Source of the DNA: a virus
DNA length: 64,000 nt
Strand: one strand, 5' to 3'
Virus record (IMG/VR): IMGVR_UViG_3300023313_000001
Span: 124,001 to 188,000 of that record
Part shown: positions 1 through 64,000 of the stretch, in pieces
Layout: the number at the start of each line of letters is the position of its first letter
How positions within the stretch are numbered: position 1 is the first letter of the stretch
Notes under the pieces: generated by a model
Seen by the model: the letters and a program-made list of their open reading frames with translations, nothing else
The model's database searches: none
What the model was told of the DNA's origin: nothing
Program-made: the position numbers and the translations under genes

Positions 1-3000
1 GCCCAAAAGAAATAGGTAATGTCAGTATCAATACCATTTGTAGATATACGATTCTGTTGAGCATATCTGTAATCATATTTATATTGCACGTTTATAGTGA
101 GATCATCTTTGACTAACGGATCAAAAGCTAACTCATCTGTGGTAGGGATGTGTGACGGCAATATAATTGTTATAGTGTCAGCTTCCACAAAATCTATTGG
201 AATTATTATAGATCCAACGTTGACCACAGTGTAACTATGGAATAAGCCATTTCGGTAGATAGTGACAGTTTGACCATTTGAAATAGTTGGGGGCATTGTA
301 ATAGTCGTACCAGTAGATGTAGCAATATCTACTGTTAATATTACATCTTCAACTTCAGTCCATGGAGTATCAAACAATCCACTACCTCCTACACTCTGAT
401 CGCGTAATCTGGTGTACAGAGTACGTTTTGGAATGCCAGATATAGTTTTTCCACCTTGTTGTTGAGCTATAGTGTAAGTTTCATATGCAGATGGATGTAC
501 TGGTGATTCCACCCATTCGTACAAATTGATAGTACTCCAATCAGCTAACTTGCCCCAGGTGTTTATTCGGTGATCCACCTCTGGAATAATAGACTGGTCG
601 TAATAGTGGGTGTACCCTAATTTAGATGTATCCCACCAAACTTTCCCAACGTATGGTTGAAGCCATGCAGCGTTTCTGTCTACTTTAAACATGGTGAGGT
701 TATCCGTATAAAATGCTGGGTCATCCCCTTGATGAGTTACTATGGACTCAGCCGTGTGGTAATGATGACCTCGTGCAGGATCCCATACTGGAATATTTTT
801 CACATTGGTGTCAGATTTATAATCTATTAACTTGACTGGATTCAGCTTTGTTTTCGCTGGATTTAAACAATATGCAGTGTACGCTATCGACCCAGATATA
901 GGATTATCACTGAAGTGTATTATAGTTGAATTAACTCGTCTGTAATGAATTCCTTCTCGTAGAGTAGCGTTGCGAATACTAACATTAACAATATCCCCTA
1001 CCTGGGTATTGTTTAGAGTTATAGATAATCCGTCTAGTGACTCTTCGAAGTCGGTAGACGGTGTTCCGTTTACGTTAACTAACACACTATTTGCCCGTGT
1101 GATGATTGGTAGATTAAAGAATACAGTAAATGAACTAGATCCATTTGAAATATACTGAAGGGTATGGTTAGGTTGACTTGCAACAATGGTTGTAGCATCA
1201 CAAATCGTTGGAAGCTTTATATATCCTCCTCCAACTTCAACGTCAGTGAAGCTTATTGTGTCTGTTACTTCTGCATCAAAGAACAAGTTTGGTTCGTTAG
1301 TAAATATTTCACTAAGTTGGCCTGGTTGATTATACCATCTAGTATCGTCGGTCAGTTCAATCCGAATAAAGTTTGGTGGTGTTGGATCATCTGTTCCAAA
1401 ATGTAACATTAACTTGTCAGTCTGGGTGTCTGTGGATTGGAGCTTGATTTCTGGATACACTTGCGGTCTCGAATCACCATACTCAGCTAATTTGTATGCC
1501 CAAAATTCATCTACATTTGCATCAATGAATTGTCTAGAATTTATGAAAGCTTTTACCGCATTGGTAGATCCTTTTTGCTGGATTGCTCCTCTATAGAACA
1601 ATAGCTGGGATTTAGACGTGATTCCCATATTATCAAGGTAGTCCTTATGCTCAAATCCGATCAGTTTGCGTGCAGCAGATATCGCAGCAGAATCTTCATT
1701 TGCTACGTTAGTGTCAAAAAACATTTGAAGCTCATTCACTGCAGCCTCCATATTCTGATACATGTTATCACCTAACAAATAGTGGCCTCCTATGTTTGGT
1801 CGAAATGTTTGAGCAGACTGGCGTCTGAAATTGACACTAAGTCTATTAATGGATGATCCTAAAAATTCGTCAAATAATAGATTCCCTTCCACCGTGCGGG
1901 TGGATAACAGTATCGCATGCTCATACCCGTCTACGAATACATGCATGCCACCAATGTGGAGATTGTCTCTAGTAGATGTGGAAACAATAACATCGTTTGG
2001 TATTGTGGAATCCATTATAACTCTGCTAGAGGTATCCCCACGAAACACCTTAACGTGGTGTGGACTTACTGGTCTACCATATTGATCGTAGATTCCTTGT
2101 TGGTTACGGATATCAATGAACGGCCCCGTATGTAAGTCTGCTATAACTCCTATAGTGTGGTCATAATTAACCAAATTACGAAACGGGTTAACTTCGTGGA
2201 ATGTGGCTGGAGTTGGTACGTCAACTCTATACCCACCAATACTGTGGGTGCCTTGCCCTGAAGTTAGTATTTGTATTGGTGTTCCACCCACAGTAGATGC
2301 CAGTTGCAACGTAGATCCAACTACATTAACAACATAGTATACCCCATCTGCAGTAAATGGAGCTGGGAGTGTTCCAGTTGTAGATAGTTGAACTTCTGAT
2401 CCTAAGCTTAATGCCAATGGTTTTGTTCCAGTGATCATAAAGTTATCATTAATAGTATCGGCAAAAACATAATTCCATAATCCTAGAAATTCTACAGGAA
2501 GTTGATCAGACGCCATGCCTACATATAGTTGATCGATAAGTCTTTCAGTCTCCAACTGCCAGTTAATTGTACGACCATATTCTGTATCGATTTCACTGTA
2601 TTGAATTGTGTTGAAGTTAAACCCATGATCCTCTAAATATGATGTGTACCCATCTATAAGATTAATTACTCCTTGGATTCCGGCATAATCAGATCCTAAC
2701 GATGACACTATACTATTTGGAATAAATTCCAACACGTTAGTTTTATCTATTTCATAATGGTTCCATATATCATTGGTGTTTGATCCATTTAACGCTTTGA
2801 ACGATCCTTTAATTGTGGATGAATTTACTGAATATAATTTGATGGATTCCGTAGATGGATTGGGTGTTGTTATGCGAAAATCCCAATCGTTACCTTGGTT
2901 CACTGGAATTCTAACACCATTGTGTCGAAGGTTTGTTCCTACAGCACTAATTACCACGTTAAGTGCGTCAATGTAGCTGTCTTGTAGTCCAGGGGTACGT

Positions 3001-6000
3001 TTAGTTAGTACTGTGATATCCGACTCGTCTAATATGGACGAGTCTGTGGATATACTAATTACATTAGTATCAATGAATGCCCCAGATTGATATGCTAGTC
3101 TAGGTGTCCAGCTTTTCCACAATGTCTTAAAATCAGATGTGTTGGAGTCTAATGAGTTGAATCGTAAGTGTTCAATGTACCATTGATTAATACCATTAAC
3201 TTGTACTGGCTGACCATTTACTATGTCTCCGTGGAAAATAGTATCTCGGTGAGATGGTATTTTATTGGTGTCTGTATCAACAATCAGACCATCAATAGTT
3301 AATAAATTATTTCCCATTGCATAAAAAACAAAACGCATTGGTTGAGTTATGTATGCAATCTCAGCTAAATTATATCGATACAATATCGATCTACGCCAAG
3401 CATCTTCGGTTGGTCCATTGTCTCCAAACAAATATGGATCGTCTGCTGTGCTAGCTAGTGGAGCGTTGATCAACATAATTCCAGATTGTGCTGCAATAGC
3501 ATCATCTGCAACGATGGACGAGTTGTAATATGGAGGAAATAGATCGTCTGGACCGTATCCACCTTCGACTGTGGTATTATCAGTTACATTTACAGATAAT
3601 GCATTATATGTAGTTGCTTCTCCAGCAACTCCAGTGCTAATTAATCCATTAGGTAATTGTTTTCCTACGGGAACAATACCACTGGCGATAGTATTCCACA
3701 TCAACAATGACCAACGTCGGGTGGTTCCAGCGTATGTCAGACTCCACCAGGATGGTTCCACAGTATACCCCTGCAATACCCATGGTTCGAGATGTGGAAT
3801 TCTTGTGTTGTAAACGCCTTCGTATATGTCATACCATCGTGATGGAGGATTACTAATCCATTCTGTAGGAGTGTTTCCTGCGGCAATGTCATAGTCTACA
3901 ATATCCACTGATTTATAATTCCACGTGAAGGCATTGGTTGGGTCATAGTCTGATGCTAATGGGTTTACTATATGATATCGTTTTGCAAATTTTACAAATT
4001 GTTTAGTTTCATTTATAGCGAATTCACTATCAGAAGTTACCTGAGCGATATCATAGTTTAGTCCGGAAGGTACATTAGAATACAATCTGTTTTCCACTTC
4101 CAATAGTACATTTGCGTGGATTGTAGATAAGTCAATTAACATCCAAGCAGCTTCCTGGTCGACTGATACAACATATGTTCCAGCTATTTGTTCAAATAGC
4201 TGGTTTGTTGTTGTATTGTACCAAAAAACCCCGTCTGATGGATTAGTTGGAGCAGAACTACCTACACTAATCACATTGTATTTAAATAGCTCATTAGTAT
4301 CTGAAGAATAGTACATCCATCCTTTGGTAGCAGTTAACGGACGGGATGCTCTTGTGCCAGATGATGTGTTGGGTTGTTTGAGTATGGCTCCAATCATCTG
4401 ACGTTCAATAGTGTTTTCAAATTGTGGATTGGAAACATGTCCATCGTGGTGCCGAAGCTCAATTAACCCAATGCTTGAATCCACAACTAGTTTCGGTTCG
4501 ACTGCGTTTGTCAATTTAACATATGGTAACGTAGGAACCCAGTTACGTATACCCTTCCCAGTTAGTTCGTTATATGTTGTGCTGTCTCCAAATACATTGT
4601 CTCTAGCTCCATTAATCTCAAATCTACTAATAATGTGGTCGTTGATTGTGGATTGTAAATTCACTACAGAGCTGTCTGAAGTACTAGTGACTAATGTGAC
4701 CACATCCTCTTCAAAATAATCTCGCAGTATGTTCAATTGGTTGTCATACCTAATCATAGCAAATTCTAGTAACGTAGCTATAGTGACATTATCTACAAAC
4801 GTTGATGATATTAATGTATCAAATCCGTCATTATATTCCTTGATAAATCCACCCAACCCGTAATTCGGATTTAGTAATAATCGCCACCTGGTCTGTTCAT
4901 CATCGTTGAACCCTGGAGGACTAACTTGAGCTGATATTACCGATTTGAAGTGCTGATATAAGTCAACGCTGGTTAGTACACGGCGATTATCATGTTCGAG
5001 ATTATGGAACATTTGATCAGGAACTTCCCAGTCACCTGTGGGGTCACCCTGGGGAACCGTGTTACGATTTTTGTCTACATATTGTGGAACGTACTCTTCA
5101 TTATTGTTGCCATGGCGCCATATAGTATGCAATGTTGGAGTAGCATCTGTAGATTCGTCAAATTCACTATACGCAAACATCCCGTTAGTTGAAGAGTCTA
5201 ATAGTAGCTGCTCATAACTGAATACTGTACCAGACGATACTATTCGTTTATTAACTACAGAGTTCACTGGATAGGATGATGATTCCAAGAACTTCCACAA
5301 CGGAGTTGCTAGGTAACTTGTAGTTCCATCTAGGTTGTACATATTGAACAGTGGATATTGATTTGTAGTAGTTTTTTGTTGCTCCACTAATCTATAATTC
5401 ACTAAAGACTGGTATGTTGGAACGTATCCATCCACCGTCGAAGTTCGCAATTGGACTGATGCACGTCGTGCATCGGATTGTGCTGCTGGTCCCACTTCCA
5501 CTACAATTGTACCATATCCTATTCCTTCATAGAACACTATTGCATTCCCAGATACAACTTCATGATAAGTACCGTATTGACGCACACCATTTACATATAC
5601 CCTCAGCTCATTTGTGCCAACACTATAGGTTAAAGTTGATAAATTATATGTTAATGTTGTAGGACCTGTAGCTTCAAACGTTTCAGTTTCTGAAAGATAT
5701 AGCGGGTTGCCAGGTACTAGTGTATTATTAAGAGGTTGGTCGTTTACTGGAACGGCAGGATTGTTCCCATTGTATACCCAATGGTGGAAGAATCCTTTCC
5801 AGTCGTCCCCTCGAGAAGTATATCGTATTCCATGAATTCTTGTGTGATTGAATAATGCATCGCTCGGTAATGGAGCATCTAAAGTTGCAGTAATAACATT
5901 TCCGGATTGGGATATATTAACGATGGTGTAATATTGGAATGTTAACGTATTAACAAACTCAATGCTAATAGCTGCACCTATAACGAGATCCACAGACGCT

Positions 6001-7355
6001 GAAGGATATACACTAACGTCCACATCGAATGTATTATTCACCAAATCCAGTGCAGTGGTTGGGAACGTTTGATCCTCCGCTGCGAAAATCTCTTGGTCTG
6101 TGGGAGCATAGTCTACCACATTAAAAATATTGTCGTTCCCTTGATATATCCAATTATGTTGAGTATATGACCATTCGTTTAATTCAATAAATGGGCGGTA
6201 TTCCAGAATGGGTTGTTCTGCTTGTTTGATTAAACTTAGATTAACACCAGAAGGTATATCTGATATATGAGTCCAATGGTTCGATTTGGACCAAGGATCC
6301 TTCTGTAGTTGGAAGTTATACGGGTTTGGTATAGTTACTGAAGCAGTACCATCGTTCATATCCCAATTGCCGGTTACTTGAGGATCAATCCCAGTTAAGT
6401 CATATAAACTCACTGCAATTAACCCATCAGGGGAGTTGGGGTTAAGTCCACCCCCCATGACAAATACCTCTGTTTGATTTAAGACAGCATCGTACGTGGC
6501 TATTGCTACTTGATACAATCCGTTGTTATTTGTAGATTGAACTGCCTGAAAGGTGAATAGTGGAGTGATGTTGAACAACGCTACATAATTACCACTCAGT
6601 ATAAACGAGGATGACGTCATCGAAGATATTAATATTCCATCTAATGGACTGTCCCAGTCACCTTGAAATGTCGGATCCCACTGAAGTGCATCCCAACCGT
6701 CTGTATTGGTTTGATTTAAGGGATCACTTAACTGAATGTACTCTTTTTCCTCCACAATCAACACCAGTCCAGGATAGATTAACTCAATTTGTTGAGCTAA
6801 AGCGTCTTTGGACAGTCCAACTGGTTCTGCCATATATTGTAATACAAGGTCAGATAATCCTACGTTGTCGACGTATGCCTGATCGATTACCGTGCACAAT
6901 TGGTGCAACCGGTTACATATTGTGATATATTGTGGGGTGGTTTCACTCAACCAGTAATAATCTCGGTAGTTTACTGATTTATCAATATCTATAGGTGGAA
7001 TGAAATTAAATTCCAGAGCGTTGGCCCATTCGTTTACACGATCTCCGTTGACACCAAGTCTAACAGACTCTCTGATGATATCTTTAAATGATGATAGGTG
7101 ATCTACTGTTGCAATTTTATTATAAATTAACGGTTGCAGTTGGAACGCCTGACGGTGAGGATCGATTTCAGGTATTTGAGTTCCAGACCCCCCACTACCC
7201 ACAACCCCTACAATGTTGTCAATTTCGGGTTTAGTGAGGTATTTGTTAAACACATTATCAGCAAGTGCACGATTCACATCTGTTTGATAAACAGATGGTA
7301 ACATATCGAATATGTCTGTGAAAGGTTTAGAAAAGTCTGAATCTCTATTTGCCAT
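1..7355 (-). CDS. Giant baseplate wedge/structural protein, gp7 position (C-terminus outside window)
   Basis: An open minus-strand frame starts at ATG 7355 (MANRDSDFSKPFTDIF) and runs without a stop to the left edge, at least 2,450 codons. It is the only sensible frame here; the plus strand holds just short open stretches. An AGGGA Shine-Dalgarno precedes the start and CATAAATA lies at 7383-7390. The gene follows gp6 in the baseplate operon, the place of T4 gene 7, the wedge initiator (about 1,030 aa in T4), so this would be a much larger version. The protein is rich in Asn, Thr, Tyr and Trp, with recurrent segments such as DPARGHHYH, VGKVWWDTS and WGKLADWS, a style I associate with giant structural proteins of marine T4-like phages. 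Calling it gp7 rests on position and size; it could be a fusion with other wedge or fibre-attachment modules. Confidence 0.8.
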   Translation of the reverse strand, partial: MANRDSDFSKPFTDIFDMLPSVYQTDVNRALADNVFNKYLTKPEIDNIVGVVGSGGSGTQIPEIDPHRQAFQLQPLIYNKIATVDHLSSFKDIIRESVRLGVNGDRVNEWANALEFNFIPPIDIDKSVNYRDYYWLSETTPQYITICNRLHQLCTVIDQAYVDNVGLSDLVLQYMAEPVGLSKDALAQQIELIYPGLVLIVEEKEYIQLSDPLNQTNTDGWDALQWDPTFQGDWDSPLDGILISSMTSSSFILSGNYVALFNITPLFTFQAVQSTNNNGLYQVAIATYDAVLNQTEVFVMGGGLNPNSPDGLIAVSLYDLTGIDPQVTGNWDMNDGTASVTIPNPYNFQLQKDPWSKSNHWTHISDIPSGVNLSLIKQAEQPILEYRPFIELNEWSYTQHNWIYQGNDNIFNVVDYAPTDQEIFAAEDQTFPTTALDLVNNTFDVDVSVYPSASVDLVIGAAISIEFVNTLTFQYYTIVNISQSGNVITATLDAPLPSDALFNHTRIHGIRYTSRGDDWKGFFHHWVYNGNNPAVPVNDQPLNNTLVPGNPLYLSETETFEATGPTTLTYNLSTLTYSVGTNELRVYVNGVRQYGTYHEVVSGNAIVFYEGIGYGTIVVEVGPAAQSDARRASVQLRTSTVDGYVPTYQSLVNYRLVEQQKTTTNQYPLFNMYNLDGTTSYLATPLWKFLESSSYPVNSVVNKRIVSSGTVFSYEQLLLDSSTNGMFAYSEFDESTDATPTLHTIWRHGNNNEEYVPQYVDKNRNTVPQGDPTGDWEVPDQMFHNLEHDNRRVLTSVDLYQHFKSVISAQVSPPGFNDDEQTRWRLLLNPNYGLGGFIKEYNDGFDTLISSTFVDNVTIATLLEFAMIRYDNQLNILRDYFEEDVVTLVTSTSDSSVVNLQSTINDHIISRFEINGARDNVFGDSTTYNELTGKGIRNWVPTLPYVKLTNAVEPKLVVDSSIGLIELRHHDGHVSNPQFENTIERQMIGAILKQPNTSSGTRASRPLTATKGWMYYSSDTNELFKYNVISVGSSAPTNPSDGVFWYNTTTNQLFEQIAGTYVVSVDQEAAWMLIDLSTIHANVLLEVENRLYSNVPSGLNYDIAQVTSDSEFAINETKQFVKFAKRYHIVNPLASDYDPTNAFTWNYKSVDIVDYDIAAGNTPTEWISNPPSRWYDIYEGVYNTRIPHLEPWVLQGYTVEPSWWSLTYAGTTRRWSLLMWNTIASGIVPVGKQLPNGLISTGVAGEATTYNALSVNVTDNTTVEGGYGPDDLFPPYYNSSIVADDAIAAQSGIMLINAPLASTADDPYLFGDNGPTEDAWRRSILYRYNLAEIAYITQPMRFVFYAMGNNLLTIDGLIVDTDTNKIPSHRDTIFHGDIVNGQPVQVNGINQWYIEHLRFNSLDSNTSDFKTLWKSWTPRLAYQSGAFIDTNVISISTDSSILDESDITVLTKRTPGLQDSYIDALNVVISAVGTNLRHNGVRIPVNQGNDWDFRITTPNPSTESIKLYSVNSSTIKGSFKALNGSNTNDIWNHYEIDKTNVLEFIPNSIVSSLGSDYAGIQGVINLIDGYTSYLEDHGFNFNTIQYSEIDTEYGRTINWQLETERLIDQLYVGMASDQLPVEFLGLWNYVFADTINDNFMITGTKPLALSLGSEVQLSTTGTLPAPFTADGVYYVVNVVGSTLQLASTVGGTPIQILTSGQGTHSIGGYRVDVPTPATFHEVNPFRNLVNYDHTIGVIADLHTGPFIDIRNQQGIYDQYGRPVSPHHVKVFRGDTSSRVIMDSTIPNDVIVSTSTRDNLHIGGMHVFVDGYEHAILLSTRTVEGNLLFDEFLGSSINRLSVNFRRQSAQTFRPNIGGHYLLGDNMYQNMEAAVNELQMFFDTNVANEDSAAISAARKLIGFEHKDYLDNMGITSKSQLLFYRGAIQQKGSTNAVKAFINSRQFIDANVDEFWAYKLAEYGDSRPQVYPEIKLQSTDTQTDKLMLHFGTDDPTPPNFIRIELTDDTRWYNQPGQLSEIFTNEPNLFFDAEVTDTISFTDVEVGGGYIKLPTICDATTIVASQPNHTLQYISNGSSSFTVFFNLPIITRANSVLVNVNGTPSTDFEESLDGLSITLNNTQVGDIVNVSIRNATLREGIHYRRVNSTIIHFSDNPISGSIAYTAYCLNPAKTKLNPVKLIDYKSDTNVKNIPVWDPARGHHYHTAESIVTHQGDDPAFYTDNLTMFKVDRNAAWLQPYVGKVWWDTSKLGYTHYYDQSIIPEVDHRINTWGKLADWSTINLYEWVESPVHPSAYETYTIAQQQGGKTISGIPKRTLYTRLRDQSVGGSGLFDTPWTEVEDVILTVDIATSTGTTITMPPTISNGQTVTIYRNGLFHSYTVVNVGSIIIPIDFVEADTITIILPSHIPTTDELAFDPLVKDDLTINVQYKYDYRYAQQNRISTNGIDTDITYFFW

Positions 7356-7382
7356 GAAGTTAGTCCCTATACGTATAAAGTA

Positions 7383-7390
7383 TATTTATG
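7383..7390 (-). promoter_or_regulatory. Late promoter octamer CATAAATA
   Basis: Minus-strand CATAAATA, one base from T4 late consensus TATAAATA, about 28 nt upstream of the giant baseplate gene. Confidence 0.7.
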
Positions 7391-7425
7391 AGAGGGAAAC
7401 TCTAAGAAATTACTGCAGAATTGCT

Positions 7426-7453
7426 AAGGTTGAGGGGTGCACCCCTCAACCTT
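7426..7453. repeat. 28-bp perfect palindrome directly after the gp6 stop codon
   Basis: The half-site AAGGTTGAGGGGTG is followed at once by its exact reverse complement. On the minus strand it begins at the base after the gp6 TGA. As RNA it would form a 12-bp stem with a TGCA loop, but no U-run follows, so it is not a standard intrinsic terminator. It may stabilise the gp6 mRNA 3' end, attenuate read-through, or bind a dimeric protein. Confidence 0.75.
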
Positions 7454-10400
7454 TCATGCTTGTCTAATATTGATCGCGTTGAGAGCGTCGACAATCTCTA
7501 TATCACTAACAGAGATGTCCACCTGCATTATCTCATCCTCTTTGGCAAAAACTTGGTATAAGTCTCCAAAATTATGTTGAGCATGTAATGGAACTAATAC
7601 AGTTGAGGATATTTCAGACGGCAGTTTGGATTGAATTTTAGTGTCTAATTCAGTGTAGAAAAAGGTTTCTCCAAACTCCCATTGAGACACCTCGAAGAAT
7701 TTTCTCACAATATTCACTATTCGAATTTTCAGCTGGTTATCTGTTAAAATTCTATTTTCTGACCTGACTACCTTAATTTTAGCTCGTAGTTCGGGATTAG
7801 ATTTCTCACCAATCAATATTTTAAATAACCCAGGATGCATTATCACTGTATCTGATATCATTTTATTATCTAATAATGACGAGTATGCACTTCGTAATTC
7901 AAATGGTGTAGGAGCTGCAGGTTCATCAGTAATCTCTCCAGATAGCCATCTAGCATACTCTGAGTAATAACTTCGCGTAATAACAAACATGTCGTTTATA
8001 TTAGTCGGAGATGGGTCTACCAGATTATATTGATCGGTGTGATGTAGCCATAGAAAGTTCAAATCTGTGCGACCATGTTCTCTACGGTATAGAGTTTGAG
8101 TGGGATCTCCGTACCATAGTGATAATATTTCTGGGGTGGTACTGACAATTTTAAATTTGTCTATAATAGTGTCTCTATTAAAATACACGTACTGACGTAT
8201 AGATATTGTAACTTCGGTGCTTGGCCCAACTCCACCATTTACTACAGTAATGCTATTAGCAATTCTACCCTTAACGATAATGAGTCCAGAGGATTGTCCA
8301 GTTGGTGCAACTATGGATGTTTTAATATTAGATAATGTTCCTGTAGGATCAGCTACGCTAATATCAGTTTCGATAAAGATATGTGTTTGGCCGGTGGCAA
8401 AAGTGATGTTGTTGACACGATACAGTCCTCTGTGACCGAGTTCTGGAGTTAAGATTGCTTCGACTAAATCTCCTACAGAGATTTCGCTCAGATAATTACC
8501 TGTCACTATAATTTCATTAGTAACATTGTTGAAACTTGCTATAGATATGCCATCTTCGTGCCACAACACATCTCCTTGATTTCCGACAACCACAATATCC
8601 CCAAGTCCAGTGATATACTCGCTAGGTAGTGGTATTACTTGGGTATTAGTGGAGAAGTCTACGGTTAGGACAACACTGATTGTAGTATCTAGTATTGTGG
8701 GCAACGTGATATCATCTGGAATAGTGTCATTATTCACATCTTGAGTTATAGTGATCACCTTATTTAGATCAGGAAGTCCTGCATCAGGAAGACCAGATTC
8801 AACACGACCTATATCTACGATGTTTAAGTGGATGTGATCAGTCAATAATTTAGATGGATCGTTGCTAGCATTAGCTTTCAATATAACAATCTCATCTCCA
8901 TTAGTGTTTAAACTATCAAACGTTAATACTGGTTTAACATTATTCTCATTGTAGAACCGTGTTGTATCACTCTCGGCAATCATATTGGTGCCACGGTAGG
9001 TTACTGTAAAACTAGTACCATCTGTTGCACGGTCTATTAGAAATAACCAAGGAGTAGTACTAGATGCATTTTGTACTGGAATCCACTCATATGGGTTAAT
9101 CCCAGTAGATGGGGTGTATGTTAATCCTACTGGCCACGGATATACAGTAAAATTGAATACATCTATTATAGCTTGTGATTCTACAGCAGTAAACTCACGT
9201 CTGTACTGAATAGTTGGGTAATCAATTAAGTGTTTTATATAGAAATCTACTGTTGATAATAGTGGCTCAACATAATTTTGTAGCAGCACATCACTAGTGA
9301 TGGTGCCAGGAGTTGATATTAGAGCTTCAGTATCTTTAAAATAGACAGCCAGATCATCGCCAAATAGTTTAACATCCTGATATGTGCTACTAGAGTCTGT
9401 AATATTTTCATAATTAGACTCACCAGCAAATGTACGATTTACCGTTCGTAGTTTTAAAATAGACGGATCTTGAAGCGGGAAGGTGTTGTAATCTCTCCCA
9501 TTAACCATGCGATCTTGAGTGTAGTATACTGAAGATGCTATTCGTCGTATTTGTTCAATATCTTCAGACGGAGAGTTATTTTGCAAGGAAGACACTAATG
9601 AAAAAGTGAAATTGAATGTTTGAGTACGATTATTACGATCTAAATACGTAAATGACCCAGGCTTATCCACAACACCATTTTTAGGTATATAGATTTCAGC
9701 ATCAACCGACGTTCTGTACCATATGTCAAATGTGCCAGATGGAATGTTTGAAAACTCTCCATCACCAAATACTAACCGAATGTTATCATTCTCTAAGGTT
9801 TCTATTTCATACTTCCCACGGATAGGATTAGTATTAAATATGATGTTTTGTGCGTTGGATAAATCTACTTCTATCCATTCCCCAGATCGTCCTTTAGCAC
9901 TAGACCCGTCATCTAATGTATCTCCTGTATCTGGATCAATATTATTAATCCAAACATCTGTTTCATTGATATTATCAATGTTGATATCAAATGTTTGATT
10001 TGGAATAACTCCATCAAACGATGTTGTAGTTTTTTGTAGGGTTCCTTGTTTGGTGTATAAAAAGAATCCTGTGGTAGATGATCCATCACCCAATCCATCT
10101 GAGCCATATAATATATTAAAAGCACCATTATTCTGTGGTCTAACTTCCTGAGGACCAAACTCTGTTAACGTGGATGATACTAATTCCATATTATAGTTAG
10201 TGTCAGAAATAGCTGTTTGGTATGATATAGTATTTTGTGCTATCGGTTGATTTATTAACGGATACAATTCGAACAAGATATCATTGACTTGTACTCGCTC
10301 ATTTGAGGATACAGTTCCAAAATCTTGCTCCAGTACTCTATTCATTATGAGAAAGAATTGATCCTTCCAATCAGAATTTGAAGTATCATTCCATTTGATA

Positions 10401-10807
10401 GTGCGATTACTTAGATTAACACCTTTAGAGTCAAAAATAGTCTCTGATGTAGTAATAGTGTCTAATCGTACTAGCCCTCTGGCTGGAACATTACGAGATG
10501 CTTTATATGATATAAATTTAGCTAAACGGAGCACTGATTGTTTACGTTCAGCAAAGTCCATGATGTTTTCATGAGCATTGATGTCATACCTATATGCAAG
10601 CAATTCACCTAGATATGCAAATAACTCAATAAGCGCAATAAATTCAGAACTCTCGATAAAATCATTGAAAGACTCAGGAAAATATACCTTAATATATTCA
10701 ATCATACTCTGTTTGATTGAGTAAAAATCAAATGCGTTGAAGTTTATATTTTGAAACGCCTCATACGTAACTTCAAATCCTTCTGCTTTAGATATCAATC
10801 TTGACAT
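7454..10807 (-). CDS. gp6: Baseplate wedge protein gp6
   Basis: An 1,117-residue protein whose N-terminus (YEAFQNINFNAFDFYSIKQ, then LAYRYDINAHENIMDFA and SYKASRNVPARG) is the hallmark of T4 gp6 and the wider baseplate J-like wedge family. gp6 dimers link neighbouring wedges into the inner baseplate ring. T4 gp6 is about 660 aa, so the middle (roughly residues 270-850, beta-rich, Asp/Thr/Ile-rich) is expanded. The C-terminus (around SPTNINDMFVITRSYYSEYARWL and the last 150 residues) has the conserved feel of the family's dimerisation domain. It lies between gp25 and the giant wedge gene, matching the gp25-gp6-gp7 wedge core. Confidence 0.92.
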   Translation of the reverse strand: MSRLISKAEGFEVTYEAFQNINFNAFDFYSIKQSMIEYIKVYFPESFNDFIESSEFIALIELFAYLGELLAYRYDINAHENIMDFAERKQSVLRLAKFISYKASRNVPARGLVRLDTITTSETIFDSKGVNLSNRTIKWNDTSNSDWKDQFFLIMNRVLEQDFGTVSSNERVQVNDILFELYPLINQPIAQNTISYQTAISDTNYNMELVSSTLTEFGPQEVRPQNNGAFNILYGSDGLGDGSSTTGFFLYTKQGTLQKTTTSFDGVIPNQTFDINIDNINETDVWINNIDPDTGDTLDDGSSAKGRSGEWIEVDLSNAQNIIFNTNPIRGKYEIETLENDNIRLVFGDGEFSNIPSGTFDIWYRTSVDAEIYIPKNGVVDKPGSFTYLDRNNRTQTFNFTFSLVSSLQNNSPSEDIEQIRRIASSVYYTQDRMVNGRDYNTFPLQDPSILKLRTVNRTFAGESNYENITDSSSTYQDVKLFGDDLAVYFKDTEALISTPGTITSDVLLQNYVEPLLSTVDFYIKHLIDYPTIQYRREFTAVESQAIIDVFNFTVYPWPVGLTYTPSTGINPYEWIPVQNASSTTPWLFLIDRATDGTSFTVTYRGTNMIAESDTTRFYNENNVKPVLTFDSLNTNGDEIVILKANASNDPSKLLTDHIHLNIVDIGRVESGLPDAGLPDLNKVITITQDVNNDTIPDDITLPTILDTTISVVLTVDFSTNTQVIPLPSEYITGLGDIVVVGNQGDVLWHEDGISIASFNNVTNEIIVTGNYLSEISVGDLVEAILTPELGHRGLYRVNNITFATGQTHIFIETDISVADPTGTLSNIKTSIVAPTGQSSGLIIVKGRIANSITVVNGGVGPSTEVTISIRQYVYFNRDTIIDKFKIVSTTPEILSLWYGDPTQTLYRREHGRTDLNFLWLHHTDQYNLVDPSPTNINDMFVITRSYYSEYARWLSGEITDEPAAPTPFELRSAYSSLLDNKMISDTVIMHPGLFKILIGEKSNPELRAKIKVVRSENRILTDNQLKIRIVNIVRKFFEVSQWEFGETFFYTELDTKIQSKLPSEISSTVLVPLHAQHNFGDLYQVFAKEDEIMQVDISVSDIEIVDALNAINIRQA

Positions 10808-10919
10808 GTTGTGTTGTCCTCGTAATACATTGTAAGTTTATTTGACCCTTAATCCCACAGGTGCACAATACACATGTATTATTGAATCATGGTTTAAGTA
10901 TTCAATCTGTCGATTGATA

Positions 10920-10927
10920 TATTTATG
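10920..10927 (-). promoter_or_regulatory. Late promoter-like CATAAATA upstream of gp6
   Basis: Minus-strand CATAAATA in the 171-bp gap between gp25 and gp6, about 113 nt before the gp6 start. The long leader makes it less certain than the others. Confidence 0.45.
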
Positions 10928-10978
10928 TCCAGTGTGGATCTTATGTATTCACCCATTTCACCGGAACATAGTGTGGTG

Positions 10979-11362
10979 CTATCCGTTTCCCGTCTCTAAA
11001 TTGATCACAAAGCTTAAATCATTTACTATGTTTAATTCAATATATCTTAGCGTTACTGTTGCAATAATAGAGTTTTGATCATATGCAGGTACCACACTTA
11101 TTTTAATTTTTTCAACTCTAGGATCGTAGTCAATTACACGATCTAATTCGTCATGAATGTCTTCTACAAGTTCTACTGTGAGTGGCTCAAACGCCTTATT
11201 TGGAATATCTGTTCCCCATCCAGGCATCATTACGCGTTCATCTGTTTCAGTGTATATGTGGCTTAGTATATCTAGGTTAACTAAATCTTGGTTCGTAACA
11301 CTAAATGTCCCACCAAGAGTATTATAGTTGTGGGTGGAATACCCTTTATAGATTATGTCCAT
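10979..11362 (-). CDS. gp25: Baseplate wedge protein gp25
   Basis: A 127-residue protein of the gp25/W-like lysozyme-fold wedge family found in T4, P2-like phages and type VI secretion sheathed systems. Visible signatures are NQDLVNLDILSHIYTETDERVMMPGWGTDIP (an Arg-rich turn followed by P-x-x-G) and the C-terminal EKIKISVVPAYDQNSIIATVTLRYIELN strands. Its role is to nucleate sheath polymerisation at the inner baseplate ring with gp6 and gp53. The start has a GGAGG Shine-Dalgarno. It sits between gp5 and gp6 in the minus-strand baseplate operon. Confidence 0.93.
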   Translation of the reverse strand: MDIIYKGYSTHNYNTLGGTFSVTNQDLVNLDILSHIYTETDERVMMPGWGTDIPNKAFEPLTVELVEDIHDELDRVIDYDPRVEKIKISVVPAYDQNSIIATVTLRYIELNIVNDLSFVINLETGNG

Positions 11363-11392
11363 TGGTTGGTGCCTCCAGTTGGTTATTTACAA

Positions 11393-13081
11393 TTAACGAT
11401 GCCATAGTGGGCCTCTAGTTCGATCTAGATCAACAACCCTCTTCATATTTCGTCCTACATCAGGATCATCATATTCTAGTTCAGCTGAATGAGTTAGGTT
11501 GGTATCTGGATCTTTAATGAACGTGCGTGCCCAGGGTTCATGTTTTGGAGTAATATTGGTCCAGAAAGCTAGTTCAGGATCTAATCCACCCCACAAAACT
11601 GGACTAGTGGATGTTGTTACAGATCCACCAGAATGAGATAATGTAACTTTAGGAACTTCTCCAATGCCAGATACGTGTTGTGTATAATTGTGTTCGTGTC
11701 CGTCTAATGAGTTGGAGCTGGTAGCGATATCTCCACCAGATTCGATATCACCACTAGCTTTAAGTGTTGCATTAAATTTAACATTGCCTCCACTATCCAA
11801 CACCATATTAGATCCTTTAATGGTGAAATCTGCAATACTCTCAATGTGGTATGCAGATGCTGCTTTTGTGTGAATTGTCCCACTGCTTTGAAGATGCATG
11901 TCCTGCTCACTTAGCGTAAACAGTTGTTGCTCTGTGCGAATGTGTAAATCTTTTGTTGCATGTAATCTGATTTCATCTTGAGATTCAACATGAATGCCCG
12001 TGGCAGCCGTCATACGAATAGACTTACCTGCGGTGAAATTAAGGTCTCCCTCAGCTCGCAAGGATATGGATTCCTGTGAGTACACATATATGTGTCCATC
12101 TGCATCCATCTCAATCCAATTTCTACCTTCGCTCGTGCTAACATATATTCTTTCGTTAGTATCGTCCATTATGATTTGGTGCCCAGTGGAAGATCTGAGG
12201 CGAATTCTATTGTTTTCAGGACGATCGTCTAGTGATATGGCATTAAACCCTGGAGTAGTGAAGCTGAGCACAGAAGACTCTAGATTATTGTCTGTATCCA
12301 TATATCGATCAACGTGGAATTTGTCGTCTGTTGTTTTTGTGGGGTCTGATCTACTGAGTGAATATCCTTGTCTGTATTTTAGATCCTGTCCTAGCGTGTT
12401 GTTGTTGTCCTCTATCAGTGTTTGTTGCTCTGTGTCGTGGATCTCTGACTCGGTCCCCGTGACCTTTCCGTTGTCTTGTTGGCGTTCTGCTGATATGCCA
12501 GATACCTGATAGTCTGCACCACGTGTTCTCCACTCATAATCCTTACTACCACGAAATGCCTTGTGAAGATTGGTGTATAGTGGTTCAATCGGTTGTTCTG
12601 CAGACGTTAGTGGACCATCCGGTCCGGTGTCTCCTGTCGGGGTTCTAGTGGAGTATCTCCCGTGAGGCATTGTGTGAGGAGTTGAGTCTGGATAAATACA
12701 TGCAAACCAAAATAAGTTGTTCGGGTCGTTATTGATTGAACACACTAGTACGTGAGCTCCTACTTTAGGGATTCCCCACATACCATACGCTACTCCTCCA
12801 GTCGATGCATCCCCGTAAGGTGTGTTTTTGGATTGTCCTATGCTTCCTGGACCAGATGTCCCCGTTTTATCCATTCCACCAAATGGAGATGCGTAGGACG
12901 CCCAAGCAAAGAAATTGAATTCATTCTTGAGGTTTTTGTCACTATATGATGATACGATGTGTACCTGTATCCGCCCCATTTGATCAGGATCATTGGTATT
13001 AACCACTTCTGCGCGCATTATAGTAGGAAGAGTGACATCTACCTCTTTGTTAGTAAAAAATTTATCTATAATTCCGTACAC
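11393..13081 (-). CDS. gp5: Baseplate central spike protein gp5/VgrG-like (no lysozyme domain seen)
   Basis: A 562-residue protein. Residues about 18-150 form an OB-fold module (AEVVNTNDPDQMGRIQVHI, GMWGIPKVGAHVLVCSINND) typical of gp5 and VgrG. The central to C-terminal part has short repeating beta-strand units (for example AEGDLNFTAGKSIRM, HVESQDEIRLHAT, HIRTEQQLFTLSEQ), the pattern of the intertwined gp5 beta-helix. T4 gp5 carries a T4-lysozyme-like domain between these modules; I see none, so cell-wall digestion must come from another protein. The last 70 residues form an extra tail. The stop overlaps nothing; the start abuts the preceding hub gene (one-base overlap), implying translational coupling. 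Confidence 0.88.
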   Translation of the reverse strand: MYGIIDKFFTNKEVDVTLPTIMRAEVVNTNDPDQMGRIQVHIVSSYSDKNLKNEFNFFAWASYASPFGGMDKTGTSGPGSIGQSKNTPYGDASTGGVAYGMWGIPKVGAHVLVCSINNDPNNLFWFACIYPDSTPHTMPHGRYSTRTPTGDTGPDGPLTSAEQPIEPLYTNLHKAFRGSKDYEWRTRGADYQVSGISAERQQDNGKVTGTESEIHDTEQQTLIEDNNNTLGQDLKYRQGYSLSRSDPTKTTDDKFHVDRYMDTDNNLESSVLSFTTPGFNAISLDDRPENNRIRLRSSTGHQIIMDDTNERIYVSTSEGRNWIEMDADGHIYVYSQESISLRAEGDLNFTAGKSIRMTAATGIHVESQDEIRLHATKDLHIRTEQQLFTLSEQDMHLQSSGTIHTKAASAYHIESIADFTIKGSNMVLDSGGNVKFNATLKASGDIESGGDIATSSNSLDGHEHNYTQHVSGIGEVPKVTLSHSGGSVTTSTSPVLWGGLDPELAFWTNITPKHEPWARTFIKDPDTNLTHSAELEYDDPDVGRNMKRVVDLDRTRGPLWHR

Positions 13082-14859
13082 TATTTTTCCCCTTGAGTGG
13101 TTTGAGGAACACTTAATAGATCTAATTCTTGAGTGAATACTCCATGTTTAAATATTTGTTCCACAGCCAGTATAGTGTAATATCCAGTGTACCAAAACGG
13201 TTCAGTATAGGTCGATCCAACATCTACTGTTAAAGCAGAAGATTTTGGCATGCGAATGTTAATTTTACAAAACATTGGCACGTGTAGCCAGTTGCGCATT
13301 AATGTAGTGTTAGATATTGGGTCTGCTTTAGCTGTGATTTCAGACGGTAATACATTAAGGTCACTCATTAAATTGGGGTTACCAATAATAGTAATCTTTG
13401 ATTCAAGTGTTTCTAGCTCTGCATGTTGAGACATTGCCGATTGAAAATCTACCGCAGTTAATCCAGACTTTGCAGTCTTCTGTAGAATACGCTTATACCG
13501 TTCACTTGGAAATATAATACGGAGATTTTGATCTTTTTGATCTGTGTTTGTTACTCCCGAGTATATGGTGGATGCATTATCAATGTTGCTATCTGTAGTG
13601 CCTGTGTTTTGTGAAACACGCTCTTGATCATGAGACCCTGACGCTAGTTGTGCTTTTTGGTAATCTTGAAGTGATTTAGTTACCTCTAATAATTGAAAAA
13701 ATGCTAGTCCCATTTGCATTTTGATGTCAAATTCCACAATATCTATATTATTGCCAGTGTAAATATAATCGTATGTGAGGGTGTTATCTTTAGTGGTAAC
13801 ATTAATATTGTTATCTCCCAGTACTAGAGTCTCTGGCTGAGCATATCGACGAACAGTGTATACAACTTTTGCTGTGGTGTCGTTAGTGTTTAGCGTTGAG
13901 TGAATCTTAAAAATATATTTTGGATTGGCAGCTGCATCAGCTTTCACCTTTGTACACTTGTTCATTAGGTGAGTAATGGCTTGTTCAATATTCATTGATC
14001 TACCAAACACATATGTGCGTCTATTAGGCAAAAGTAAGTCATCAACCACATATTCTGGGGAATCATAGACGCCTTCCTCTAACACAATATCATATTCTAG
14101 TTTCCTAGCATCAGTATCCGCTTGATTTGTTTCTTTCAAGTAGTCATCGTATTCATTTTGTATTGCTGTAATTAGAGATTGAAATACGTATTTGAGAGTG
14201 TTCTTTTTAGGGATTGCAATCCCAGGAATTTTAAGATCCGAGAATTGTGGGATCTTAGCAGCACCATTAGATTGTCCAATAAATTCGAAAGTGTATTCAG
14301 CTCCACCAACATCAAAACTTCCCATCAGATTTGCCATGAAGAACATAATAGGTTTAAAGTTCGTTAAAAATCTAGGGGAGCCTTGATCTGTTTGTCCTAT
14401 GAAAATGGTCTTCAGCACCCAGGTAATTCCTGTTGGACCAGTACGTAAAGCGTTCCCAACATCATTGATTTTATTCATGAAGTTGATTCCTTTAGGCTCA
14501 AGAATATCGAACGATCCTTCAGTCGCCATAGTAGTTGCCTGTATGGTTTCATTGTTTACACTCTTCACCGATGGTATCACTAAAGTAGACCATTTAGCAT
14601 CTGATATGATAAACTCAGAATCTCTAGCACCATTAATCACAACTACATATTCACCATTATCTAATGGGCGAGTAATTACACCGCGTTCAACTCCATGATG
14701 TTGAAATACTTGGGAGTTGAAATCCCCGACATTATTAGTGGTGGTGGAGTTGTTGATAGTGCTTACCGACTCTGCGACTGCAGTAGAGCTACATGCAATC
14801 AAAATGTGATGGTATGAATAGCTTCTAAACTGATGAAGAGGATTATCTGTGTTGCTCAT
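13081..14859 (-). CDS. Baseplate hub protein, putative gp27 analogue
   Basis: A 592-residue protein beginning MSNTDNPLHQFRSYSYHH. It overlaps the gp5 start by one base and follows gp53. In sheathed phages the gene next to the gp5/VgrG spike encodes the trimeric hub on which the spike sits. No catalytic motif is visible. It has the mixed beta composition and late Tyr/Phe-rich strands (EPFWYTGYYTILAVEQIFKHG), similar in style to the tube-like hub domains that bind the spike. The gp27 assignment rests mostly on neighbours. Confidence 0.6.
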   Translation of the reverse strand: MSNTDNPLHQFRSYSYHHILIACSSTAVAESVSTINNSTTTNNVGDFNSQVFQHHGVERGVITRPLDNGEYVVVINGARDSEFIISDAKWSTLVIPSVKSVNNETIQATTMATEGSFDILEPKGINFMNKINDVGNALRTGPTGITWVLKTIFIGQTDQGSPRFLTNFKPIMFFMANLMGSFDVGGAEYTFEFIGQSNGAAKIPQFSDLKIPGIAIPKKNTLKYVFQSLITAIQNEYDDYLKETNQADTDARKLEYDIVLEEGVYDSPEYVVDDLLLPNRRTYVFGRSMNIEQAITHLMNKCTKVKADAAANPKYIFKIHSTLNTNDTTAKVVYTVRRYAQPETLVLGDNNINVTTKDNTLTYDYIYTGNNIDIVEFDIKMQMGLAFFQLLEVTKSLQDYQKAQLASGSHDQERVSQNTGTTDSNIDNASTIYSGVTNTDQKDQNLRIIFPSERYKRILQKTAKSGLTAVDFQSAMSQHAELETLESKITIIGNPNLMSDLNVLPSEITAKADPISNTTLMRNWLHVPMFCKINIRMPKSSALTVDVGSTYTEPFWYTGYYTILAVEQIFKHGVFTQELDLLSVPQTTQGEK

Positions 14860-14868
14860 TAATATAAC

Positions 14869-15192
14869 CTACCCATTAGTCACAGTGTTGGATAATAAAT
14901 CCATAAACAGTCTGGATGGTGTTGGAAGTAAAATAGTTTTACCAGCAACGAATTCTGTAGTTACGTCCAATATAGTGTTGTATTGAAGTACAAACCACAT
15001 AAGTTCTACATCACCATATTTGTCGTGTGCCACTAGCCAAGGCTTTTTATCACATCTAGCATCTATAGTGTAGGCCACATCGGTTTGGTGTTTAGGTAGT
15101 GCTCGACGTTGCCAGAACCCCAACCTCTCTTTAAAGACATCAGTAGATCCACCTTGGACATACCTAGAGTTTCGTCTATTTGTAGATTTCAT
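14869..15192 (-). CDS. gp53: Baseplate wedge protein gp53-like (LysM-like)
   Basis: A 107-residue protein with a LysM-like segment at residues about 60-95: GDVELMWFVLQYN, then a hydrophobic turn and GKTILLPTPSRL. This matches the D-x-x-L-W-x-I-L..N...G..I.IP pattern of gp53 and related gpX/tail proteins. gp53 clamps wedge vertices together in T4; T4's version is about 196 aa, so this is a minimal form. It lies between the tube-cap and hub genes of the baseplate operon. Confidence 0.7.
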   Translation of the reverse strand: MKSTNRRNSRYVQGGSTDVFKERLGFWQRRALPKHQTDVAYTIDARCDKKPWLVAHDKYGDVELMWFVLQYNTILDVTTEFVAGKTILLPTPSRLFMDLLSNTVTNG

Positions 15193-15194
15193 AG

Positions 15195-16031
15195 TTAGAA
15201 TCCTAGTAGTGTTCCTTGACGGAAATCAATTAAGTCAAATTGACTAAATTCACGTGGTGAGTGTGTTTCCATTAGCAGTATATCGATACTCATCACTGAT
15301 GGGAATGGTTGGTTGGTTTCTACAGTTTGAATATAATCCACATCAGTTGGATATGGTATACTTAAACTTGTCATCACCACTGGGATGTTTCTAATGTTAG
15401 TTTTTGTTTTATCTGTTAAATTGCTATATGCAGAAAATTGTAGTACTTCAGGAGGAGAGCCTAAAAGGTCGGCTGAGTATCCTCCTCTACCATTTGTAGT
15501 ATCAGTTTCCCCAAAAAACGGAACCATCCACGAACGTAATTGGTTTACCGTAGCTAGATTTTCTTCAGCTTCATACCCGTTACGAGATACCAATTTTATG
15601 CCAGACATGCTCCATGTTCTCGGGCCAGTATTGGTGTATATTTGGATAGATCCAGGTAGGTGGATTGGATCAAGAGCTTTGTATGATGCGGTTCTAGTTT
15701 CGCTGATATCAGGAGACACTCGAAATGCTACAACATCTTTGTTTAAAAAGGATTTCAATCTAACGGCAAATGGGTTAGATTCAAGAAATGCGTTGTGTCT
15801 GTCATTCCTATCTGTCATTGGTGCTGTGGCCGAATTTTGCGTAGAAGGAGCTGTGTTGGTCGATAACTGTAGTTGATCAACTGCAGTTACTTGAGATCCT
15901 GCTGTAGTGGGGTTGGCTGAGTCTACTACACTATTTATTGTGGCAATGGACGCTGCCGTAGTTAAAGATAGTTTGGTTGTGTTAGATTCAGTCGGCGTTC
16001 TTACCGATGATGCTATAATTGGATTTCCCAT
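15195..16031 (-). CDS. gp48: Baseplate tail-tube cap protein gp48-like
   Basis: A 278-residue protein, first gene of the minus-strand baseplate operon. The N-terminal 90 residues are low-complexity Ser/Thr/Ala/Asn. From about residue 95 (VVAFRVSPDISETRTASYK, IYTNTGPRTWSMSGIKLVSR, NQLRSWMVPFF) it resembles the tube-like domain of gp48, which caps the hub and starts the tail tube. The C-terminus ends SPREFSQFDLIDFRQGTLLGF. An AATAAATA late promoter lies about 24 nt upstream. Confidence 0.65.
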   Translation of the reverse strand: MGNPIIASSVRTPTESNTTKLSLTTAASIATINSVVDSANPTTAGSQVTAVDQLQLSTNTAPSTQNSATAPMTDRNDRHNAFLESNPFAVRLKSFLNKDVVAFRVSPDISETRTASYKALDPIHLPGSIQIYTNTGPRTWSMSGIKLVSRNGYEAEENLATVNQLRSWMVPFFGETDTTNGRGGYSADLLGSPPEVLQFSAYSNLTDKTKTNIRNIPVVMTSLSIPYPTDVDYIQTVETNQPFPSVMSIDILLMETHSPREFSQFDLIDFRQGTLLGF

Positions 16032-16054
16032 ATTGCGTCCTTGGTTGTGTATTA

Positions 16055-16062
16055 TATTTATT
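16055..16062 (-). promoter_or_regulatory. Late promoter-like AATAAATA for the baseplate operon
   Basis: Minus-strand AATAAATA about 24 nt upstream of the first baseplate gene (start 16031). Only the first base departs from the T4 late octamer. Confidence 0.55.
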
Positions 16063-16110
16063 GAAAGAGAGCTTAAAGGATCCCCCGCGTAAATACTGAC
16101 TCACCCATAG

Positions 16111-16139
16111 TTGTCCTTCGGCTCTGGATGTGGTATACT
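16111..16139 (+). promoter_or_regulatory. Sigma70-type promoter for gp55-gp47-gp46
   Basis: TTGTCC (16111-16116), 17-bp spacer, TATACT (16134-16139), about 27 nt before the gp55 start. It fits early or middle expression of the late sigma factor. Confidence 0.7.
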
Positions 16140-16166
16140 CAATAAAACCCAAAATAAGAGGATTGT

Positions 16167-16700
16167 ATGACCGATAAACCTACAAAAGCTGTGAAAACAG
16201 TTACCCCACGGAAGAAGCGGAAGAAAAAATATCTAAACAACGCAGACTTGTTGATTCAACTAGAATTGAGTAATGAGAAGGGTCGCATGACAGAGCTATT
16301 AGCTCACATGTTATTAACGTTAACCACTAGATATGCAAGTCAGGGGAATTTTGCTGGGTACTCGTACGTAGACGACATGAAAGCATATGCCATGTATATG
16401 ATATGTAGAACGTGGCATCGTTTCGATAAGAATAAAAGCAACAATCCCTTCGCATTTTTCACCCAGTGTATTAAACATTCATTTTATCAATTCCTAAATA
16501 AAGAGAAGCGACAACGTGTTATTCGTGATGAGTTGCTTGTATATTCAGGAATGAATCCGTCAAACACATACATCTCTGATTATGAAGATACTCTAAAAGA
16601 GGCTAAACAACAAGAAAACGTAGACTTGATGGATACTGTAGATATGGTGTCCTCTGTAGTAACAGACATTAATATCCAGTATGATGGAGCCTCAATTTAA
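16167..16700 (+). CDS. gp55: Late-transcription sigma factor gp55
   Basis: A 177-residue protein matching T4 gp55, the minimal sigma factor that directs host RNA polymerase to TATAAATA late promoters. Residues 1-22 are strongly basic (PRKKRKKKYLNN). A sigma region-2-like segment follows: LLAHMLLTLTTRYASQGNFAGYSYVDDMKAYAMYMICRTWHRFD, then NPFAFFTQCIKHSFYQFLNKEKRQR. An AGAGGA Shine-Dalgarno precedes the start. Its 3' end overlaps the upstream extension of the gp47 frame. The many ATAAATA octamers in this window are its likely targets. Confidence 0.92.
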   Translation: MTDKPTKAVKTVTPRKKRKKKYLNNADLLIQLELSNEKGRMTELLAHMLLTLTTRYASQGNFAGYSYVDDMKAYAMYMICRTWHRFDKNKSNNPFAFFTQCIKHSFYQFLNKEKRQRVIRDELLVYSGMNPSNTYISDYEDTLKEAKQQENVDLMDTVDMVSSVVTDINIQYDGASI

Positions 16701-16722
16701 TATATTGGAGTTACCAGGAGCC

Positions 16723-17775
16723 ATGAAAACAGGATATTTACTAACAGATATTCATTTCGGAAAGAAATCTAACTCAGCTATTCACAACCAGGATTGTATT
16801 GATTACTTATCCTGGTTTTGTGAGCAATTTAGAAATGATCCTAATGCTGATTATGTGGCATTCTTGGGGGATTGGCACGAAAACAGAACAGCTATAGATG
16901 TATCAACGCTAGACTATTCCTACCGCGGAGCTAAGATGCTGAATGATTTAGGGGTTCCAGTGTTTTTCCTCATAGGCAATCACGATTTAGGTACACGTGA
17001 TTCTAGGTCATTATACTCAACAATCCCATTTCACGAATTTAAAAATTTCACATTGGTACATAAGGAGCCTATGGTGGTAGACACCATAGATGGTGGATGT
17101 TTATTTGTACCATTTCTGATGGAAGATGAATATCCATCATTGCACCAATACACAGATGTTCCTGTGTGGATGGGGCATTTCGAGTTCAAAGGATTTGTAT
17201 TGACTGGGTACAATATCACATTAGATTATGGACCTGATATTAAAATGTTTAATAAACAGAAAGATATTTTGTCTGGTCATTTTCACCGACGACAGCAACA
17301 AAAAAACGTGACATATATTGGAAACACGTTCCCTATGGATTTTGGTGATGCTAATTTATTTGAACGAGGATTGACGGTCTACAACCATACTGATAATACT
17401 ATAAAGTTCGTTAATTGGACAGCTTGTCCCAAATATATTAAATGTACATTAAGTGATTTGTTAGATGGTAACCAACTATTGATGAATAATAGTTATGTGT
17501 TTGTGGATGTGGATATTCCAGTTAGTTATGAAGAACTAACTGCTATCGAAACCGTATACAATACGAAATACCAGTTGCGTGAGTTAAAATTAGACGAGTC
17601 ATCTAAATTTGTGGAAAGTTTGTTAGGTGATTCTGCTGAAGATGAAGACGATGATACTGAAGGTAAATCTACTGATGAATTAATTGTAGATATGTTAGGA
17701 CAGGTTGATGATACTAAGTTCGATTCGAATCTATTGATAACCATGTACAACAATGCGAGGATCAAAAATGAGTGA
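16723..17775 (+). CDS. gp47: Recombination endonuclease subunit gp47 (Mre11/SbcD-like)
   Basis: A calcineurin-like phosphoesterase with the metal-binding motifs in order: DIHFGKK near the N-terminus, GDWHENR, GNHDLG, GHFHRR. With gp46 it forms the Mre11-Rad50-type complex that resects DNA ends for recombination-dependent replication. The frame is open from ATG 16681, inside gp55. I prefer ATG 16723 because it puts the first strand and the D-x-H motif at the usual distance from the start and follows AGGAG, though with a tight 2-nt spacer. A C-terminal acidic linker (SAEDEDDDTEG) precedes the last helix. The stop overlaps the gp46 start (ATGAGTGA). Confidence 0.9.
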   Translation: MKTGYLLTDIHFGKKSNSAIHNQDCIDYLSWFCEQFRNDPNADYVAFLGDWHENRTAIDVSTLDYSYRGAKMLNDLGVPVFFLIGNHDLGTRDSRSLYSTIPFHEFKNFTLVHKEPMVVDTIDGGCLFVPFLMEDEYPSLHQYTDVPVWMGHFEFKGFVLTGYNITLDYGPDIKMFNKQKDILSGHFHRRQQQKNVTYIGNTFPMDFGDANLFERGLTVYNHTDNTIKFVNWTACPKYIKCTLSDLLDGNQLLMNNSYVFVDVDIPVSYEELTAIETVYNTKYQLRELKLDESSKFVESLLGDSAEDEDDDTEGKSTDELIVDMLGQVDDTKFDSNLLITMYNNARIKNE

Positions 17776-19708
17776 TGATTTAAAAATCCATAGTTTGTGG
17801 ATGCAGAATTTTATGTCATATGGCAATAAAGTAACGCATGTTCCATTAGATACTAAGGGAATGACCTTAATACGTGGAGTGAATTTAGACGATACAGTTA
17901 ATGGAATTGGTGCAAATGGTACCGGCAAATCGACCATTATTAACGCATTAGTGTATGCATTCTATGGAGAGGCTTTGGGTGATAGTAAGGTTGATGAGTT
18001 GATTAATGATGTCAATAAAAAGAGATGTATAGTTGGAGTTCGGTTTTCAATTGGTAAAACTGAATATTCCATAACCAGATATCGTAAAATGAAATCTGGT
18101 GCAGAGGGGACTTACACTAATATATTCATGAACGAAGATGTGGGGAAGGATGATAATGATAAATCTCGTAAAAATTTAGCTAAAGCTACCTTACTCGAAA
18201 CTAACAAGTTGACTAGAGATTTAGTTGGAATGCCCAAAGAGTTGTTCATTAGATTGGTAGTGTTCGATGCGGATGAGTTGCCTTTCTTGAAAATGAAAGC
18301 AGGTGACCAACGAGAGGTGATGGAACATCTATTCCAATTAACTATACTCTCAGAGAAAGCGGACGTCTTTCGTGAAGATCAACGTGGGACAAAGAAAGAG
18401 ATAGATATTCAAGAAAGTACTATATCAGTTTTAGAGAAACAAGTAGAGAATTATGAAATTCAAATATTAACAGCAAAGAAACGTATGGTTCAGTGGGAAC
18501 AAACTAGGGAGTCTACCTTAAACAATTATGACCTGGATTTGAAGGATTTAGATGATGTAGATATTGACCACGAACGTAAATTATTTGACGCTGTAGAACA
18601 AGCTGAAAAAGCTATTGTGGAGTTAAACACTAAAATCGCTGCTATCAAATTGAAAGCATCTGATTCCAAACATGCAATAGATCAAGCTGATAATGATGTA
18701 ACATTATTAAAATCTAAACACAACACTAAAGAATCGAAAATCAGTAGACTTAAAAGAAATATCACTAGATTGCAAGCAGAAATTGACACCCTAGCAAGTA
18801 ACAAATGTCCTGAGTGTTTACAGCCACTCCCAGATGTTGATGTTAAAATTGCTGAACGACAGTCACTTTTGGTTGATGATCAATCGATGATAGATGCCCT
18901 TATCGTAAAAAATGAAGACATTAATGAAAATATTACACAGTGTATATCCCATAGAGACCAAGCACAAACAACATATGATAATATCATTGCTGGTGTGAGT
19001 AGTTTACTCGATGAAATTAAAACGATAGAATGTGATAAGGTGACTCCTTCTGTTAGATCCAGAGATATATTAAATAAGATTGAATCTAAGAAAGATGCAG
19101 CTAAACTTAAAATATCTGAATTACAAAATGCTGAAAACCCTCACATTGAGGCATTCAATGAATTGAATGAGAAGGATATCGATGTGGTAGATTATGATGA
19201 AATTAACCATCTTAAAAAATTATTAGATCATCAAAAATTTTTATTAAAGTTACTAACTGATAAAAAATCATATATTAGACAGAGATTGGTGAATAAGAGG
19301 CTCCCATATCTTAACGAGAGATTGACAACCTACCTTAACCAACTTGGACTACCATACCAGGTAGAATTCCAAAGCGATTTAACAGCTAAAATCCTACGAA
19401 GGGGTCGAACTAAGAGTTTCAGTAACTTATCCCACGGACAACGAGCAAGAGTAAATTTTGCACTGTCTTTTGCATTCAGAGATGTTATGGAACGTGTACA
19501 TAGGAAGATTAACATATGTATTTTAGATGAGGTGTTAGATAAGGCCTTGTGTGCAGTTGGGGCTAATGCTGCAGTTAATATGATTAGTGAAAAGTGTAAG
19601 AGAGATAACCTCAATATTTTTACAATCACTCATAAAACAGAAATAGCTAATCGATTTGACCAAGTAATGACAGTCACCATGAAGCAAGGATTTTCAGAAA
19701 TATCATGA
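17768..19708 (+). CDS. gp46: Recombination endonuclease subunit gp46 (Rad50/SbcC-like ATPase)
   Basis: A 646-residue SMC-like ATPase: Walker A GANGTGKST near residue 50, long coiled coils (about 190-310 and 380-490), a zinc-hook CPEC at the tip between them, ABC signature LSHGQRARVNFALSF and Walker B ICILDEVLD near the C-terminus. ATP-driven partner of gp47. ATG 17768 is chosen over 17753 because AGGA lies 6 nt upstream and it overlaps the gp47 stop. The overlap suggests coupled translation. Confidence 0.93.
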   Translation: MSDDLKIHSLWMQNFMSYGNKVTHVPLDTKGMTLIRGVNLDDTVNGIGANGTGKSTIINALVYAFYGEALGDSKVDELINDVNKKRCIVGVRFSIGKTEYSITRYRKMKSGAEGTYTNIFMNEDVGKDDNDKSRKNLAKATLLETNKLTRDLVGMPKELFIRLVVFDADELPFLKMKAGDQREVMEHLFQLTILSEKADVFREDQRGTKKEIDIQESTISVLEKQVENYEIQILTAKKRMVQWEQTRESTLNNYDLDLKDLDDVDIDHERKLFDAVEQAEKAIVELNTKIAAIKLKASDSKHAIDQADNDVTLLKSKHNTKESKISRLKRNITRLQAEIDTLASNKCPECLQPLPDVDVKIAERQSLLVDDQSMIDALIVKNEDINENITQCISHRDQAQTTYDNIIAGVSSLLDEIKTIECDKVTPSVRSRDILNKIESKKDAAKLKISELQNAENPHIEAFNELNEKDIDVVDYDEINHLKKLLDHQKFLLKLLTDKKSYIRQRLVNKRLPYLNERLTTYLNQLGLPYQVEFQSDLTAKILRRGRTKSFSNLSHGQRARVNFALSFAFRDVMERVHRKINICILDEVLDKALCAVGANAAVNMISEKCKRDNLNIFTITHKTEIANRFDQVMTVTMKQGFSEIS

Positions 19709-20001
19709 TACCAATTTATTTCAGTCCAGAAGAACAAGATGTCATACTAGACGTTATTGAATATACTTGCAATGATACTCATATGCAGAAGCCCATGTGG
19801 CAGAGTGTTATTGTTAGTATGGATGTCATAACTGATGTTATACTAGCCTCACATCACAAATTTGCTAATAATAGGTTTGTCGTAGATAATATAGATGCTA
19901 CAAATTTATATTGTGCAGTGCATAGGTTTTTAGATGTAAAGGTATTGGAACATCGATCTATGCTGCTTACCATTATAAGTAAGTTACAACATGCTTTGTA
20001 A
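19705..20001 (+). CDS. Small protein of unknown function
   Basis: 98 residues, MIPIYFSPEEQDVILDV onwards, not recognised. It begins in a four-base ATGA overlap with the gp46 stop, so it would be translated by coupling; the nearest AAGGA is about 14 nt away. Composition is ordinary (helical, several Asp/His) with no membrane segment. Its last 18 bases overlap the 3' end of the convergent minus-strand gene. Probably a real accessory gene of the gp46/47 operon. Confidence 0.6.
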   Translation: MIPIYFSPEEQDVILDVIEYTCNDTHMQKPMWQSVIVSMDVITDVILASHHKFANNRFVVDNIDATNLYCAVHRFLDVKVLEHRSMLLTIISKLQHAL

Positions 20002-20379
20002 GTTGACATAATGAGCTATTCCATTCAAATCGACAAACACCTTACCGCCGTTATTTTCAATCATTGCAGCAACCTGGCCTAATGATTTAGTCTGACCATC
20101 ATCGAATGCATTATCCTCACTATCCATGAAACAGAATAATGTTTTATCTGGCCTTTTATTGCTATCATCCACCACTTCAGCAATTGAATATACTCCAGTC
20201 ATCTCTGGGGTAATTACATATAAACAATAATCACAAAGTTCACGTTGTTTCATTTCTTCTACCATACATTCTGGTGTCCAATCTTCTACCACAGGGTTAA
20301 AGTAGTCAATCTCTAATAATGGTATCAATTGATCTCTCCATACCGAATTGTTGCATGTTCCACCTAAAAAAATCTGCAT
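19984..20379 (-). CDS. Nucleoside 2-deoxyribosyltransferase-like protein
   Basis: 131 residues. The N-terminus MQIFLGGTCNNSVWRDQLIP followed by DYFNPVVEDWTPE, CDYCLYVITPEMTGVYSIAEVVDDSNKRP and FCFMD matches the nucleoside 2-deoxyribosyltransferase-like family common in phages. These enzymes exchange or hydrolyse bases on deoxynucleosides; the Asn/Asp/Glu-rich pocket is visible, but substrate cannot be predicted. It may act in nucleotide salvage or modified-nucleotide metabolism. It lies alone on the minus strand inside a plus-strand block, with a GAGGAG Shine-Dalgarno. Confidence 0.82.
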   Translation of the reverse strand: MQIFLGGTCNNSVWRDQLIPLLEIDYFNPVVEDWTPECMVEEMKQRELCDYCLYVITPEMTGVYSIAEVVDDSNKRPDKTLFCFMDSEDNAFDDGQTKSLGQVAAMIENNGGKVFVDLNGIAHYVNLQSML

Positions 20380-20419
20380 AACATAAGCTCCTCTATTGTA
20401 ATATATATAATGGTTTTAC

Positions 20420-20448
20420 TTGATCTAGGCGTGTAATTTGGGTATAGT
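20420..20448 (+). promoter_or_regulatory. Sigma70-type promoter
   Basis: TTGATC (20420-20425), 17-bp spacer, TATAGT (20443-20448), about 28 nt before the 2H phosphoesterase-like gene at 20477. Confidence 0.65.
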
Positions 20449-20476
20449 GCTATTTTAAGTGATAGGATTCATTTCA

Positions 20477-27920: not shown

Positions 27921-29594
27921 ATGCAACCTAAGTGGACAGGATATTTTAAAGTTGTAGAGCCCCAGAGTGACACTGTAAAAGTAACAGATAACATGTCCAC
28001 TGATGCTTCTGCATACAATAACTACAGTTGGTACCAACGATTAGTCCACGGATCATCGTCACGTATATCTAGGTATCAAGAATATGATGTAATGGACCAG
28101 GATGTTGACGTATCTCGTGCACTAGACTTGATATCGGAAGAGATGACCAACCGCAACGCTAAAACTGGACTAGCATTGGATGTTAATTTAACGCTTGAAG
28201 ATGGTCGTCAAGTATCTGACAGCCTAGTTGCCACAATTCGTGTTGCACTCAAACACTGGTGTATTATGCATAAAATGAATATTAAATTATTCGACATTGC
28301 TCGTCACACTATCAAATATGGTGACCTATTTTTTAGAAAAATTGAAGGACAACAAAAATGGGAATATATTAACAGTAAACACGTTATTGCAGCAGTAGTT
28401 GACTCTGAAGATGTTACTAAAATTGTAGCCTATCAGATCCGTAAGGATGTAAAAAAGCCTAGACAGAATGCAGGCGGAAGTGTACCTGTCCACCAAGAAT
28501 ATGAAACTGAAATCGTCCCAGCCCCTGAAGTTGTCAGATTCACCCTAAACGATGATATGTCAGATATGGCTCCATTTGGGGAGTCTGTACTCTCACAAGT
28601 GTATCGTGTACAAAAACAAAAAGAACTACTAGAAGATGCGATTGTAATTTACAGAGTCCAACGAGCCCCAGAGAGACGGGTATTTTACATTGATGTTGGG
28701 AAAATGCCACCACAACGAACTAAACAATATTTAGAAACTATCAAAAACGAAATCCGTCAAAAGAAGGTTCCATCAATTAATGGAGGAACTGCTAACATTG
28801 ACTCCACCTATAATCCTCAAAGTATGTCTGAAGACTTTTACTTCGCTCAACGCCCCAATGGTGCAGGTTCTAGAGTGGAAACACTTCCAGGTGGCCAAAA
28901 TTTGGGAGAGTTATCTGACTTAGAATATTTTAGATCCAAAGTAATGGAAGGTCTTCGAATTCCTCCATCCTATATCCCAAATTTCGAAACCCAAGATTCT
29001 GCTGGGGCATTCAATGATGGTAATGTTGGAACAGCATATATGCAAGAGATCCAATTTTTGAAGTATGTCGATAGATTGCAACAGCATATCAACGAGGTAC
29101 TGGATATAGAGTTCAAACGATTCATGAAGGATTTAGATATCCACATTGATGAAACTATGTATCAAATTAAACTCCCTCAACCTACAAACTTTGAAAAATA
29201 TAAAGAAGCTGCTGTCGATGGTGAGTTACTTACACAATTTGGTAATGCGGATGGTGTAGAATACATGTCCAAACGATTTGTGATGTCGCGATATTTAAAA
29301 CTATCTCCAGATGAGATTGCTACCAACGAAATGTTGTTACGACAGGAGCGTGGAATGGATCCCCAAGACGGAAAAGCCTTGGTTAAATTATATAATCCTG
29401 ATCTCATGGATATGGAGGCTCCTGAGGAACCTGACTCCCCTGGGGGTGGCTTTGGTGGGGGTGGTGGCTTTGGTGACGGTGGGCTGGATGATGATATGGA
29501 TGACGATGAACCCGCTGACGATACTAGTGCAATAACAGATAAAGCATCTGAGGATACTACACCAACAGATACAAAAGACGCCAATACACCATAA
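27921..29594 (+). CDS. gp20: Portal protein gp20
   Basis: 557 residues closely following T4 gp20: YNNYSWYQRLVHGSSSRISRYQEYDVMDQDVDVSRALD, KYGDLFFRKIEG, QRAPERRVFYIDVG, YNPQSMSEDFYFAQ, LPGGQNLGELSDLEYF and GLRIPPSYIPNF. Twelve copies form the DNA channel at one capsid vertex and seed head assembly. The C-terminal 60 residues are Gly-rich then acidic (GGGFGGGGGFGDGG, DDDMDDDEPADD), a disordered tail. The stop codon is inside the gp21 late promoter. Confidence 0.95.
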   Translation: MQPKWTGYFKVVEPQSDTVKVTDNMSTDASAYNNYSWYQRLVHGSSSRISRYQEYDVMDQDVDVSRALDLISEEMTNRNAKTGLALDVNLTLEDGRQVSDSLVATIRVALKHWCIMHKMNIKLFDIARHTIKYGDLFFRKIEGQQKWEYINSKHVIAAVVDSEDVTKIVAYQIRKDVKKPRQNAGGSVPVHQEYETEIVPAPEVVRFTLNDDMSDMAPFGESVLSQVYRVQKQKELLEDAIVIYRVQRAPERRVFYIDVGKMPPQRTKQYLETIKNEIRQKKVPSINGGTANIDSTYNPQSMSEDFYFAQRPNGAGSRVETLPGGQNLGELSDLEYFRSKVMEGLRIPPSYIPNFETQDSAGAFNDGNVGTAYMQEIQFLKYVDRLQQHINEVLDIEFKRFMKDLDIHIDETMYQIKLPQPTNFEKYKEAAVDGELLTQFGNADGVEYMSKRFVMSRYLKLSPDEIATNEMLLRQERGMDPQDGKALVKLYNPDLMDMEAPEEPDSPGGGFGGGGGFGDGGLDDDMDDDEPADDTSAITDKASEDTTPTDTKDANTP

Positions 29595-29597
29595 ATA
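29590..29597 (+). promoter_or_regulatory. Late promoter CATAAATA for gp21
   Basis: CATAAATA overlapping the portal stop codon, 25 nt before the protease start. Confidence 0.65.
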
Positions 29598-29622
29598 AAT
29601 GACATAACACAGGATTTTTACA

Positions 29623-30258
29623 ATGAAATCAGAAATTTTAATAGAAACACTAATGCCGTCTGAAAGCAACATGATAGTTGAAACTACTCAAACAGCAGAT
29701 AAATCATTATGGTTGAGTGGAATATTTATGCAAAGTGACATGCAGAATCGTAATGGTCGCACCTACCCGATGAGTGAGATCACTAAAGCAGTGAATGAAG
29801 CTAATGAGCGTATCAAAGAATCTAATGGAATCTTTGGCGAGCTCGATCACCCACAATCATTAACTATCAACTTAGATCGCATTTCGCATGTAATTACTGA
29901 GATGAAAATGGTTGGTGCAAACGCTGTAGGAAAAGCTAAAATAATTGCCGACACACCAATGGGTGGAATAGCTAAAGCATTAATCGAATCGGGTGCTAAA
30001 GTTGGGGTAAGCTCACGCGGTGCAGGTCAAGTTAATGAAAGTATAGTCACAGATTTCGCGTTCGTCACAGTAGATCTAGTGGCACAACCCTCAGCCCCTG
30101 GCGCTGTACCGAACAGCATATATGAATCACTGGATACGTCTAAAAACGGCAAAGAGATTCTCACGCTATCTGAACAAATTCAACAAGACCCACGAGCTCA
30201 AGAATTCATGAAAAAAGAAATCTTGGGATTTCTCGCTGAAATGAATTGGCGAAAATGA
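29623..30258 (+). CDS. gp21: Prohead core protease gp21
   Basis: 211 residues of the T4-type prohead protease family. Catalytic His in FGELDHPQS and Ser in GVSSRGAG are present, with the NRNGRTYP motif upstream. It cleaves scaffold and capsid proteins, including gp23, at L/I-x-E sites during head maturation, then itself. Size matches T4 (212 aa). Confidence 0.95.
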   Translation: MKSEILIETLMPSESNMIVETTQTADKSLWLSGIFMQSDMQNRNGRTYPMSEITKAVNEANERIKESNGIFGELDHPQSLTINLDRISHVITEMKMVGANAVGKAKIIADTPMGGIAKALIESGAKVGVSSRGAGQVNESIVTDFAFVTVDLVAQPSAPGAVPNSIYESLDTSKNGKEILTLSEQIQQDPRAQEFMKKEILGFLAEMNWRK

Positions 30259-30274
30259 TATTGTCTGGTATAAT
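30246..30274 (+). promoter_or_regulatory. Sigma70-type promoter at the gp21 3' end
   Basis: TTGGCG (30246-30251), 17-bp spacer, perfect TATAAT (30269-30274). It points into the gp21-gp22 gap. Confidence 0.5.
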
Positions 30275-30283
30275 CTACCAAGC

Positions 30284-30499
30284 ATGTCTGGCACTAACAA
30301 TACAAGCACCACAGCAAAACAAAAAGTTTGGATGACCACCACACCATCCAAACTTGACGCTGTCTGAATTGGCTCATTAGATGAAATTGCTAAGAAAATA
30401 TACAGAACAAGATTATCCAACTATAGGATAACTGATCCCCAAGTAACATCCTCAATTATACCTAGACCTATTGAGTCTAATATGATACTATCCATTTAG
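30284..30499 (+). pseudogene. Short reading frame interrupted by one in-frame UGA
   Basis: ATG 30284 starts MSGTNNTSTTAKQKVWMT. The frame meets TGA at codon 28 (30365-30367) and then stays open for 43 more codons (IGSLDEIAKKIYRTR, then NYRITDPQVTSS) to TAG 30497. The second half looks like ordinary coding sequence. A perfect 11-bp hairpin (AAGTTTGGATG/CATCCAAACTT, 30324-30355) lies just before the TGA. Either a decayed 71-codon gene (TGG to TGA) or chance. The rest of the 427-bp gp21-gp22 gap holds only small hairpins and the gp22 late promoter. Confidence 0.35.
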
Positions 30500-30641
30500 G
30501 CACCCAGTATGTGGGCAGCTATATATGTTAAAACTATAAAAACATGAATATTCTATTAGGGGTATACTTCACCTAACTAATTGATTCTACACGATTAGTT
30601 GTGGGTATAATATACATATCTCACCATTAAAATCAATGAGT

Positions 30642-30649
30642 TATAAATA
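30642..30649 (+). promoter_or_regulatory. Late promoter TATAAATA for gp22
   Basis: Exact T4 late consensus 36 nt before the scaffold start. Confidence 0.75.
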
Positions 30650-30685
30650 TTCGGACATACTAGTTATAATCCACAGGAGAACACG

Positions 30686-31624
30686 ATGGACGAATTATTA
30701 AAAAAATTGCTAGAGGCTGAAATTCTTACTAATGAAACAAAGGAAGAATTGTCTGAAGCATTTACCAAACACATTACAAAAGCTTTAGCTGAAGCTAAAG
30801 ACGAAACCGAAGCACAAGTACGTGCTGATCTAACTGAACAATGGATTAAAGAACGAGAAGTTCTCATTGAAGCAATTGATGGTAAAGTTGGTCAGTTCTT
30901 AACCACAGAACTAGATGACCTAAAGGAAGACGTAAGTCGTTTCCGTGATCTAGAAGCAGAATACGCTGAAAAGATTGTGGAGTCACGTGCATCTATGGGT
31001 GAAGAGCTTAAAGATGACATGGCTAAATTGGTAGAATCCATTGATGGATTCCTACAAGCGCAATTGGTTATTGAATTTAAAGAGTTGCATGAAGACATTG
31101 AAGAGGTTAAGAAAAACCAATTCGGTCGTAAAATTTTTGAATCATTCATGTCAGAATTCAACACCAACTTTGTGGATGAAGAATCTGTACAAGCAAAATT
31201 ACATGAGGCTACAACTAAATTAGATGAAGCCAACACCAAAATTAAAGCAGCTGCAATTAACAACGCAGCACTAATACGCGAAGCTAAAATGACAGAGTTA
31301 TTGGCACCTCTTAATGGGTATCAACGTGAAGTGATGGGAACAATTCTTGAGCCCACAGCCACTGCCAAACTTGATGAAACATACAAAAAATTCATCGGCC
31401 GCATATTAACTGAATCTGTAACACCATCCTCAGGGAAGGAAAAAATAGTACTTGCTGAGAGTGATACAAGAAAACGACCAAAAAAATCCAGAACTCAGGT
31501 GAAGGAATCACGGGTCTCTATAAAAAGTGGAAACCGCGCAGAATCTGCAGTGGAAACGATTACTGAAGGGTCATTATCGGCCAAAGACGTTGCCGCACTT
31601 CGCCGTATGTCCGGTATCCGCTAA
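30686..31624 (+). CDS. gp22: Prohead scaffold protein gp22
   Basis: 312 residues, almost wholly charged and helical (LLKKLLEAEILTNETKEELSEAF and onward), the long coiled-coil composition of T4 gp22, the main internal core on which gp23 assembles. Its place between gp21 and gp23 is diagnostic. The C-terminal 60 residues turn basic (KRPKKSRTQVKESRVSIKSG) and end KDVAALRRMSGIR, suiting contact with the shell. CACAGGAG precedes the start. Confidence 0.88.
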   Translation: MDELLKKLLEAEILTNETKEELSEAFTKHITKALAEAKDETEAQVRADLTEQWIKEREVLIEAIDGKVGQFLTTELDDLKEDVSRFRDLEAEYAEKIVESRASMGEELKDDMAKLVESIDGFLQAQLVIEFKELHEDIEEVKKNQFGRKIFESFMSEFNTNFVDEESVQAKLHEATTKLDEANTKIKAAAINNAALIREAKMTELLAPLNGYQREVMGTILEPTATAKLDETYKKFIGRILTESVTPSSGKEKIVLAESDTRKRPKKSRTQVKESRVSIKSGNRAESAVETITEGSLSAKDVAALRRMSGIR

Positions 31625-31630
31625 TAAATA
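31623..31630 (+). promoter_or_regulatory. Late promoter-like AATAAATA for gp23
   Basis: AATAAATA overlapping the gp22 stop, 31 nt before the major capsid start. Confidence 0.55.
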
Positions 31631-31661
31631 AAAGTACTATTAACATTCTTAGGAGTTAAAC

Positions 31662-33041
31662 ATGAACATTTTTGAAAATTGGGAAGAAACTAAAACAGTG
31701 ATTATGGATGGACTGTCTGCAAAGCAGCAAGACATCATTAGTCCTCTGTTAGAGAATCAAAAGAACTACTTACTTAATGAAACAGCTGCGGCTGGTTCAG
31801 TAGATGCACATAGCATTGCTGGATTTCGTAAAGTATTAATACCAATGATACGTCGTATCATTCCTGGTACAATCGCAAGTGAATTAGTTGGTGTTCAACC
31901 AATGTCTGGTCCTGTTGGATTAGTTTATTCACTTCGTTTTAAATATAATGACGCTGTTGCACGTGCAGGCGATCCAAATGGAAACATCGCTGCTGGTGAT
32001 GAAATCTTTGGTAACTCTTCACCAATCGGTCGTTTCTACTCAGGTGGAACTGATACAGCTGCTCCAGCTGGTGCCGGTGGTTTTGACGCACAACGTGATG
32101 TATCTGACCTACAAGATGGATCAGTATTAGCTGGAACTGCAGCTGTTGCTGGTATCCCTTCTGGAGATGCTTGGGGATCAAGCCTTGACATTAACGCAAC
32201 TACTGCTCATCGTTCATTTGGTGGATCTGGTAGCTTCATGGAAGGATCTGGCGGTCGTCAAATCAGTCTTGAAATCATCAGCCAAGCAGTTGAAGCTGGA
32301 TCTCGTAAATTGCAAAGTGGTTGGACCATCGAAGCAATGCAAGATCTTAACGCTCAACACGGTCTGGACATTGAATCAGAAATGACTCAAGCAATGTCTG
32401 CAGAAATCGTACAAGAGATTGACAACGAAATCATTGGTGACCTTACAGCTCTTGCTGGTACTGTTACTACTTTTGATGGATCTGTTCCTGCTGGACCAGC
32501 TTTCTACCAACCAGCTTTTGTTGGTGATAGATTTGCTAATCTTGGCGTACAAATCAACTGGGTGGCTAACGAGATTGCTCGTAAGACTCGTCGTGGTGCT
32601 GGTAACTTCATCGTTGTATCTCCAATGATCGTAAGCTTACTACAATCTGCTGCTAAGTCTGTATTTGCTCCTGCAATTGACGGTTCATTCAAAGGTCCTA
32701 ATAACACTATGTTAGTTGGTACTTTAAATGGAACAATCAAAGTATACTCTTATTTGTGGAATCAATCACAACCTACAAGTGCCACTCCTGCTGGAACTGG
32801 TAATGATACAATTCTTGTTGGTTATAAAGGTGGAAATGGAGAGACTGATTCTGGTTATTTCTATTGCCCTTACATTCCATTAATGAGTTCTGGTGTTGTA
32901 ATGAATCCTGTAACTTTCCAACCTGCCATCTCTTTGATGACTCGTTATGGTAAGACTACATTCACTAACAGTACTACATCATTAGGGAATTCTGCTGACT
33001 ACTACGGCAAGATTAATGTTACCACATTAAGCTTCGCTTAA
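31662..33041 (+). CDS. gp23: Major capsid protein gp23
   Basis: 459 residues with the gp23 hallmark RKVLIPMIRRIIPGTIASELVGVQPMSGPVGLVYSLRF and C-terminal NPVTFQPAISLMTRYGK. HK97-fold shell protein. The likely gp21 cleavage site is after L38-N-E40, just before TAAAGSVDA, leaving about 419 residues. Codon choice here is visibly more regular (GCT, GGT, CGT) than in neighbouring endonuclease genes, as expected for the most expressed gene. AGGAG precedes the start; a strong terminator follows. Confidence 0.97.
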   Translation: MNIFENWEETKTVIMDGLSAKQQDIISPLLENQKNYLLNETAAAGSVDAHSIAGFRKVLIPMIRRIIPGTIASELVGVQPMSGPVGLVYSLRFKYNDAVARAGDPNGNIAAGDEIFGNSSPIGRFYSGGTDTAAPAGAGGFDAQRDVSDLQDGSVLAGTAAVAGIPSGDAWGSSLDINATTAHRSFGGSGSFMEGSGGRQISLEIISQAVEAGSRKLQSGWTIEAMQDLNAQHGLDIESEMTQAMSAEIVQEIDNEIIGDLTALAGTVTTFDGSVPAGPAFYQPAFVGDRFANLGVQINWVANEIARKTRRGAGNFIVVSPMIVSLLQSAAKSVFAPAIDGSFKGPNNTMLVGTLNGTIKVYSYLWNQSQPTSATPAGTGNDTILVGYKGGNGETDSGYFYCPYIPLMSSGVVMNPVTFQPAISLMTRYGKTTFTNSTTSLGNSADYYGKINVTTLSFA

Positions 33042-33050
33042 TTAGTTGTA

Positions 33051-33079
33051 AAAGCCCGCATATAATGCGGGCTTTTTTT
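33051..33079 (+). terminator. Intrinsic terminator after gp23
   Basis: AAAGCCCGCAT, ATA loop, ATGCGGGCTTT, then more T: 11-bp perfect stem with U-run. Confidence 0.93.
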
Positions 33080-33181
33080 AATCAACAAGGTAATAGTGGG
33101 GGCAAACACGGCAATACCGTAGAATGTTATATCAATGGCACATATAATAACATAGATACATTAATTGGAATTATAATAAGT

Positions 33182-34807
33182 ATGAGCTACCCACTAAGAT
33201 TGAAAAACATTGGTATAACGTTAATTGATCAATACACAACCGCAAAAGCTCACCACAGAATGAGATGTGACTCATGTAACCACGTATGGTCTGCCACTCC
33301 CATATCCAAACTACAAAACTACAAAAAATACAAAACCAACGGGTGTCCTGCATGTCATACTCACCGAAAGCGAACATTAGCTGATAAGATAAATCGTAAA
33401 AATATATCCAAAATGGAATCGTTGGGTTTCTCCATACAAAGTGAATACACTACATATAAGTCACCGATAGTGGTACGTAATAATAACTGTAATCATACTT
33501 GGACTACTACTCCAGAACGTATAATAGGATCTAATGTAAAATGTAAAATATGCAACGATTTAATCAAACAAACGAGGTTTACCATCCAAAATGCCAAACG
33601 CAAACAAACTTTCAACGATACAGCATCTGATTGGGAGCGCTACAAATCAGATGTACGCAAAAAAACAGAGCAACAGTTCATCCAACACCAATCCACACTT
33701 AATCCGAACAACCATCCTCGAGGTTTGGCTGGGTTGGAAGGGGTGTATCAACTAGATCACATTATCTCTGTGAAATGGTGTTTTGAGAATGATGTACCCT
33801 ATGATAAATGTAGTGATGTATCTAATTTACAATTCATACCGTGGCAACAAAACCTGCATAAAAAGCACCGAATGATAACAGACTATATACCCAAATCAAT
33901 CCAACCATTCTTCATAGATAATCACAGTTCAGCAAATTGTTTATTTGGCATACGTAAACTATTAACAGATAATGATATTATATTTCAGAAAGATGTACGT
34001 GTGTTGAACCCCTATAAGGTAGATATATTCATACCATCTACCGACACAGCTATACGTGTGTATGATATCAACACTGAATGTGAACAAAACATAATGTCCA
34101 CCAACATTCAACGCAACATCATTAAGATAGCAGAAAAACGGAATATTAGATTGATACAATTATTCAGTGATGAATGGATATCCAACCCAGAATTAATCGC
34201 AAGTAAAATACTACACATATGTAAAATGGGTACTACTCAGACTAGAATTCATGCTAGAAAATGTACCATACGCGAAATTAACTCATCTATCAAAAATGAA
34301 TTTCTAAATATGTATCATATACAAGGAACCGATAGATCACAAATATCAATCGGAGCTTATTATGGTGATAAATTAGTGTCTGTCATGACCTTCTCCAAAC
34401 CCAGAAAGATGATGGGACGAAGCCCAGTAGCAGGAGTATGGGAATTGAGTAGGTTGACTACTGATACCCATTTTAGAATACCAGGCATTGCATCCAAACT
34501 GTTAACTTATTTTAAACGCAACCATCGTTGGTCGAAAATTTATAGTTATGCTGACGCTAGGTGGAGCATTGGTAATGTGTATGAACAATTGAAATTTGTT
34601 AAAACACATCACAACAAACCATCTTACTGGTATGTTGTGGATGGTGTACGAAAACATAGATGGGGGTACCGTAAGGATTCTATACGAGAAAGATTTCCAC
34701 ATGTGTACCATAAATCTAAAACTGAGTATGAAATGATGTTAGAATTAGACATAGATCGTATATGGGATGCGGGTACAATCTTGTATCAAATAAATCGTAA
34801 ACAATGA
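33182..34807 (+). CDS. Free-standing homing endonuclease: zinc ribbons + HNH + degenerate Vsr-like + GNAT-like domain
   Basis: 541 residues from ATG 33182; in-frame ATG 33065 lies inside the gp23 terminator and is rejected. Order: zinc-ribbon (CDSCNHVW, CPACH), a second ribbon (CNHTW, CKIC), an HNH core (LDHIISVKW, NLQFIPWQQN, H), then a Vsr-like stretch YKVDIFIPSTDTAIRVYD in which the E-Y-x-G-x-x-W-H-S motif of its relatives is lost. The C-terminal domain (CTIREI, MYHIQGTDRSQISIGAYYG, YADARWSIGNVYEQL, DRIWDAG) is shared with the other endonucleases here. Cutting is probably by HNH. It sits between gp23 and small tail-side genes. Confidence 0.8.
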   Translation: MSYPLRLKNIGITLIDQYTTAKAHHRMRCDSCNHVWSATPISKLQNYKKYKTNGCPACHTHRKRTLADKINRKNISKMESLGFSIQSEYTTYKSPIVVRNNNCNHTWTTTPERIIGSNVKCKICNDLIKQTRFTIQNAKRKQTFNDTASDWERYKSDVRKKTEQQFIQHQSTLNPNNHPRGLAGLEGVYQLDHIISVKWCFENDVPYDKCSDVSNLQFIPWQQNLHKKHRMITDYIPKSIQPFFIDNHSSANCLFGIRKLLTDNDIIFQKDVRVLNPYKVDIFIPSTDTAIRVYDINTECEQNIMSTNIQRNIIKIAEKRNIRLIQLFSDEWISNPELIASKILHICKMGTTQTRIHARKCTIREINSSIKNEFLNMYHIQGTDRSQISIGAYYGDKLVSVMTFSKPRKMMGRSPVAGVWELSRLTTDTHFRIPGIASKLLTYFKRNHRWSKIYSYADARWSIGNVYEQLKFVKTHHNKPSYWYVVDGVRKHRWGYRKDSIRERFPHVYHKSKTEYEMMLELDIDRIWDAGTILYQINRKQ

Positions 34808-34813
34808 ACTGGG

Positions 34814-34821
34814 GATAAATA
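34814..34821 (+). promoter_or_regulatory. Late promoter-like GATAAATA
   Basis: GATAAATA 27 nt before the gene at 34848. Confidence 0.5.
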
Positions 34822-34847
34822 CTTCAACAGGAAAATAGGAGGCTAAT

Positions 34848-35132
34848 ATGAGTTTATCATATGACCTATCAGCATATGTGGGATCTGTAATATCTGTGAT
34901 GATAGGATATAATGTAGAAATCATTGGGGAGATTGTAACTACAGATCTTCAAAGTGGATGTCTTGTAATGAAAAACATTAGAAGGTTTGATTCAGCTACT
35001 GGTAACCTAACAAAGTGGGTACACTCAATTGATGATATCACTCCAGTTGATATTGGGTTATCCCAAGATAAATTTTTTATGATACCTTCGACATCAATAT
35101 TAGCAGCATACCATGCTATAACATTTGTTTAA
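34848..35132 (+). CDS. Small protein of unknown function
   Basis: 94 residues with a strong Shine-Dalgarno (TAGGAGG). The pattern VEIIGEIVTTDLQSGCLVMKNIRRF followed by a short C-terminal strand loosely recalls an Sm-like barrel, but I do not claim homology. Late promoter upstream and position before gp13 suggest a morphogenesis role. Confidence 0.7.
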   Translation: MSLSYDLSAYVGSVISVMIGYNVEIIGEIVTTDLQSGCLVMKNIRRFDSATGNLTKWVHSIDDITPVDIGLSQDKFFMIPSTSILAAYHAITFV

Positions 35133-35193
35133 CAGTTGAATTGGTAATATTGATCGCTGATAATAAATCCCTAACAGCACTACGGAGAATCAT

Positions 35194-35475
35194 ATGAATG
35201 GCATATTAGATGGAAAGTTAACAGCAGTAGAATTTGCACGGTTTTTGGAAGAGACTGTACCAGAGTTTTACGCTTATGGATTGCATCACAAGCTGACATT
35301 GATGGAAACCTTAAAAATATTACATATAGAGACCTTTTGTAATGAAAAGGATGTCTTCCAACAATCCACATCACTAAACGATGAGGAATTGCATAGGTAC
35401 CTTCACTCAATGAAGCTTGCAGTGACGTTAAATGTTAGTAGATTAGAGATTTTATACGGCGGCCTATCTAAGTAA
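35194..35475 (+). CDS. Small protein of unknown function
   Basis: 93 residues, helical, MNGILDGKLTAVEFARFLEE onward, with a GGAG Shine-Dalgarno. Not recognised. No late octamer was seen directly upstream; it may be read through from 34848. Confidence 0.7.
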   Translation: MNGILDGKLTAVEFARFLEETVPEFYAYGLHHKLTLMETLKILHIETFCNEKDVFQQSTSLNDEELHRYLHSMKLAVTLNVSRLEILYGGLSK

Positions 35476-35505
35476 CCACTCACACTATGTAAGAAAAGGG
35501 TTTAA

Positions 35506-35844
35506 ATGAAGACATTATCGTTCAAAGAATATATAGAATCTAAATCTCAACTACACACAGCTATCCAACAAGATCCTATCCATGTTGGTGTATATGAGGT
35601 TTATAAGTACTGTCGTATAGCTACAGGGCAAACGAAGCAACTTAGAGAGTATTATAACCTAAAACCCAAGCAACTAATCCGAGTGAAATGGAAGTACCAT
35701 GACATTGACCAGCTACCCGATCCTATGGGAGTGACAATACCCCATCTGAACGAATCGGAGGATCGTGATGTTCTGATTCCTGTGTTCCATACTGGTGAGC
35801 GACTGATCAAGTGGTTACAAACAAACACTAAAGAACTAAGCTAG
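35506..35844 (+). CDS. Small protein of unknown function
   Basis: 112 residues, MKTLSFKEYIESKSQLHTAI onward, with basic middle (KPKQLIRVKWKYHD) and acidic PHLNESEDRDVLIPV. AAGGG lies upstream. Not recognised. Third of a group of small genes before gp13. Confidence 0.7.
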   Translation: MKTLSFKEYIESKSQLHTAIQQDPIHVGVYEVYKYCRIATGQTKQLREYYNLKPKQLIRVKWKYHDIDQLPDPMGVTIPHLNESEDRDVLIPVFHTGERLIKWLQTNTKELS

Positions 35845-35875
35845 CACAACCCCAGAACAAACTCACTGATAACGT

Positions 35876-35883
35876 CATAAATA
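35876..35883 (+). promoter_or_regulatory. Late promoter CATAAATA for gp13
   Basis: CATAAATA 26 nt before the gp13 start. Confidence 0.7.
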
Positions 35884-35908
35884 CTCCAAAACTATTGGAG
35901 CAATTTAC

Positions 35909-38797
35909 ATGTCAGTTTTCGATCAATATGCAGACACCCCTTACCAAATATTAAACGAAGGGGAACAGATCACTATTAAGTTGGACAGAACTAGTCCAAC
36001 TACTGGTAAAATCACCTGGAATATTCCTGACAATAGTGCTGGCTGTGCAGCAAACGTTCCTCCAGTATACAATGGTATAGTAATAACGCTAGATACCACT
36101 CAAACGTCCGTAAAAAAGCGTCCTGTAGATGGAACCAAATACATCGCAGACCCAACTGGAGACCTCAATCTTCACGTTGGCGACAGAATTGATACAGCAC
36201 TAGTGGTAGGAGCAGTATATGGGGATACCACAACAACATCCATCAACGTTACCAACCTAGACCCAACTATTGCATATTTTGTATCTGGCCACGCAGTCGA
36301 CAGTACAAATAGATACCACCTATCTGGAGTACATTCATACTCTGTAAGTTTTGGCAACCCAGAAGATGTTAGCACAGCTGCTCACCAACAAATCATAGTT
36401 GGACCAGCTGGAATTGGTGTACTTCCAACTGATCCAATAGGATTAGATCCACTAACAACATACACAGTAGATGCTATACTAGATAACGACGCTAAACATA
36501 CGTTCACCTTTGACGGATCCACAATACTATCATATCAAGACCTTATAGATAGTCTATCCTTACAGTCCAAATTGCTAGACAATCCACTACAATCTCCAGC
36601 CATTCCAAACATAGGAATGTACTATTTCAATGCCACCACCAATGAACTATCTTCATGGAATGGTGTAACACATGATTCACAAATTGTACTAATTGAAGAG
36701 ACTGCACCCAACGCACAAAGTATTGGGGATGTATGGTATGACACAGTCAACTCATCGTTGCTTGAGTGGGATGGAACCAACTGGATCCCCCAATCATATA
36801 TTACATACAGCAAGGATCCACGTATTGTGGAATGTGACGATTTATGGTATGACCCGATTAATCAAGTGGTCCACATCTGGACTGGGACTGTATGGGTTCC
36901 AACTACATTTTATACCCAACTAGTAGATCCAGCATTAGCAACACCACTAACTTGTGCAGCACATTGGTTTAATGACCTAACAAATACATTATATGTATAT
37001 GATGACACCTGCTCAAAATGGAATCAGACCCTAGCACTGCTTTGGGATACTGATCCCACAATGTTGACAATCGGCAACAAGTGGTTTGATGAATTAAACA
37101 ACACATTGAATGAGTGGACTGGTGCCAGTTGGGCTATCATTCCTGTGACTATCAGCGAACCTCAACCCACCACTGTCCCTCCTGGTGGATATTGGTACAA
37201 ACCATCCACCATGGAGTTGTTTACAGAGAGTTTGGGGACGTTTACTCTAACTCCTGTATTAGTATGGAACACCGATCCAACCCAACCAACTGCAGGCCAG
37301 CTATGGTGGAATGAATTGACTGACGTGCTATCCCAATGGGACTCATTGTCCTCAATGTGGGACCCAGTAACTTCATTTTTTATCCAAGATTTAGACCCTA
37401 CATTACCTCCAAATATCTCCATAGGAAGCATCTGGGATGATTCGTCTGTGTTCAAAAAGTGGGACGGCTCAGAGTGGGTAGTAGTTGAAATAATTGAACT
37501 ACCTATTCAACCAAATAATATATCTCCAGGTAGGTACTGGTACAATACTAGTACATCTCAATACTTAGAGTGGGATGGAACCACTTGGATAGTAAAAGAG
37601 ACCACTATGTCTGCAGCAGATCCGTACACACCAATCGTTGGAAATTTCTGGTACCAACCATCTACTAACACATTAAATGTATTTGATGGCACTCAGTACA
37701 ATCCTATAACATTCTCGTCTGTTCCACTAACTCCTGCCATAGGATATGTATACTTTGACACATCATTAAATGAACTCAGAACCTGGAATGGATACGGATG
37801 GCAAAATGCTGAACCAAAGTTCACAGTAGCCTGGATTAACAATAATCAATGTATTCAACTGACCACGACACTCTTAGGAAGTTTTGCAAGAATCGACTTT
37901 GGGAACAGCTCTAACCCTCCAGCTTTCTTTAATGCGTTTCAACCAGCTGCTGTTCTTAAAAATGCGATCAGAGGTGGGGATGGACAGTCAACAACATCTT
38001 CATACTACGAAATTGGGGTAGGAGATGATGGCACTCAGGATGAACGCCGTGAACTGATCGACTCAATTCGCCACCAATTTGGATACCCTACAATCGAAGT
38101 GGAACTTACTAAGCAACAAATGAGTTATGCCATAGATGGGGCGTTAGAGTCTATACGTAAACGTTCTGGAATGGCTTATAAACGTGGCTTCTACTTCCTA
38201 GATCTAAAACCACACCAACAACAATACAAATTAACAGATAAACGCAGCGGATTCAATAGAATTGTAGAAGTACTAGACATTCACAGAATAACATCTGCCT
38301 TTTTATCTAATGCAGAGGGACAGGGGGTATATGGTCAATTAGCCCTACAGCATTTATATCAAATGGGGACGTTCGATTTAATCAGTTATCACTTAGTCTC
38401 ACAATATATTGATACAATGGAGCAATTATTTGCATCTAAAGTATTATTCGACTGGAATGAGGACAACAGAACTCTATCAACATTCAAAGATTTTTATAAA
38501 GAAGAACGTGTATTGATTGAAGTTGTTGTAGAGCGTACTGAGCAAAATCTAATGAAAGATAGATACTTAAAAAGTTGGATTGAAAAATACGCTATGGTTC
38601 AATGTCGTATCAACCTAGCAGAGATAAGAGGCAAATACGCTGGTTTACCTGGATCCGGAGGAGGAGTGTCCCTTAATGCAGCTGAATTGTCAGCACGTGC
38701 TGATGCCGATTTAATTGACCTGTATGAACAAATCGATGACTATGTAGCTAACAATCCTGAAGAGTATGGGATGGGTTCCACCTTCGTTCTGGGGTAA
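35909..38797 (+). CDS. gp13: Neck protein gp13 with a long repeat-rich N-terminal extension
   Basis: 962 residues. The C-terminal part from about 707 (QDERRELIDSIRHQFGYP, YAIDGALESIRKRSG, YFLDLKPHQQQYKLTD, STFKDFYKEERVLIEVV, EKYAMVQCRINLAEIRGKY) corresponds to T4 gp13 (about 309 aa), which joins head to tail with gp14. Residues about 1-150 form a fibronectin-III-like beta domain (TGKITWNIPDNS, VTNLDPTIAYFVSGHAVDS). Residues about 230-640 hold some nine imperfect repeats with the theme GDVWYDTVNSSLLEWDGT-x-W, known from tail fibre and adhesin stalks. The fusion implies neck-attached decoration or whiskers, a job done by gpwac in T4. Confidence 0.85.
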   Translation: MSVFDQYADTPYQILNEGEQITIKLDRTSPTTGKITWNIPDNSAGCAANVPPVYNGIVITLDTTQTSVKKRPVDGTKYIADPTGDLNLHVGDRIDTALVVGAVYGDTTTTSINVTNLDPTIAYFVSGHAVDSTNRYHLSGVHSYSVSFGNPEDVSTAAHQQIIVGPAGIGVLPTDPIGLDPLTTYTVDAILDNDAKHTFTFDGSTILSYQDLIDSLSLQSKLLDNPLQSPAIPNIGMYYFNATTNELSSWNGVTHDSQIVLIEETAPNAQSIGDVWYDTVNSSLLEWDGTNWIPQSYITYSKDPRIVECDDLWYDPINQVVHIWTGTVWVPTTFYTQLVDPALATPLTCAAHWFNDLTNTLYVYDDTCSKWNQTLALLWDTDPTMLTIGNKWFDELNNTLNEWTGASWAIIPVTISEPQPTTVPPGGYWYKPSTMELFTESLGTFTLTPVLVWNTDPTQPTAGQLWWNELTDVLSQWDSLSSMWDPVTSFFIQDLDPTLPPNISIGSIWDDSSVFKKWDGSEWVVVEIIELPIQPNNISPGRYWYNTSTSQYLEWDGTTWIVKETTMSAADPYTPIVGNFWYQPSTNTLNVFDGTQYNPITFSSVPLTPAIGYVYFDTSLNELRTWNGYGWQNAEPKFTVAWINNNQCIQLTTTLLGSFARIDFGNSSNPPAFFNAFQPAAVLKNAIRGGDGQSTTSSYYEIGVGDDGTQDERRELIDSIRHQFGYPTIEVELTKQQMSYAIDGALESIRKRSGMAYKRGFYFLDLKPHQQQYKLTDKRSGFNRIVEVLDIHRITSAFLSNAEGQGVYGQLALQHLYQMGTFDLISYHLVSQYIDTMEQLFASKVLFDWNEDNRTLSTFKDFYKEERVLIEVVVERTEQNLMKDRYLKSWIEKYAMVQCRINLAEIRGKYAGLPGSGGGVSLNAAELSARADADLIDLYEQIDDYVANNPEEYGMGSTFVLG

Positions 38798-38856
38798 TAT
38801 TGTAGTCCACTCAGTCTACTTTTAGTATAATTGATTATCTAAATTAGGAGAGCAAT

Positions 38857-39936
38857 ATTAAAAAAATCACACACCAGGAATATGTTAATTGGATTCGCGT
38901 TAATAGACCTGAATATGAGGTAGTTGACCAGTACATCAACACCTCTACGAAAATAACCCACAGACATATTCCAACTAACCATACTTGGATGTGTTCTCCT
39001 GATAAATTCAAACGTGGAGTGTCTCATCCATATATCTCCAGAAAAACTCCAATGAGGGTAAGTCAGGATGATTATTGTGAATGGGTGAAAACAAATCGTC
39101 CAGAGTTTAAAGTATTGGGAACATATGTAAATATTAAAACAAAAATTCTTCACGTTCACACACTAACATCTACCTTATGGAATTGCACTCCAAATAAGTT
39201 CAAGAACTACCACAACCCTCCATCATTCACCAACAACGATCGTATAACTAATGAATCATACGATAAATTTTTAATAGACAATAACATTGAATTAGAACGA
39301 GTTGGGAATGTAACACGTAAGATGAACATACTAGAACATAAATCTACAAGCACAGGCGTTCGTGTTAATGTACGCCCAAGCACCATCTACCTAAACAGAC
39401 GTTATGATATAAGCAAAATACGCAATAAATCAGATTATGTAATGTGGTTAAAGACTCACAGACCAGAGTATGAACTGATTGGGGAATATACTACATCTCA
39501 TACTAAAACTATCCACAAGCACATCCCTACAGGAGTAGAATGGAATGTCAAACCCAATAATATTCAACAAGGTCAATGTAGTCCGCATCTATCAACTAAT
39601 GGATATTCAAAACGATCCATACAGTGGATGAATTTCATCAGCCAACAAGAAGGAATTGATATACAGCATGCTGAAAATGGTGGAGAGTACACTATACCAA
39701 ATGTAGGTAAGGTTGATGGATATAATGCTGACCATAACATAGTATTTGAGTACCACGGTGACTTCTGGCATGGTAACCCTGCAATTTACAACCCAACAGA
39801 TACGAATCCGATAAGTCATAAAACGTATGGTCAATTGTATGAGCACACTAAGATCCGTGATAACAATATTGTGGAACAAGGCTACACGCTAATTACGATT
39901 TGGGATAGCCAACTGGATTATATTCTGCAACCATAA
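38857..39936 (+). CDS. Free-standing Vsr-like homing endonuclease, probable ATT start codon
   Basis: The frame is closed by TAG at 38845 and the first ATG is 38989, but the 44 codons between encode a full copy of the protein's own repeat (ITHQEYVNWIRVNRPEYEVV). No ATG, GTG, TTG or CTG occurs there. ATT 38857 follows AGGAG by 6 nt and is the likely start, giving 359 residues. Three tandem modules of about 60-85 residues (Y/W-x-x-NRPEY/F..., K-x-x-H-x-H-I-P-T...W-x-x-x-P-x-K/N) precede a Vsr-like nuclease: VDGYNADHNIVFEYHGDFWHGNP. The start at ATG 38989 would cut the first repeat. It sits between gp13 and gp14. Confidence 0.75.
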   Translation: MKKITHQEYVNWIRVNRPEYEVVDQYINTSTKITHRHIPTNHTWMCSPDKFKRGVSHPYISRKTPMRVSQDDYCEWVKTNRPEFKVLGTYVNIKTKILHVHTLTSTLWNCTPNKFKNYHNPPSFTNNDRITNESYDKFLIDNNIELERVGNVTRKMNILEHKSTSTGVRVNVRPSTIYLNRRYDISKIRNKSDYVMWLKTHRPEYELIGEYTTSHTKTIHKHIPTGVEWNVKPNNIQQGQCSPHLSTNGYSKRSIQWMNFISQQEGIDIQHAENGGEYTIPNVGKVDGYNADHNIVFEYHGDFWHGNPAIYNPTDTNPISHKTYGQLYEHTKIRDNNIVEQGYTLITIWDSQLDYILQP

Positions 39937-39939
39937 ATA
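39932..39939 (+). promoter_or_regulatory. Late promoter CATAAATA for gp14
   Basis: CATAAATA overlapping the endonuclease stop codon, 31 nt before the gp14 start. Confidence 0.7.
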
Positions 39940-39969
39940 GTATAACAATTACAATTCGAGAAAATAGCA

Positions 39970-41517
39970 ATGGCCAAAAATAGATTCAATATTAACCAAA
40001 CCGACTTTGCATGTAAGTCATGGCAGTTAACAAAAGCTAACGATATTGGTATCATTGATCAATATGGTGGTGAAGCCTTAGCTATTGGTGGTGCAGATTT
40101 AAATATATTTAAGTTACTCGGCGTGCATGAACAAGGTAAACTAGTTGATCTGACTGGAAATGGGGTTCCCATATCTGGTGGCACCGCTGGGGGATACACT
40201 GCATCGAACGCATTTATATCATCCACCTGTAACAATATATGGCGCTCATCCCAACAAGGACTCAATGATATAATAACAAATGCATACATTGGATATAATT
40301 TTGGAACTCCAAAATTGGACAATGGTAGAACTAGATATGGTGTGGATGTAGATATAAAAGAACACATTACCACTATCAAAATCCAACAAAGCTCCAACCC
40401 AGCGCGTCGTGTAACCTCTGCTAGAGTTGAACGGTCTGATGATGGCATAACTTGGCTTGGTGTTGCAATTGTATCTATTCCCGATGATGAACATCTAAAC
40501 CAAATCAGTTTCAAACAATCTGCAGCAACTAGGTATTGGAGACTTCGACCACTATCCTTTACTGGGACAGACGCAGATTTCTGGGAAATTATCACTCTGG
40601 AGTTAATCGATTGGGATGAAACAAACCTATTTCAGGTACAAGACGACTACGGATGGATAGAAAATAGAGATCGTGACTACGCAGATAAATCCATAACCAT
40701 TAAGGGGTTTTATGACCTGTATGAAAAGGAATCAGATCTGACACAATGGGGATTTGGAGCAACTGGCAGTTTGTATTACATGACTGTCAATTTTAATGAT
40801 GTGGTGAACAGAATTGGACGCCCTTTAGTTATAGGGGATATAATGGAAGTGCCCAGTGAGGCAATGTTTGACCCAAATATGACATCTATACAAAAATATC
40901 TCGAGGTCACTGATGTAAGTTGGTCGGCAGAAGGGTATGCGCCAGGGTGGCAACCAACTTTGCTACGAGTAATTGCTGAACCTATGTTAGCTAAACAAGA
41001 AACTCAGGATATAATAGGACACATGGCAGGAGCGATCGACCAAAGTGGACTATTGGAAATCGACCAGTCTAAATATTCCGAATTAGCAACTAACCAAAGT
41101 GAGCGAGCTAGAGAAAAGGCTGAACAAGAGGTACCACTACGTGGTGGAGATTCATCTGGACTAACATCATTTGAACAAGATGAAATAGCTCATTACCAAG
41201 ACTCCAATATAAACATTTCTAAAATAAGTGTTAACCAAAAAGGGCTATACGTTGAAGATGGCATCCCTAAAAACGGCGACTCCTATACTGAAGGGAACGA
41301 CTTCCCCCCAACTCCCAGTGACGGAGATTATCATAGACTAACATACAATGGGTTAGCGGAAGGAATGCCACCACGATTACATAGATTCTCTATTAAAAAA
41401 GGACGTTGGATATTCCTAGAAGCAGATAGGCGTGTCGAGTATGACCCCCAAAAACCTTCTTTACAAACTCTAAAAAATAGTAGAGATGCGATTTCAATGA
41501 AAAATTTGGGTAAATAA
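39970..41517 (+). CDS. gp14: Neck protein gp14-like
   Basis: 515 residues, about twice T4 gp14 (256 aa). Conserved-looking blocks: LGVHEQGKLVDLTGNGVPISGG, IGYNFGTPKLDNGRTRYG, ARRVTSARVERSDDGITWLGV, ATRYWRLRPLSF, RPLVIGDIMEVPSE. The middle (about 110-210) resembles an F5/8-type-C (discoidin) beta-sandwich, possibly carbohydrate-binding. The C-terminal 150 residues are Gln/Ser-rich. Identified from its place between gp13 and gp15 and from similarity to marine neck proteins; with gp13 it forms the head-tail gate. Confidence 0.75.
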   Translation: MAKNRFNINQTDFACKSWQLTKANDIGIIDQYGGEALAIGGADLNIFKLLGVHEQGKLVDLTGNGVPISGGTAGGYTASNAFISSTCNNIWRSSQQGLNDIITNAYIGYNFGTPKLDNGRTRYGVDVDIKEHITTIKIQQSSNPARRVTSARVERSDDGITWLGVAIVSIPDDEHLNQISFKQSAATRYWRLRPLSFTGTDADFWEIITLELIDWDETNLFQVQDDYGWIENRDRDYADKSITIKGFYDLYEKESDLTQWGFGATGSLYYMTVNFNDVVNRIGRPLVIGDIMEVPSEAMFDPNMTSIQKYLEVTDVSWSAEGYAPGWQPTLLRVIAEPMLAKQETQDIIGHMAGAIDQSGLLEIDQSKYSELATNQSERAREKAEQEVPLRGGDSSGLTSFEQDEIAHYQDSNINISKISVNQKGLYVEDGIPKNGDSYTEGNDFPPTPSDGDYHRLTYNGLAEGMPPRLHRFSIKKGRWIFLEADRRVEYDPQKPSLQTLKNSRDAISMKNLGK

Positions 41518-41518
41518 T

Positions 41519-42649
41519 ATGGTACATCGTAATAGGTTTATTACTAAATCTACAAAGGTGCACAATCACAAATATGATTATTCATTTGTTGAGTACAAAA
41601 ACACCCACACTCACGTAACCATCGTGTGTCCAAAACACGGAAAATTTTCCCAACTACCCATGTGTCATGTGAGAGGTGAAGGGTGTGCCCAATGTTTTGG
41701 TAACACTAGAAAAACCACAGAAGAGTTTATACATACAGCCTCTCAAATTCACAAGGGAAGGTATGACTATTCGTTGGTAGAGTATATAAATGTTAAAACT
41801 AAAGTTGACATTATTTGCAAACACCATGGGGTATTTAAACAGTCGCCAGACCACCATATTAATAAAAAAGGTGGGTGTGCTAAATGTGCGGGTAATGTTG
41901 TTAAAACTACCCCCGAATTTATATCAAAAGCCTTAAAAATCCACGGAGCTGCATACGATTATTCTGAAGTTACATACATCAATAGTAAAACACCTGTGCG
42001 GTTGAAATGCTCTAAGCATGGGATATTTACAATCACACCAGAGCAACATATACTCAAACATGGTGGATGTGGCAAATGTTCACCCACATTTCCCAGCAAT
42101 ACTACTAACTTTATTCAACGTGCCACAAACGTACATAATCACAAATATGATTATTCATTAGTTGAGTATAAAAATATCGACACTCCAATAACTATAATCT
42201 GTCCAAAACACGGAAAATTTACAACATCTCCCAAAATACATTTAAGAGGATCTCAATGTAAACAATGTTATTTAGATCAGAAAGTAGGATCATATACTGT
42301 AGATAGATTTAGATGCGATCCTGCGTTAGCTCAATCATCAGGATATGTATATGCAGTGGAGTTAACAGATTTGTCGTCCACTAAATTTATCAAGATTGGT
42401 ATATCCACCAACTATAAAAAACGCATCAATCAATACGTTAAAATGAACCCAAATGTATTACATTTACATAAATCCACTTTAAAAGATGTTTTTGGTACTG
42501 AACAACAACTATTGCAATTGTTGGCAAATGAAAAATATGATCCCCAAAACAGTTTTGGTGGACATACTGAGTGTGTCCAGTACAATGATTATACTATAAA
42601 TACTATAAACTCAACATTTAACAACCTGGTGGAACGATGTCAAACATAG
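41519..42649 (+). CDS. Free-standing GIY-YIG-like homing endonuclease with four zinc-finger repeats
   Basis: 376 residues. Four tandem modules of about 65 residues, each with K-Y/R-DYS-x-V-x-Y-N/I, a C-x-K/x-HG-x-F turn and a closing GC-x-x-C pair (CPKHGKF ... GCAQC), the DUF723-type DNA-binding zinc ribbon. Near residue 280 a compact GIY-YIG-like core follows: GYVYAVEL, FIKIGISTNYKKRINQY, and later a Glu (TECVQYN). It begins one base after the gp14 stop and overlaps the gp15 start by 13 nt, so it is fully embedded between two essential genes. Its 3' end carries the gp15 late promoter. Confidence 0.82.
   Translation: MVHRNRFITKSTKVHNHKYDYSFVEYKNTHTHVTIVCPKHGKFSQLPMCHVRGEGCAQCFGNTRKTTEEFIHTASQIHKGRYDYSLVEYINVKTKVDIICKHHGVFKQSPDHHINKKGGCAKCAGNVVKTTPEFISKALKIHGAAYDYSEVTYINSKTPVRLKCSKHGIFTITPEQHILKHGGCGKCSPTFPSNTTNFIQRATNVHNHKYDYSLVEYKNIDTPITIICPKHGKFTTSPKIHLRGSQCKQCYLDQKVGSYTVDRFRCDPALAQSSGYVYAVELTDLSSTKFIKIGISTNYKKRINQYVKMNPNVLHLHKSTLKDVFGTEQQLLQLLANEKYDPQNSFGGHTECVQYNDYTINTINSTFNNLVERCQT
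42595..42602 (+). promoter_or_regulatory. Late promoter TATAAATA for gp15
   Basis: Exact consensus inside the 3' end of the endonuclease gene, 35 nt before the gp15 start. Confidence 0.7.
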
Positions 42650-43419
42650 AAACGTACTTTTATGATGAACAGTTTAAACGATATGCTCTACAGTTTAACG
42701 CAATCTTCAGTGGATTGCAAGTAATGGTTGGCAAATCAGCAACTTCAGATGAAAAATTAATTTCAGTACCGATCATCTATGGGTCGCAAGATCGAGTAGC
42801 ATCGGCCGCAGCCCATGGACACACTCAAAACAAACACCTGAGAGTTCCCATGATGTCGTCTAACTTGGTTAATTTTGATATAGCTAATGATAGAATGAAA
42901 GGCACTGGTGCTACAAAACGTGAAGTATTTGTTCCATTGGGTGGAGTTCTTCCAAATGATGCCAAAGTAGTTCGTACCCGTATGGCAGTTCCGTACGATT
43001 TAACGTTCGATTTAAGCATATACACCAGCAATAAAGATCAGCAATTTCAGATACTGGAACAGATACTAGTGTTGTTTGATCCTATTCTCCAAATTCAAAC
43101 ATCAGAAGCACACTTAGATCCCACTAAAATATCAACTGTTGAAATTATCAGTATTAACCCAGAAGAATCATTTCCACCTGGAACTGAATCACGTGTAATT
43201 GTTACTACAATACAGTTTAAAATAGACGCATACATCACCATCCCAGCCACAGTTAAAACTGACGTTGTACAACAGATATACGCCCGCATATCCACTATAT
43301 CAGATGCTCACGTAGGCATAGTCCAATCAGATGGTACTGCAAACGCGGATATCCCTGCGTTGTATGATGAGTTAGGAATTGAACCAACCATAATTGCCAC
43401 TGCATTTATTGATAACTAA
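42637..43419 (+). CDS. gp15: Proximal tail sheath stabiliser gp15
   Basis: 260 residues. FYDEQFKRYALQFNAIFSGLQV, SVPIIYGSQDRV, PYDLTFDLSIYTSNKDQQFQILEQIL and FDPILQIQ parallel T4 gp15 (272 aa), the ring that closes the head-proximal end of the tail and binds the neck. No enzymatic motif. Its stop overlaps the stop of the convergent endonuclease gene by 4 bp. Confidence 0.88.
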   Translation: MSNIETYFYDEQFKRYALQFNAIFSGLQVMVGKSATSDEKLISVPIIYGSQDRVASAAAHGHTQNKHLRVPMMSSNLVNFDIANDRMKGTGATKREVFVPLGGVLPNDAKVVRTRMAVPYDLTFDLSIYTSNKDQQFQILEQILVLFDPILQIQTSEAHLDPTKISTVEIISINPEESFPPGTESRVIVTTIQFKIDAYITIPATVKTDVVQQIYARISTISDAHVGIVQSDGTANADIPALYDELGIEPTIIATAFIDN

Positions 43420-45173
43420 GTTTGCTCCCAGCCCCAAACATCATTCCCGCAGTCCCATATTCGGTCATAGTTATTGACTTGCATATTTTCCCACTCAGTC
43501 ATGGTAGAATCAAACGTCGCTAGCTTGTCTTTAAGTTTATGTTTCTGAAAAACGTTCCTAGACATCAATATATTGGTATCACCTTGAATGTTAAAGTAAA
43601 AATAATTAGGTTTTGATGTGTGGGAATAAGTAAATCCAAGCTGTCCATATAATCCACCTGTATTCCAGCGCTTATCAGAATACGTTATAATTGATTTGGG
43701 GTGCTGTGATTTTAAGAAATGTTTAAATAATCTACTGGCTCCTCCCACCACTCCACAACCCATTCGGTTACTATACCGAAGTAACTCATACTCATAATTT
43801 TTGGAAAACCGACTCTTCCCGAAAGTCATACATGCAACAATTTCACCATTGTGGGATAATCCATAATTATATCTTGATCCACACGACCCCTGAATATGAT
43901 TGGCTGATAGAAAGTCTCCTTTCTCCTTAACGGTTAACTCCACTATATTACACTGTCTCGCATAAATGCGACTTGATAAACCTAATAGATTACGTATACG
44001 TGATTTACATATATCATTATTGTACACCCATTCTGATGAAAATATTTGAACTAATCTCACACCAAGCTTGTTACACATATCAGTTTTATTAATGTGGTAT
44101 CTACTGTTTTTACCAGCCAGCTCACTATGCCAACAGACTCCATTATACTCAATAGCGATGTTTAAATCGGGTATGTATATGTCTAATTCCTGTGGAGCAA
44201 TAACGTTTCTAGTGTTAGATATAACTGTTTCCGAGTAAATGACTTTAATAAACGCCAATATTTCAGACTCTGCTACAGATGTAGCAGATTTGTTGAAACT
44301 AATATTAGATCCTTCTGTTATAGTATGGATGTAAGGAAGCGTAGTGTGTAATATGTGTGCTAGTTCAGATTTTGATAAATTATACTCCTTTACAATATCC
44401 TCCACCCAAGACCTGTTAGTTAATATAGTAGATGGATCAACATCCGCATACTGTTTTCGGAGGTCATCTAACACTTCACTGAACCGCTGTGACTTGGTGA
44501 TATTGTGTTTCTGTAGATTTGCTCTTACAAAATACGTGCTAGTATTGTGGCTATCTACCAGTTGATCAATAGTTTTATTGTTAATGATGTATTCGTTATA
44601 TAAGTAATCATAGCTATCAAATAGTTTACGTAGGTGTGGATCCACCATACTCCCAGCGAAAGTGGTTGCACCATATCGTCTTAGGTTGGTGATAGCAGAC
44701 TTTGCTGCTGCTACATCATCTGTGCCATTTTTAACTTTAGTAGCTCTAATTTTAGCTGCTATCGTTGGGTCTTTAGCTGGAATTTCAACTCCATATCTAG
44801 CCATATTGGTGATGGATGCTTGGGTTCTGTTGTTGAAATTTTCGTCACCGTATCTGAGTTTTTTCGTCTCTTTTACACGTTTCACATTATTAGGATCCTT
44901 CCAAGCACAATTATGACTGCAATACTGTTTGAATACACTATTTCGATAATCATAATTAGTAACATTATCACACATACCACATGCAGGCCTGGCAGTATGA
45001 CCATCCATCAGCACTCTGATTTTTAGCTTCATATCGTCACCTTCAATAAAATCTGTTGCATCATGTATTAATGAACAGACCCCAGGATTTTTATCTAATA
45101 TACTTTGGAACTTAGGATTTAACTTATGTTTGGATGTTATTATGTTTATATTACGAAGAATGTCCAAGTTCAT
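43416..45173 (-). CDS. Free-standing Vsr-like homing endonuclease with GNAT-like C-terminal domain
   Basis: 585 residues, opposite strand to its neighbours. N-terminal zinc finger (CGMCDN ... CSHNC), repeated K-x-x-x-x-RYG modules (KKLRYGDENF, MARYGVEIP, LRRYGATTF), an HTH-like segment (TIDQLVDSHNTSTYFV), then the Vsr-like/EDxHD nuclease: QELDIYIPDLNIAIEYNGVCWHS with conserved Asp, Glu and W-H-S. The last 180 residues (NHIQGSCGSRYNYGLSHNGEIVACMTFGKS, SDKRWNTGGLYGQLGF, YDRIWDCGN) form a GNAT- or Mom-like domain found in all its relatives here. It sits between gp15 and gp18 with its own late promoter. Confidence 0.85.
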   Translation of the reverse strand: MNLDILRNINIITSKHKLNPKFQSILDKNPGVCSLIHDATDFIEGDDMKLKIRVLMDGHTARPACGMCDNVTNYDYRNSVFKQYCSHNCAWKDPNNVKRVKETKKLRYGDENFNNRTQASITNMARYGVEIPAKDPTIAAKIRATKVKNGTDDVAAAKSAITNLRRYGATTFAGSMVDPHLRKLFDSYDYLYNEYIINNKTIDQLVDSHNTSTYFVRANLQKHNITKSQRFSEVLDDLRKQYADVDPSTILTNRSWVEDIVKEYNLSKSELAHILHTTLPYIHTITEGSNISFNKSATSVAESEILAFIKVIYSETVISNTRNVIAPQELDIYIPDLNIAIEYNGVCWHSELAGKNSRYHINKTDMCNKLGVRLVQIFSSEWVYNNDICKSRIRNLLGLSSRIYARQCNIVELTVKEKGDFLSANHIQGSCGSRYNYGLSHNGEIVACMTFGKSRFSKNYEYELLRYSNRMGCGVVGGASRLFKHFLKSQHPKSIITYSDKRWNTGGLYGQLGFTYSHTSKPNYFYFNIQGDTNILMSRNVFQKHKLKDKLATFDSTMTEWENMQVNNYDRIWDCGNDVWGWEQT

Positions 45174-45206
45174 TTTAGATATGTTCCAGTTACCGTGTCA
45201 GATGAG

Positions 45207-45214
45207 TATTTATA
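45207..45214 (-). promoter_or_regulatory. Late promoter TATAAATA for the minus-strand endonuclease
   Basis: Exact consensus on the minus strand, 34 nt before start 45173. Confidence 0.65.
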
Positions 45215-45249
45215 CATACAATTATATATTACTTTTTGAATACCAACAA

Positions 45250-45257
45250 CATAAATA
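45250..45257 (+). promoter_or_regulatory. Late promoter CATAAATA for gp18
   Basis: CATAAATA 68 nt before the sheath start; divergent from the octamer at 45207. Confidence 0.6.
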
Positions 45258-45324
45258 TATTTCTACAGGTAACACCGTTTTTGTTGGTCGAACTAACTAT
45301 CAGCATACACAAAGGAGAAAAATA

Positions 45325-47082
45325 ATGCCTACACTTATATCACCAGGAGTATCCGTCACAGTAACTGATGAGTCATTCTACGTCCCGGCATCAGCCCCTA
45401 CAGTTCCTATGATAATCATAGCTACTGCAGAGAATAAATTACAACCTAATGGAATTAGTGCTGCAATAGGAACTCAAGAACATGATGTTATTCGAACTGT
45501 AACTTCACTAACTCAAAGTTCACAACTTTATGGGATTCCGAAATTCTTACAGACTGTAAGTGGTGAAGCTCAGCATGGAGACGCACGCAACGAGTATGGA
45601 TTGCTAGCATTAAACCAATTCTTAGGAATAGGTAATCGTGCGTATGTAGTCCGAGCAAACGTGAATTTAAACGATGACAGAAACGACATCATCAACATGT
45701 GGCTAGCCAGAACTAATGCAGCTGCTATCAATATTGAAGTACTATCCCAAGAATTCATTAACGAATTTAATGCTGCTAATGGGTATGTTACAGGCAATCC
45801 CCTATTCAAAGAGACTATTACTCGAGTAGAACTAGTTACACTAATGAACCAGGTAATGGTTGCTGTGTATGACAGTTATAACTTTAATAGCACTATTTTT
45901 GAAACAGATTTCGAGTCTAACCACAACCCACTGCTAGGTGGCACGGCTGCCCTCAACGTGTATGATGCAACATACACTACTGTAGTAGCATCGTTCCTAG
46001 GGTTTGAGGGAGCTGCTCTTGACTGGGAAACTAACAGCTTGGGATCGTTTGTTGGTCATACTACCGAATGGCTACCATCAGAAGCAAATACATTCTTGTC
46101 GGGCTTAGCTGATGACTTCGCATTCACTGTTGAATTTCTTAATTCAACAAGTCTAGGTGCAAATGATCCAGCTCGTCGATCAGCCATCGTTACCGCATTA
46201 CAAGCAACTGTAAATTCCCCAGATATTAGATCTGAAGCATACGAATTCAACTTAGTCTTATGTCCAGGATACCACGAACTCGTTGATGAAATGGCTACCT
46301 TAGTAACCGATATTTCGAATGAAGCTGTGGTAATAGCAGATTCTCCAATGAACATGGATCCTGATGCTGTTGTAGTATGGATGGATGATCCAGTCAGTGG
46401 TCGAGTATACAACGCAAATGTTGCATACTACTACAGTCATGGGTATGGCTCTAATTTAGATGGCACCAACGTTCTCGGAGCAGCATCTGGAGTTGCATTG
46501 CGTACCATTGCATTTAGTGACGATACTACTAGTGCAGTTTGGTTTGCACCTGCTGGTGCCCAACGTGGCGTAGTCACTGGCGTATCTCAAATGGGTTATT
46601 ACACTGGAATTGCTGGATCAGCGACCCAGTTCAATGAAGCGGTACTTAACGTAGGTCAACGCGACAATATGTATAAGGACCCTACCAAACTAAACCCAAT
46701 AACATTTTTACCAGGTCGTGGTATTGTAGTGATGGGTCAAAAAACGTCTCCAGCAACCGCTAGCGCACTAGATCGTATAAATGTTGTTAGATTGATGGCT
46801 CACATCAAACGTCAATTACGCAAAAATACATTTGCGTTTGTTTTCGAACCTAACGATCAGTTAACCAGAGATAATCTCAAAGCGATGGTGGACAACTTCC
46901 TAGGAGATTTGGTTGTTCGTAGAGGCTTATATGATTTCGCCTCGGTATGCGATGAGTCAAATAATACTCCAGACAGAGTAGATCGAAATGAAATGTACAT
47001 AGACATAGCACTCAAACCTGTTAAGGCAGCCGAGTTCATATATGTGCCAATCCGCGTTCTATCAACTGGTGCTAGTTTGTAA
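45325..47082 (+). CDS. gp18: Tail sheath protein gp18
   Basis: 585 residues from ATG 45325 (AAAGGAG 5-10 nt upstream). The frame is open to 45130, but those 65 codons overlap the opposing gene and lack sheath sequence. Start MPTLISPGVSVTVTDESFYVP is the classic sheath N-terminus. Typical later blocks: IGTQEHDVIRTVTSLTQ, YGLLALNQFLGIGNRAYVVR, NPITFLPGRGIVVMGQKT, DRINVVRLMAHIKRQLRKNT, FVFEPNDQLTRDNLKAMVDNFL. The contractile outer tube. T4 gp18 is 659 aa, so a slightly smaller outer domain. Confidence 0.95.
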   Translation: MPTLISPGVSVTVTDESFYVPASAPTVPMIIIATAENKLQPNGISAAIGTQEHDVIRTVTSLTQSSQLYGIPKFLQTVSGEAQHGDARNEYGLLALNQFLGIGNRAYVVRANVNLNDDRNDIINMWLARTNAAAINIEVLSQEFINEFNAANGYVTGNPLFKETITRVELVTLMNQVMVAVYDSYNFNSTIFETDFESNHNPLLGGTAALNVYDATYTTVVASFLGFEGAALDWETNSLGSFVGHTTEWLPSEANTFLSGLADDFAFTVEFLNSTSLGANDPARRSAIVTALQATVNSPDIRSEAYEFNLVLCPGYHELVDEMATLVTDISNEAVVIADSPMNMDPDAVVVWMDDPVSGRVYNANVAYYYSHGYGSNLDGTNVLGAASGVALRTIAFSDDTTSAVWFAPAGAQRGVVTGVSQMGYYTGIAGSATQFNEAVLNVGQRDNMYKDPTKLNPITFLPGRGIVVMGQKTSPATASALDRINVVRLMAHIKRQLRKNTFAFVFEPNDQLTRDNLKAMVDNFLGDLVVRRGLYDFASVCDESNNTPDRVDRNEMYIDIALKPVKAAEFIYVPIRVLSTGASL

Positions 47083-47112
47083 TATAAGCTTGACCACAAT
47101 ATCAATATAGAG

Positions 47113-47120
47113 TATAAATA
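47113..47120 (+). promoter_or_regulatory. Late promoter TATAAATA inside a terminator stem
   Basis: Exact consensus 34 nt before the endonuclease at 47154; its 3' half is part of the sheath terminator's left arm. Confidence 0.55.
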
Positions 47121-47152
47121 CCTCAATAAAGTGATTTATTGAGGTATTTTTA
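47116..47152 (+). terminator. Terminator after the sheath gene
   Basis: 15-bp perfect stem: AAATACCTCAATAAA (47116-47130), GTGA loop, TTTATTGAGGTATTT (47135-47149), then TTTA. Confidence 0.85.
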
Positions 47153-47153
47153 T

Positions 47154-48752
47154 ATGCAGGAAACGATACCATGCCAGATATGTGGAAAACACATGAAATG
47201 TATTGGGTGGAGACATTTACAACAACACAACACCACAGTTGACATATACAAACAACAATTTCCACAATCTCCTTTAAGGTCAGAAGCATCTACAGCTAGA
47301 AAATCGAAGTCTGCAAAACTTGCAAACGCCTCACGCAAGGGAGTAGCTAGATCTGATGTTGTGAAAACAAAAATATCACAAGCAAATAAAGGGAAGGATG
47401 CTTGGAATAAAGGCATAGGTATGTCTGACACTCAAAAACAAACACTTTCACAAACCAAGAAAGACCAATACGCAAATGGATCTACTATCCACTGGAATAC
47501 AGGCAATATAACTCCAAACGACGTCAAGAAAAAAATATCAGAAACAGCACTATCCCAATGTCGTACATACAGTGAACCTAGTAAACAAAAAAGACAATCT
47601 ACTATGCAGCAAAAATACGACGATGGATGGGTTCATCCTAGTCATCGTCCAGAGGTGCTTCAGCAACGCAAAAAAACAATGTTCGAACGATACGGCGTAG
47701 ATAATTTTATGCAACAACACATCAACCATTCGGTATTGTTAAAACTTAACGACCGTACCTGGTTAGAAGACCAACACATCACCCAACATAAACCAATCAC
47801 TCAAATTTGTAAGGATTTAGGATTACATTGGAAAAACAGCAATGCTATGGTTAAATCCCGGTTGCTTAAATTTGATATACCACAACAATATGACTTCTCA
47901 TGCTCTTATCCTGAACGTGAACTTAGAGACCTATTAACGGAATGGAATATACCCTTCATAGGGAATGATAGGACTCAGATTAAACCCAAAGAATTGGATA
48001 TATACATTCCATCCAAGTCAATAGCTATTGAATATTGTGGATTGATATGGCACTCGGATGCGTTTGTAGATAAGAACTACCACAAATTAAAAATGGAGCT
48101 ATGTGCTGCAGTAGGAATTAAGTTAATTACTATTTTTGAAGACGAGTGGTTGCATTGTCGTGATATAGTGATAAGTAAACTTCAACAGATACTTGGAATA
48201 TCAAACGATCAACGTATTTTTGCTCGCAACTGTAGTGTTATAGAAATTGAACACCAAACTGCTAAAGAGTTTCTGAACACTAATCACATTCAAGGATATG
48301 GACCATCTAGTATCAACTTAGGGTTGCATTATAATTCGGAATTAGTGGCAGTGGCAGCATATAAACGTGACGGATCCAGTGACTTTATACTAAACAGATT
48401 TGCAACATCGTGTAGTGTGATTGGCGGATTTACTAAGCTTGAACGGTACTTTGATCGTAATTACCATCCTACAATGGTGTCAACATTTGCTGACATGAGA
48501 TGGAGTATTGGAGACTTATACAAAAATACTGGATACACCTTAGTTAACCTGTTGCGTCCAGATTATGCATACATCGACAAATCTTCATTCACTAGAATAC
48601 ATAAATTCAACTTTCGACACCACAATTTACATAATATGTTGGACGTATACGACCCATTACTTAGCGAAACCGAGAATACCAGAGCTAATGGGATACACCG
48701 AATTTATAACTGTGGTTTAATGAAGTTTCAACGTACTAATATGTCCGAATAG
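47154..48752 (+). CDS. Free-standing Vsr-like homing endonuclease with NUMOD3-like motifs and GNAT-like domain
   Basis: 532 residues from ATG 47154; TTG 47139 lies in the terminator stem. N-terminal CQICGKHMKCIGWRHLQQH zinc finger, NUMOD3-like repeats (SEASTARKSKSAKL, KISQANKGKDAWNKG), RYGVDNFMQQ, an HTH (PITQICKDLGLHW), then Vsr-like PKELDIYIPSKSIAIEYCGLIWHS and IFEDEW. GNAT-like C-terminus: NHIQGYGPSSINLGLHYN, FADMRWSIGDLYKNTGY, RIYNCGLMKF. Located between gp18 and small genes leading to gp19. Confidence 0.85.
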   Translation: MQETIPCQICGKHMKCIGWRHLQQHNTTVDIYKQQFPQSPLRSEASTARKSKSAKLANASRKGVARSDVVKTKISQANKGKDAWNKGIGMSDTQKQTLSQTKKDQYANGSTIHWNTGNITPNDVKKKISETALSQCRTYSEPSKQKRQSTMQQKYDDGWVHPSHRPEVLQQRKKTMFERYGVDNFMQQHINHSVLLKLNDRTWLEDQHITQHKPITQICKDLGLHWKNSNAMVKSRLLKFDIPQQYDFSCSYPERELRDLLTEWNIPFIGNDRTQIKPKELDIYIPSKSIAIEYCGLIWHSDAFVDKNYHKLKMELCAAVGIKLITIFEDEWLHCRDIVISKLQQILGISNDQRIFARNCSVIEIEHQTAKEFLNTNHIQGYGPSSINLGLHYNSELVAVAAYKRDGSSDFILNRFATSCSVIGGFTKLERYFDRNYHPTMVSTFADMRWSIGDLYKNTGYTLVNLLRPDYAYIDKSSFTRIHKFNFRHHNLHNMLDVYDPLLSETENTRANGIHRIYNCGLMKFQRTNMSE

Positions 48753-48766
48753 TTAAATCAATAGAT

Positions 48767-48795
48767 CTTTCAACTCAACGCTAGTATAGTATAAT
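48767..48795 (+). promoter_or_regulatory. Possible sigma70-type promoter
   Basis: Perfect TATAAT (48790-48795) with a weak CTTTCA 17 bp upstream, before the gene at 48829. Confidence 0.35.
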
Positions 48796-48828
48796 ATCAA
48801 ATGTGTGAAATATTTAGGAGATATTGCT

Positions 48829-49143
48829 ATGGACATTAACATCCAACTACAAGAACTACATAATAAAAACGATACTATAGGGAATAGTATCAATGAAGGC
48901 ATAATGCAAGCATTCAACAATCTGGATGATTCTGATAGAGAATACATTCAAAATGAGATCCAAGAAGGAGTGATGATTGCATTGGTAGATCACTTCATGG
49001 CAAACGAGATTACAGACTTCCGAGCAACATGTGACTCGACTAACAATCAAGATGTCGCAAATACCATCAATGTAGATGTGTGGTTTACTATGGCTGGAGA
49101 GACATCCGAAACCCATATATCACGGACATGTACCATCTGTTGA
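48829..49143 (+). CDS. Small acidic protein of unknown function
   Basis: 104 residues from ATG 48829 (AGGAG upstream), MDINIQLQELHNKNDTIG onward. Acidic, helical N-terminal half (DDSDREYIQNEIQEGVM), beta-like C-terminus ending CTIC. Not recognised. With the next gene it forms an island between two oppositely oriented endonuclease genes. Confidence 0.65.
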   Translation: MDINIQLQELHNKNDTIGNSINEGIMQAFNNLDDSDREYIQNEIQEGVMIALVDHFMANEITDFRATCDSTNNQDVANTINVDVWFTMAGETSETHISRTCTIC

Positions 49144-49168
49144 CATAATCGGTTGATTTGAGTAGACT
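49140..49168 (+). promoter_or_regulatory. Sigma70-type promoter for the small HTH gene
   Basis: Perfect TTGACA (49140-49145), 17-bp spacer, TAGACT (49163-49168). Confidence 0.6.
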
Positions 49169-49231
49169 TATGTTCTCCCAAATTGTTCAACGTAACAATT
49201 TGGATTAACTCACTAACCGAAGGTAATACTC

Positions 49232-49468
49232 ATGACATCAAGTAATAACTCTAATAGTAAATCCAACAAGACCACTGTAATTAACCGAATCACTGCGTAT
49301 CTGGGCGGTCGAAAAACCAATGCAACCACTGTACAAATTATAAAAGCTGTTGGTGGTAATGTAGGAACGGTTAAAGCTCGATTATCCGACCTAACTCGCT
49401 CAGGAACTATCACTCGTGTGCTCAAGCAAAATAATGGCAAAAATGTGCCTACGTTCACTTTAAACTAA
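49232..49468 (+). CDS. Small winged-helix/HTH-like protein
   Basis: 78 residues. After a Ser/Asn/Lys-rich tail (SSNNSNSKSNK) comes NRITAYLGGRKTNATTVQIIKAVGGNVGTVKARLSDLTRSGTITRV, which reads as a helix-turn-helix with a small wing, similar to replication- or transcription-related winged helices. Its own sigma70-like promoter suggests early expression. Possibly a DNA-binding regulator; target unknown. Confidence 0.65.
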   Translation: MTSSNNSNSKSNKTTVINRITAYLGGRKTNATTVQIIKAVGGNVGTVKARLSDLTRSGTITRVLKQNNGKNVPTFTLN

Positions 49469-49494
49469 TCCAACTCCACAAGTAACCGCTGTAT

Positions 49495-49521
49495 AAAAAG
49501 ACAACTACATGTTGTCTTTTT
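49495..49521. terminator. Bidirectional terminator overlapping an endonuclease 3' end
   Basis: AAAAAGACAAC, TACAT loop, GTTGTCTTTTT; A-run on one side and T-run on the other. The minus-strand endonuclease stop codon (49505-49507) lies inside it. Confidence 0.85.
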
Positions 49522-51181
49522 TATTCCACACCCATACTGAATTACCACAATCCCAGATCCTGTCATAGCCATTGTTTACCATATTATCCCATTCCGTCAA
49601 TTCTACATCAAACATCTGTAGTCTATCTTTCAACTTATGTTTTTGGAATTGCATTCTACTGAACAAAACCAACCGATCTGAATTGTGGAAATACATATAA
49701 TTCGGTGGACTATAATGACTGAAACTGAAACTCAATTGCCCATACATAGCTCCAGTGTTCCACGATCTATCAGCGTATGACACTACAGACGATGGGTGGA
49801 TTTGTCTAATAAAATGTTTGAATAATTTAGATGCCCCACCAACCACTGTGGAGTCAATTTTTGAACAATACCTCAATAACTCGTACTCGTATTTGTTAGA
49901 GAATCTACTTTTACCAAACGTCATACATGCCACCAACTCACTACCATACATTAACCCGTATCGCACATGAGACTTACATGCCCGCTGTAGGTGGTTAACA
50001 TCTACAAAAATATTAGCAGCCTTAGAGCTAAGTTCTACAATAGTAGTTGACCGTCCATAGATTCTACTACCTGATACTCCCAATTTAGCTCGGATCCTTG
50101 ATTTTACCACAGACTGGTGCAGCACCCACTGGTCCTGGCGTAAATGTATCAACTGTATTCCTTGAGTATTACACATTTTGGTCTTCATCAAATGGTAATC
50201 TTTCGTCTTTCCTTTTGAGTCAGAATGCCAATATATTCCATTAAACTCTATTGCGATACCATGGTCTGGCAACACTATATCTAACTCATATGGTTTAATA
50301 ATACTCCGAACATGTCTATTTACTGTTACATTTAATGACTCCAAAAAAGAACAAACTTCGTTTTCTCCAGTAGAGTTGGATGATGACACCGGTAAATCGA
50401 AATATTTGAATCTGGACGTTAATAATGGTTGTGACACGTTTAATGTTTTCGCAATTTCTGTCAACGATCGTCCCTGCATATGTTGATCCAATAACCATTT
50501 CGGGTCATGCAGTTTTTCATATACATCTATCCAGTCATCTCCATTAAATCCCGTATATCTTGCCCAGGTAGCAGCACGTTCATATAACTCTCCCGAATGT
50601 AGGTGGTGTACACGAGTATGAGAGATCTGTTCTCGAACAGAATCCGTCATGGCATGTGTGGTACCGTAACGTTCCATACATGTTTGTTGTTTTTTATCTT
50701 GAGATTGAGTAGACGACACATTCCATTCGGTACCATACTTACGTAAATTAGTTTGCTTTAACTTAGCTTGCACTTGGGTAGACTGTAAAGCATGCTTTAC
50801 TCCCAACACGTTAAATCTATCTTCAGCCACCCTATGGGTCATTTTAAAATAATTGTCTACACCATAATGGTTCATAGTCGTCTGTTTACGCTTAGTTAAT
50901 AAATCACCACCCTCATGTACACATTTATTTGAGCAAAATTTGCGATATTCGTGTGTTGAATCATTCCAAGTAACTGTGCCAACCTTACAATGGGAACACA
51001 CTACCAACTCAGATTCCTTATGTATAATATGCCACATTCGCTGTCTCAGCCCAGATTTTATTGGTAGAAACAAGGTAGCCTTTTTAATAACATCATATTT
51101 TACGGTATTTAACTTGATCCAAGACCTAAAATTTGACAATGCTGATAGTTCTATAATTATTTCTTGTAATTTGTGGTCCAT
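49505..51181 (-). CDS. Free-standing Vsr-like homing endonuclease with GNAT-like C-terminal domain
   Basis: 558 residues. Zinc finger CSHCKVGTV ... CSNKC, repeats RKQTTMNHYGVDNYFK, LRKYGTEWNVSSTQ, CMERYGTTHAMT, an HTH (SLTEIAKTLNVSQPLL), Vsr-like KPYELDIVLPDHGIAIEFNGIYWHS, and the shared C-terminal domain (NHLQRACKSHVRYGLMYG, YADRSWNTGAMYGQLSF, YDRIWDCGN). Its closest look-alike is the gene at 43416, also on the minus strand. The last codons are encoded by the terminator hairpin. Located just before gp19. Confidence 0.85.
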   Translation of the reverse strand: MDHKLQEIIIELSALSNFRSWIKLNTVKYDVIKKATLFLPIKSGLRQRMWHIIHKESELVVCSHCKVGTVTWNDSTHEYRKFCSNKCVHEGGDLLTKRKQTTMNHYGVDNYFKMTHRVAEDRFNVLGVKHALQSTQVQAKLKQTNLRKYGTEWNVSSTQSQDKKQQTCMERYGTTHAMTDSVREQISHTRVHHLHSGELYERAATWARYTGFNGDDWIDVYEKLHDPKWLLDQHMQGRSLTEIAKTLNVSQPLLTSRFKYFDLPVSSSNSTGENEVCSFLESLNVTVNRHVRSIIKPYELDIVLPDHGIAIEFNGIYWHSDSKGKTKDYHLMKTKMCNTQGIQLIHLRQDQWVLHQSVVKSRIRAKLGVSGSRIYGRSTTIVELSSKAANIFVDVNHLQRACKSHVRYGLMYGSELVACMTFGKSRFSNKYEYELLRYCSKIDSTVVGGASKLFKHFIRQIHPSSVVSYADRSWNTGAMYGQLSFSFSHYSPPNYMYFHNSDRLVLFSRMQFQKHKLKDRLQMFDVELTEWDNMVNNGYDRIWDCGNSVWVWNKKDNM

Positions 51182-51183
51182 AG

Positions 51184-51191
51184 CATAAATA
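51184..51191 (+). promoter_or_regulatory. Late promoter CATAAATA for gp19
   Basis: CATAAATA 56 nt before the tail tube start, 3 nt beyond the endonuclease start on the other strand. Confidence 0.65.
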
Positions 51192-51239
51192 CCTCATATA
51201 ACCAAACAGTGCTACATATTATATAGGAGCAGTTAACCA

Positions 51240-51827
51240 ATGGCTACAATCAACAACATGGGTATTCCTGGAGTTGGAACAGGGATCCTTCAACCAAAAC
51301 TTAAAAACAGATGGCGTGTGACGTTCATCGGTATAGGTGCCGAAGGAGCTAGTTCTCAACCGTTATCTATGCAAGCTGTAACTATCACTAGACCTAGCTT
51401 AACATTTCAGGAAGTCGAATTACATCGATACAACTCTCGAGCGTATGTTGCTGGAAAGCATGAGTGGGAAATGTGCCAAGTTACATTGGAAGACGATGTT
51501 ACAGGATCTGCATCAAAGGTGATTAGTGACCAGATCTCGAAGCAACAATTCTTAATTGGCGCCGAAGGTCCATTCCTCGGAGCTGCTGAAGAAGGTTCCA
51601 TTTACAAATTTGCCACAAAAATAGAGATGCTGGATGGACAAGAACAATCAATCGAACGATGGGTGCTACAAGGTTGTTTTATTCAACAAGCAGACTACAC
51701 TGATCTAGATTTTGGTACAAGTGAAGCAGTAATGATCAACTTATCTCTTCGATTTGACCATGCGTTCCAAGAAATTGCTGGATACTCTGCAGGAGAAGGT
51801 GTGGCCCTTGGTGGTGCTGGCGCATAA
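51240..51827 (+). CDS. gp19: Tail tube protein gp19
   Basis: 195 residues. RWRVTFIGIGAEGASSQPLSMQAVTITRPSLTFQEVELHRYNSRAYV and HEWEMCQVTLEDDVTGSASKVI are typical of T4-like tube proteins, which stack as hexamers inside the sheath. T4 gp19 is 163 aa. GGAG precedes the start; followed by a strong terminator. Confidence 0.93.
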   Translation: MATINNMGIPGVGTGILQPKLKNRWRVTFIGIGAEGASSQPLSMQAVTITRPSLTFQEVELHRYNSRAYVAGKHEWEMCQVTLEDDVTGSASKVISDQISKQQFLIGAEGPFLGAAEEGSIYKFATKIEMLDGQEQSIERWVLQGCFIQQADYTDLDFGTSEAVMINLSLRFDHAFQEIAGYSAGEGVALGGAGA

Positions 51828-51848
51828 CCCTGTTAACTACATCGTAGT

Positions 51849-51875
51849 AAAAAAAGCCCCATTGGGGCTTTTTTT
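51849..51875 (+). terminator. Intrinsic terminator after gp19
   Basis: A7-GCCCC, ATT loop, GGGGC-T7. Confidence 0.93.
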
Positions 51876-51882
51876 ATACCTG

Positions 51883-51899
51883 CATAAATACCATAAATA
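51883..51899 (+). promoter_or_regulatory. Two tandem late octamers CATAAATA
   Basis: CATAAATA at 51883-51890 and again at 51892-51899, before the gene at 51915. The first is better spaced (25 nt). Confidence 0.6.
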
Positions 51900-51914
51900 A
51901 CTGGAGAAGTGTAC

Positions 51915-53390
51915 ATGTCATCTAACCCTGCATGTGATACATTAGAAGCTGCTAAAACTCAAGCATTCAACGATGCGATAAATTATAAAGACGCCTTTGG
52001 AAGTCCATCAACATGGACTGATGCTGTTTGGACAGAATATAATAGACTGATATCTATATACAACGATCGTAGCGCAGAATATGTGGATTGTTTGTTGGGT
52101 AAAAGTAAGAGCCCCGAGACACTTGCAGCTGAAGCTCGTGGGGACGATGGATCTCAACAAACACGAATATCCGCTGCCGGAAATGCGAGTGGACAACAGA
52201 CCCCTTGTGACCCAGCCAAATCTAGCGGAAATAACCCAGCATCACTAACTATCGTAGATCGTGCAAAAAATGCCTTTGGTAAATCTATAGGTCAACAAGC
52301 ATTCAATATGATACAAGATAAAGTGCCTGCATTCGCTGTAGGTGCTAATGTTAACTCAAACGTACGCGCGTTGGCAGATGCTGTGAATTCTGGGGTATCT
52401 AGTTATGCCACTTCAGGTGTTAACGCAGCTTTGGGAGACGTATACTCAGCAGCAGGAATCAATCCAAATGTGCTCCCAGCTAATCCAAATCAAGCGTCCA
52501 TCTTTGATAGTGGTAATACTGCTGCAAATTTTTTAGCAGACAGAATGATAGCAGGTACCATTGAAGCTGCTGATCTACCTGCTCCCATCAGTGCATTATC
52601 TAATATGGCTAATGTACAGCAAGCATCATCTGAAGTATCCACAGATATCACTTCACCTGGATGTGGAGTTAGTGCGTATGCACGTGACCTAATTGAATAC
52701 GCTCCAAAACACAATTTTATGTTTTTTGTGGAATTCACGTTTAACTCAGATTACACAGATATGGGAATTAAACGCCATCACAATACAGCATCAGATATCA
52801 AATTTCACATGTTAAGTCGCCAATTTACCAGACCTAACGTTAGTGTGGAGTATGAAGATGTTAATATGTACAACTTTCATACTAAGGTAGCTAAACGTGT
52901 GGTGTACGATCCCCTAAACATTAAGCTGTTTGATGATATTAAAAATGAATCCATTGTATTTTTAGAAAAATATCTCAAAGCTCGTAGTCCAGTGGCCAGG
53001 TATGACACCAATGGTTTATACGAAACAGCTGGAATGGATTATCAGTCTGCTAATGATGGCAACTTAACTGGATTAAACAACACTCAAGGATCATCGGCTT
53101 CTATGGGAGGGTATGTGAATGATAATAGATCTATACTCAAGCAAATCAGTGTGTATCATATATTTGGCGGTGGAAATAAAGTGAATAGATACACCTTCAT
53201 TAATCCAAAAATAATGCAATTTGATATGAGTGACTTTGATATGGAAAATGGCACAGAACCTGCGTCAATCGATATCCAAGTGGCATATGATTCAATGTTT
53301 ATTGAATCAGGACTCGACGTGTCCCTCAGTCAATTGGATCACGATTCTAGATTGGGTAAACGATTCCTAGGTAAATTTGGAAAACAGTAA
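51915..53390 (+). CDS. Tail-tube-like baseplate protein, putative gp54 analogue
   Basis: 491 residues from ATG 51915 (GGAG upstream; GTG 51909 also in frame). The N-terminal 240 residues are Ala/Ser/Asn-rich and low complexity. From about 265 (KHNFMFFVEFTFNS, HMLSRQFTRPNVSVEYEDVNMYNFHTKVAKRVVYDPLNIKLFDDIKN) the strand pattern matches tube-like proteins gp19, gp48 and gp54. gp54 starts the tube on the baseplate. The assignment is by pattern and exclusion, since gp48 appears to be at 15195; other tube-like junction proteins are possible. Confidence 0.55.
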   Translation: MSSNPACDTLEAAKTQAFNDAINYKDAFGSPSTWTDAVWTEYNRLISIYNDRSAEYVDCLLGKSKSPETLAAEARGDDGSQQTRISAAGNASGQQTPCDPAKSSGNNPASLTIVDRAKNAFGKSIGQQAFNMIQDKVPAFAVGANVNSNVRALADAVNSGVSSYATSGVNAALGDVYSAAGINPNVLPANPNQASIFDSGNTAANFLADRMIAGTIEAADLPAPISALSNMANVQQASSEVSTDITSPGCGVSAYARDLIEYAPKHNFMFFVEFTFNSDYTDMGIKRHHNTASDIKFHMLSRQFTRPNVSVEYEDVNMYNFHTKVAKRVVYDPLNIKLFDDIKNESIVFLEKYLKARSPVARYDTNGLYETAGMDYQSANDGNLTGLNNTQGSSASMGGYVNDNRSILKQISVYHIFGGGNKVNRYTFINPKIMQFDMSDFDMENGTEPASIDIQVAYDSMFIESGLDVSLSQLDHDSRLGKRFLGKFGKQ

Positions 53391-53392
53391 CT

Positions 53393-53836
53393 ATGGCGAA
53401 ATCTAAAACTGGATGGATGCAAGGACTATACACTCCAAACCACCCTGAAAAATATAAAGGTGATTTATCCAAAATCGTTTTTAGATCCTCGTGGGAGCTA
53501 ACCTTTGCTAAATTCCTGGATGGCAATCCAAATGTACTAGAGTGGGCCTCTGAAGAATTCCATATCCCGTATTTTAATCCAATCAAACAAAAAAATTCTC
53601 GATATTACCCTGATTTCTGGGTTAAATATAAAAACAAACATGGTGATATAATCCAAGAAGTGGTAGAAATAAAACCAAGCAACCAAGTCCAACGCCCGAA
53701 ACGAAATAATAAATACGAACAAGCCACGTGGTATACCAACATGGCTAAGTGGGAAGCAGCAATTCAATTCTGTAAGGGAAGAGGTTTAAAATTCCGAGTG
53801 CTTACAGAAAAAAGCATATTCAAAAATGGGAAATAA
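53393..53836 (+). CDS. gp4: Head completion protein gp4 (TnsA-like nuclease fold)
   Basis: 147 residues closely following T4 gp4: NHPEKYKGDLSKIVFRSSWELTFAKFLDGNPNVLEWASEEFHIPYFNP, YYPDFWVKYKN and VVEIKPSNQVQRPKR. E in SSWE, D in YPDFW and E-x-K in VEIKP form a PD-(D/E)xK site as in TnsA. gp4/gp50 acts in finishing filled heads before tail joining. Two bases separate it from the upstream stop. Confidence 0.93.
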   Translation: MAKSKTGWMQGLYTPNHPEKYKGDLSKIVFRSSWELTFAKFLDGNPNVLEWASEEFHIPYFNPIKQKNSRYYPDFWVKYKNKHGDIIQEVVEIKPSNQVQRPKRNNKYEQATWYTNMAKWEAAIQFCKGRGLKFRVLTEKSIFKNGK

Positions 53837-53842
53837 CACTAA

Positions 53843-54382
53843 ATGACTGATAATTTCGATAATTTTCAAAAGCAACAACTAGTTGAGAAACAAATACCTC
53901 ACCCGTGTGAGACTGTATTTGATATTGAAGATGGTTCAACAACTATTGTATCAGCCCCCCCAAGAACTACCAACTTAGTACAGCCAGACCACTACGATAC
54001 TAAAGATCAGGAAATTGAAGAACAATTCCAAGAAATATATGATAAGTCTATGGACACATTCGATGACATGCAGCGAGACATGGAGGGTATTGAAGGTAAG
54101 TACAAAGCTAGGAATGGTGAAGTTAGCGTGGCATTTTTAAACACTGCACTTAATGCTGCTAAAGAAAAAGCTCGTGTAAAAGAGCACAAAGATAAACTAT
54201 CACCACTACCAAATGATGGTAAGGTTGTGAATAACACTCAAATTAACGTATCCACTTCAGACATCATTAAAATGTTAGCTGATCGCAGAGATCCTGCGAA
54301 CAACTATGTCCCAGATGAGGAAGATCTTGTCACCCCACAAAGGACCACCATAAAAAGAAAGAAGAAAGATGATCCATCATAA
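53843..54382 (+). CDS. gp16: Terminase small subunit gp16
   Basis: 179 residues with the gp16 layout: acidic N-terminus, central long coiled coil (EEQFQEIYDKSMDTFDDMQRDM, then SVAFLNTALNAAKEKARVKEHKDKL), then VNNTQINVSTSDIIKMLADR, comparable to the T4 gp16 C-terminal segment, and a basic tail (TTIKRKKKDDPS). gp16 rings recognise DNA and stimulate gp17. Usually gp16 abuts gp17; here two genes intervene. Confidence 0.78.
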   Translation: MTDNFDNFQKQQLVEKQIPHPCETVFDIEDGSTTIVSAPPRTTNLVQPDHYDTKDQEIEEQFQEIYDKSMDTFDDMQRDMEGIEGKYKARNGEVSVAFLNTALNAAKEKARVKEHKDKLSPLPNDGKVVNNTQINVSTSDIIKMLADRRDPANNYVPDEEDLVTPQRTTIKRKKKDDPS

Positions 54383-54385
54383 ATA
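54378..54385 (+). promoter_or_regulatory. Late promoter CATAAATA
   Basis: CATAAATA overlapping the gp16 stop, about 57 nt before the lysine-rich repeat gene. Confidence 0.6.
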
Positions 54386-54441
54386 CTTTTGAACACACGC
54401 AAATAAGTGCGCAAACATTACCTTTCTAGGAGATACACTAA

Positions 54442-54876
54442 ATGAACACCAATACTGAAAATCGTCAACACTTACGCAAAATGCTAGATGCCATCATCAA
54501 TGAAGATATGGATACAGCCAAAACAGCCTTCCATGACTATGTAGTCAACCGATCTAAAACTATCCTAGAAATGGACTGTTGTGATCCAGTAGGCGGTACT
54601 GGAACAGCTGACCCAAAATCAGCTAAAGGCTCTAGCGATGTAAAAGCTTCCATGAGTAAAACTGCAAAAGATGAAATCGCTAAAAAAGGTGAAGCAAAAG
54701 CTGATCCAAAGGCTGCTAAAGGCTCCAAGGATGTGAAAAGTACTATGAAACGTGGTAAGGCTATTCCTAAAAAAGGTGAAGCAAAATCTGATCCAAAGGC
54801 TGCTAAAGGCTCAAAGGATGTTGAAGGTACCATGAAAAAAGCTGATGATAAAAACATCACTGGTAAGAAAAACTAA
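54442..54876 (+). CDS. Lysine-rich tandem-repeat protein, possible prohead core or DNA-binding protein
   Basis: 144 residues. N-terminus (LRKMLDAIINEDMDTAKTAFHDYVV) is helical and resembles small proteins that precede head genes in related phages. From residue about 53 it has three imperfect copies of a 25-30 residue repeat (KKGEAKADPKAAKGSKDV and KKGEAKSDPKAAKGSKDV are near identical), very rich in Lys, Ala, Ser and Asp. Likely disordered; could be an internal head protein. AGGAG precedes the start and a terminator follows, so it is a separate late unit. Confidence 0.75.
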   Translation: MNTNTENRQHLRKMLDAIINEDMDTAKTAFHDYVVNRSKTILEMDCCDPVGGTGTADPKSAKGSSDVKASMSKTAKDEIAKKGEAKADPKAAKGSKDVKSTMKRGKAIPKKGEAKSDPKAAKGSKDVEGTMKKADDKNITGKKN

Positions 54877-54902
54877 AAGAATTCCCTGCTACCTTAGGGT
54901 AT

Positions 54903-54936
54903 AAACCATATCAGTTTCACGATTGATATGGTTTTT
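54903..54936 (+). terminator. Intrinsic terminator after the lysine-rich gene
   Basis: AAACCATATCA (54903-54913), 10-nt loop, TGATATGGTTT (54924-54934), then TTCTTT. Confidence 0.85.
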
Positions 54937-54970
54937 CTTTATGTGGAAGGTCAGCAACACCCGTCAGTAC

Positions 54971-54978
54971 GGTAAATA
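54971..54978 (+). promoter_or_regulatory. Weak late octamer GGTAAATA before the terminase block
   Basis: GGTAAATA 27 nt before the start at 55006, the only octamer-like site ahead of the dead paralogue and gp17. Confidence 0.35.
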
Positions 54979-55005
54979 CTACAACATCGATAGGTATAGT
55001 TCACA

Positions 55006-55755
55006 ATGAATAAAACTCTCAACACGTTATTAGCTCACTTCACTTCGGAACAAAACTGGTGGGACCAGTTCCATCTAGCATACCTGATGAATCCCACAGC
55101 ATTCATAGAAGACTGTATCACACTAAATACAGCCCCTATACAATTACTTCAGCATCAACGTGACCTCGTTGAAATATATGAATATCATGACCATGTGTAT
55201 GTTGCATCTGCTAGACAAGTGGGGTTATCTACAATAAACAATGCATTTATGCTTTGGCAATGTGTATTCCAACACGACACATCTATTCAAATTTTTGCAC
55301 AAGACGATACTGGAGCATGTGATCTGAGAACAATACGGCAAATGTATGACTCTCTACCTAACCAAGTACGAGCTAGAGTGAAAATTCAACTTCATAAAAC
55401 TACTCATGGAATACTATCGTTCGACAATGGGTCCTCTATCACTGTACTGTCAACCAGTTTCAATGCTCTGCATGGCATCCCACCAGCAGATGTACTACAC
55501 ATAGTACGTCCATCTATGTTTTCTACCAAAAACTTACAAGAAGTAGAACAAGCGTTGATACACCCAACTGTTCATGCTGGTGGATCAATACAAGTCACCG
55601 ATTGCATCAATGCTAACCTAGAGTTAATAAACACGCATGCTATGTTTGCTTGTAAAATTCCATGGAACGTGGTGCCTGGACGAGATCAACAATTCAAAGA
55701 CGACACTATTCGCAGAATAGGACAGCAAGCCTGGAATGACGACTATGGGGATTAA
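55006..55755 (+). CDS. Catalytically dead paralogue of the terminase large-subunit ATPase domain
   Basis: 249 residues alignable along its length with the ATPase half of the gp17 encoded next to it. VYVASARQVGLSTINNAFMLW matches VVVLSARQTGK-S-ITSAIFLLW, but Walker A Lys is Leu74. ADVLHIVRPSMF replaces LLYLDEFAF (Walker B Asp-Glu gone), and QVTDCINA replaces the SSTPNG C-motif. KIPWNVVPGRDQQFKDDTIRRIGQQAWNDDY matches VKWDEPPGRGEQFK ... ELKWAQEYE. The protein stops (YGD) where gp17 has its split intein. The frame is intact with no stops, so it is probably maintained. Perhaps a non-catalytic packaging partner or regulator; function unknown. Two bases separate it from gp17. Confidence 0.8.
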   Translation: MNKTLNTLLAHFTSEQNWWDQFHLAYLMNPTAFIEDCITLNTAPIQLLQHQRDLVEIYEYHDHVYVASARQVGLSTINNAFMLWQCVFQHDTSIQIFAQDDTGACDLRTIRQMYDSLPNQVRARVKIQLHKTTHGILSFDNGSSITVLSTSFNALHGIPPADVLHIVRPSMFSTKNLQEVEQALIHPTVHAGGSIQVTDCINANLELINTHAMFACKIPWNVVPGRDQQFKDDTIRRIGQQAWNDDYGD

Positions 55756-55757
55756 AT

Positions 55758-57443
55758 GTGGCTAAAAATATAAATATAAAAAAAGCATACACTACCCAAG
55801 ACCTCTCAACTGAACAGATTACAGAAATCGACAGATGTATGTACGGGTGCATTAACCAGACCACTGGCATCCAGGAATGTGGGCCTATATACTTTGCCAA
55901 AAATTATGTTAGAATCCAACACCCCAAACGTGGAGATGTACCATTTCTATTATATCCATACCAAGAAAAAATGATGGACACATATCTCAACAACAATAAA
56001 GTGGTGGTGTTATCTGCTCGCCAAACAGGAAAGGAACAGCCACATACTGCACGTATAGCCACTCCTACCGGTTGGGTCACTATGGGGGACATTCAGCCTG
56101 GGGATACCGTATTGACTCCTGATGGTAGCACGTCAACAGTCATCCAAAAACATCCTCAAGGAACTAAGCAAGTCTATCGTATTACGTTTGACGATGGGTC
56201 GTTTGCTGAATGTGGAATTGATCATTTATGGAGTTGTAATATTCATGATAGATTATCTTCCGACACTAGCACCAGTACAGTGCCAACATCTGAATTAATT
56301 ACAATGATGGATAACGATCACGTATACCAATATCGCATAGACATACCTCTAGTGGATGTAGTCAATTTTAATGAGCAACAATTGACAATGGACCCGTTTG
56401 AGCTTGGTGTGCAATTGCGAACAAATACATCTTCACAATCTCACATACCAGAAGTATACTTACGTAGTTCACCAAACCAACGTACAGCATTATTGAACGG
56501 ATTGATATCCAATAAATCCATCAGCAAGAAATTTACTGTTTCTCATATAACCTCAAAACAACTACGGTCAGACATCCAACAACTAGTATGGAGTCTAGGT
56601 GGTACCTGTTCATATAATACAACAAGTGAACAAGACGATACTGTGTACGAACTGTATATAGAACCACCATCACTATCAGGTACACTTAAACGAACAATTA
56701 TATCTATCAATGCTGTGAGACACGAACAATCATCGTGTATATCAATCGATCACCCAAAACAGTTGTATATCACAGACAATTTCACTGTCACACATAACAG
56801 CATAACATCCGCCATATTTTTATTGTGGTTTGCTATGTTTAATCCTGATAAGACATTATTAATCGCAGCCAACAAAAACGATCTAGCCATTGAGATGATT
56901 CAACGTATCCAGTACGCATATGAGTTCTTACCCATGTGGTTGAAACCTGGGGTTACTGACGACGGTTGGAATAAACATAGTATAAAATTTGATAACAAAT
57001 CTCGCATTGTTTCTACTGCAACATCTGCTAACTCTGGTCGTGGTATGTCTATATCGCTTTTGTATTTGGATGAATTTGCGTTTGTAGCACCAAACATTCA
57101 AGAAGAATTTTGGACCTCAATTCTACCAACATTATCTACTGGTGGTGCTTGTATAATGTCGTCCACACCAAACGGAGCAGTGGATAAGTTTGCTAGCATT
57201 TGGCGTGCAGCCAATATGGAAAATAATACTGATGGTCTGTTGTTTAAGGCTATTGAAGTCAAATGGGACGAACCACCAGGACGAGGCGAACAATTTAAGC
57301 GTGATCATATTGTAATGTTGGGTGAACTTAAATGGGCTCAGGAATATGAGTGTTGCTCAGGTGATACTGTAGTAACATTACAGGATGCTGTTGGTAATAT
57401 ATTGCAAAAAACGCTAAAGGAACTATACAGTGAGTTGGGTTGA
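55758..57443 (+). CDS. gp17: Terminase large subunit gp17, N-terminal piece with class-3 intein and split-intein N part
   Basis: 561 residues from GTG 55758. Order: N-extein 1-92 ending ...VLSARQTGK (Walker A), class-3 intein 56034-56798, extein 56799-57350 (184 residues) with Walker B LLYLDEFAF and C-motif SSTPNG, then split-intein N part from Cys at 57351 to the TGA at 57441. After cis splicing, SARQTGK joins SITSAIFLLW and restores the P-loop. The protein then needs trans splicing with the product of 59054 to become active gp17, the packaging motor and head-filling nuclease. Total mature extein: about 529 residues, normal for the family. Confidence 0.9.
   Translation: MAKNINIKKAYTTQDLSTEQITEIDRCMYGCINQTTGIQECGPIYFAKNYVRIQHPKRGDVPFLLYPYQEKMMDTYLNNNKVVVLSARQTGKEQPHTARIATPTGWVTMGDIQPGDTVLTPDGSTSTVIQKHPQGTKQVYRITFDDGSFAECGIDHLWSCNIHDRLSSDTSTSTVPTSELITMMDNDHVYQYRIDIPLVDVVNFNEQQLTMDPFELGVQLRTNTSSQSHIPEVYLRSSPNQRTALLNGLISNKSISKKFTVSHITSKQLRSDIQQLVWSLGGTCSYNTTSEQDDTVYELYIEPPSLSGTLKRTIISINAVRHEQSSCISIDHPKQLYITDNFTVTHNSITSAIFLLWFAMFNPDKTLLIAANKNDLAIEMIQRIQYAYEFLPMWLKPGVTDDGWNKHSIKFDNKSRIVSTATSANSGRGMSISLLYLDEFAFVAPNIQEEFWTSILPTLSTGGACIMSSTPNGAVDKFASIWRAANMENNTDGLLFKAIEVKWDEPPGRGEQFKRDHIVMLGELKWAQEYECCSGDTVVTLQDAVGNILQKTLKELYSELG
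56034..56798 (+). mobile_element. Class-3 intein in the gp17 Walker A loop
   Basis: 255 residues, EQPHTARIATPTGW to TVTHN, followed by Ser +1. Residue 1 is Glu, not Cys/Ser/Ala. The class-3 W-C-T set is present: Trp in block B (GIDHLWSC), Cys at block F (SSCISIDHP) and Thr before the terminal His-Asn (TVTHN). The middle holds a remnant LAGLIDADG-type domain, IPEVYLRSSPNQRTALLNGLISNKS, where the acidic residue of the DxDG end is lost, so the endonuclease is probably dead. Insertion at GK/S of the P-loop is a common class-3 site. Confidence 0.85.
57351..57440 (+). mobile_element. Split intein, N-terminal part (30 residues), gp17
   Basis: CCSGDTVVTLQDAVGN to YSELG. The first Cys is taken as residue 1 because C-x-x-GDT matches AceL-TerL IntN and leaves extein EYE joined to CEFLSSD. 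The split is far upstream of the usual split site, as in atypically split (VidaL/AceL) inteins. Confidence 0.85.
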
Positions 57444-59061
57444 TGTTTATAAGTCATTAACATACTTAGTTGATGAGTTTAAACACAAACCTCCATCAAG
57501 TAACTTTAGTAGGTGGCGAACTGAGGAATTCCACTTATTGAAAGAAGCTACATCATTTTTATCAGATGCTGCATCTGCCAGTGAGCGGTTGTGGTACATT
57601 GATCATAGACAACACCATGCAACTTTGTGCAGAATATGTAATAAAAACTTATTATCGTGGATTAATAAAGAACGAGATTACAGAGCCACATGCGGTAAAT
57701 GTAATGGTAAACTACCTGCAACTGCAGCTAAACGCAAAGCAACTATGCTGGAAAGATATGGTGTTGAAAGTTATACTCAGCATGACCAATTCAATGACAA
57801 ACGTATATCTACCAATCAACAACAGTATGGAACTGATTGGGGACTTCAATGTCCACACATTCAAGATAAACGCAAAAGTACCATGATGGAACGATATGGT
57901 GCTGAAAACACTTTACAGTCGCCTGTACTAAAACAAAAAGTCATTAATACTCTTCAACAAAAATATAATGTCAAACATAATTCACAAACAACACATTGGC
58001 GTGAGTCTGTAAGGCAAACTTTTCTTGAAAACCTGGGTGTTGAACATAATACCCAACTTCAAATAGACCCAGTATCGTTAATTAAGTTAAATGATCGGAA
58101 TTATCTAAAATCAAAACATATCACTGAACAAATTCCACTACATGTTATAGCCAAGGAATTACAAGTTAACCAAACCACAGTAGCCAATTATTTTAGAAAA
58201 CACGATATAACTATTCAACGATTTCCGAAATCATATGGTGAGCGAACACTAAGCGAATTTATCCAACAACTAGGAATAATTGTAATAAATGGAGATAGAT
58301 CAATAATCCAACCATACGAATTAGATATTGTATTACCTGAACATAAAATAGCCATAGAATACTGTGGTTTATTCTGGCACTCTGAAACTTGTGGAAAAGA
58401 CAAACGATACCATGAAATGAAAATGAAGTTAGCTAATGCAGCAGGGTACAGACTGTTAACAATATATGAAGATGAGTGGGTTAAACGAACCAACCAAGTC
58501 AAGAATAAAATTAAACATATGTTAGGAATGTCTGTGGATAAAGTATATGCTAGAAAATGTACTGTCGAACTAGTAGACAACAAGCAGGAATTTTTCGATA
58601 AACACCACATCCAAGGATCAGGTCCAGGCAGCATAACATTCCAGTTAGTGGTGAATGAACGACCTTGTGCCATGATGACATTTATTCAATGTAAAAACCA
58701 ATCTTTCTATTTGAACAGATATGCAACATCAATGAGTGTCGTCGGTGGTTTTAGTAAATTGTTGAAACACTTCGAAAAAAATATTAAATGGTCTAAAATA
58801 ATATCATTTGCAGACCTGAGGTGGAGTGATGGTAATTTATATCGTCAGTGTGGTTTTGAACTGGATGGAATAATCCCACCTGATTATTATTACTCACCCA
58901 ATGGCGTAGATCGATACCATAAATCTAATTATAGACATGCACAATTACCTAAGCGATTAGCTAACTACGATCCAACCAAAACTGAATGGGAAAATTGTGA
59001 TGTCAATGGAATTCATCGTATTTGGGATTGTGGTAAAATGAGGTTTGTGAGATATGCCTGA
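57430..59061 (+). CDS. Vsr-like homing endonuclease lodged between the gp17 halves
   Basis: 543 residues from GTG 57430, overlapping the gp17 N-piece by 14 nt; AAGGA lies 8 nt upstream. Zinc finger CRICNKNLLSW ... CGKC near 66-90, repeats KATMLERYGVESYTQ, QQQYGTDWGLQCPH, STMMERYGAENTLQ and LQQKYNVKHNSQ, HTH (PLHVIAKELQVNQTTV), Vsr-like QPYELDIVLPEHKIAIEYCGLFWHSET (about 285-315) and IYEDEW, then the GNAT-like C-terminal domain (HHIQGSGPGSITFQL, FADLRWSDGNLYRQCGF, RIWDCGKM). It matches the endonuclease type described for fractured genes. The stop overlaps the C-piece start by 8 nt. Confidence 0.88.
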   Translation: MSWVDVYKSLTYLVDEFKHKPPSSNFSRWRTEEFHLLKEATSFLSDAASASERLWYIDHRQHHATLCRICNKNLLSWINKERDYRATCGKCNGKLPATAAKRKATMLERYGVESYTQHDQFNDKRISTNQQQYGTDWGLQCPHIQDKRKSTMMERYGAENTLQSPVLKQKVINTLQQKYNVKHNSQTTHWRESVRQTFLENLGVEHNTQLQIDPVSLIKLNDRNYLKSKHITEQIPLHVIAKELQVNQTTVANYFRKHDITIQRFPKSYGERTLSEFIQQLGIIVINGDRSIIQPYELDIVLPEHKIAIEYCGLFWHSETCGKDKRYHEMKMKLANAAGYRLLTIYEDEWVKRTNQVKNKIKHMLGMSVDKVYARKCTVELVDNKQEFFDKHHIQGSGPGSITFQLVVNERPCAMMTFIQCKNQSFYLNRYATSMSVVGGFSKLLKHFEKNIKWSKIISFADLRWSDGNLYRQCGFELDGIIPPDYYYSPNGVDRYHKSNYRHAQLPKRLANYDPTKTEWENCDVNGIHRIWDCGKMRFVRYA

Positions 59062-59413
59062 TAAGATGAAATATAATACAACTGGTTATCAAATACTAAC
59101 AGATAGTGGGTTCAGACCGTTTGTGGGCATATCAATGATGGGAAAACAGATGCTCCTAAAGTTTGAGTTCAACGATGGAACATCAATTGAAGTTACTCCA
59201 GGCCATAAATTTATCTATAACACCAAACTGATTGACGGTGAGATTGTAGGTGTACCTATTCATGCAAACGTGTTGTCAGTGGGTGATCAAATATCCACGA
59301 TGGATGGCGAAGTTGAGATCGTAAGTATATGTGAAAGCACTGACCAGCAAACGTACGATTTAATTGAGGTTGGTGATCACAAGTATAAAACTAACTCAGT
59401 AATATCCCACAAC
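59054..59413 (+). mobile_element. Split intein, C-terminal part (120 residues), gp17
   Basis: MPDKMKYNTTGYQILTDSGF to TNSVISHN, then Cys +1 (CEFLSSD). Block B-like VTPGHKF, block F-like TYDLIEVGDHKYKTNSVISHN with penultimate His and terminal Asn. It follows AceL-TerL IntC in order and size (104 residues there). Confidence 0.87.
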
Positions 59414-60175
59414 TGTGAATTTTTATCATCAGATCCATTGTTAATAGATTCCATGGTGATTGGACAACTGGAAAGTAATGTCAGCTTACCTATCCGCGAA
59501 GATATGGGATTTAAATTTTGGAAACAACTACTCCCAAATAAAACATATTTAATTGGAGTCGATCCGGCAACTGGATCTGGTGAGGATTTTTCTACAATAC
59601 TAGTATATGATTTTCAAGATCTATCCATGGTTGCAGAATGGCGGTCAAACACCATGTCGTCCCCTCAATTGTATGCTGCACTCAAATTGGTACTCAAACA
59701 AATCGAATCGCACCAAAGTATGGCATATTTCTCAATAGAAAACAATGGTGTGGGAGAGGGGGTGATTGCGTTATATGAAAATGACGAAAAATTACCGGAA
59801 AATTGTGAGTTTGTATCTGAAGAAGGCGGAAACCGATTGGGCATGCGGACTGAAAGTCGTGTCAAACTACGAACATGTATGGTGATGAAACAATTAGTTG
59901 AATCTGGAAAAATAGAGATTAAATCTGAAATGATGCTGCGTGAATTGAAAAGTTACGTGTCCACTAGAGGATCGTACGCTGCTCAAATAGGTGCAACAGA
60001 TGATCTTATATCTGCATTGCTAATTGTACTCAGACTATTATCAGAGATGGCAACGTATGAACAACGAGCTCATGAATTGATGAACCAATATGATGATATT
60101 GGTTCATTTAGTGCTGAAGATACAGAGGGAGTATATGATGATGATAAATTTATTCCGGACAGCTTTGTTTTTTAA
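59054..60175 (+). CDS. gp17: Terminase large subunit gp17, C-terminal piece (split-intein C part + nuclease domain)
   Basis: 373 residues: IntC 1-120, then 253 extein residues starting CEFLSSDPLLID. RNase H-like nuclease residues are visible: Asp in LIGVDPATGSGEDFS, Glu in YFSIENNGVGEG and Asp in GATDDLISALLIVLRL. C-terminal acidic tail. Trans splicing to the N-piece gives ...WAQEYE-CEFLSSD.... Start overlaps the endonuclease stop, implying translation reinitiation. Confidence 0.9.
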   Translation: MPDKMKYNTTGYQILTDSGFRPFVGISMMGKQMLLKFEFNDGTSIEVTPGHKFIYNTKLIDGEIVGVPIHANVLSVGDQISTMDGEVEIVSICESTDQQTYDLIEVGDHKYKTNSVISHNCEFLSSDPLLIDSMVIGQLESNVSLPIREDMGFKFWKQLLPNKTYLIGVDPATGSGEDFSTILVYDFQDLSMVAEWRSNTMSSPQLYAALKLVLKQIESHQSMAYFSIENNGVGEGVIALYENDEKLPENCEFVSEEGGNRLGMRTESRVKLRTCMVMKQLVESGKIEIKSEMMLRELKSYVSTRGSYAAQIGATDDLISALLIVLRLLSEMATYEQRAHELMNQYDDIGSFSAEDTEGVYDDDKFIPDSFVF

Positions 60176-60224
60176 TATAACCCAAGTATAGTCACAATAT
60201 CATTTACTAACACAGAACATTCCA

Positions 60225-61337
60225 ATGTCTACTACTTACAAATACCAGTTTGAAGAATTCTATACCAATTTCCAACAGATGTATCTATTCCAACGTATGG
60301 TGAACACCACTGAAAATACCCATTGGCATCGGGAAGATAATGTTGGAGTTCATACCAACATGGTAGTACAAGAGTACATTCAACGATCACCTAAACGATG
60401 GTCACGAGCAGACTACCTAGGTGCAATTGCCTGTGCATTCCACGATGTTGGAAAACCCAACGCAGAACAGTACATCCAAGATAGTAGTGGAGGCCATAAC
60501 ACTTACAAAGGCCATGAACAGATATCAGCTAGAAAATTTGAACTATTTACATCAGATAATCCAGATTGGCTCTTGCTAGATCCGATGGACATTGCAGCAG
60601 TTTGTTGGATGATACAACACCATCTACCATACAGAACTACTAAAACACATAAATTAAATGCCCTCAAGACTACGGCAACATTCTTTAATGTTTTCGACCA
60701 ATTCCTTCGTTTGGTAATGTCTGATCAATATGGTCGTGTATCAGATGACCACGACTTAAATAAGTTATCATTGATGGAGTGGATCATGCAGTTCATATTT
60801 AAATCCACTAATAAAGAATGTTGGTTGAATATTCATAGTAAACCAATAGTATACATGTTAGTGGGGGCATCTAGTTCTGGTAAGTCTACCTTAACAAAAC
60901 AATTACTACAAGAACACGGAGCATATAATGTGTCTGTGTTCAACATGGATAAATGTAGATTAGATTGGTATTCATTAGATGACTCTAATAATTCTGAGTT
61001 GGATAGATACCAGTACGCTTTCAAACAATCATGTGATGATCCAGATTTTACCAAACGGACAAATTCTGTATTCACAGACATGCTGCAAACTCAGAAAACT
61101 GTGATAGTTGACAACATGAATCTCACATCTAAATCCAGAAAGCGCATCTTTACGGAAGCTGCTAACAATGGATACCACGTTATCAGTATTGTCATGCAGA
61201 CTCCTTTATCTACTTTATGTGACCGTAACGAACTACGTGGAGATAGATCCCTCCCGAACGACCTTCTCATAAATATGTATTCCAGACTATCGTATCCAAC
61301 CATAGCTACAGAATGTCATGAAATTAGGGTGAATTAA
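60225..61337 (+). CDS. HD-Pnk-type polynucleotide end-healing enzyme
   Basis: 370 residues, two domains. HD phosphohydrolase, about 40-150: HTNMVVQEYI, AFHDVGKP (H-D), HEQIS, IQHHLPY. P-loop kinase, about 205-370: MLVGASSSGKSTLTK Walker A, DKCR, NMNLTSKSRKRI, RNELRGDRSL lid. This domain order is that of bacterial HD-Pnk enzymes, where HD removes 2',3'-cyclic phosphate and the kinase phosphorylates 5'-OH. For a phage, it would repair tRNA or DNA breaks from host nucleases. No ligase is seen in the window. It starts 49 bp after gp17. Confidence 0.82.
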   Translation: MSTTYKYQFEEFYTNFQQMYLFQRMVNTTENTHWHREDNVGVHTNMVVQEYIQRSPKRWSRADYLGAIACAFHDVGKPNAEQYIQDSSGGHNTYKGHEQISARKFELFTSDNPDWLLLDPMDIAAVCWMIQHHLPYRTTKTHKLNALKTTATFFNVFDQFLRLVMSDQYGRVSDDHDLNKLSLMEWIMQFIFKSTNKECWLNIHSKPIVYMLVGASSSGKSTLTKQLLQEHGAYNVSVFNMDKCRLDWYSLDDSNNSELDRYQYAFKQSCDDPDFTKRTNSVFTDMLQTQKTVIVDNMNLTSKSRKRIFTEAANNGYHVISIVMQTPLSTLCDRNELRGDRSLPNDLLINMYSRLSYPTIATECHEIRVN

Positions 61338-61338
61338 T

Positions 61339-61842
61339 ATGACTGTGAGGTTACCAATAGAAATGATGCTAGAAAGTTCCATGGATGATCTAATCTCATC
61401 CACAACTCAAGCATTTCCTGACCGATCGGAAAAAGTAAACAATGTTAGAATAACAAACAAAACCTATCAGAAATTAGATGGAGATAAGTTACTGGTGAAG
61501 GCCAAGTGTGCTGGAGAAACAAATGATTACGATACACAGGTGTTATATAATTCAGTACAATATGTAGAGGGAGGAAATCCCGAATCTATCACACTAAATG
61601 GTGGATTCAATATTCTACCGATTTCATCCGACTCCGACGTCAAAGTTGGCTGTACTTGTTTAGATTTCCATTGGACATTTGCTTGGCAAAATTCTAGTGA
61701 TGGTAGCTTAATGGGAGATCCACCGTCCCCATACCAACGAAAGACTGATAGAGCACCCCGTAACCCAACCAACGCGATTGGATTATGTAAACATCTACTC
61801 AAGCTACATGCAGATATGACGGCTGAGGGGCTACTTGGATAA
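61339..61842 (+). CDS. SWIM-zinc-finger-like protein of unknown function
   Basis: 167 residues. The C-terminal half has CTCLDFHWTFAW ... GLCKHLLKLHADM, the C-x-C...C-x-H arrangement of SWIM zinc domains, which bind DNA or proteins. The N-terminal part is beta-rich. Found one base after the HD-Pnk stop, so probably the same transcript. Function unknown; related phages carry such a gene near structural genes. Confidence 0.65.
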   Translation: MTVRLPIEMMLESSMDDLISSTTQAFPDRSEKVNNVRITNKTYQKLDGDKLLVKAKCAGETNDYDTQVLYNSVQYVEGGNPESITLNGGFNILPISSDSDVKVGCTCLDFHWTFAWQNSSDGSLMGDPPSPYQRKTDRAPRNPTNAIGLCKHLLKLHADMTAEGLLG

Positions 61843-61843
61843 G

Positions 61844-62467
61844 TTACTTATCCAATTCTTTTAATAATAGCTTAACCTTTCTATCCTTTTTGCCTTTATC
61901 ACTGAGTTGTTCATACGGATGGTCAGTCTTGAAAAACTGGTATCCGTTTGGTAACACTTGGTTTACTGGAACCTCATCCAGACCCTCAGTCACACTAGCT
62001 TTCTTCGTATCAGACTTTTTGGGTGCGGAAGTAGACTTTTTCTTCTCAGCAGACTTTTTCTTTTCAGCAGACTTCTTCTTCCCAGTAGAATCTTTGATCT
62101 TTATGGTATCTTTCCCACCCTTAATTGGTTTTGGTGTTTTGATCGGTGGAACTTCCACTGAAGGAGCTATCTCAATACTATTTTTCCCAACAACCAGAAG
62201 GTTTCCCTTAACTGGTTCAAAATAAAAATCATCTACTATAACACATAATACATATTTGTACTTACCTTCGTCTAATAATTCCTTAGGGATAGTTGTTTTC
62301 CAACGTACACCAGACACATGACTACACTGGATGGTGTAATGCAACGTCGTAGATACAGCAACGTCTAATATTACTCTACCAGTTTTAATGTCCAACCCTT
62401 GGGCTGTTGCATCAAACTCAAACTTATTGTCTATATTGCGACCTACAGTAATATCTTCCATTGTCAT
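61844..62467 (-). CDS. Unrecognised protein with lysine-rich repeat linker
   Basis: 207 residues. N-terminal 100 are beta-sandwich-like (VILDVAVSTTLHYTIQCSH, YKYVLCVIVDDFYFEPVKG). A linker of KKKSAEKKKSAEKKKSTSAPKK follows in about 130-155 and the C-terminus is charged (GKKDRKVKLLLKELDK). Last of a three-gene minus-strand operon with 4-bp and 1-bp overlaps. Probably structural. Confidence 0.65.
   Translation of the reverse strand: MTMEDITVGRNIDNKFEFDATAQGLDIKTGRVILDVAVSTTLHYTIQCSHVSGVRWKTTIPKELLDEGKYKYVLCVIVDDFYFEPVKGNLLVVGKNSIEIAPSVEVPPIKTPKPIKGGKDTIKIKDSTGKKKSAEKKKSAEKKKSTSAPKKSDTKKASVTEGLDEVPVNQVLPNGYQFFKTDHPYEQLSDKGKKDRKVKLLLKELDK

Positions 62468-64000: not shown

Follow-up and report, generated by a model that had tools for sequence, protein, structure and literature searches.

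Fractured genes, reportedly described by Dassa et al. in 2009, carry split-intein halves around a free-standing Vsr-like endonuclease gene. The AceL-TerL split intein, which belongs to the large terminase TerL, is presumably inserted directly before the residues CEF. Its N and C parts comprise 25 and 104 residues, those of GOS-TerL comprise 37 and 115 residues, and those of Cat, a consensus intein engineered from GOS-TerL and AceL-TerL, comprise 30 and 104 residues (PMC11766414). What defines a class 3 intein is the Trp-Cys-Thr motif together with a nucleophilic cysteine inside the intein, in block F (PMC7664689), and class 3 inteins of mycobacteriophage TerL1 have already been published (PMC5050341).

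Here we analyze a window of 64,000 nucleotides (positions 124,001 to 188,000 of IMG/VR record IMGVR_UViG_3300023313_000001), in which terL (gp17) very probably contains two independent inteins: a class 3 intein that would splice in cis and a split intein that would splice in trans, with a Hef-type endonuclease as the mobility part. The TerL coding sequence consists of two open reading frames (ORFs), for an ATPase piece and a nuclease piece, with an endonuclease ORF in between; all features lie on the plus strand. The N piece (55758-57443; 561 aa, GTG start) contains N-extein 1 (56033 being the last position of 55758-56033; 92 aa, ending SARQTGK), a contiguous class 3 intein (56034-56798; 255 aa) between GK and S of Walker A, N-extein 2 (56799-57350; 184 aa, with the Walker B sequence LYLDEF, ending WAQEYE), the N part of a split intein (IntN; 57351-57440; 30 aa, with Cys1, starting CCSGDTVV), and a stop codon. 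The Hef-type (Vsr-like) homing endonuclease gene (HEG; 57430-59061; 543 aa) starts with GTG and has AAAGGA upstream. The C piece (59054-60175; 373 aa, ATG start) contains the C part of the split intein (IntC; 59054-59413; 120 aa, with the block B His and the block G His-Asn, ending SHN) and the C-extein (59414-60172; 253 aa), which starts with Cys-Glu-Phe and contains the RNase H-like nuclease domain. The N piece overlaps the endonuclease ORF by 14 nt, the endonuclease ORF overlaps the C piece by 8 nt, and ribosome-binding sites are plausible at all three ORF starts.

Pfam Terminase_6N matches the N piece (E 1.7e-11) and Terminase_6C matches the third ORF (E 9.9e-12), while PHROG 36964 (TerL) covers both pieces (E 1e-70 for the N piece, 1.6e-23 for the C piece). 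The initial annotation had already placed gp17 in two pieces, the 30-residue and 120-residue intein halves up to the SHN/CEF junction, and an overlapping 543-codon ORF between the pieces; the profile matches, the intein boundaries, and the ORF coordinates, respectively, bear this out. Without both inteins, the exteins form a 529-residue TerL, compared with stop-to-stop ORFs of 512-545 aa at 16 uninterrupted loci of the clade. The joined exteins align with the uninterrupted TerL of Xanthomonas phage XacN1 at 48.8% identity over 560 columns, gap-free at both joins. As in a T4-type TerL, ATPase and RNase H-like domains are both present, and they are continuous once the exteins are joined. Other than an ATPase paralog upstream, no second TerL is found in the 229,507-base record, which is possibly a fragment. 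An assembly chimera or a broken pseudogene would be conceivable for a single metagenomic virus record of this kind, but the three ORFs are intact, overlap, and have plausible ribosome-binding sites, and their order is repeated in isolates, which makes such an artifact extremely unlikely. The fractured terL, with its AceL/GOS-type split intein, its Hef-type nuclease, and its class 3 intein in Walker A, is real.

The split intein is most similar to Cat among solved inteins. Specifically, in a comparison of the joined halves with all PDB sequences, CatC (6dsl_B) is the top match (E 4e-7, 33.5 bits, within the IntC part), and CatN (6dsl_A) is the sole match, a weak one (E 0.036), of a 33-residue IntN query up to E 10. 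The division into 30 and 120 residues is an atypical split, with a short IntN (25-37 residues) and a long IntC. All signature residues are present, namely a Cys (rather than Ser) at position 1, the block B His, the block G His-Asn, and Cys+1. The block B His and block G His-Asn are unchanged in 14 of 14 aligned IntC, and Cys+1 is unchanged in all eight IntC that were aligned with their exteins. The predicted IntC structure is of low confidence (pLDDT 47, 4 rows), gave no support, and was discarded. The sequence comparisons support the assignment of the TerL halves to a split intein of the AceL/GOS-TerL type, which would act by trans-splicing. The likeness to AceL-TerL and the presence of a homing endonuclease as a gene of its own between the halves, both proposed initially, agree with Cat (6dsl) as top match and with the assignment of the gap ORF to PHROG 3339.

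Removal of the gap from the RNA by a self-splicing intron, instead of protein splicing by an intein, has a precedent in phage ICP1, the terL of which is spliced at the RNA level (PMC10448857). At this locus, however, the sequence on either side of the gap is protein-coding and resembles the two halves of Cat, the stop/start overlaps suit three translated ORFs, and no Rfam family is detected up to E 0.5 in 53300-62500. A group I or group II intron was rejected on this Rfam result and on the presence of intein blocks. An intron is thus very improbable here, and we continue with the split intein.

Walker A of the N piece is interrupted by 255 residues (SARQTGK / EQPHTARI...VTHN / SITSA), and the N piece exceeds an ATPase domain in length because of this interruption. 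The first residue after GK is Glu, so that position 1 is neither Cys nor Ser, and W66, C235, and T253 of the intein form the Trp-Cys-Thr motif in alignment with 6bs8 and 6rix. Its top solved matches are the replicative-helicase inteins 6bs8/6own, 6rix, and 6riy (E 2.8e-9 to 2.5e-8), and the W, C, and THN positions are aligned in the alignments shown. We take these structures to be class 3 DnaB inteins (partly so also, for M. chimaera DnaB1, in PMC7664689). A degenerate LAGLIDADG-like segment was read by eye in the Walker A intein. By its sequence, the insert is a class 3 intein of an already known kind for TerL, and it would be expected to splice. The initial reading of gp17 is therefore correct in its split intein with an endonuclease gene, but incomplete, as the 255-residue Walker A intein was missed.

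From the 28 records with a coverage of at least 80%, we opened six isolates in which a single uninterrupted match spans most of the N piece: fENko-Kae01, RaK2, Synechococcus B23, Slicko01, Eowyn, and Makalu_002. All six carry an intein directly behind the GK of Walker A; its signature, read by eye, comprises W, C, and THN and a first residue other than Cys, Ser, or Thr. The ATPase and nuclease exteins match the window TerL in five of the six, while those of Eowyn belong to a distant TerL. In contrast to the window TerL, which is in pieces and has a split intein, TerL is a single ORF in each of the six isolates, and the IntC profile finds no IntC-type intein in them. The idea that, among T4-type TerL proteins, a class 3 intein in Walker A is peculiar to this phage is rejected, since every opened isolate carries one.

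The ORF in the gap, a free-standing endonuclease gene between the split-intein halves, belongs to the homing endonucleases of PHROG 3339 (E 1.1e-113), like the Hef homing endonuclease of phage U5 and EDxHD enzymes. Its Vsr-like Pfam matches are weak and below the Pfam cut-offs (MTES_1575, 5.5e-5; Vsr, 0.0092). In tblastn searches, the gap HEG matches U5 hef among others, and identities are 28-35% for the 40 rows shown out of 410 phage records. Its own genome contains nine Hef-type ORFs behind ten matches, and identities to these Hefs reach 41.8% over 503 aa, 46.8% over 329 aa, and 35.9% over 621 aa; the gap HEG groups with two own-genome copies with moderate support (84/89). Because the gap HEG is nearest to the Hefs of its own genome, as against 28-35% identity in the phage rows shown, the sequences suggest that a resident Hef gene moved into the terL break, although nearer relatives may be absent from the collections. 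The break may be older than the Hef that now occupies it.

The PolB gene of the same genome is also split by a Hef-type gene, with DNA_pol_B on both pieces. Neither inspection by eye nor a PF14890 search finds an intein part at the PolB break.

Relatives of IntC are found in 81 of 50,697 phage records (E 0.01; 60 of them listed, and a phage present in both GenBank and RefSeq counts twice). Among the opened records, the split-intein family occupies the linker site in PX29, Va1, 1.244.A, VP-1, and PSTRCR_127, the Walker B site in TG1, JK32, SRB7757, Thanatos-2, HY03, PspYZU05, NCTC12673, and CP21, and the Walker A site in VP-1 and CP21. The annotation of Aeromonas phage PX29 (GU396103) already states that 17A 'contains putative N-intein' and that 17B 'contains putative GIY-YIG endonuclease and C-intein'. 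The order of N piece, nuclease, and C piece, in overlapping ORFs, also occurs in Providencia phage PSTRCR_127, Yersinia phage TG1, Escherichia phage HY03, and Pseudomonas phage PspYZU05, in which the intein parts were assigned by HMM. Given the PX29 annotation and the same order in these four opened isolates, the fractured-terL arrangement has precedents in full phage genomes, contrary to what the initial annotation had supposed.

The nuclease in the break varies among these phages. PX29, PSTRCR_127, Vibrio phage Va1, VP-1, and 1.244.A share with the window the TerL site, the intein family, and a nuclease in the break, but differ in the kind of nuclease or its fusion: PX29 and PSTRCR_127 have a SegE-type GIY-YIG nuclease, fused to IntC in PX29 and free, as in the window, in PSTRCR_127; 1.244.A and VP-1 have a GIY-YIG nuclease fused to IntN; and Va1 has a Vsr-like nuclease (DUF559/MTES_1575) fused to IntC. 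TG1, HY03, and PspYZU05 resemble the window in having three overlapping ORFs and the same intein family, but differ in that the break is at Walker B (DE/CAF) and holds a TnsA-like nuclease. TnsA-like nucleases also occupy the breaks of Thanatos-2 and JK32; this nuclease is free in TG1 and fused to IntN in JK32. The break holds T5orf172 in CP21, HNH_3 with NUMOD3 at locus L002, and a DUF7487/MTES_1575 Vsr-like nuclease with one in-frame stop at L003, the family of the last being assigned from its second half only. At L052, with which L053 and L054 agree exactly in this stretch, a 463-base gap holds only the decayed remnant of an L003-type nuclease, matched in pieces (best tblastn E 6e-11), while both intein halves are still open. 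SRB7757 has a contiguous intein without a nuclease. Across the relatives, the break is thus occupied by endonucleases of unrelated families, either free-standing or fused to an intein half, or by what is left of a decayed one.

For IntC, the substitution ratio is 0.03 between TG1 and HY03 and 0.08 between L003 and L052, so that change is mostly synonymous, with synonymous change near saturation. These ratios leave out IntN, and between intein-bearing phages most synonymous distances either approach saturation or could not be computed. Such values bear on whether the two pieces might remain unspliced, with ATPase and nuclease acting as separate subunits encoded by a gene in pieces and the intein halves persisting as relics. 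The TerL break does fall at the natural border of ATPase and nuclease, and a Hef-type gene also splits PolB of the same genome, where no intein part is seen. Yet the splice-site residues of IntN and IntC and the +1 Cys are conserved in the window and its aligned relatives, the two halves of the intein still have open frames at L052 even though the HEG has decayed, IntC changes mostly synonymously in related phages, with the saturation noted above, and the Walker A intein has to splice regardless. Separate subunits are therefore unlikely, and trans-splicing of the two pieces is the reading that we prefer.

The C piece identifies 19 viral-contig loci, 16 of them uninterrupted at the split-intein site and three broken (L002, L003, and L019); among the 19, L006/L017 and L007/L008 look like copies, and L003 equals L019 over the region. 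The +1 position is Cys at 14 of the 16 uninterrupted loci and Thr or Val at the other two (L016 and L018). At the DNA level, IntN-HEG-IntC is one block between collinear terL flanks in four of four pairs compared. At the Walker B site, the flanks of L027/L071 are 95.0 and 97.5% identical, gap-free over 1,288 and 2,088 bases. At the linker site, the flanks are 88.6 and 78.7% identical for L026/L065, 77.4 and 75.1% for L002/L012, and 74.7 and 67.5% for L002/L010. No close intein-free relative of the window phage was found (best extein identity 49%), and for this reason block insertion at the window locus itself is putative at the DNA level.

On a TerL tree of 39 exteins, the linker-site label requires seven changes, at least six of them by strongly supported branches, and 78 of 500 shuffles are as low. 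The three site labels together require 11 changes, a value reached in only 5 of 200 shuffles, which indicates some overall clustering of site labels, one row (L031) being mislabelled 'none' though inteins are present. The intein tree is poorly resolved, with strong support on 4 of 17 inner branches. The trees omit the near-duplicates L008, L017, L019, L053, L054, and L070, as well as L035, in which the profile found the C-extein only partly, and L032, which has no N piece there. The TerL profile scan leaves out own-genome loci as well as repeat copies of contig stretches already included (L050, L051, and L055-L064).

Directly upstream of terL, outside the split intein, lies an ORF for a paralog of the TerL ATPase domain (55006-55755, plus strand; 249 aa; PHROG 5989, E 3.1e-19). 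Its Walker A reads SARQVGLST, in which the Lys is lost, and the catalytic Glu is lost too. The predicted structure of the window paralog (pLDDT 76.6) has T4 gp17 as its top PDB match (E 5.2e-14). Counterparts lie directly upstream of TerL at L005, L009, L011-L015, and L018. In all nine paralogs of the clade, window included, the Walker A Lys is replaced (by L, M, I, M, T, I, I, A, and F) and the Walker B catalytic Glu is lost, with Asp at the position in five; the arginine and the second glycine of the motif (R70 and G73) are unchanged. The sequence of Acinetobacter phage PhT2 (L025), the tenth in the alignment, was too degenerate to score. Six of the nine paralogs stop one or two residues beyond CEF, that is, at the split-intein site. 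The L013/L014 pair is under purifying selection (ratio 0.11, dS 0.65); the ratio of a wider pair, L009/L013, is 0.37. There is no paralog ORF in the stretch fetched at L003, L004, L006, L007, L010, L016, L020, or L052, and a scan with the window paralog as query returned no relative. A paralog was also looked for in XacN1 and in Sinorhizobium phage Phosso and was not borne out in either. A literature search and the accessible part of a jumbo-phage review (PMC7824862) gave no mention of an ATPase-dead TerL paralog. As a guess, the paralog could be a partner or a regulator of the packaging motor.

We propose the following sequence of events for the window phage. The ATPase piece would be made with its P-loop interrupted by the class 3 intein, which would excise in cis via the block F cysteine C235 and restore GK/S. 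IntN, with its Cys1, at the end of the ATPase piece would bind IntC of the separately translated nuclease piece, giving one complete HINT domain, and trans-splicing would join EYE to CEF, yielding the 529-residue TerL. Because the class 3 intein lies in Walker A, trans-splicing alone would give no active motor, and DNA packaging would presumably need both reactions. The Hef-type endonuclease would cut intein-free terL of co-infecting phages, so that IntN-HEG-IntC would be copied in.

A broader reading, which we hold possible rather than probable, is that the terL break is an old, fixed docking bay that unrelated endonucleases enter, in which they fuse, decay, and are replaced, and from which the split intein cannot be lost. 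On this tentative account, Hef displaced an earlier occupant in the window phage, the motor needs class 3 cis-splicing and class 1 trans-splicing, and the ATPase-dead twin may belong to the motor or its regulation. The series of relatives, comprising empty, HNH, Vsr-like, GIY-YIG, TnsA-like, decayed, fused, and contiguous states, means that endonuclease turnover at a fixed break can be put to the test. Since this TerL pairs a P-loop intein of class 3 with a split intein of class 1 where the two domains meet, two splicing chemistries can be compared in one protein, and a distant natural relative of AceL/GOS-TerL enlarges the pool for protein-labelling tools. The ATPase-dead TerL paralogs next to the packaging motor are puzzling, the more so as the single close pair compared shows purifying selection.

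Among the TerL loci of the profile search and the six isolates, both inteins occur together in one TerL only here. Like the fractured genes attributed to Dassa et al., the window has a free-standing endonuclease gene flanked by split-intein halves; unlike them, it is part of a 229.5-kb virus record with nine Hef-type ORFs, and the gene in the gap is itself a Hef (PHROG 3339). With AceL-TerL, GOS-TerL, and Cat (PDB 6dsl), the split intein shares the host protein TerL, a short N part, and Cys+1; Cys1 is found here as in AceL and Cat, and Cat is the best solved match for both halves. It differs from them in its distant sequence (33.5 bits for the IntC match), in an IntC of 120 residues, in the Hef-type HEG in the gap, and in the further intein, of a different class, that the gene carries.

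A paralog of the TerL ATPase is encoded at positions 55006-55755 of the window, directly upstream of terL. Counterparts lie directly 5' of terL in loci L005, L009, L011-L015 and L018 from other viral contigs. The Walker A lysine and the catalytic glutamate are gone in all nine paralogs of the clade, the window's included, and the close pair L013/L014 is under purifying selection. In six of the nine, the C-terminal end lies 1-2 residues beyond CEF, the site of the split intein. One more degenerate paralog may be the 146-aa product annotated as "hypothetical protein" that Acinetobacter phage PhT2 encodes between terS and terL (L025 3860-4300), judging by an iterated HMM match (E 6e-20).

The TerL paralog is separated from a terS-like ORF, which matches PHROG 445 with E 3.4e-6, by a short reading frame (window 54442-54876) that contains repeats of the form KGEAKxDPKAAKGSKDVKxTM.

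Besides the Hef-type endonuclease gene within terL, the window contains four more, at 33065-34807, 43416-45173, 47139-48752 and 49505-51181; the whole record contains nine Hef-type ORFs. A Hef-type gene also breaks this genome's DNA polymerase B (G000:C1:105320-110439, corresponding to 2321-7440 of L047, a stretch of that genome). No intein part was seen at the polymerase break, and within the C piece of the polymerase there is an unsplit mini-intein at YGD|TDS.

Among the inteins found, the one most similar to the window's Walker A intein resides in TerL of Klebsiella phage Eowyn (L087 3767-6706), with 31.9% identity over 276 columns. The Eowyn TerL itself is too distant to be reached by the N-extein profile, a hint that inteins may have passed from one TerL family to another.

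Relatives of the window's split intein are found in the TerL proteins of two Campylobacter phages. TerL of phage CP21 (L031 1508-5815) contains three inteins of this family. One is at Walker A; a second, which is split, immediately precedes Walker B; the third is at Walker B itself and has Ser-Asn, not His-Asn, at its C-terminal end. In phage NCTC12673 (L032, L075), some 27 kb lie between the genes for the two TerL pieces, which are on opposite strands. The minus strand encodes, at about 46 kb, the N piece, whose IntN is at Walker B; the plus strand encodes, at about 73 kb, the C piece with its IntC. This arrangement would require splicing between the products of distant genes.
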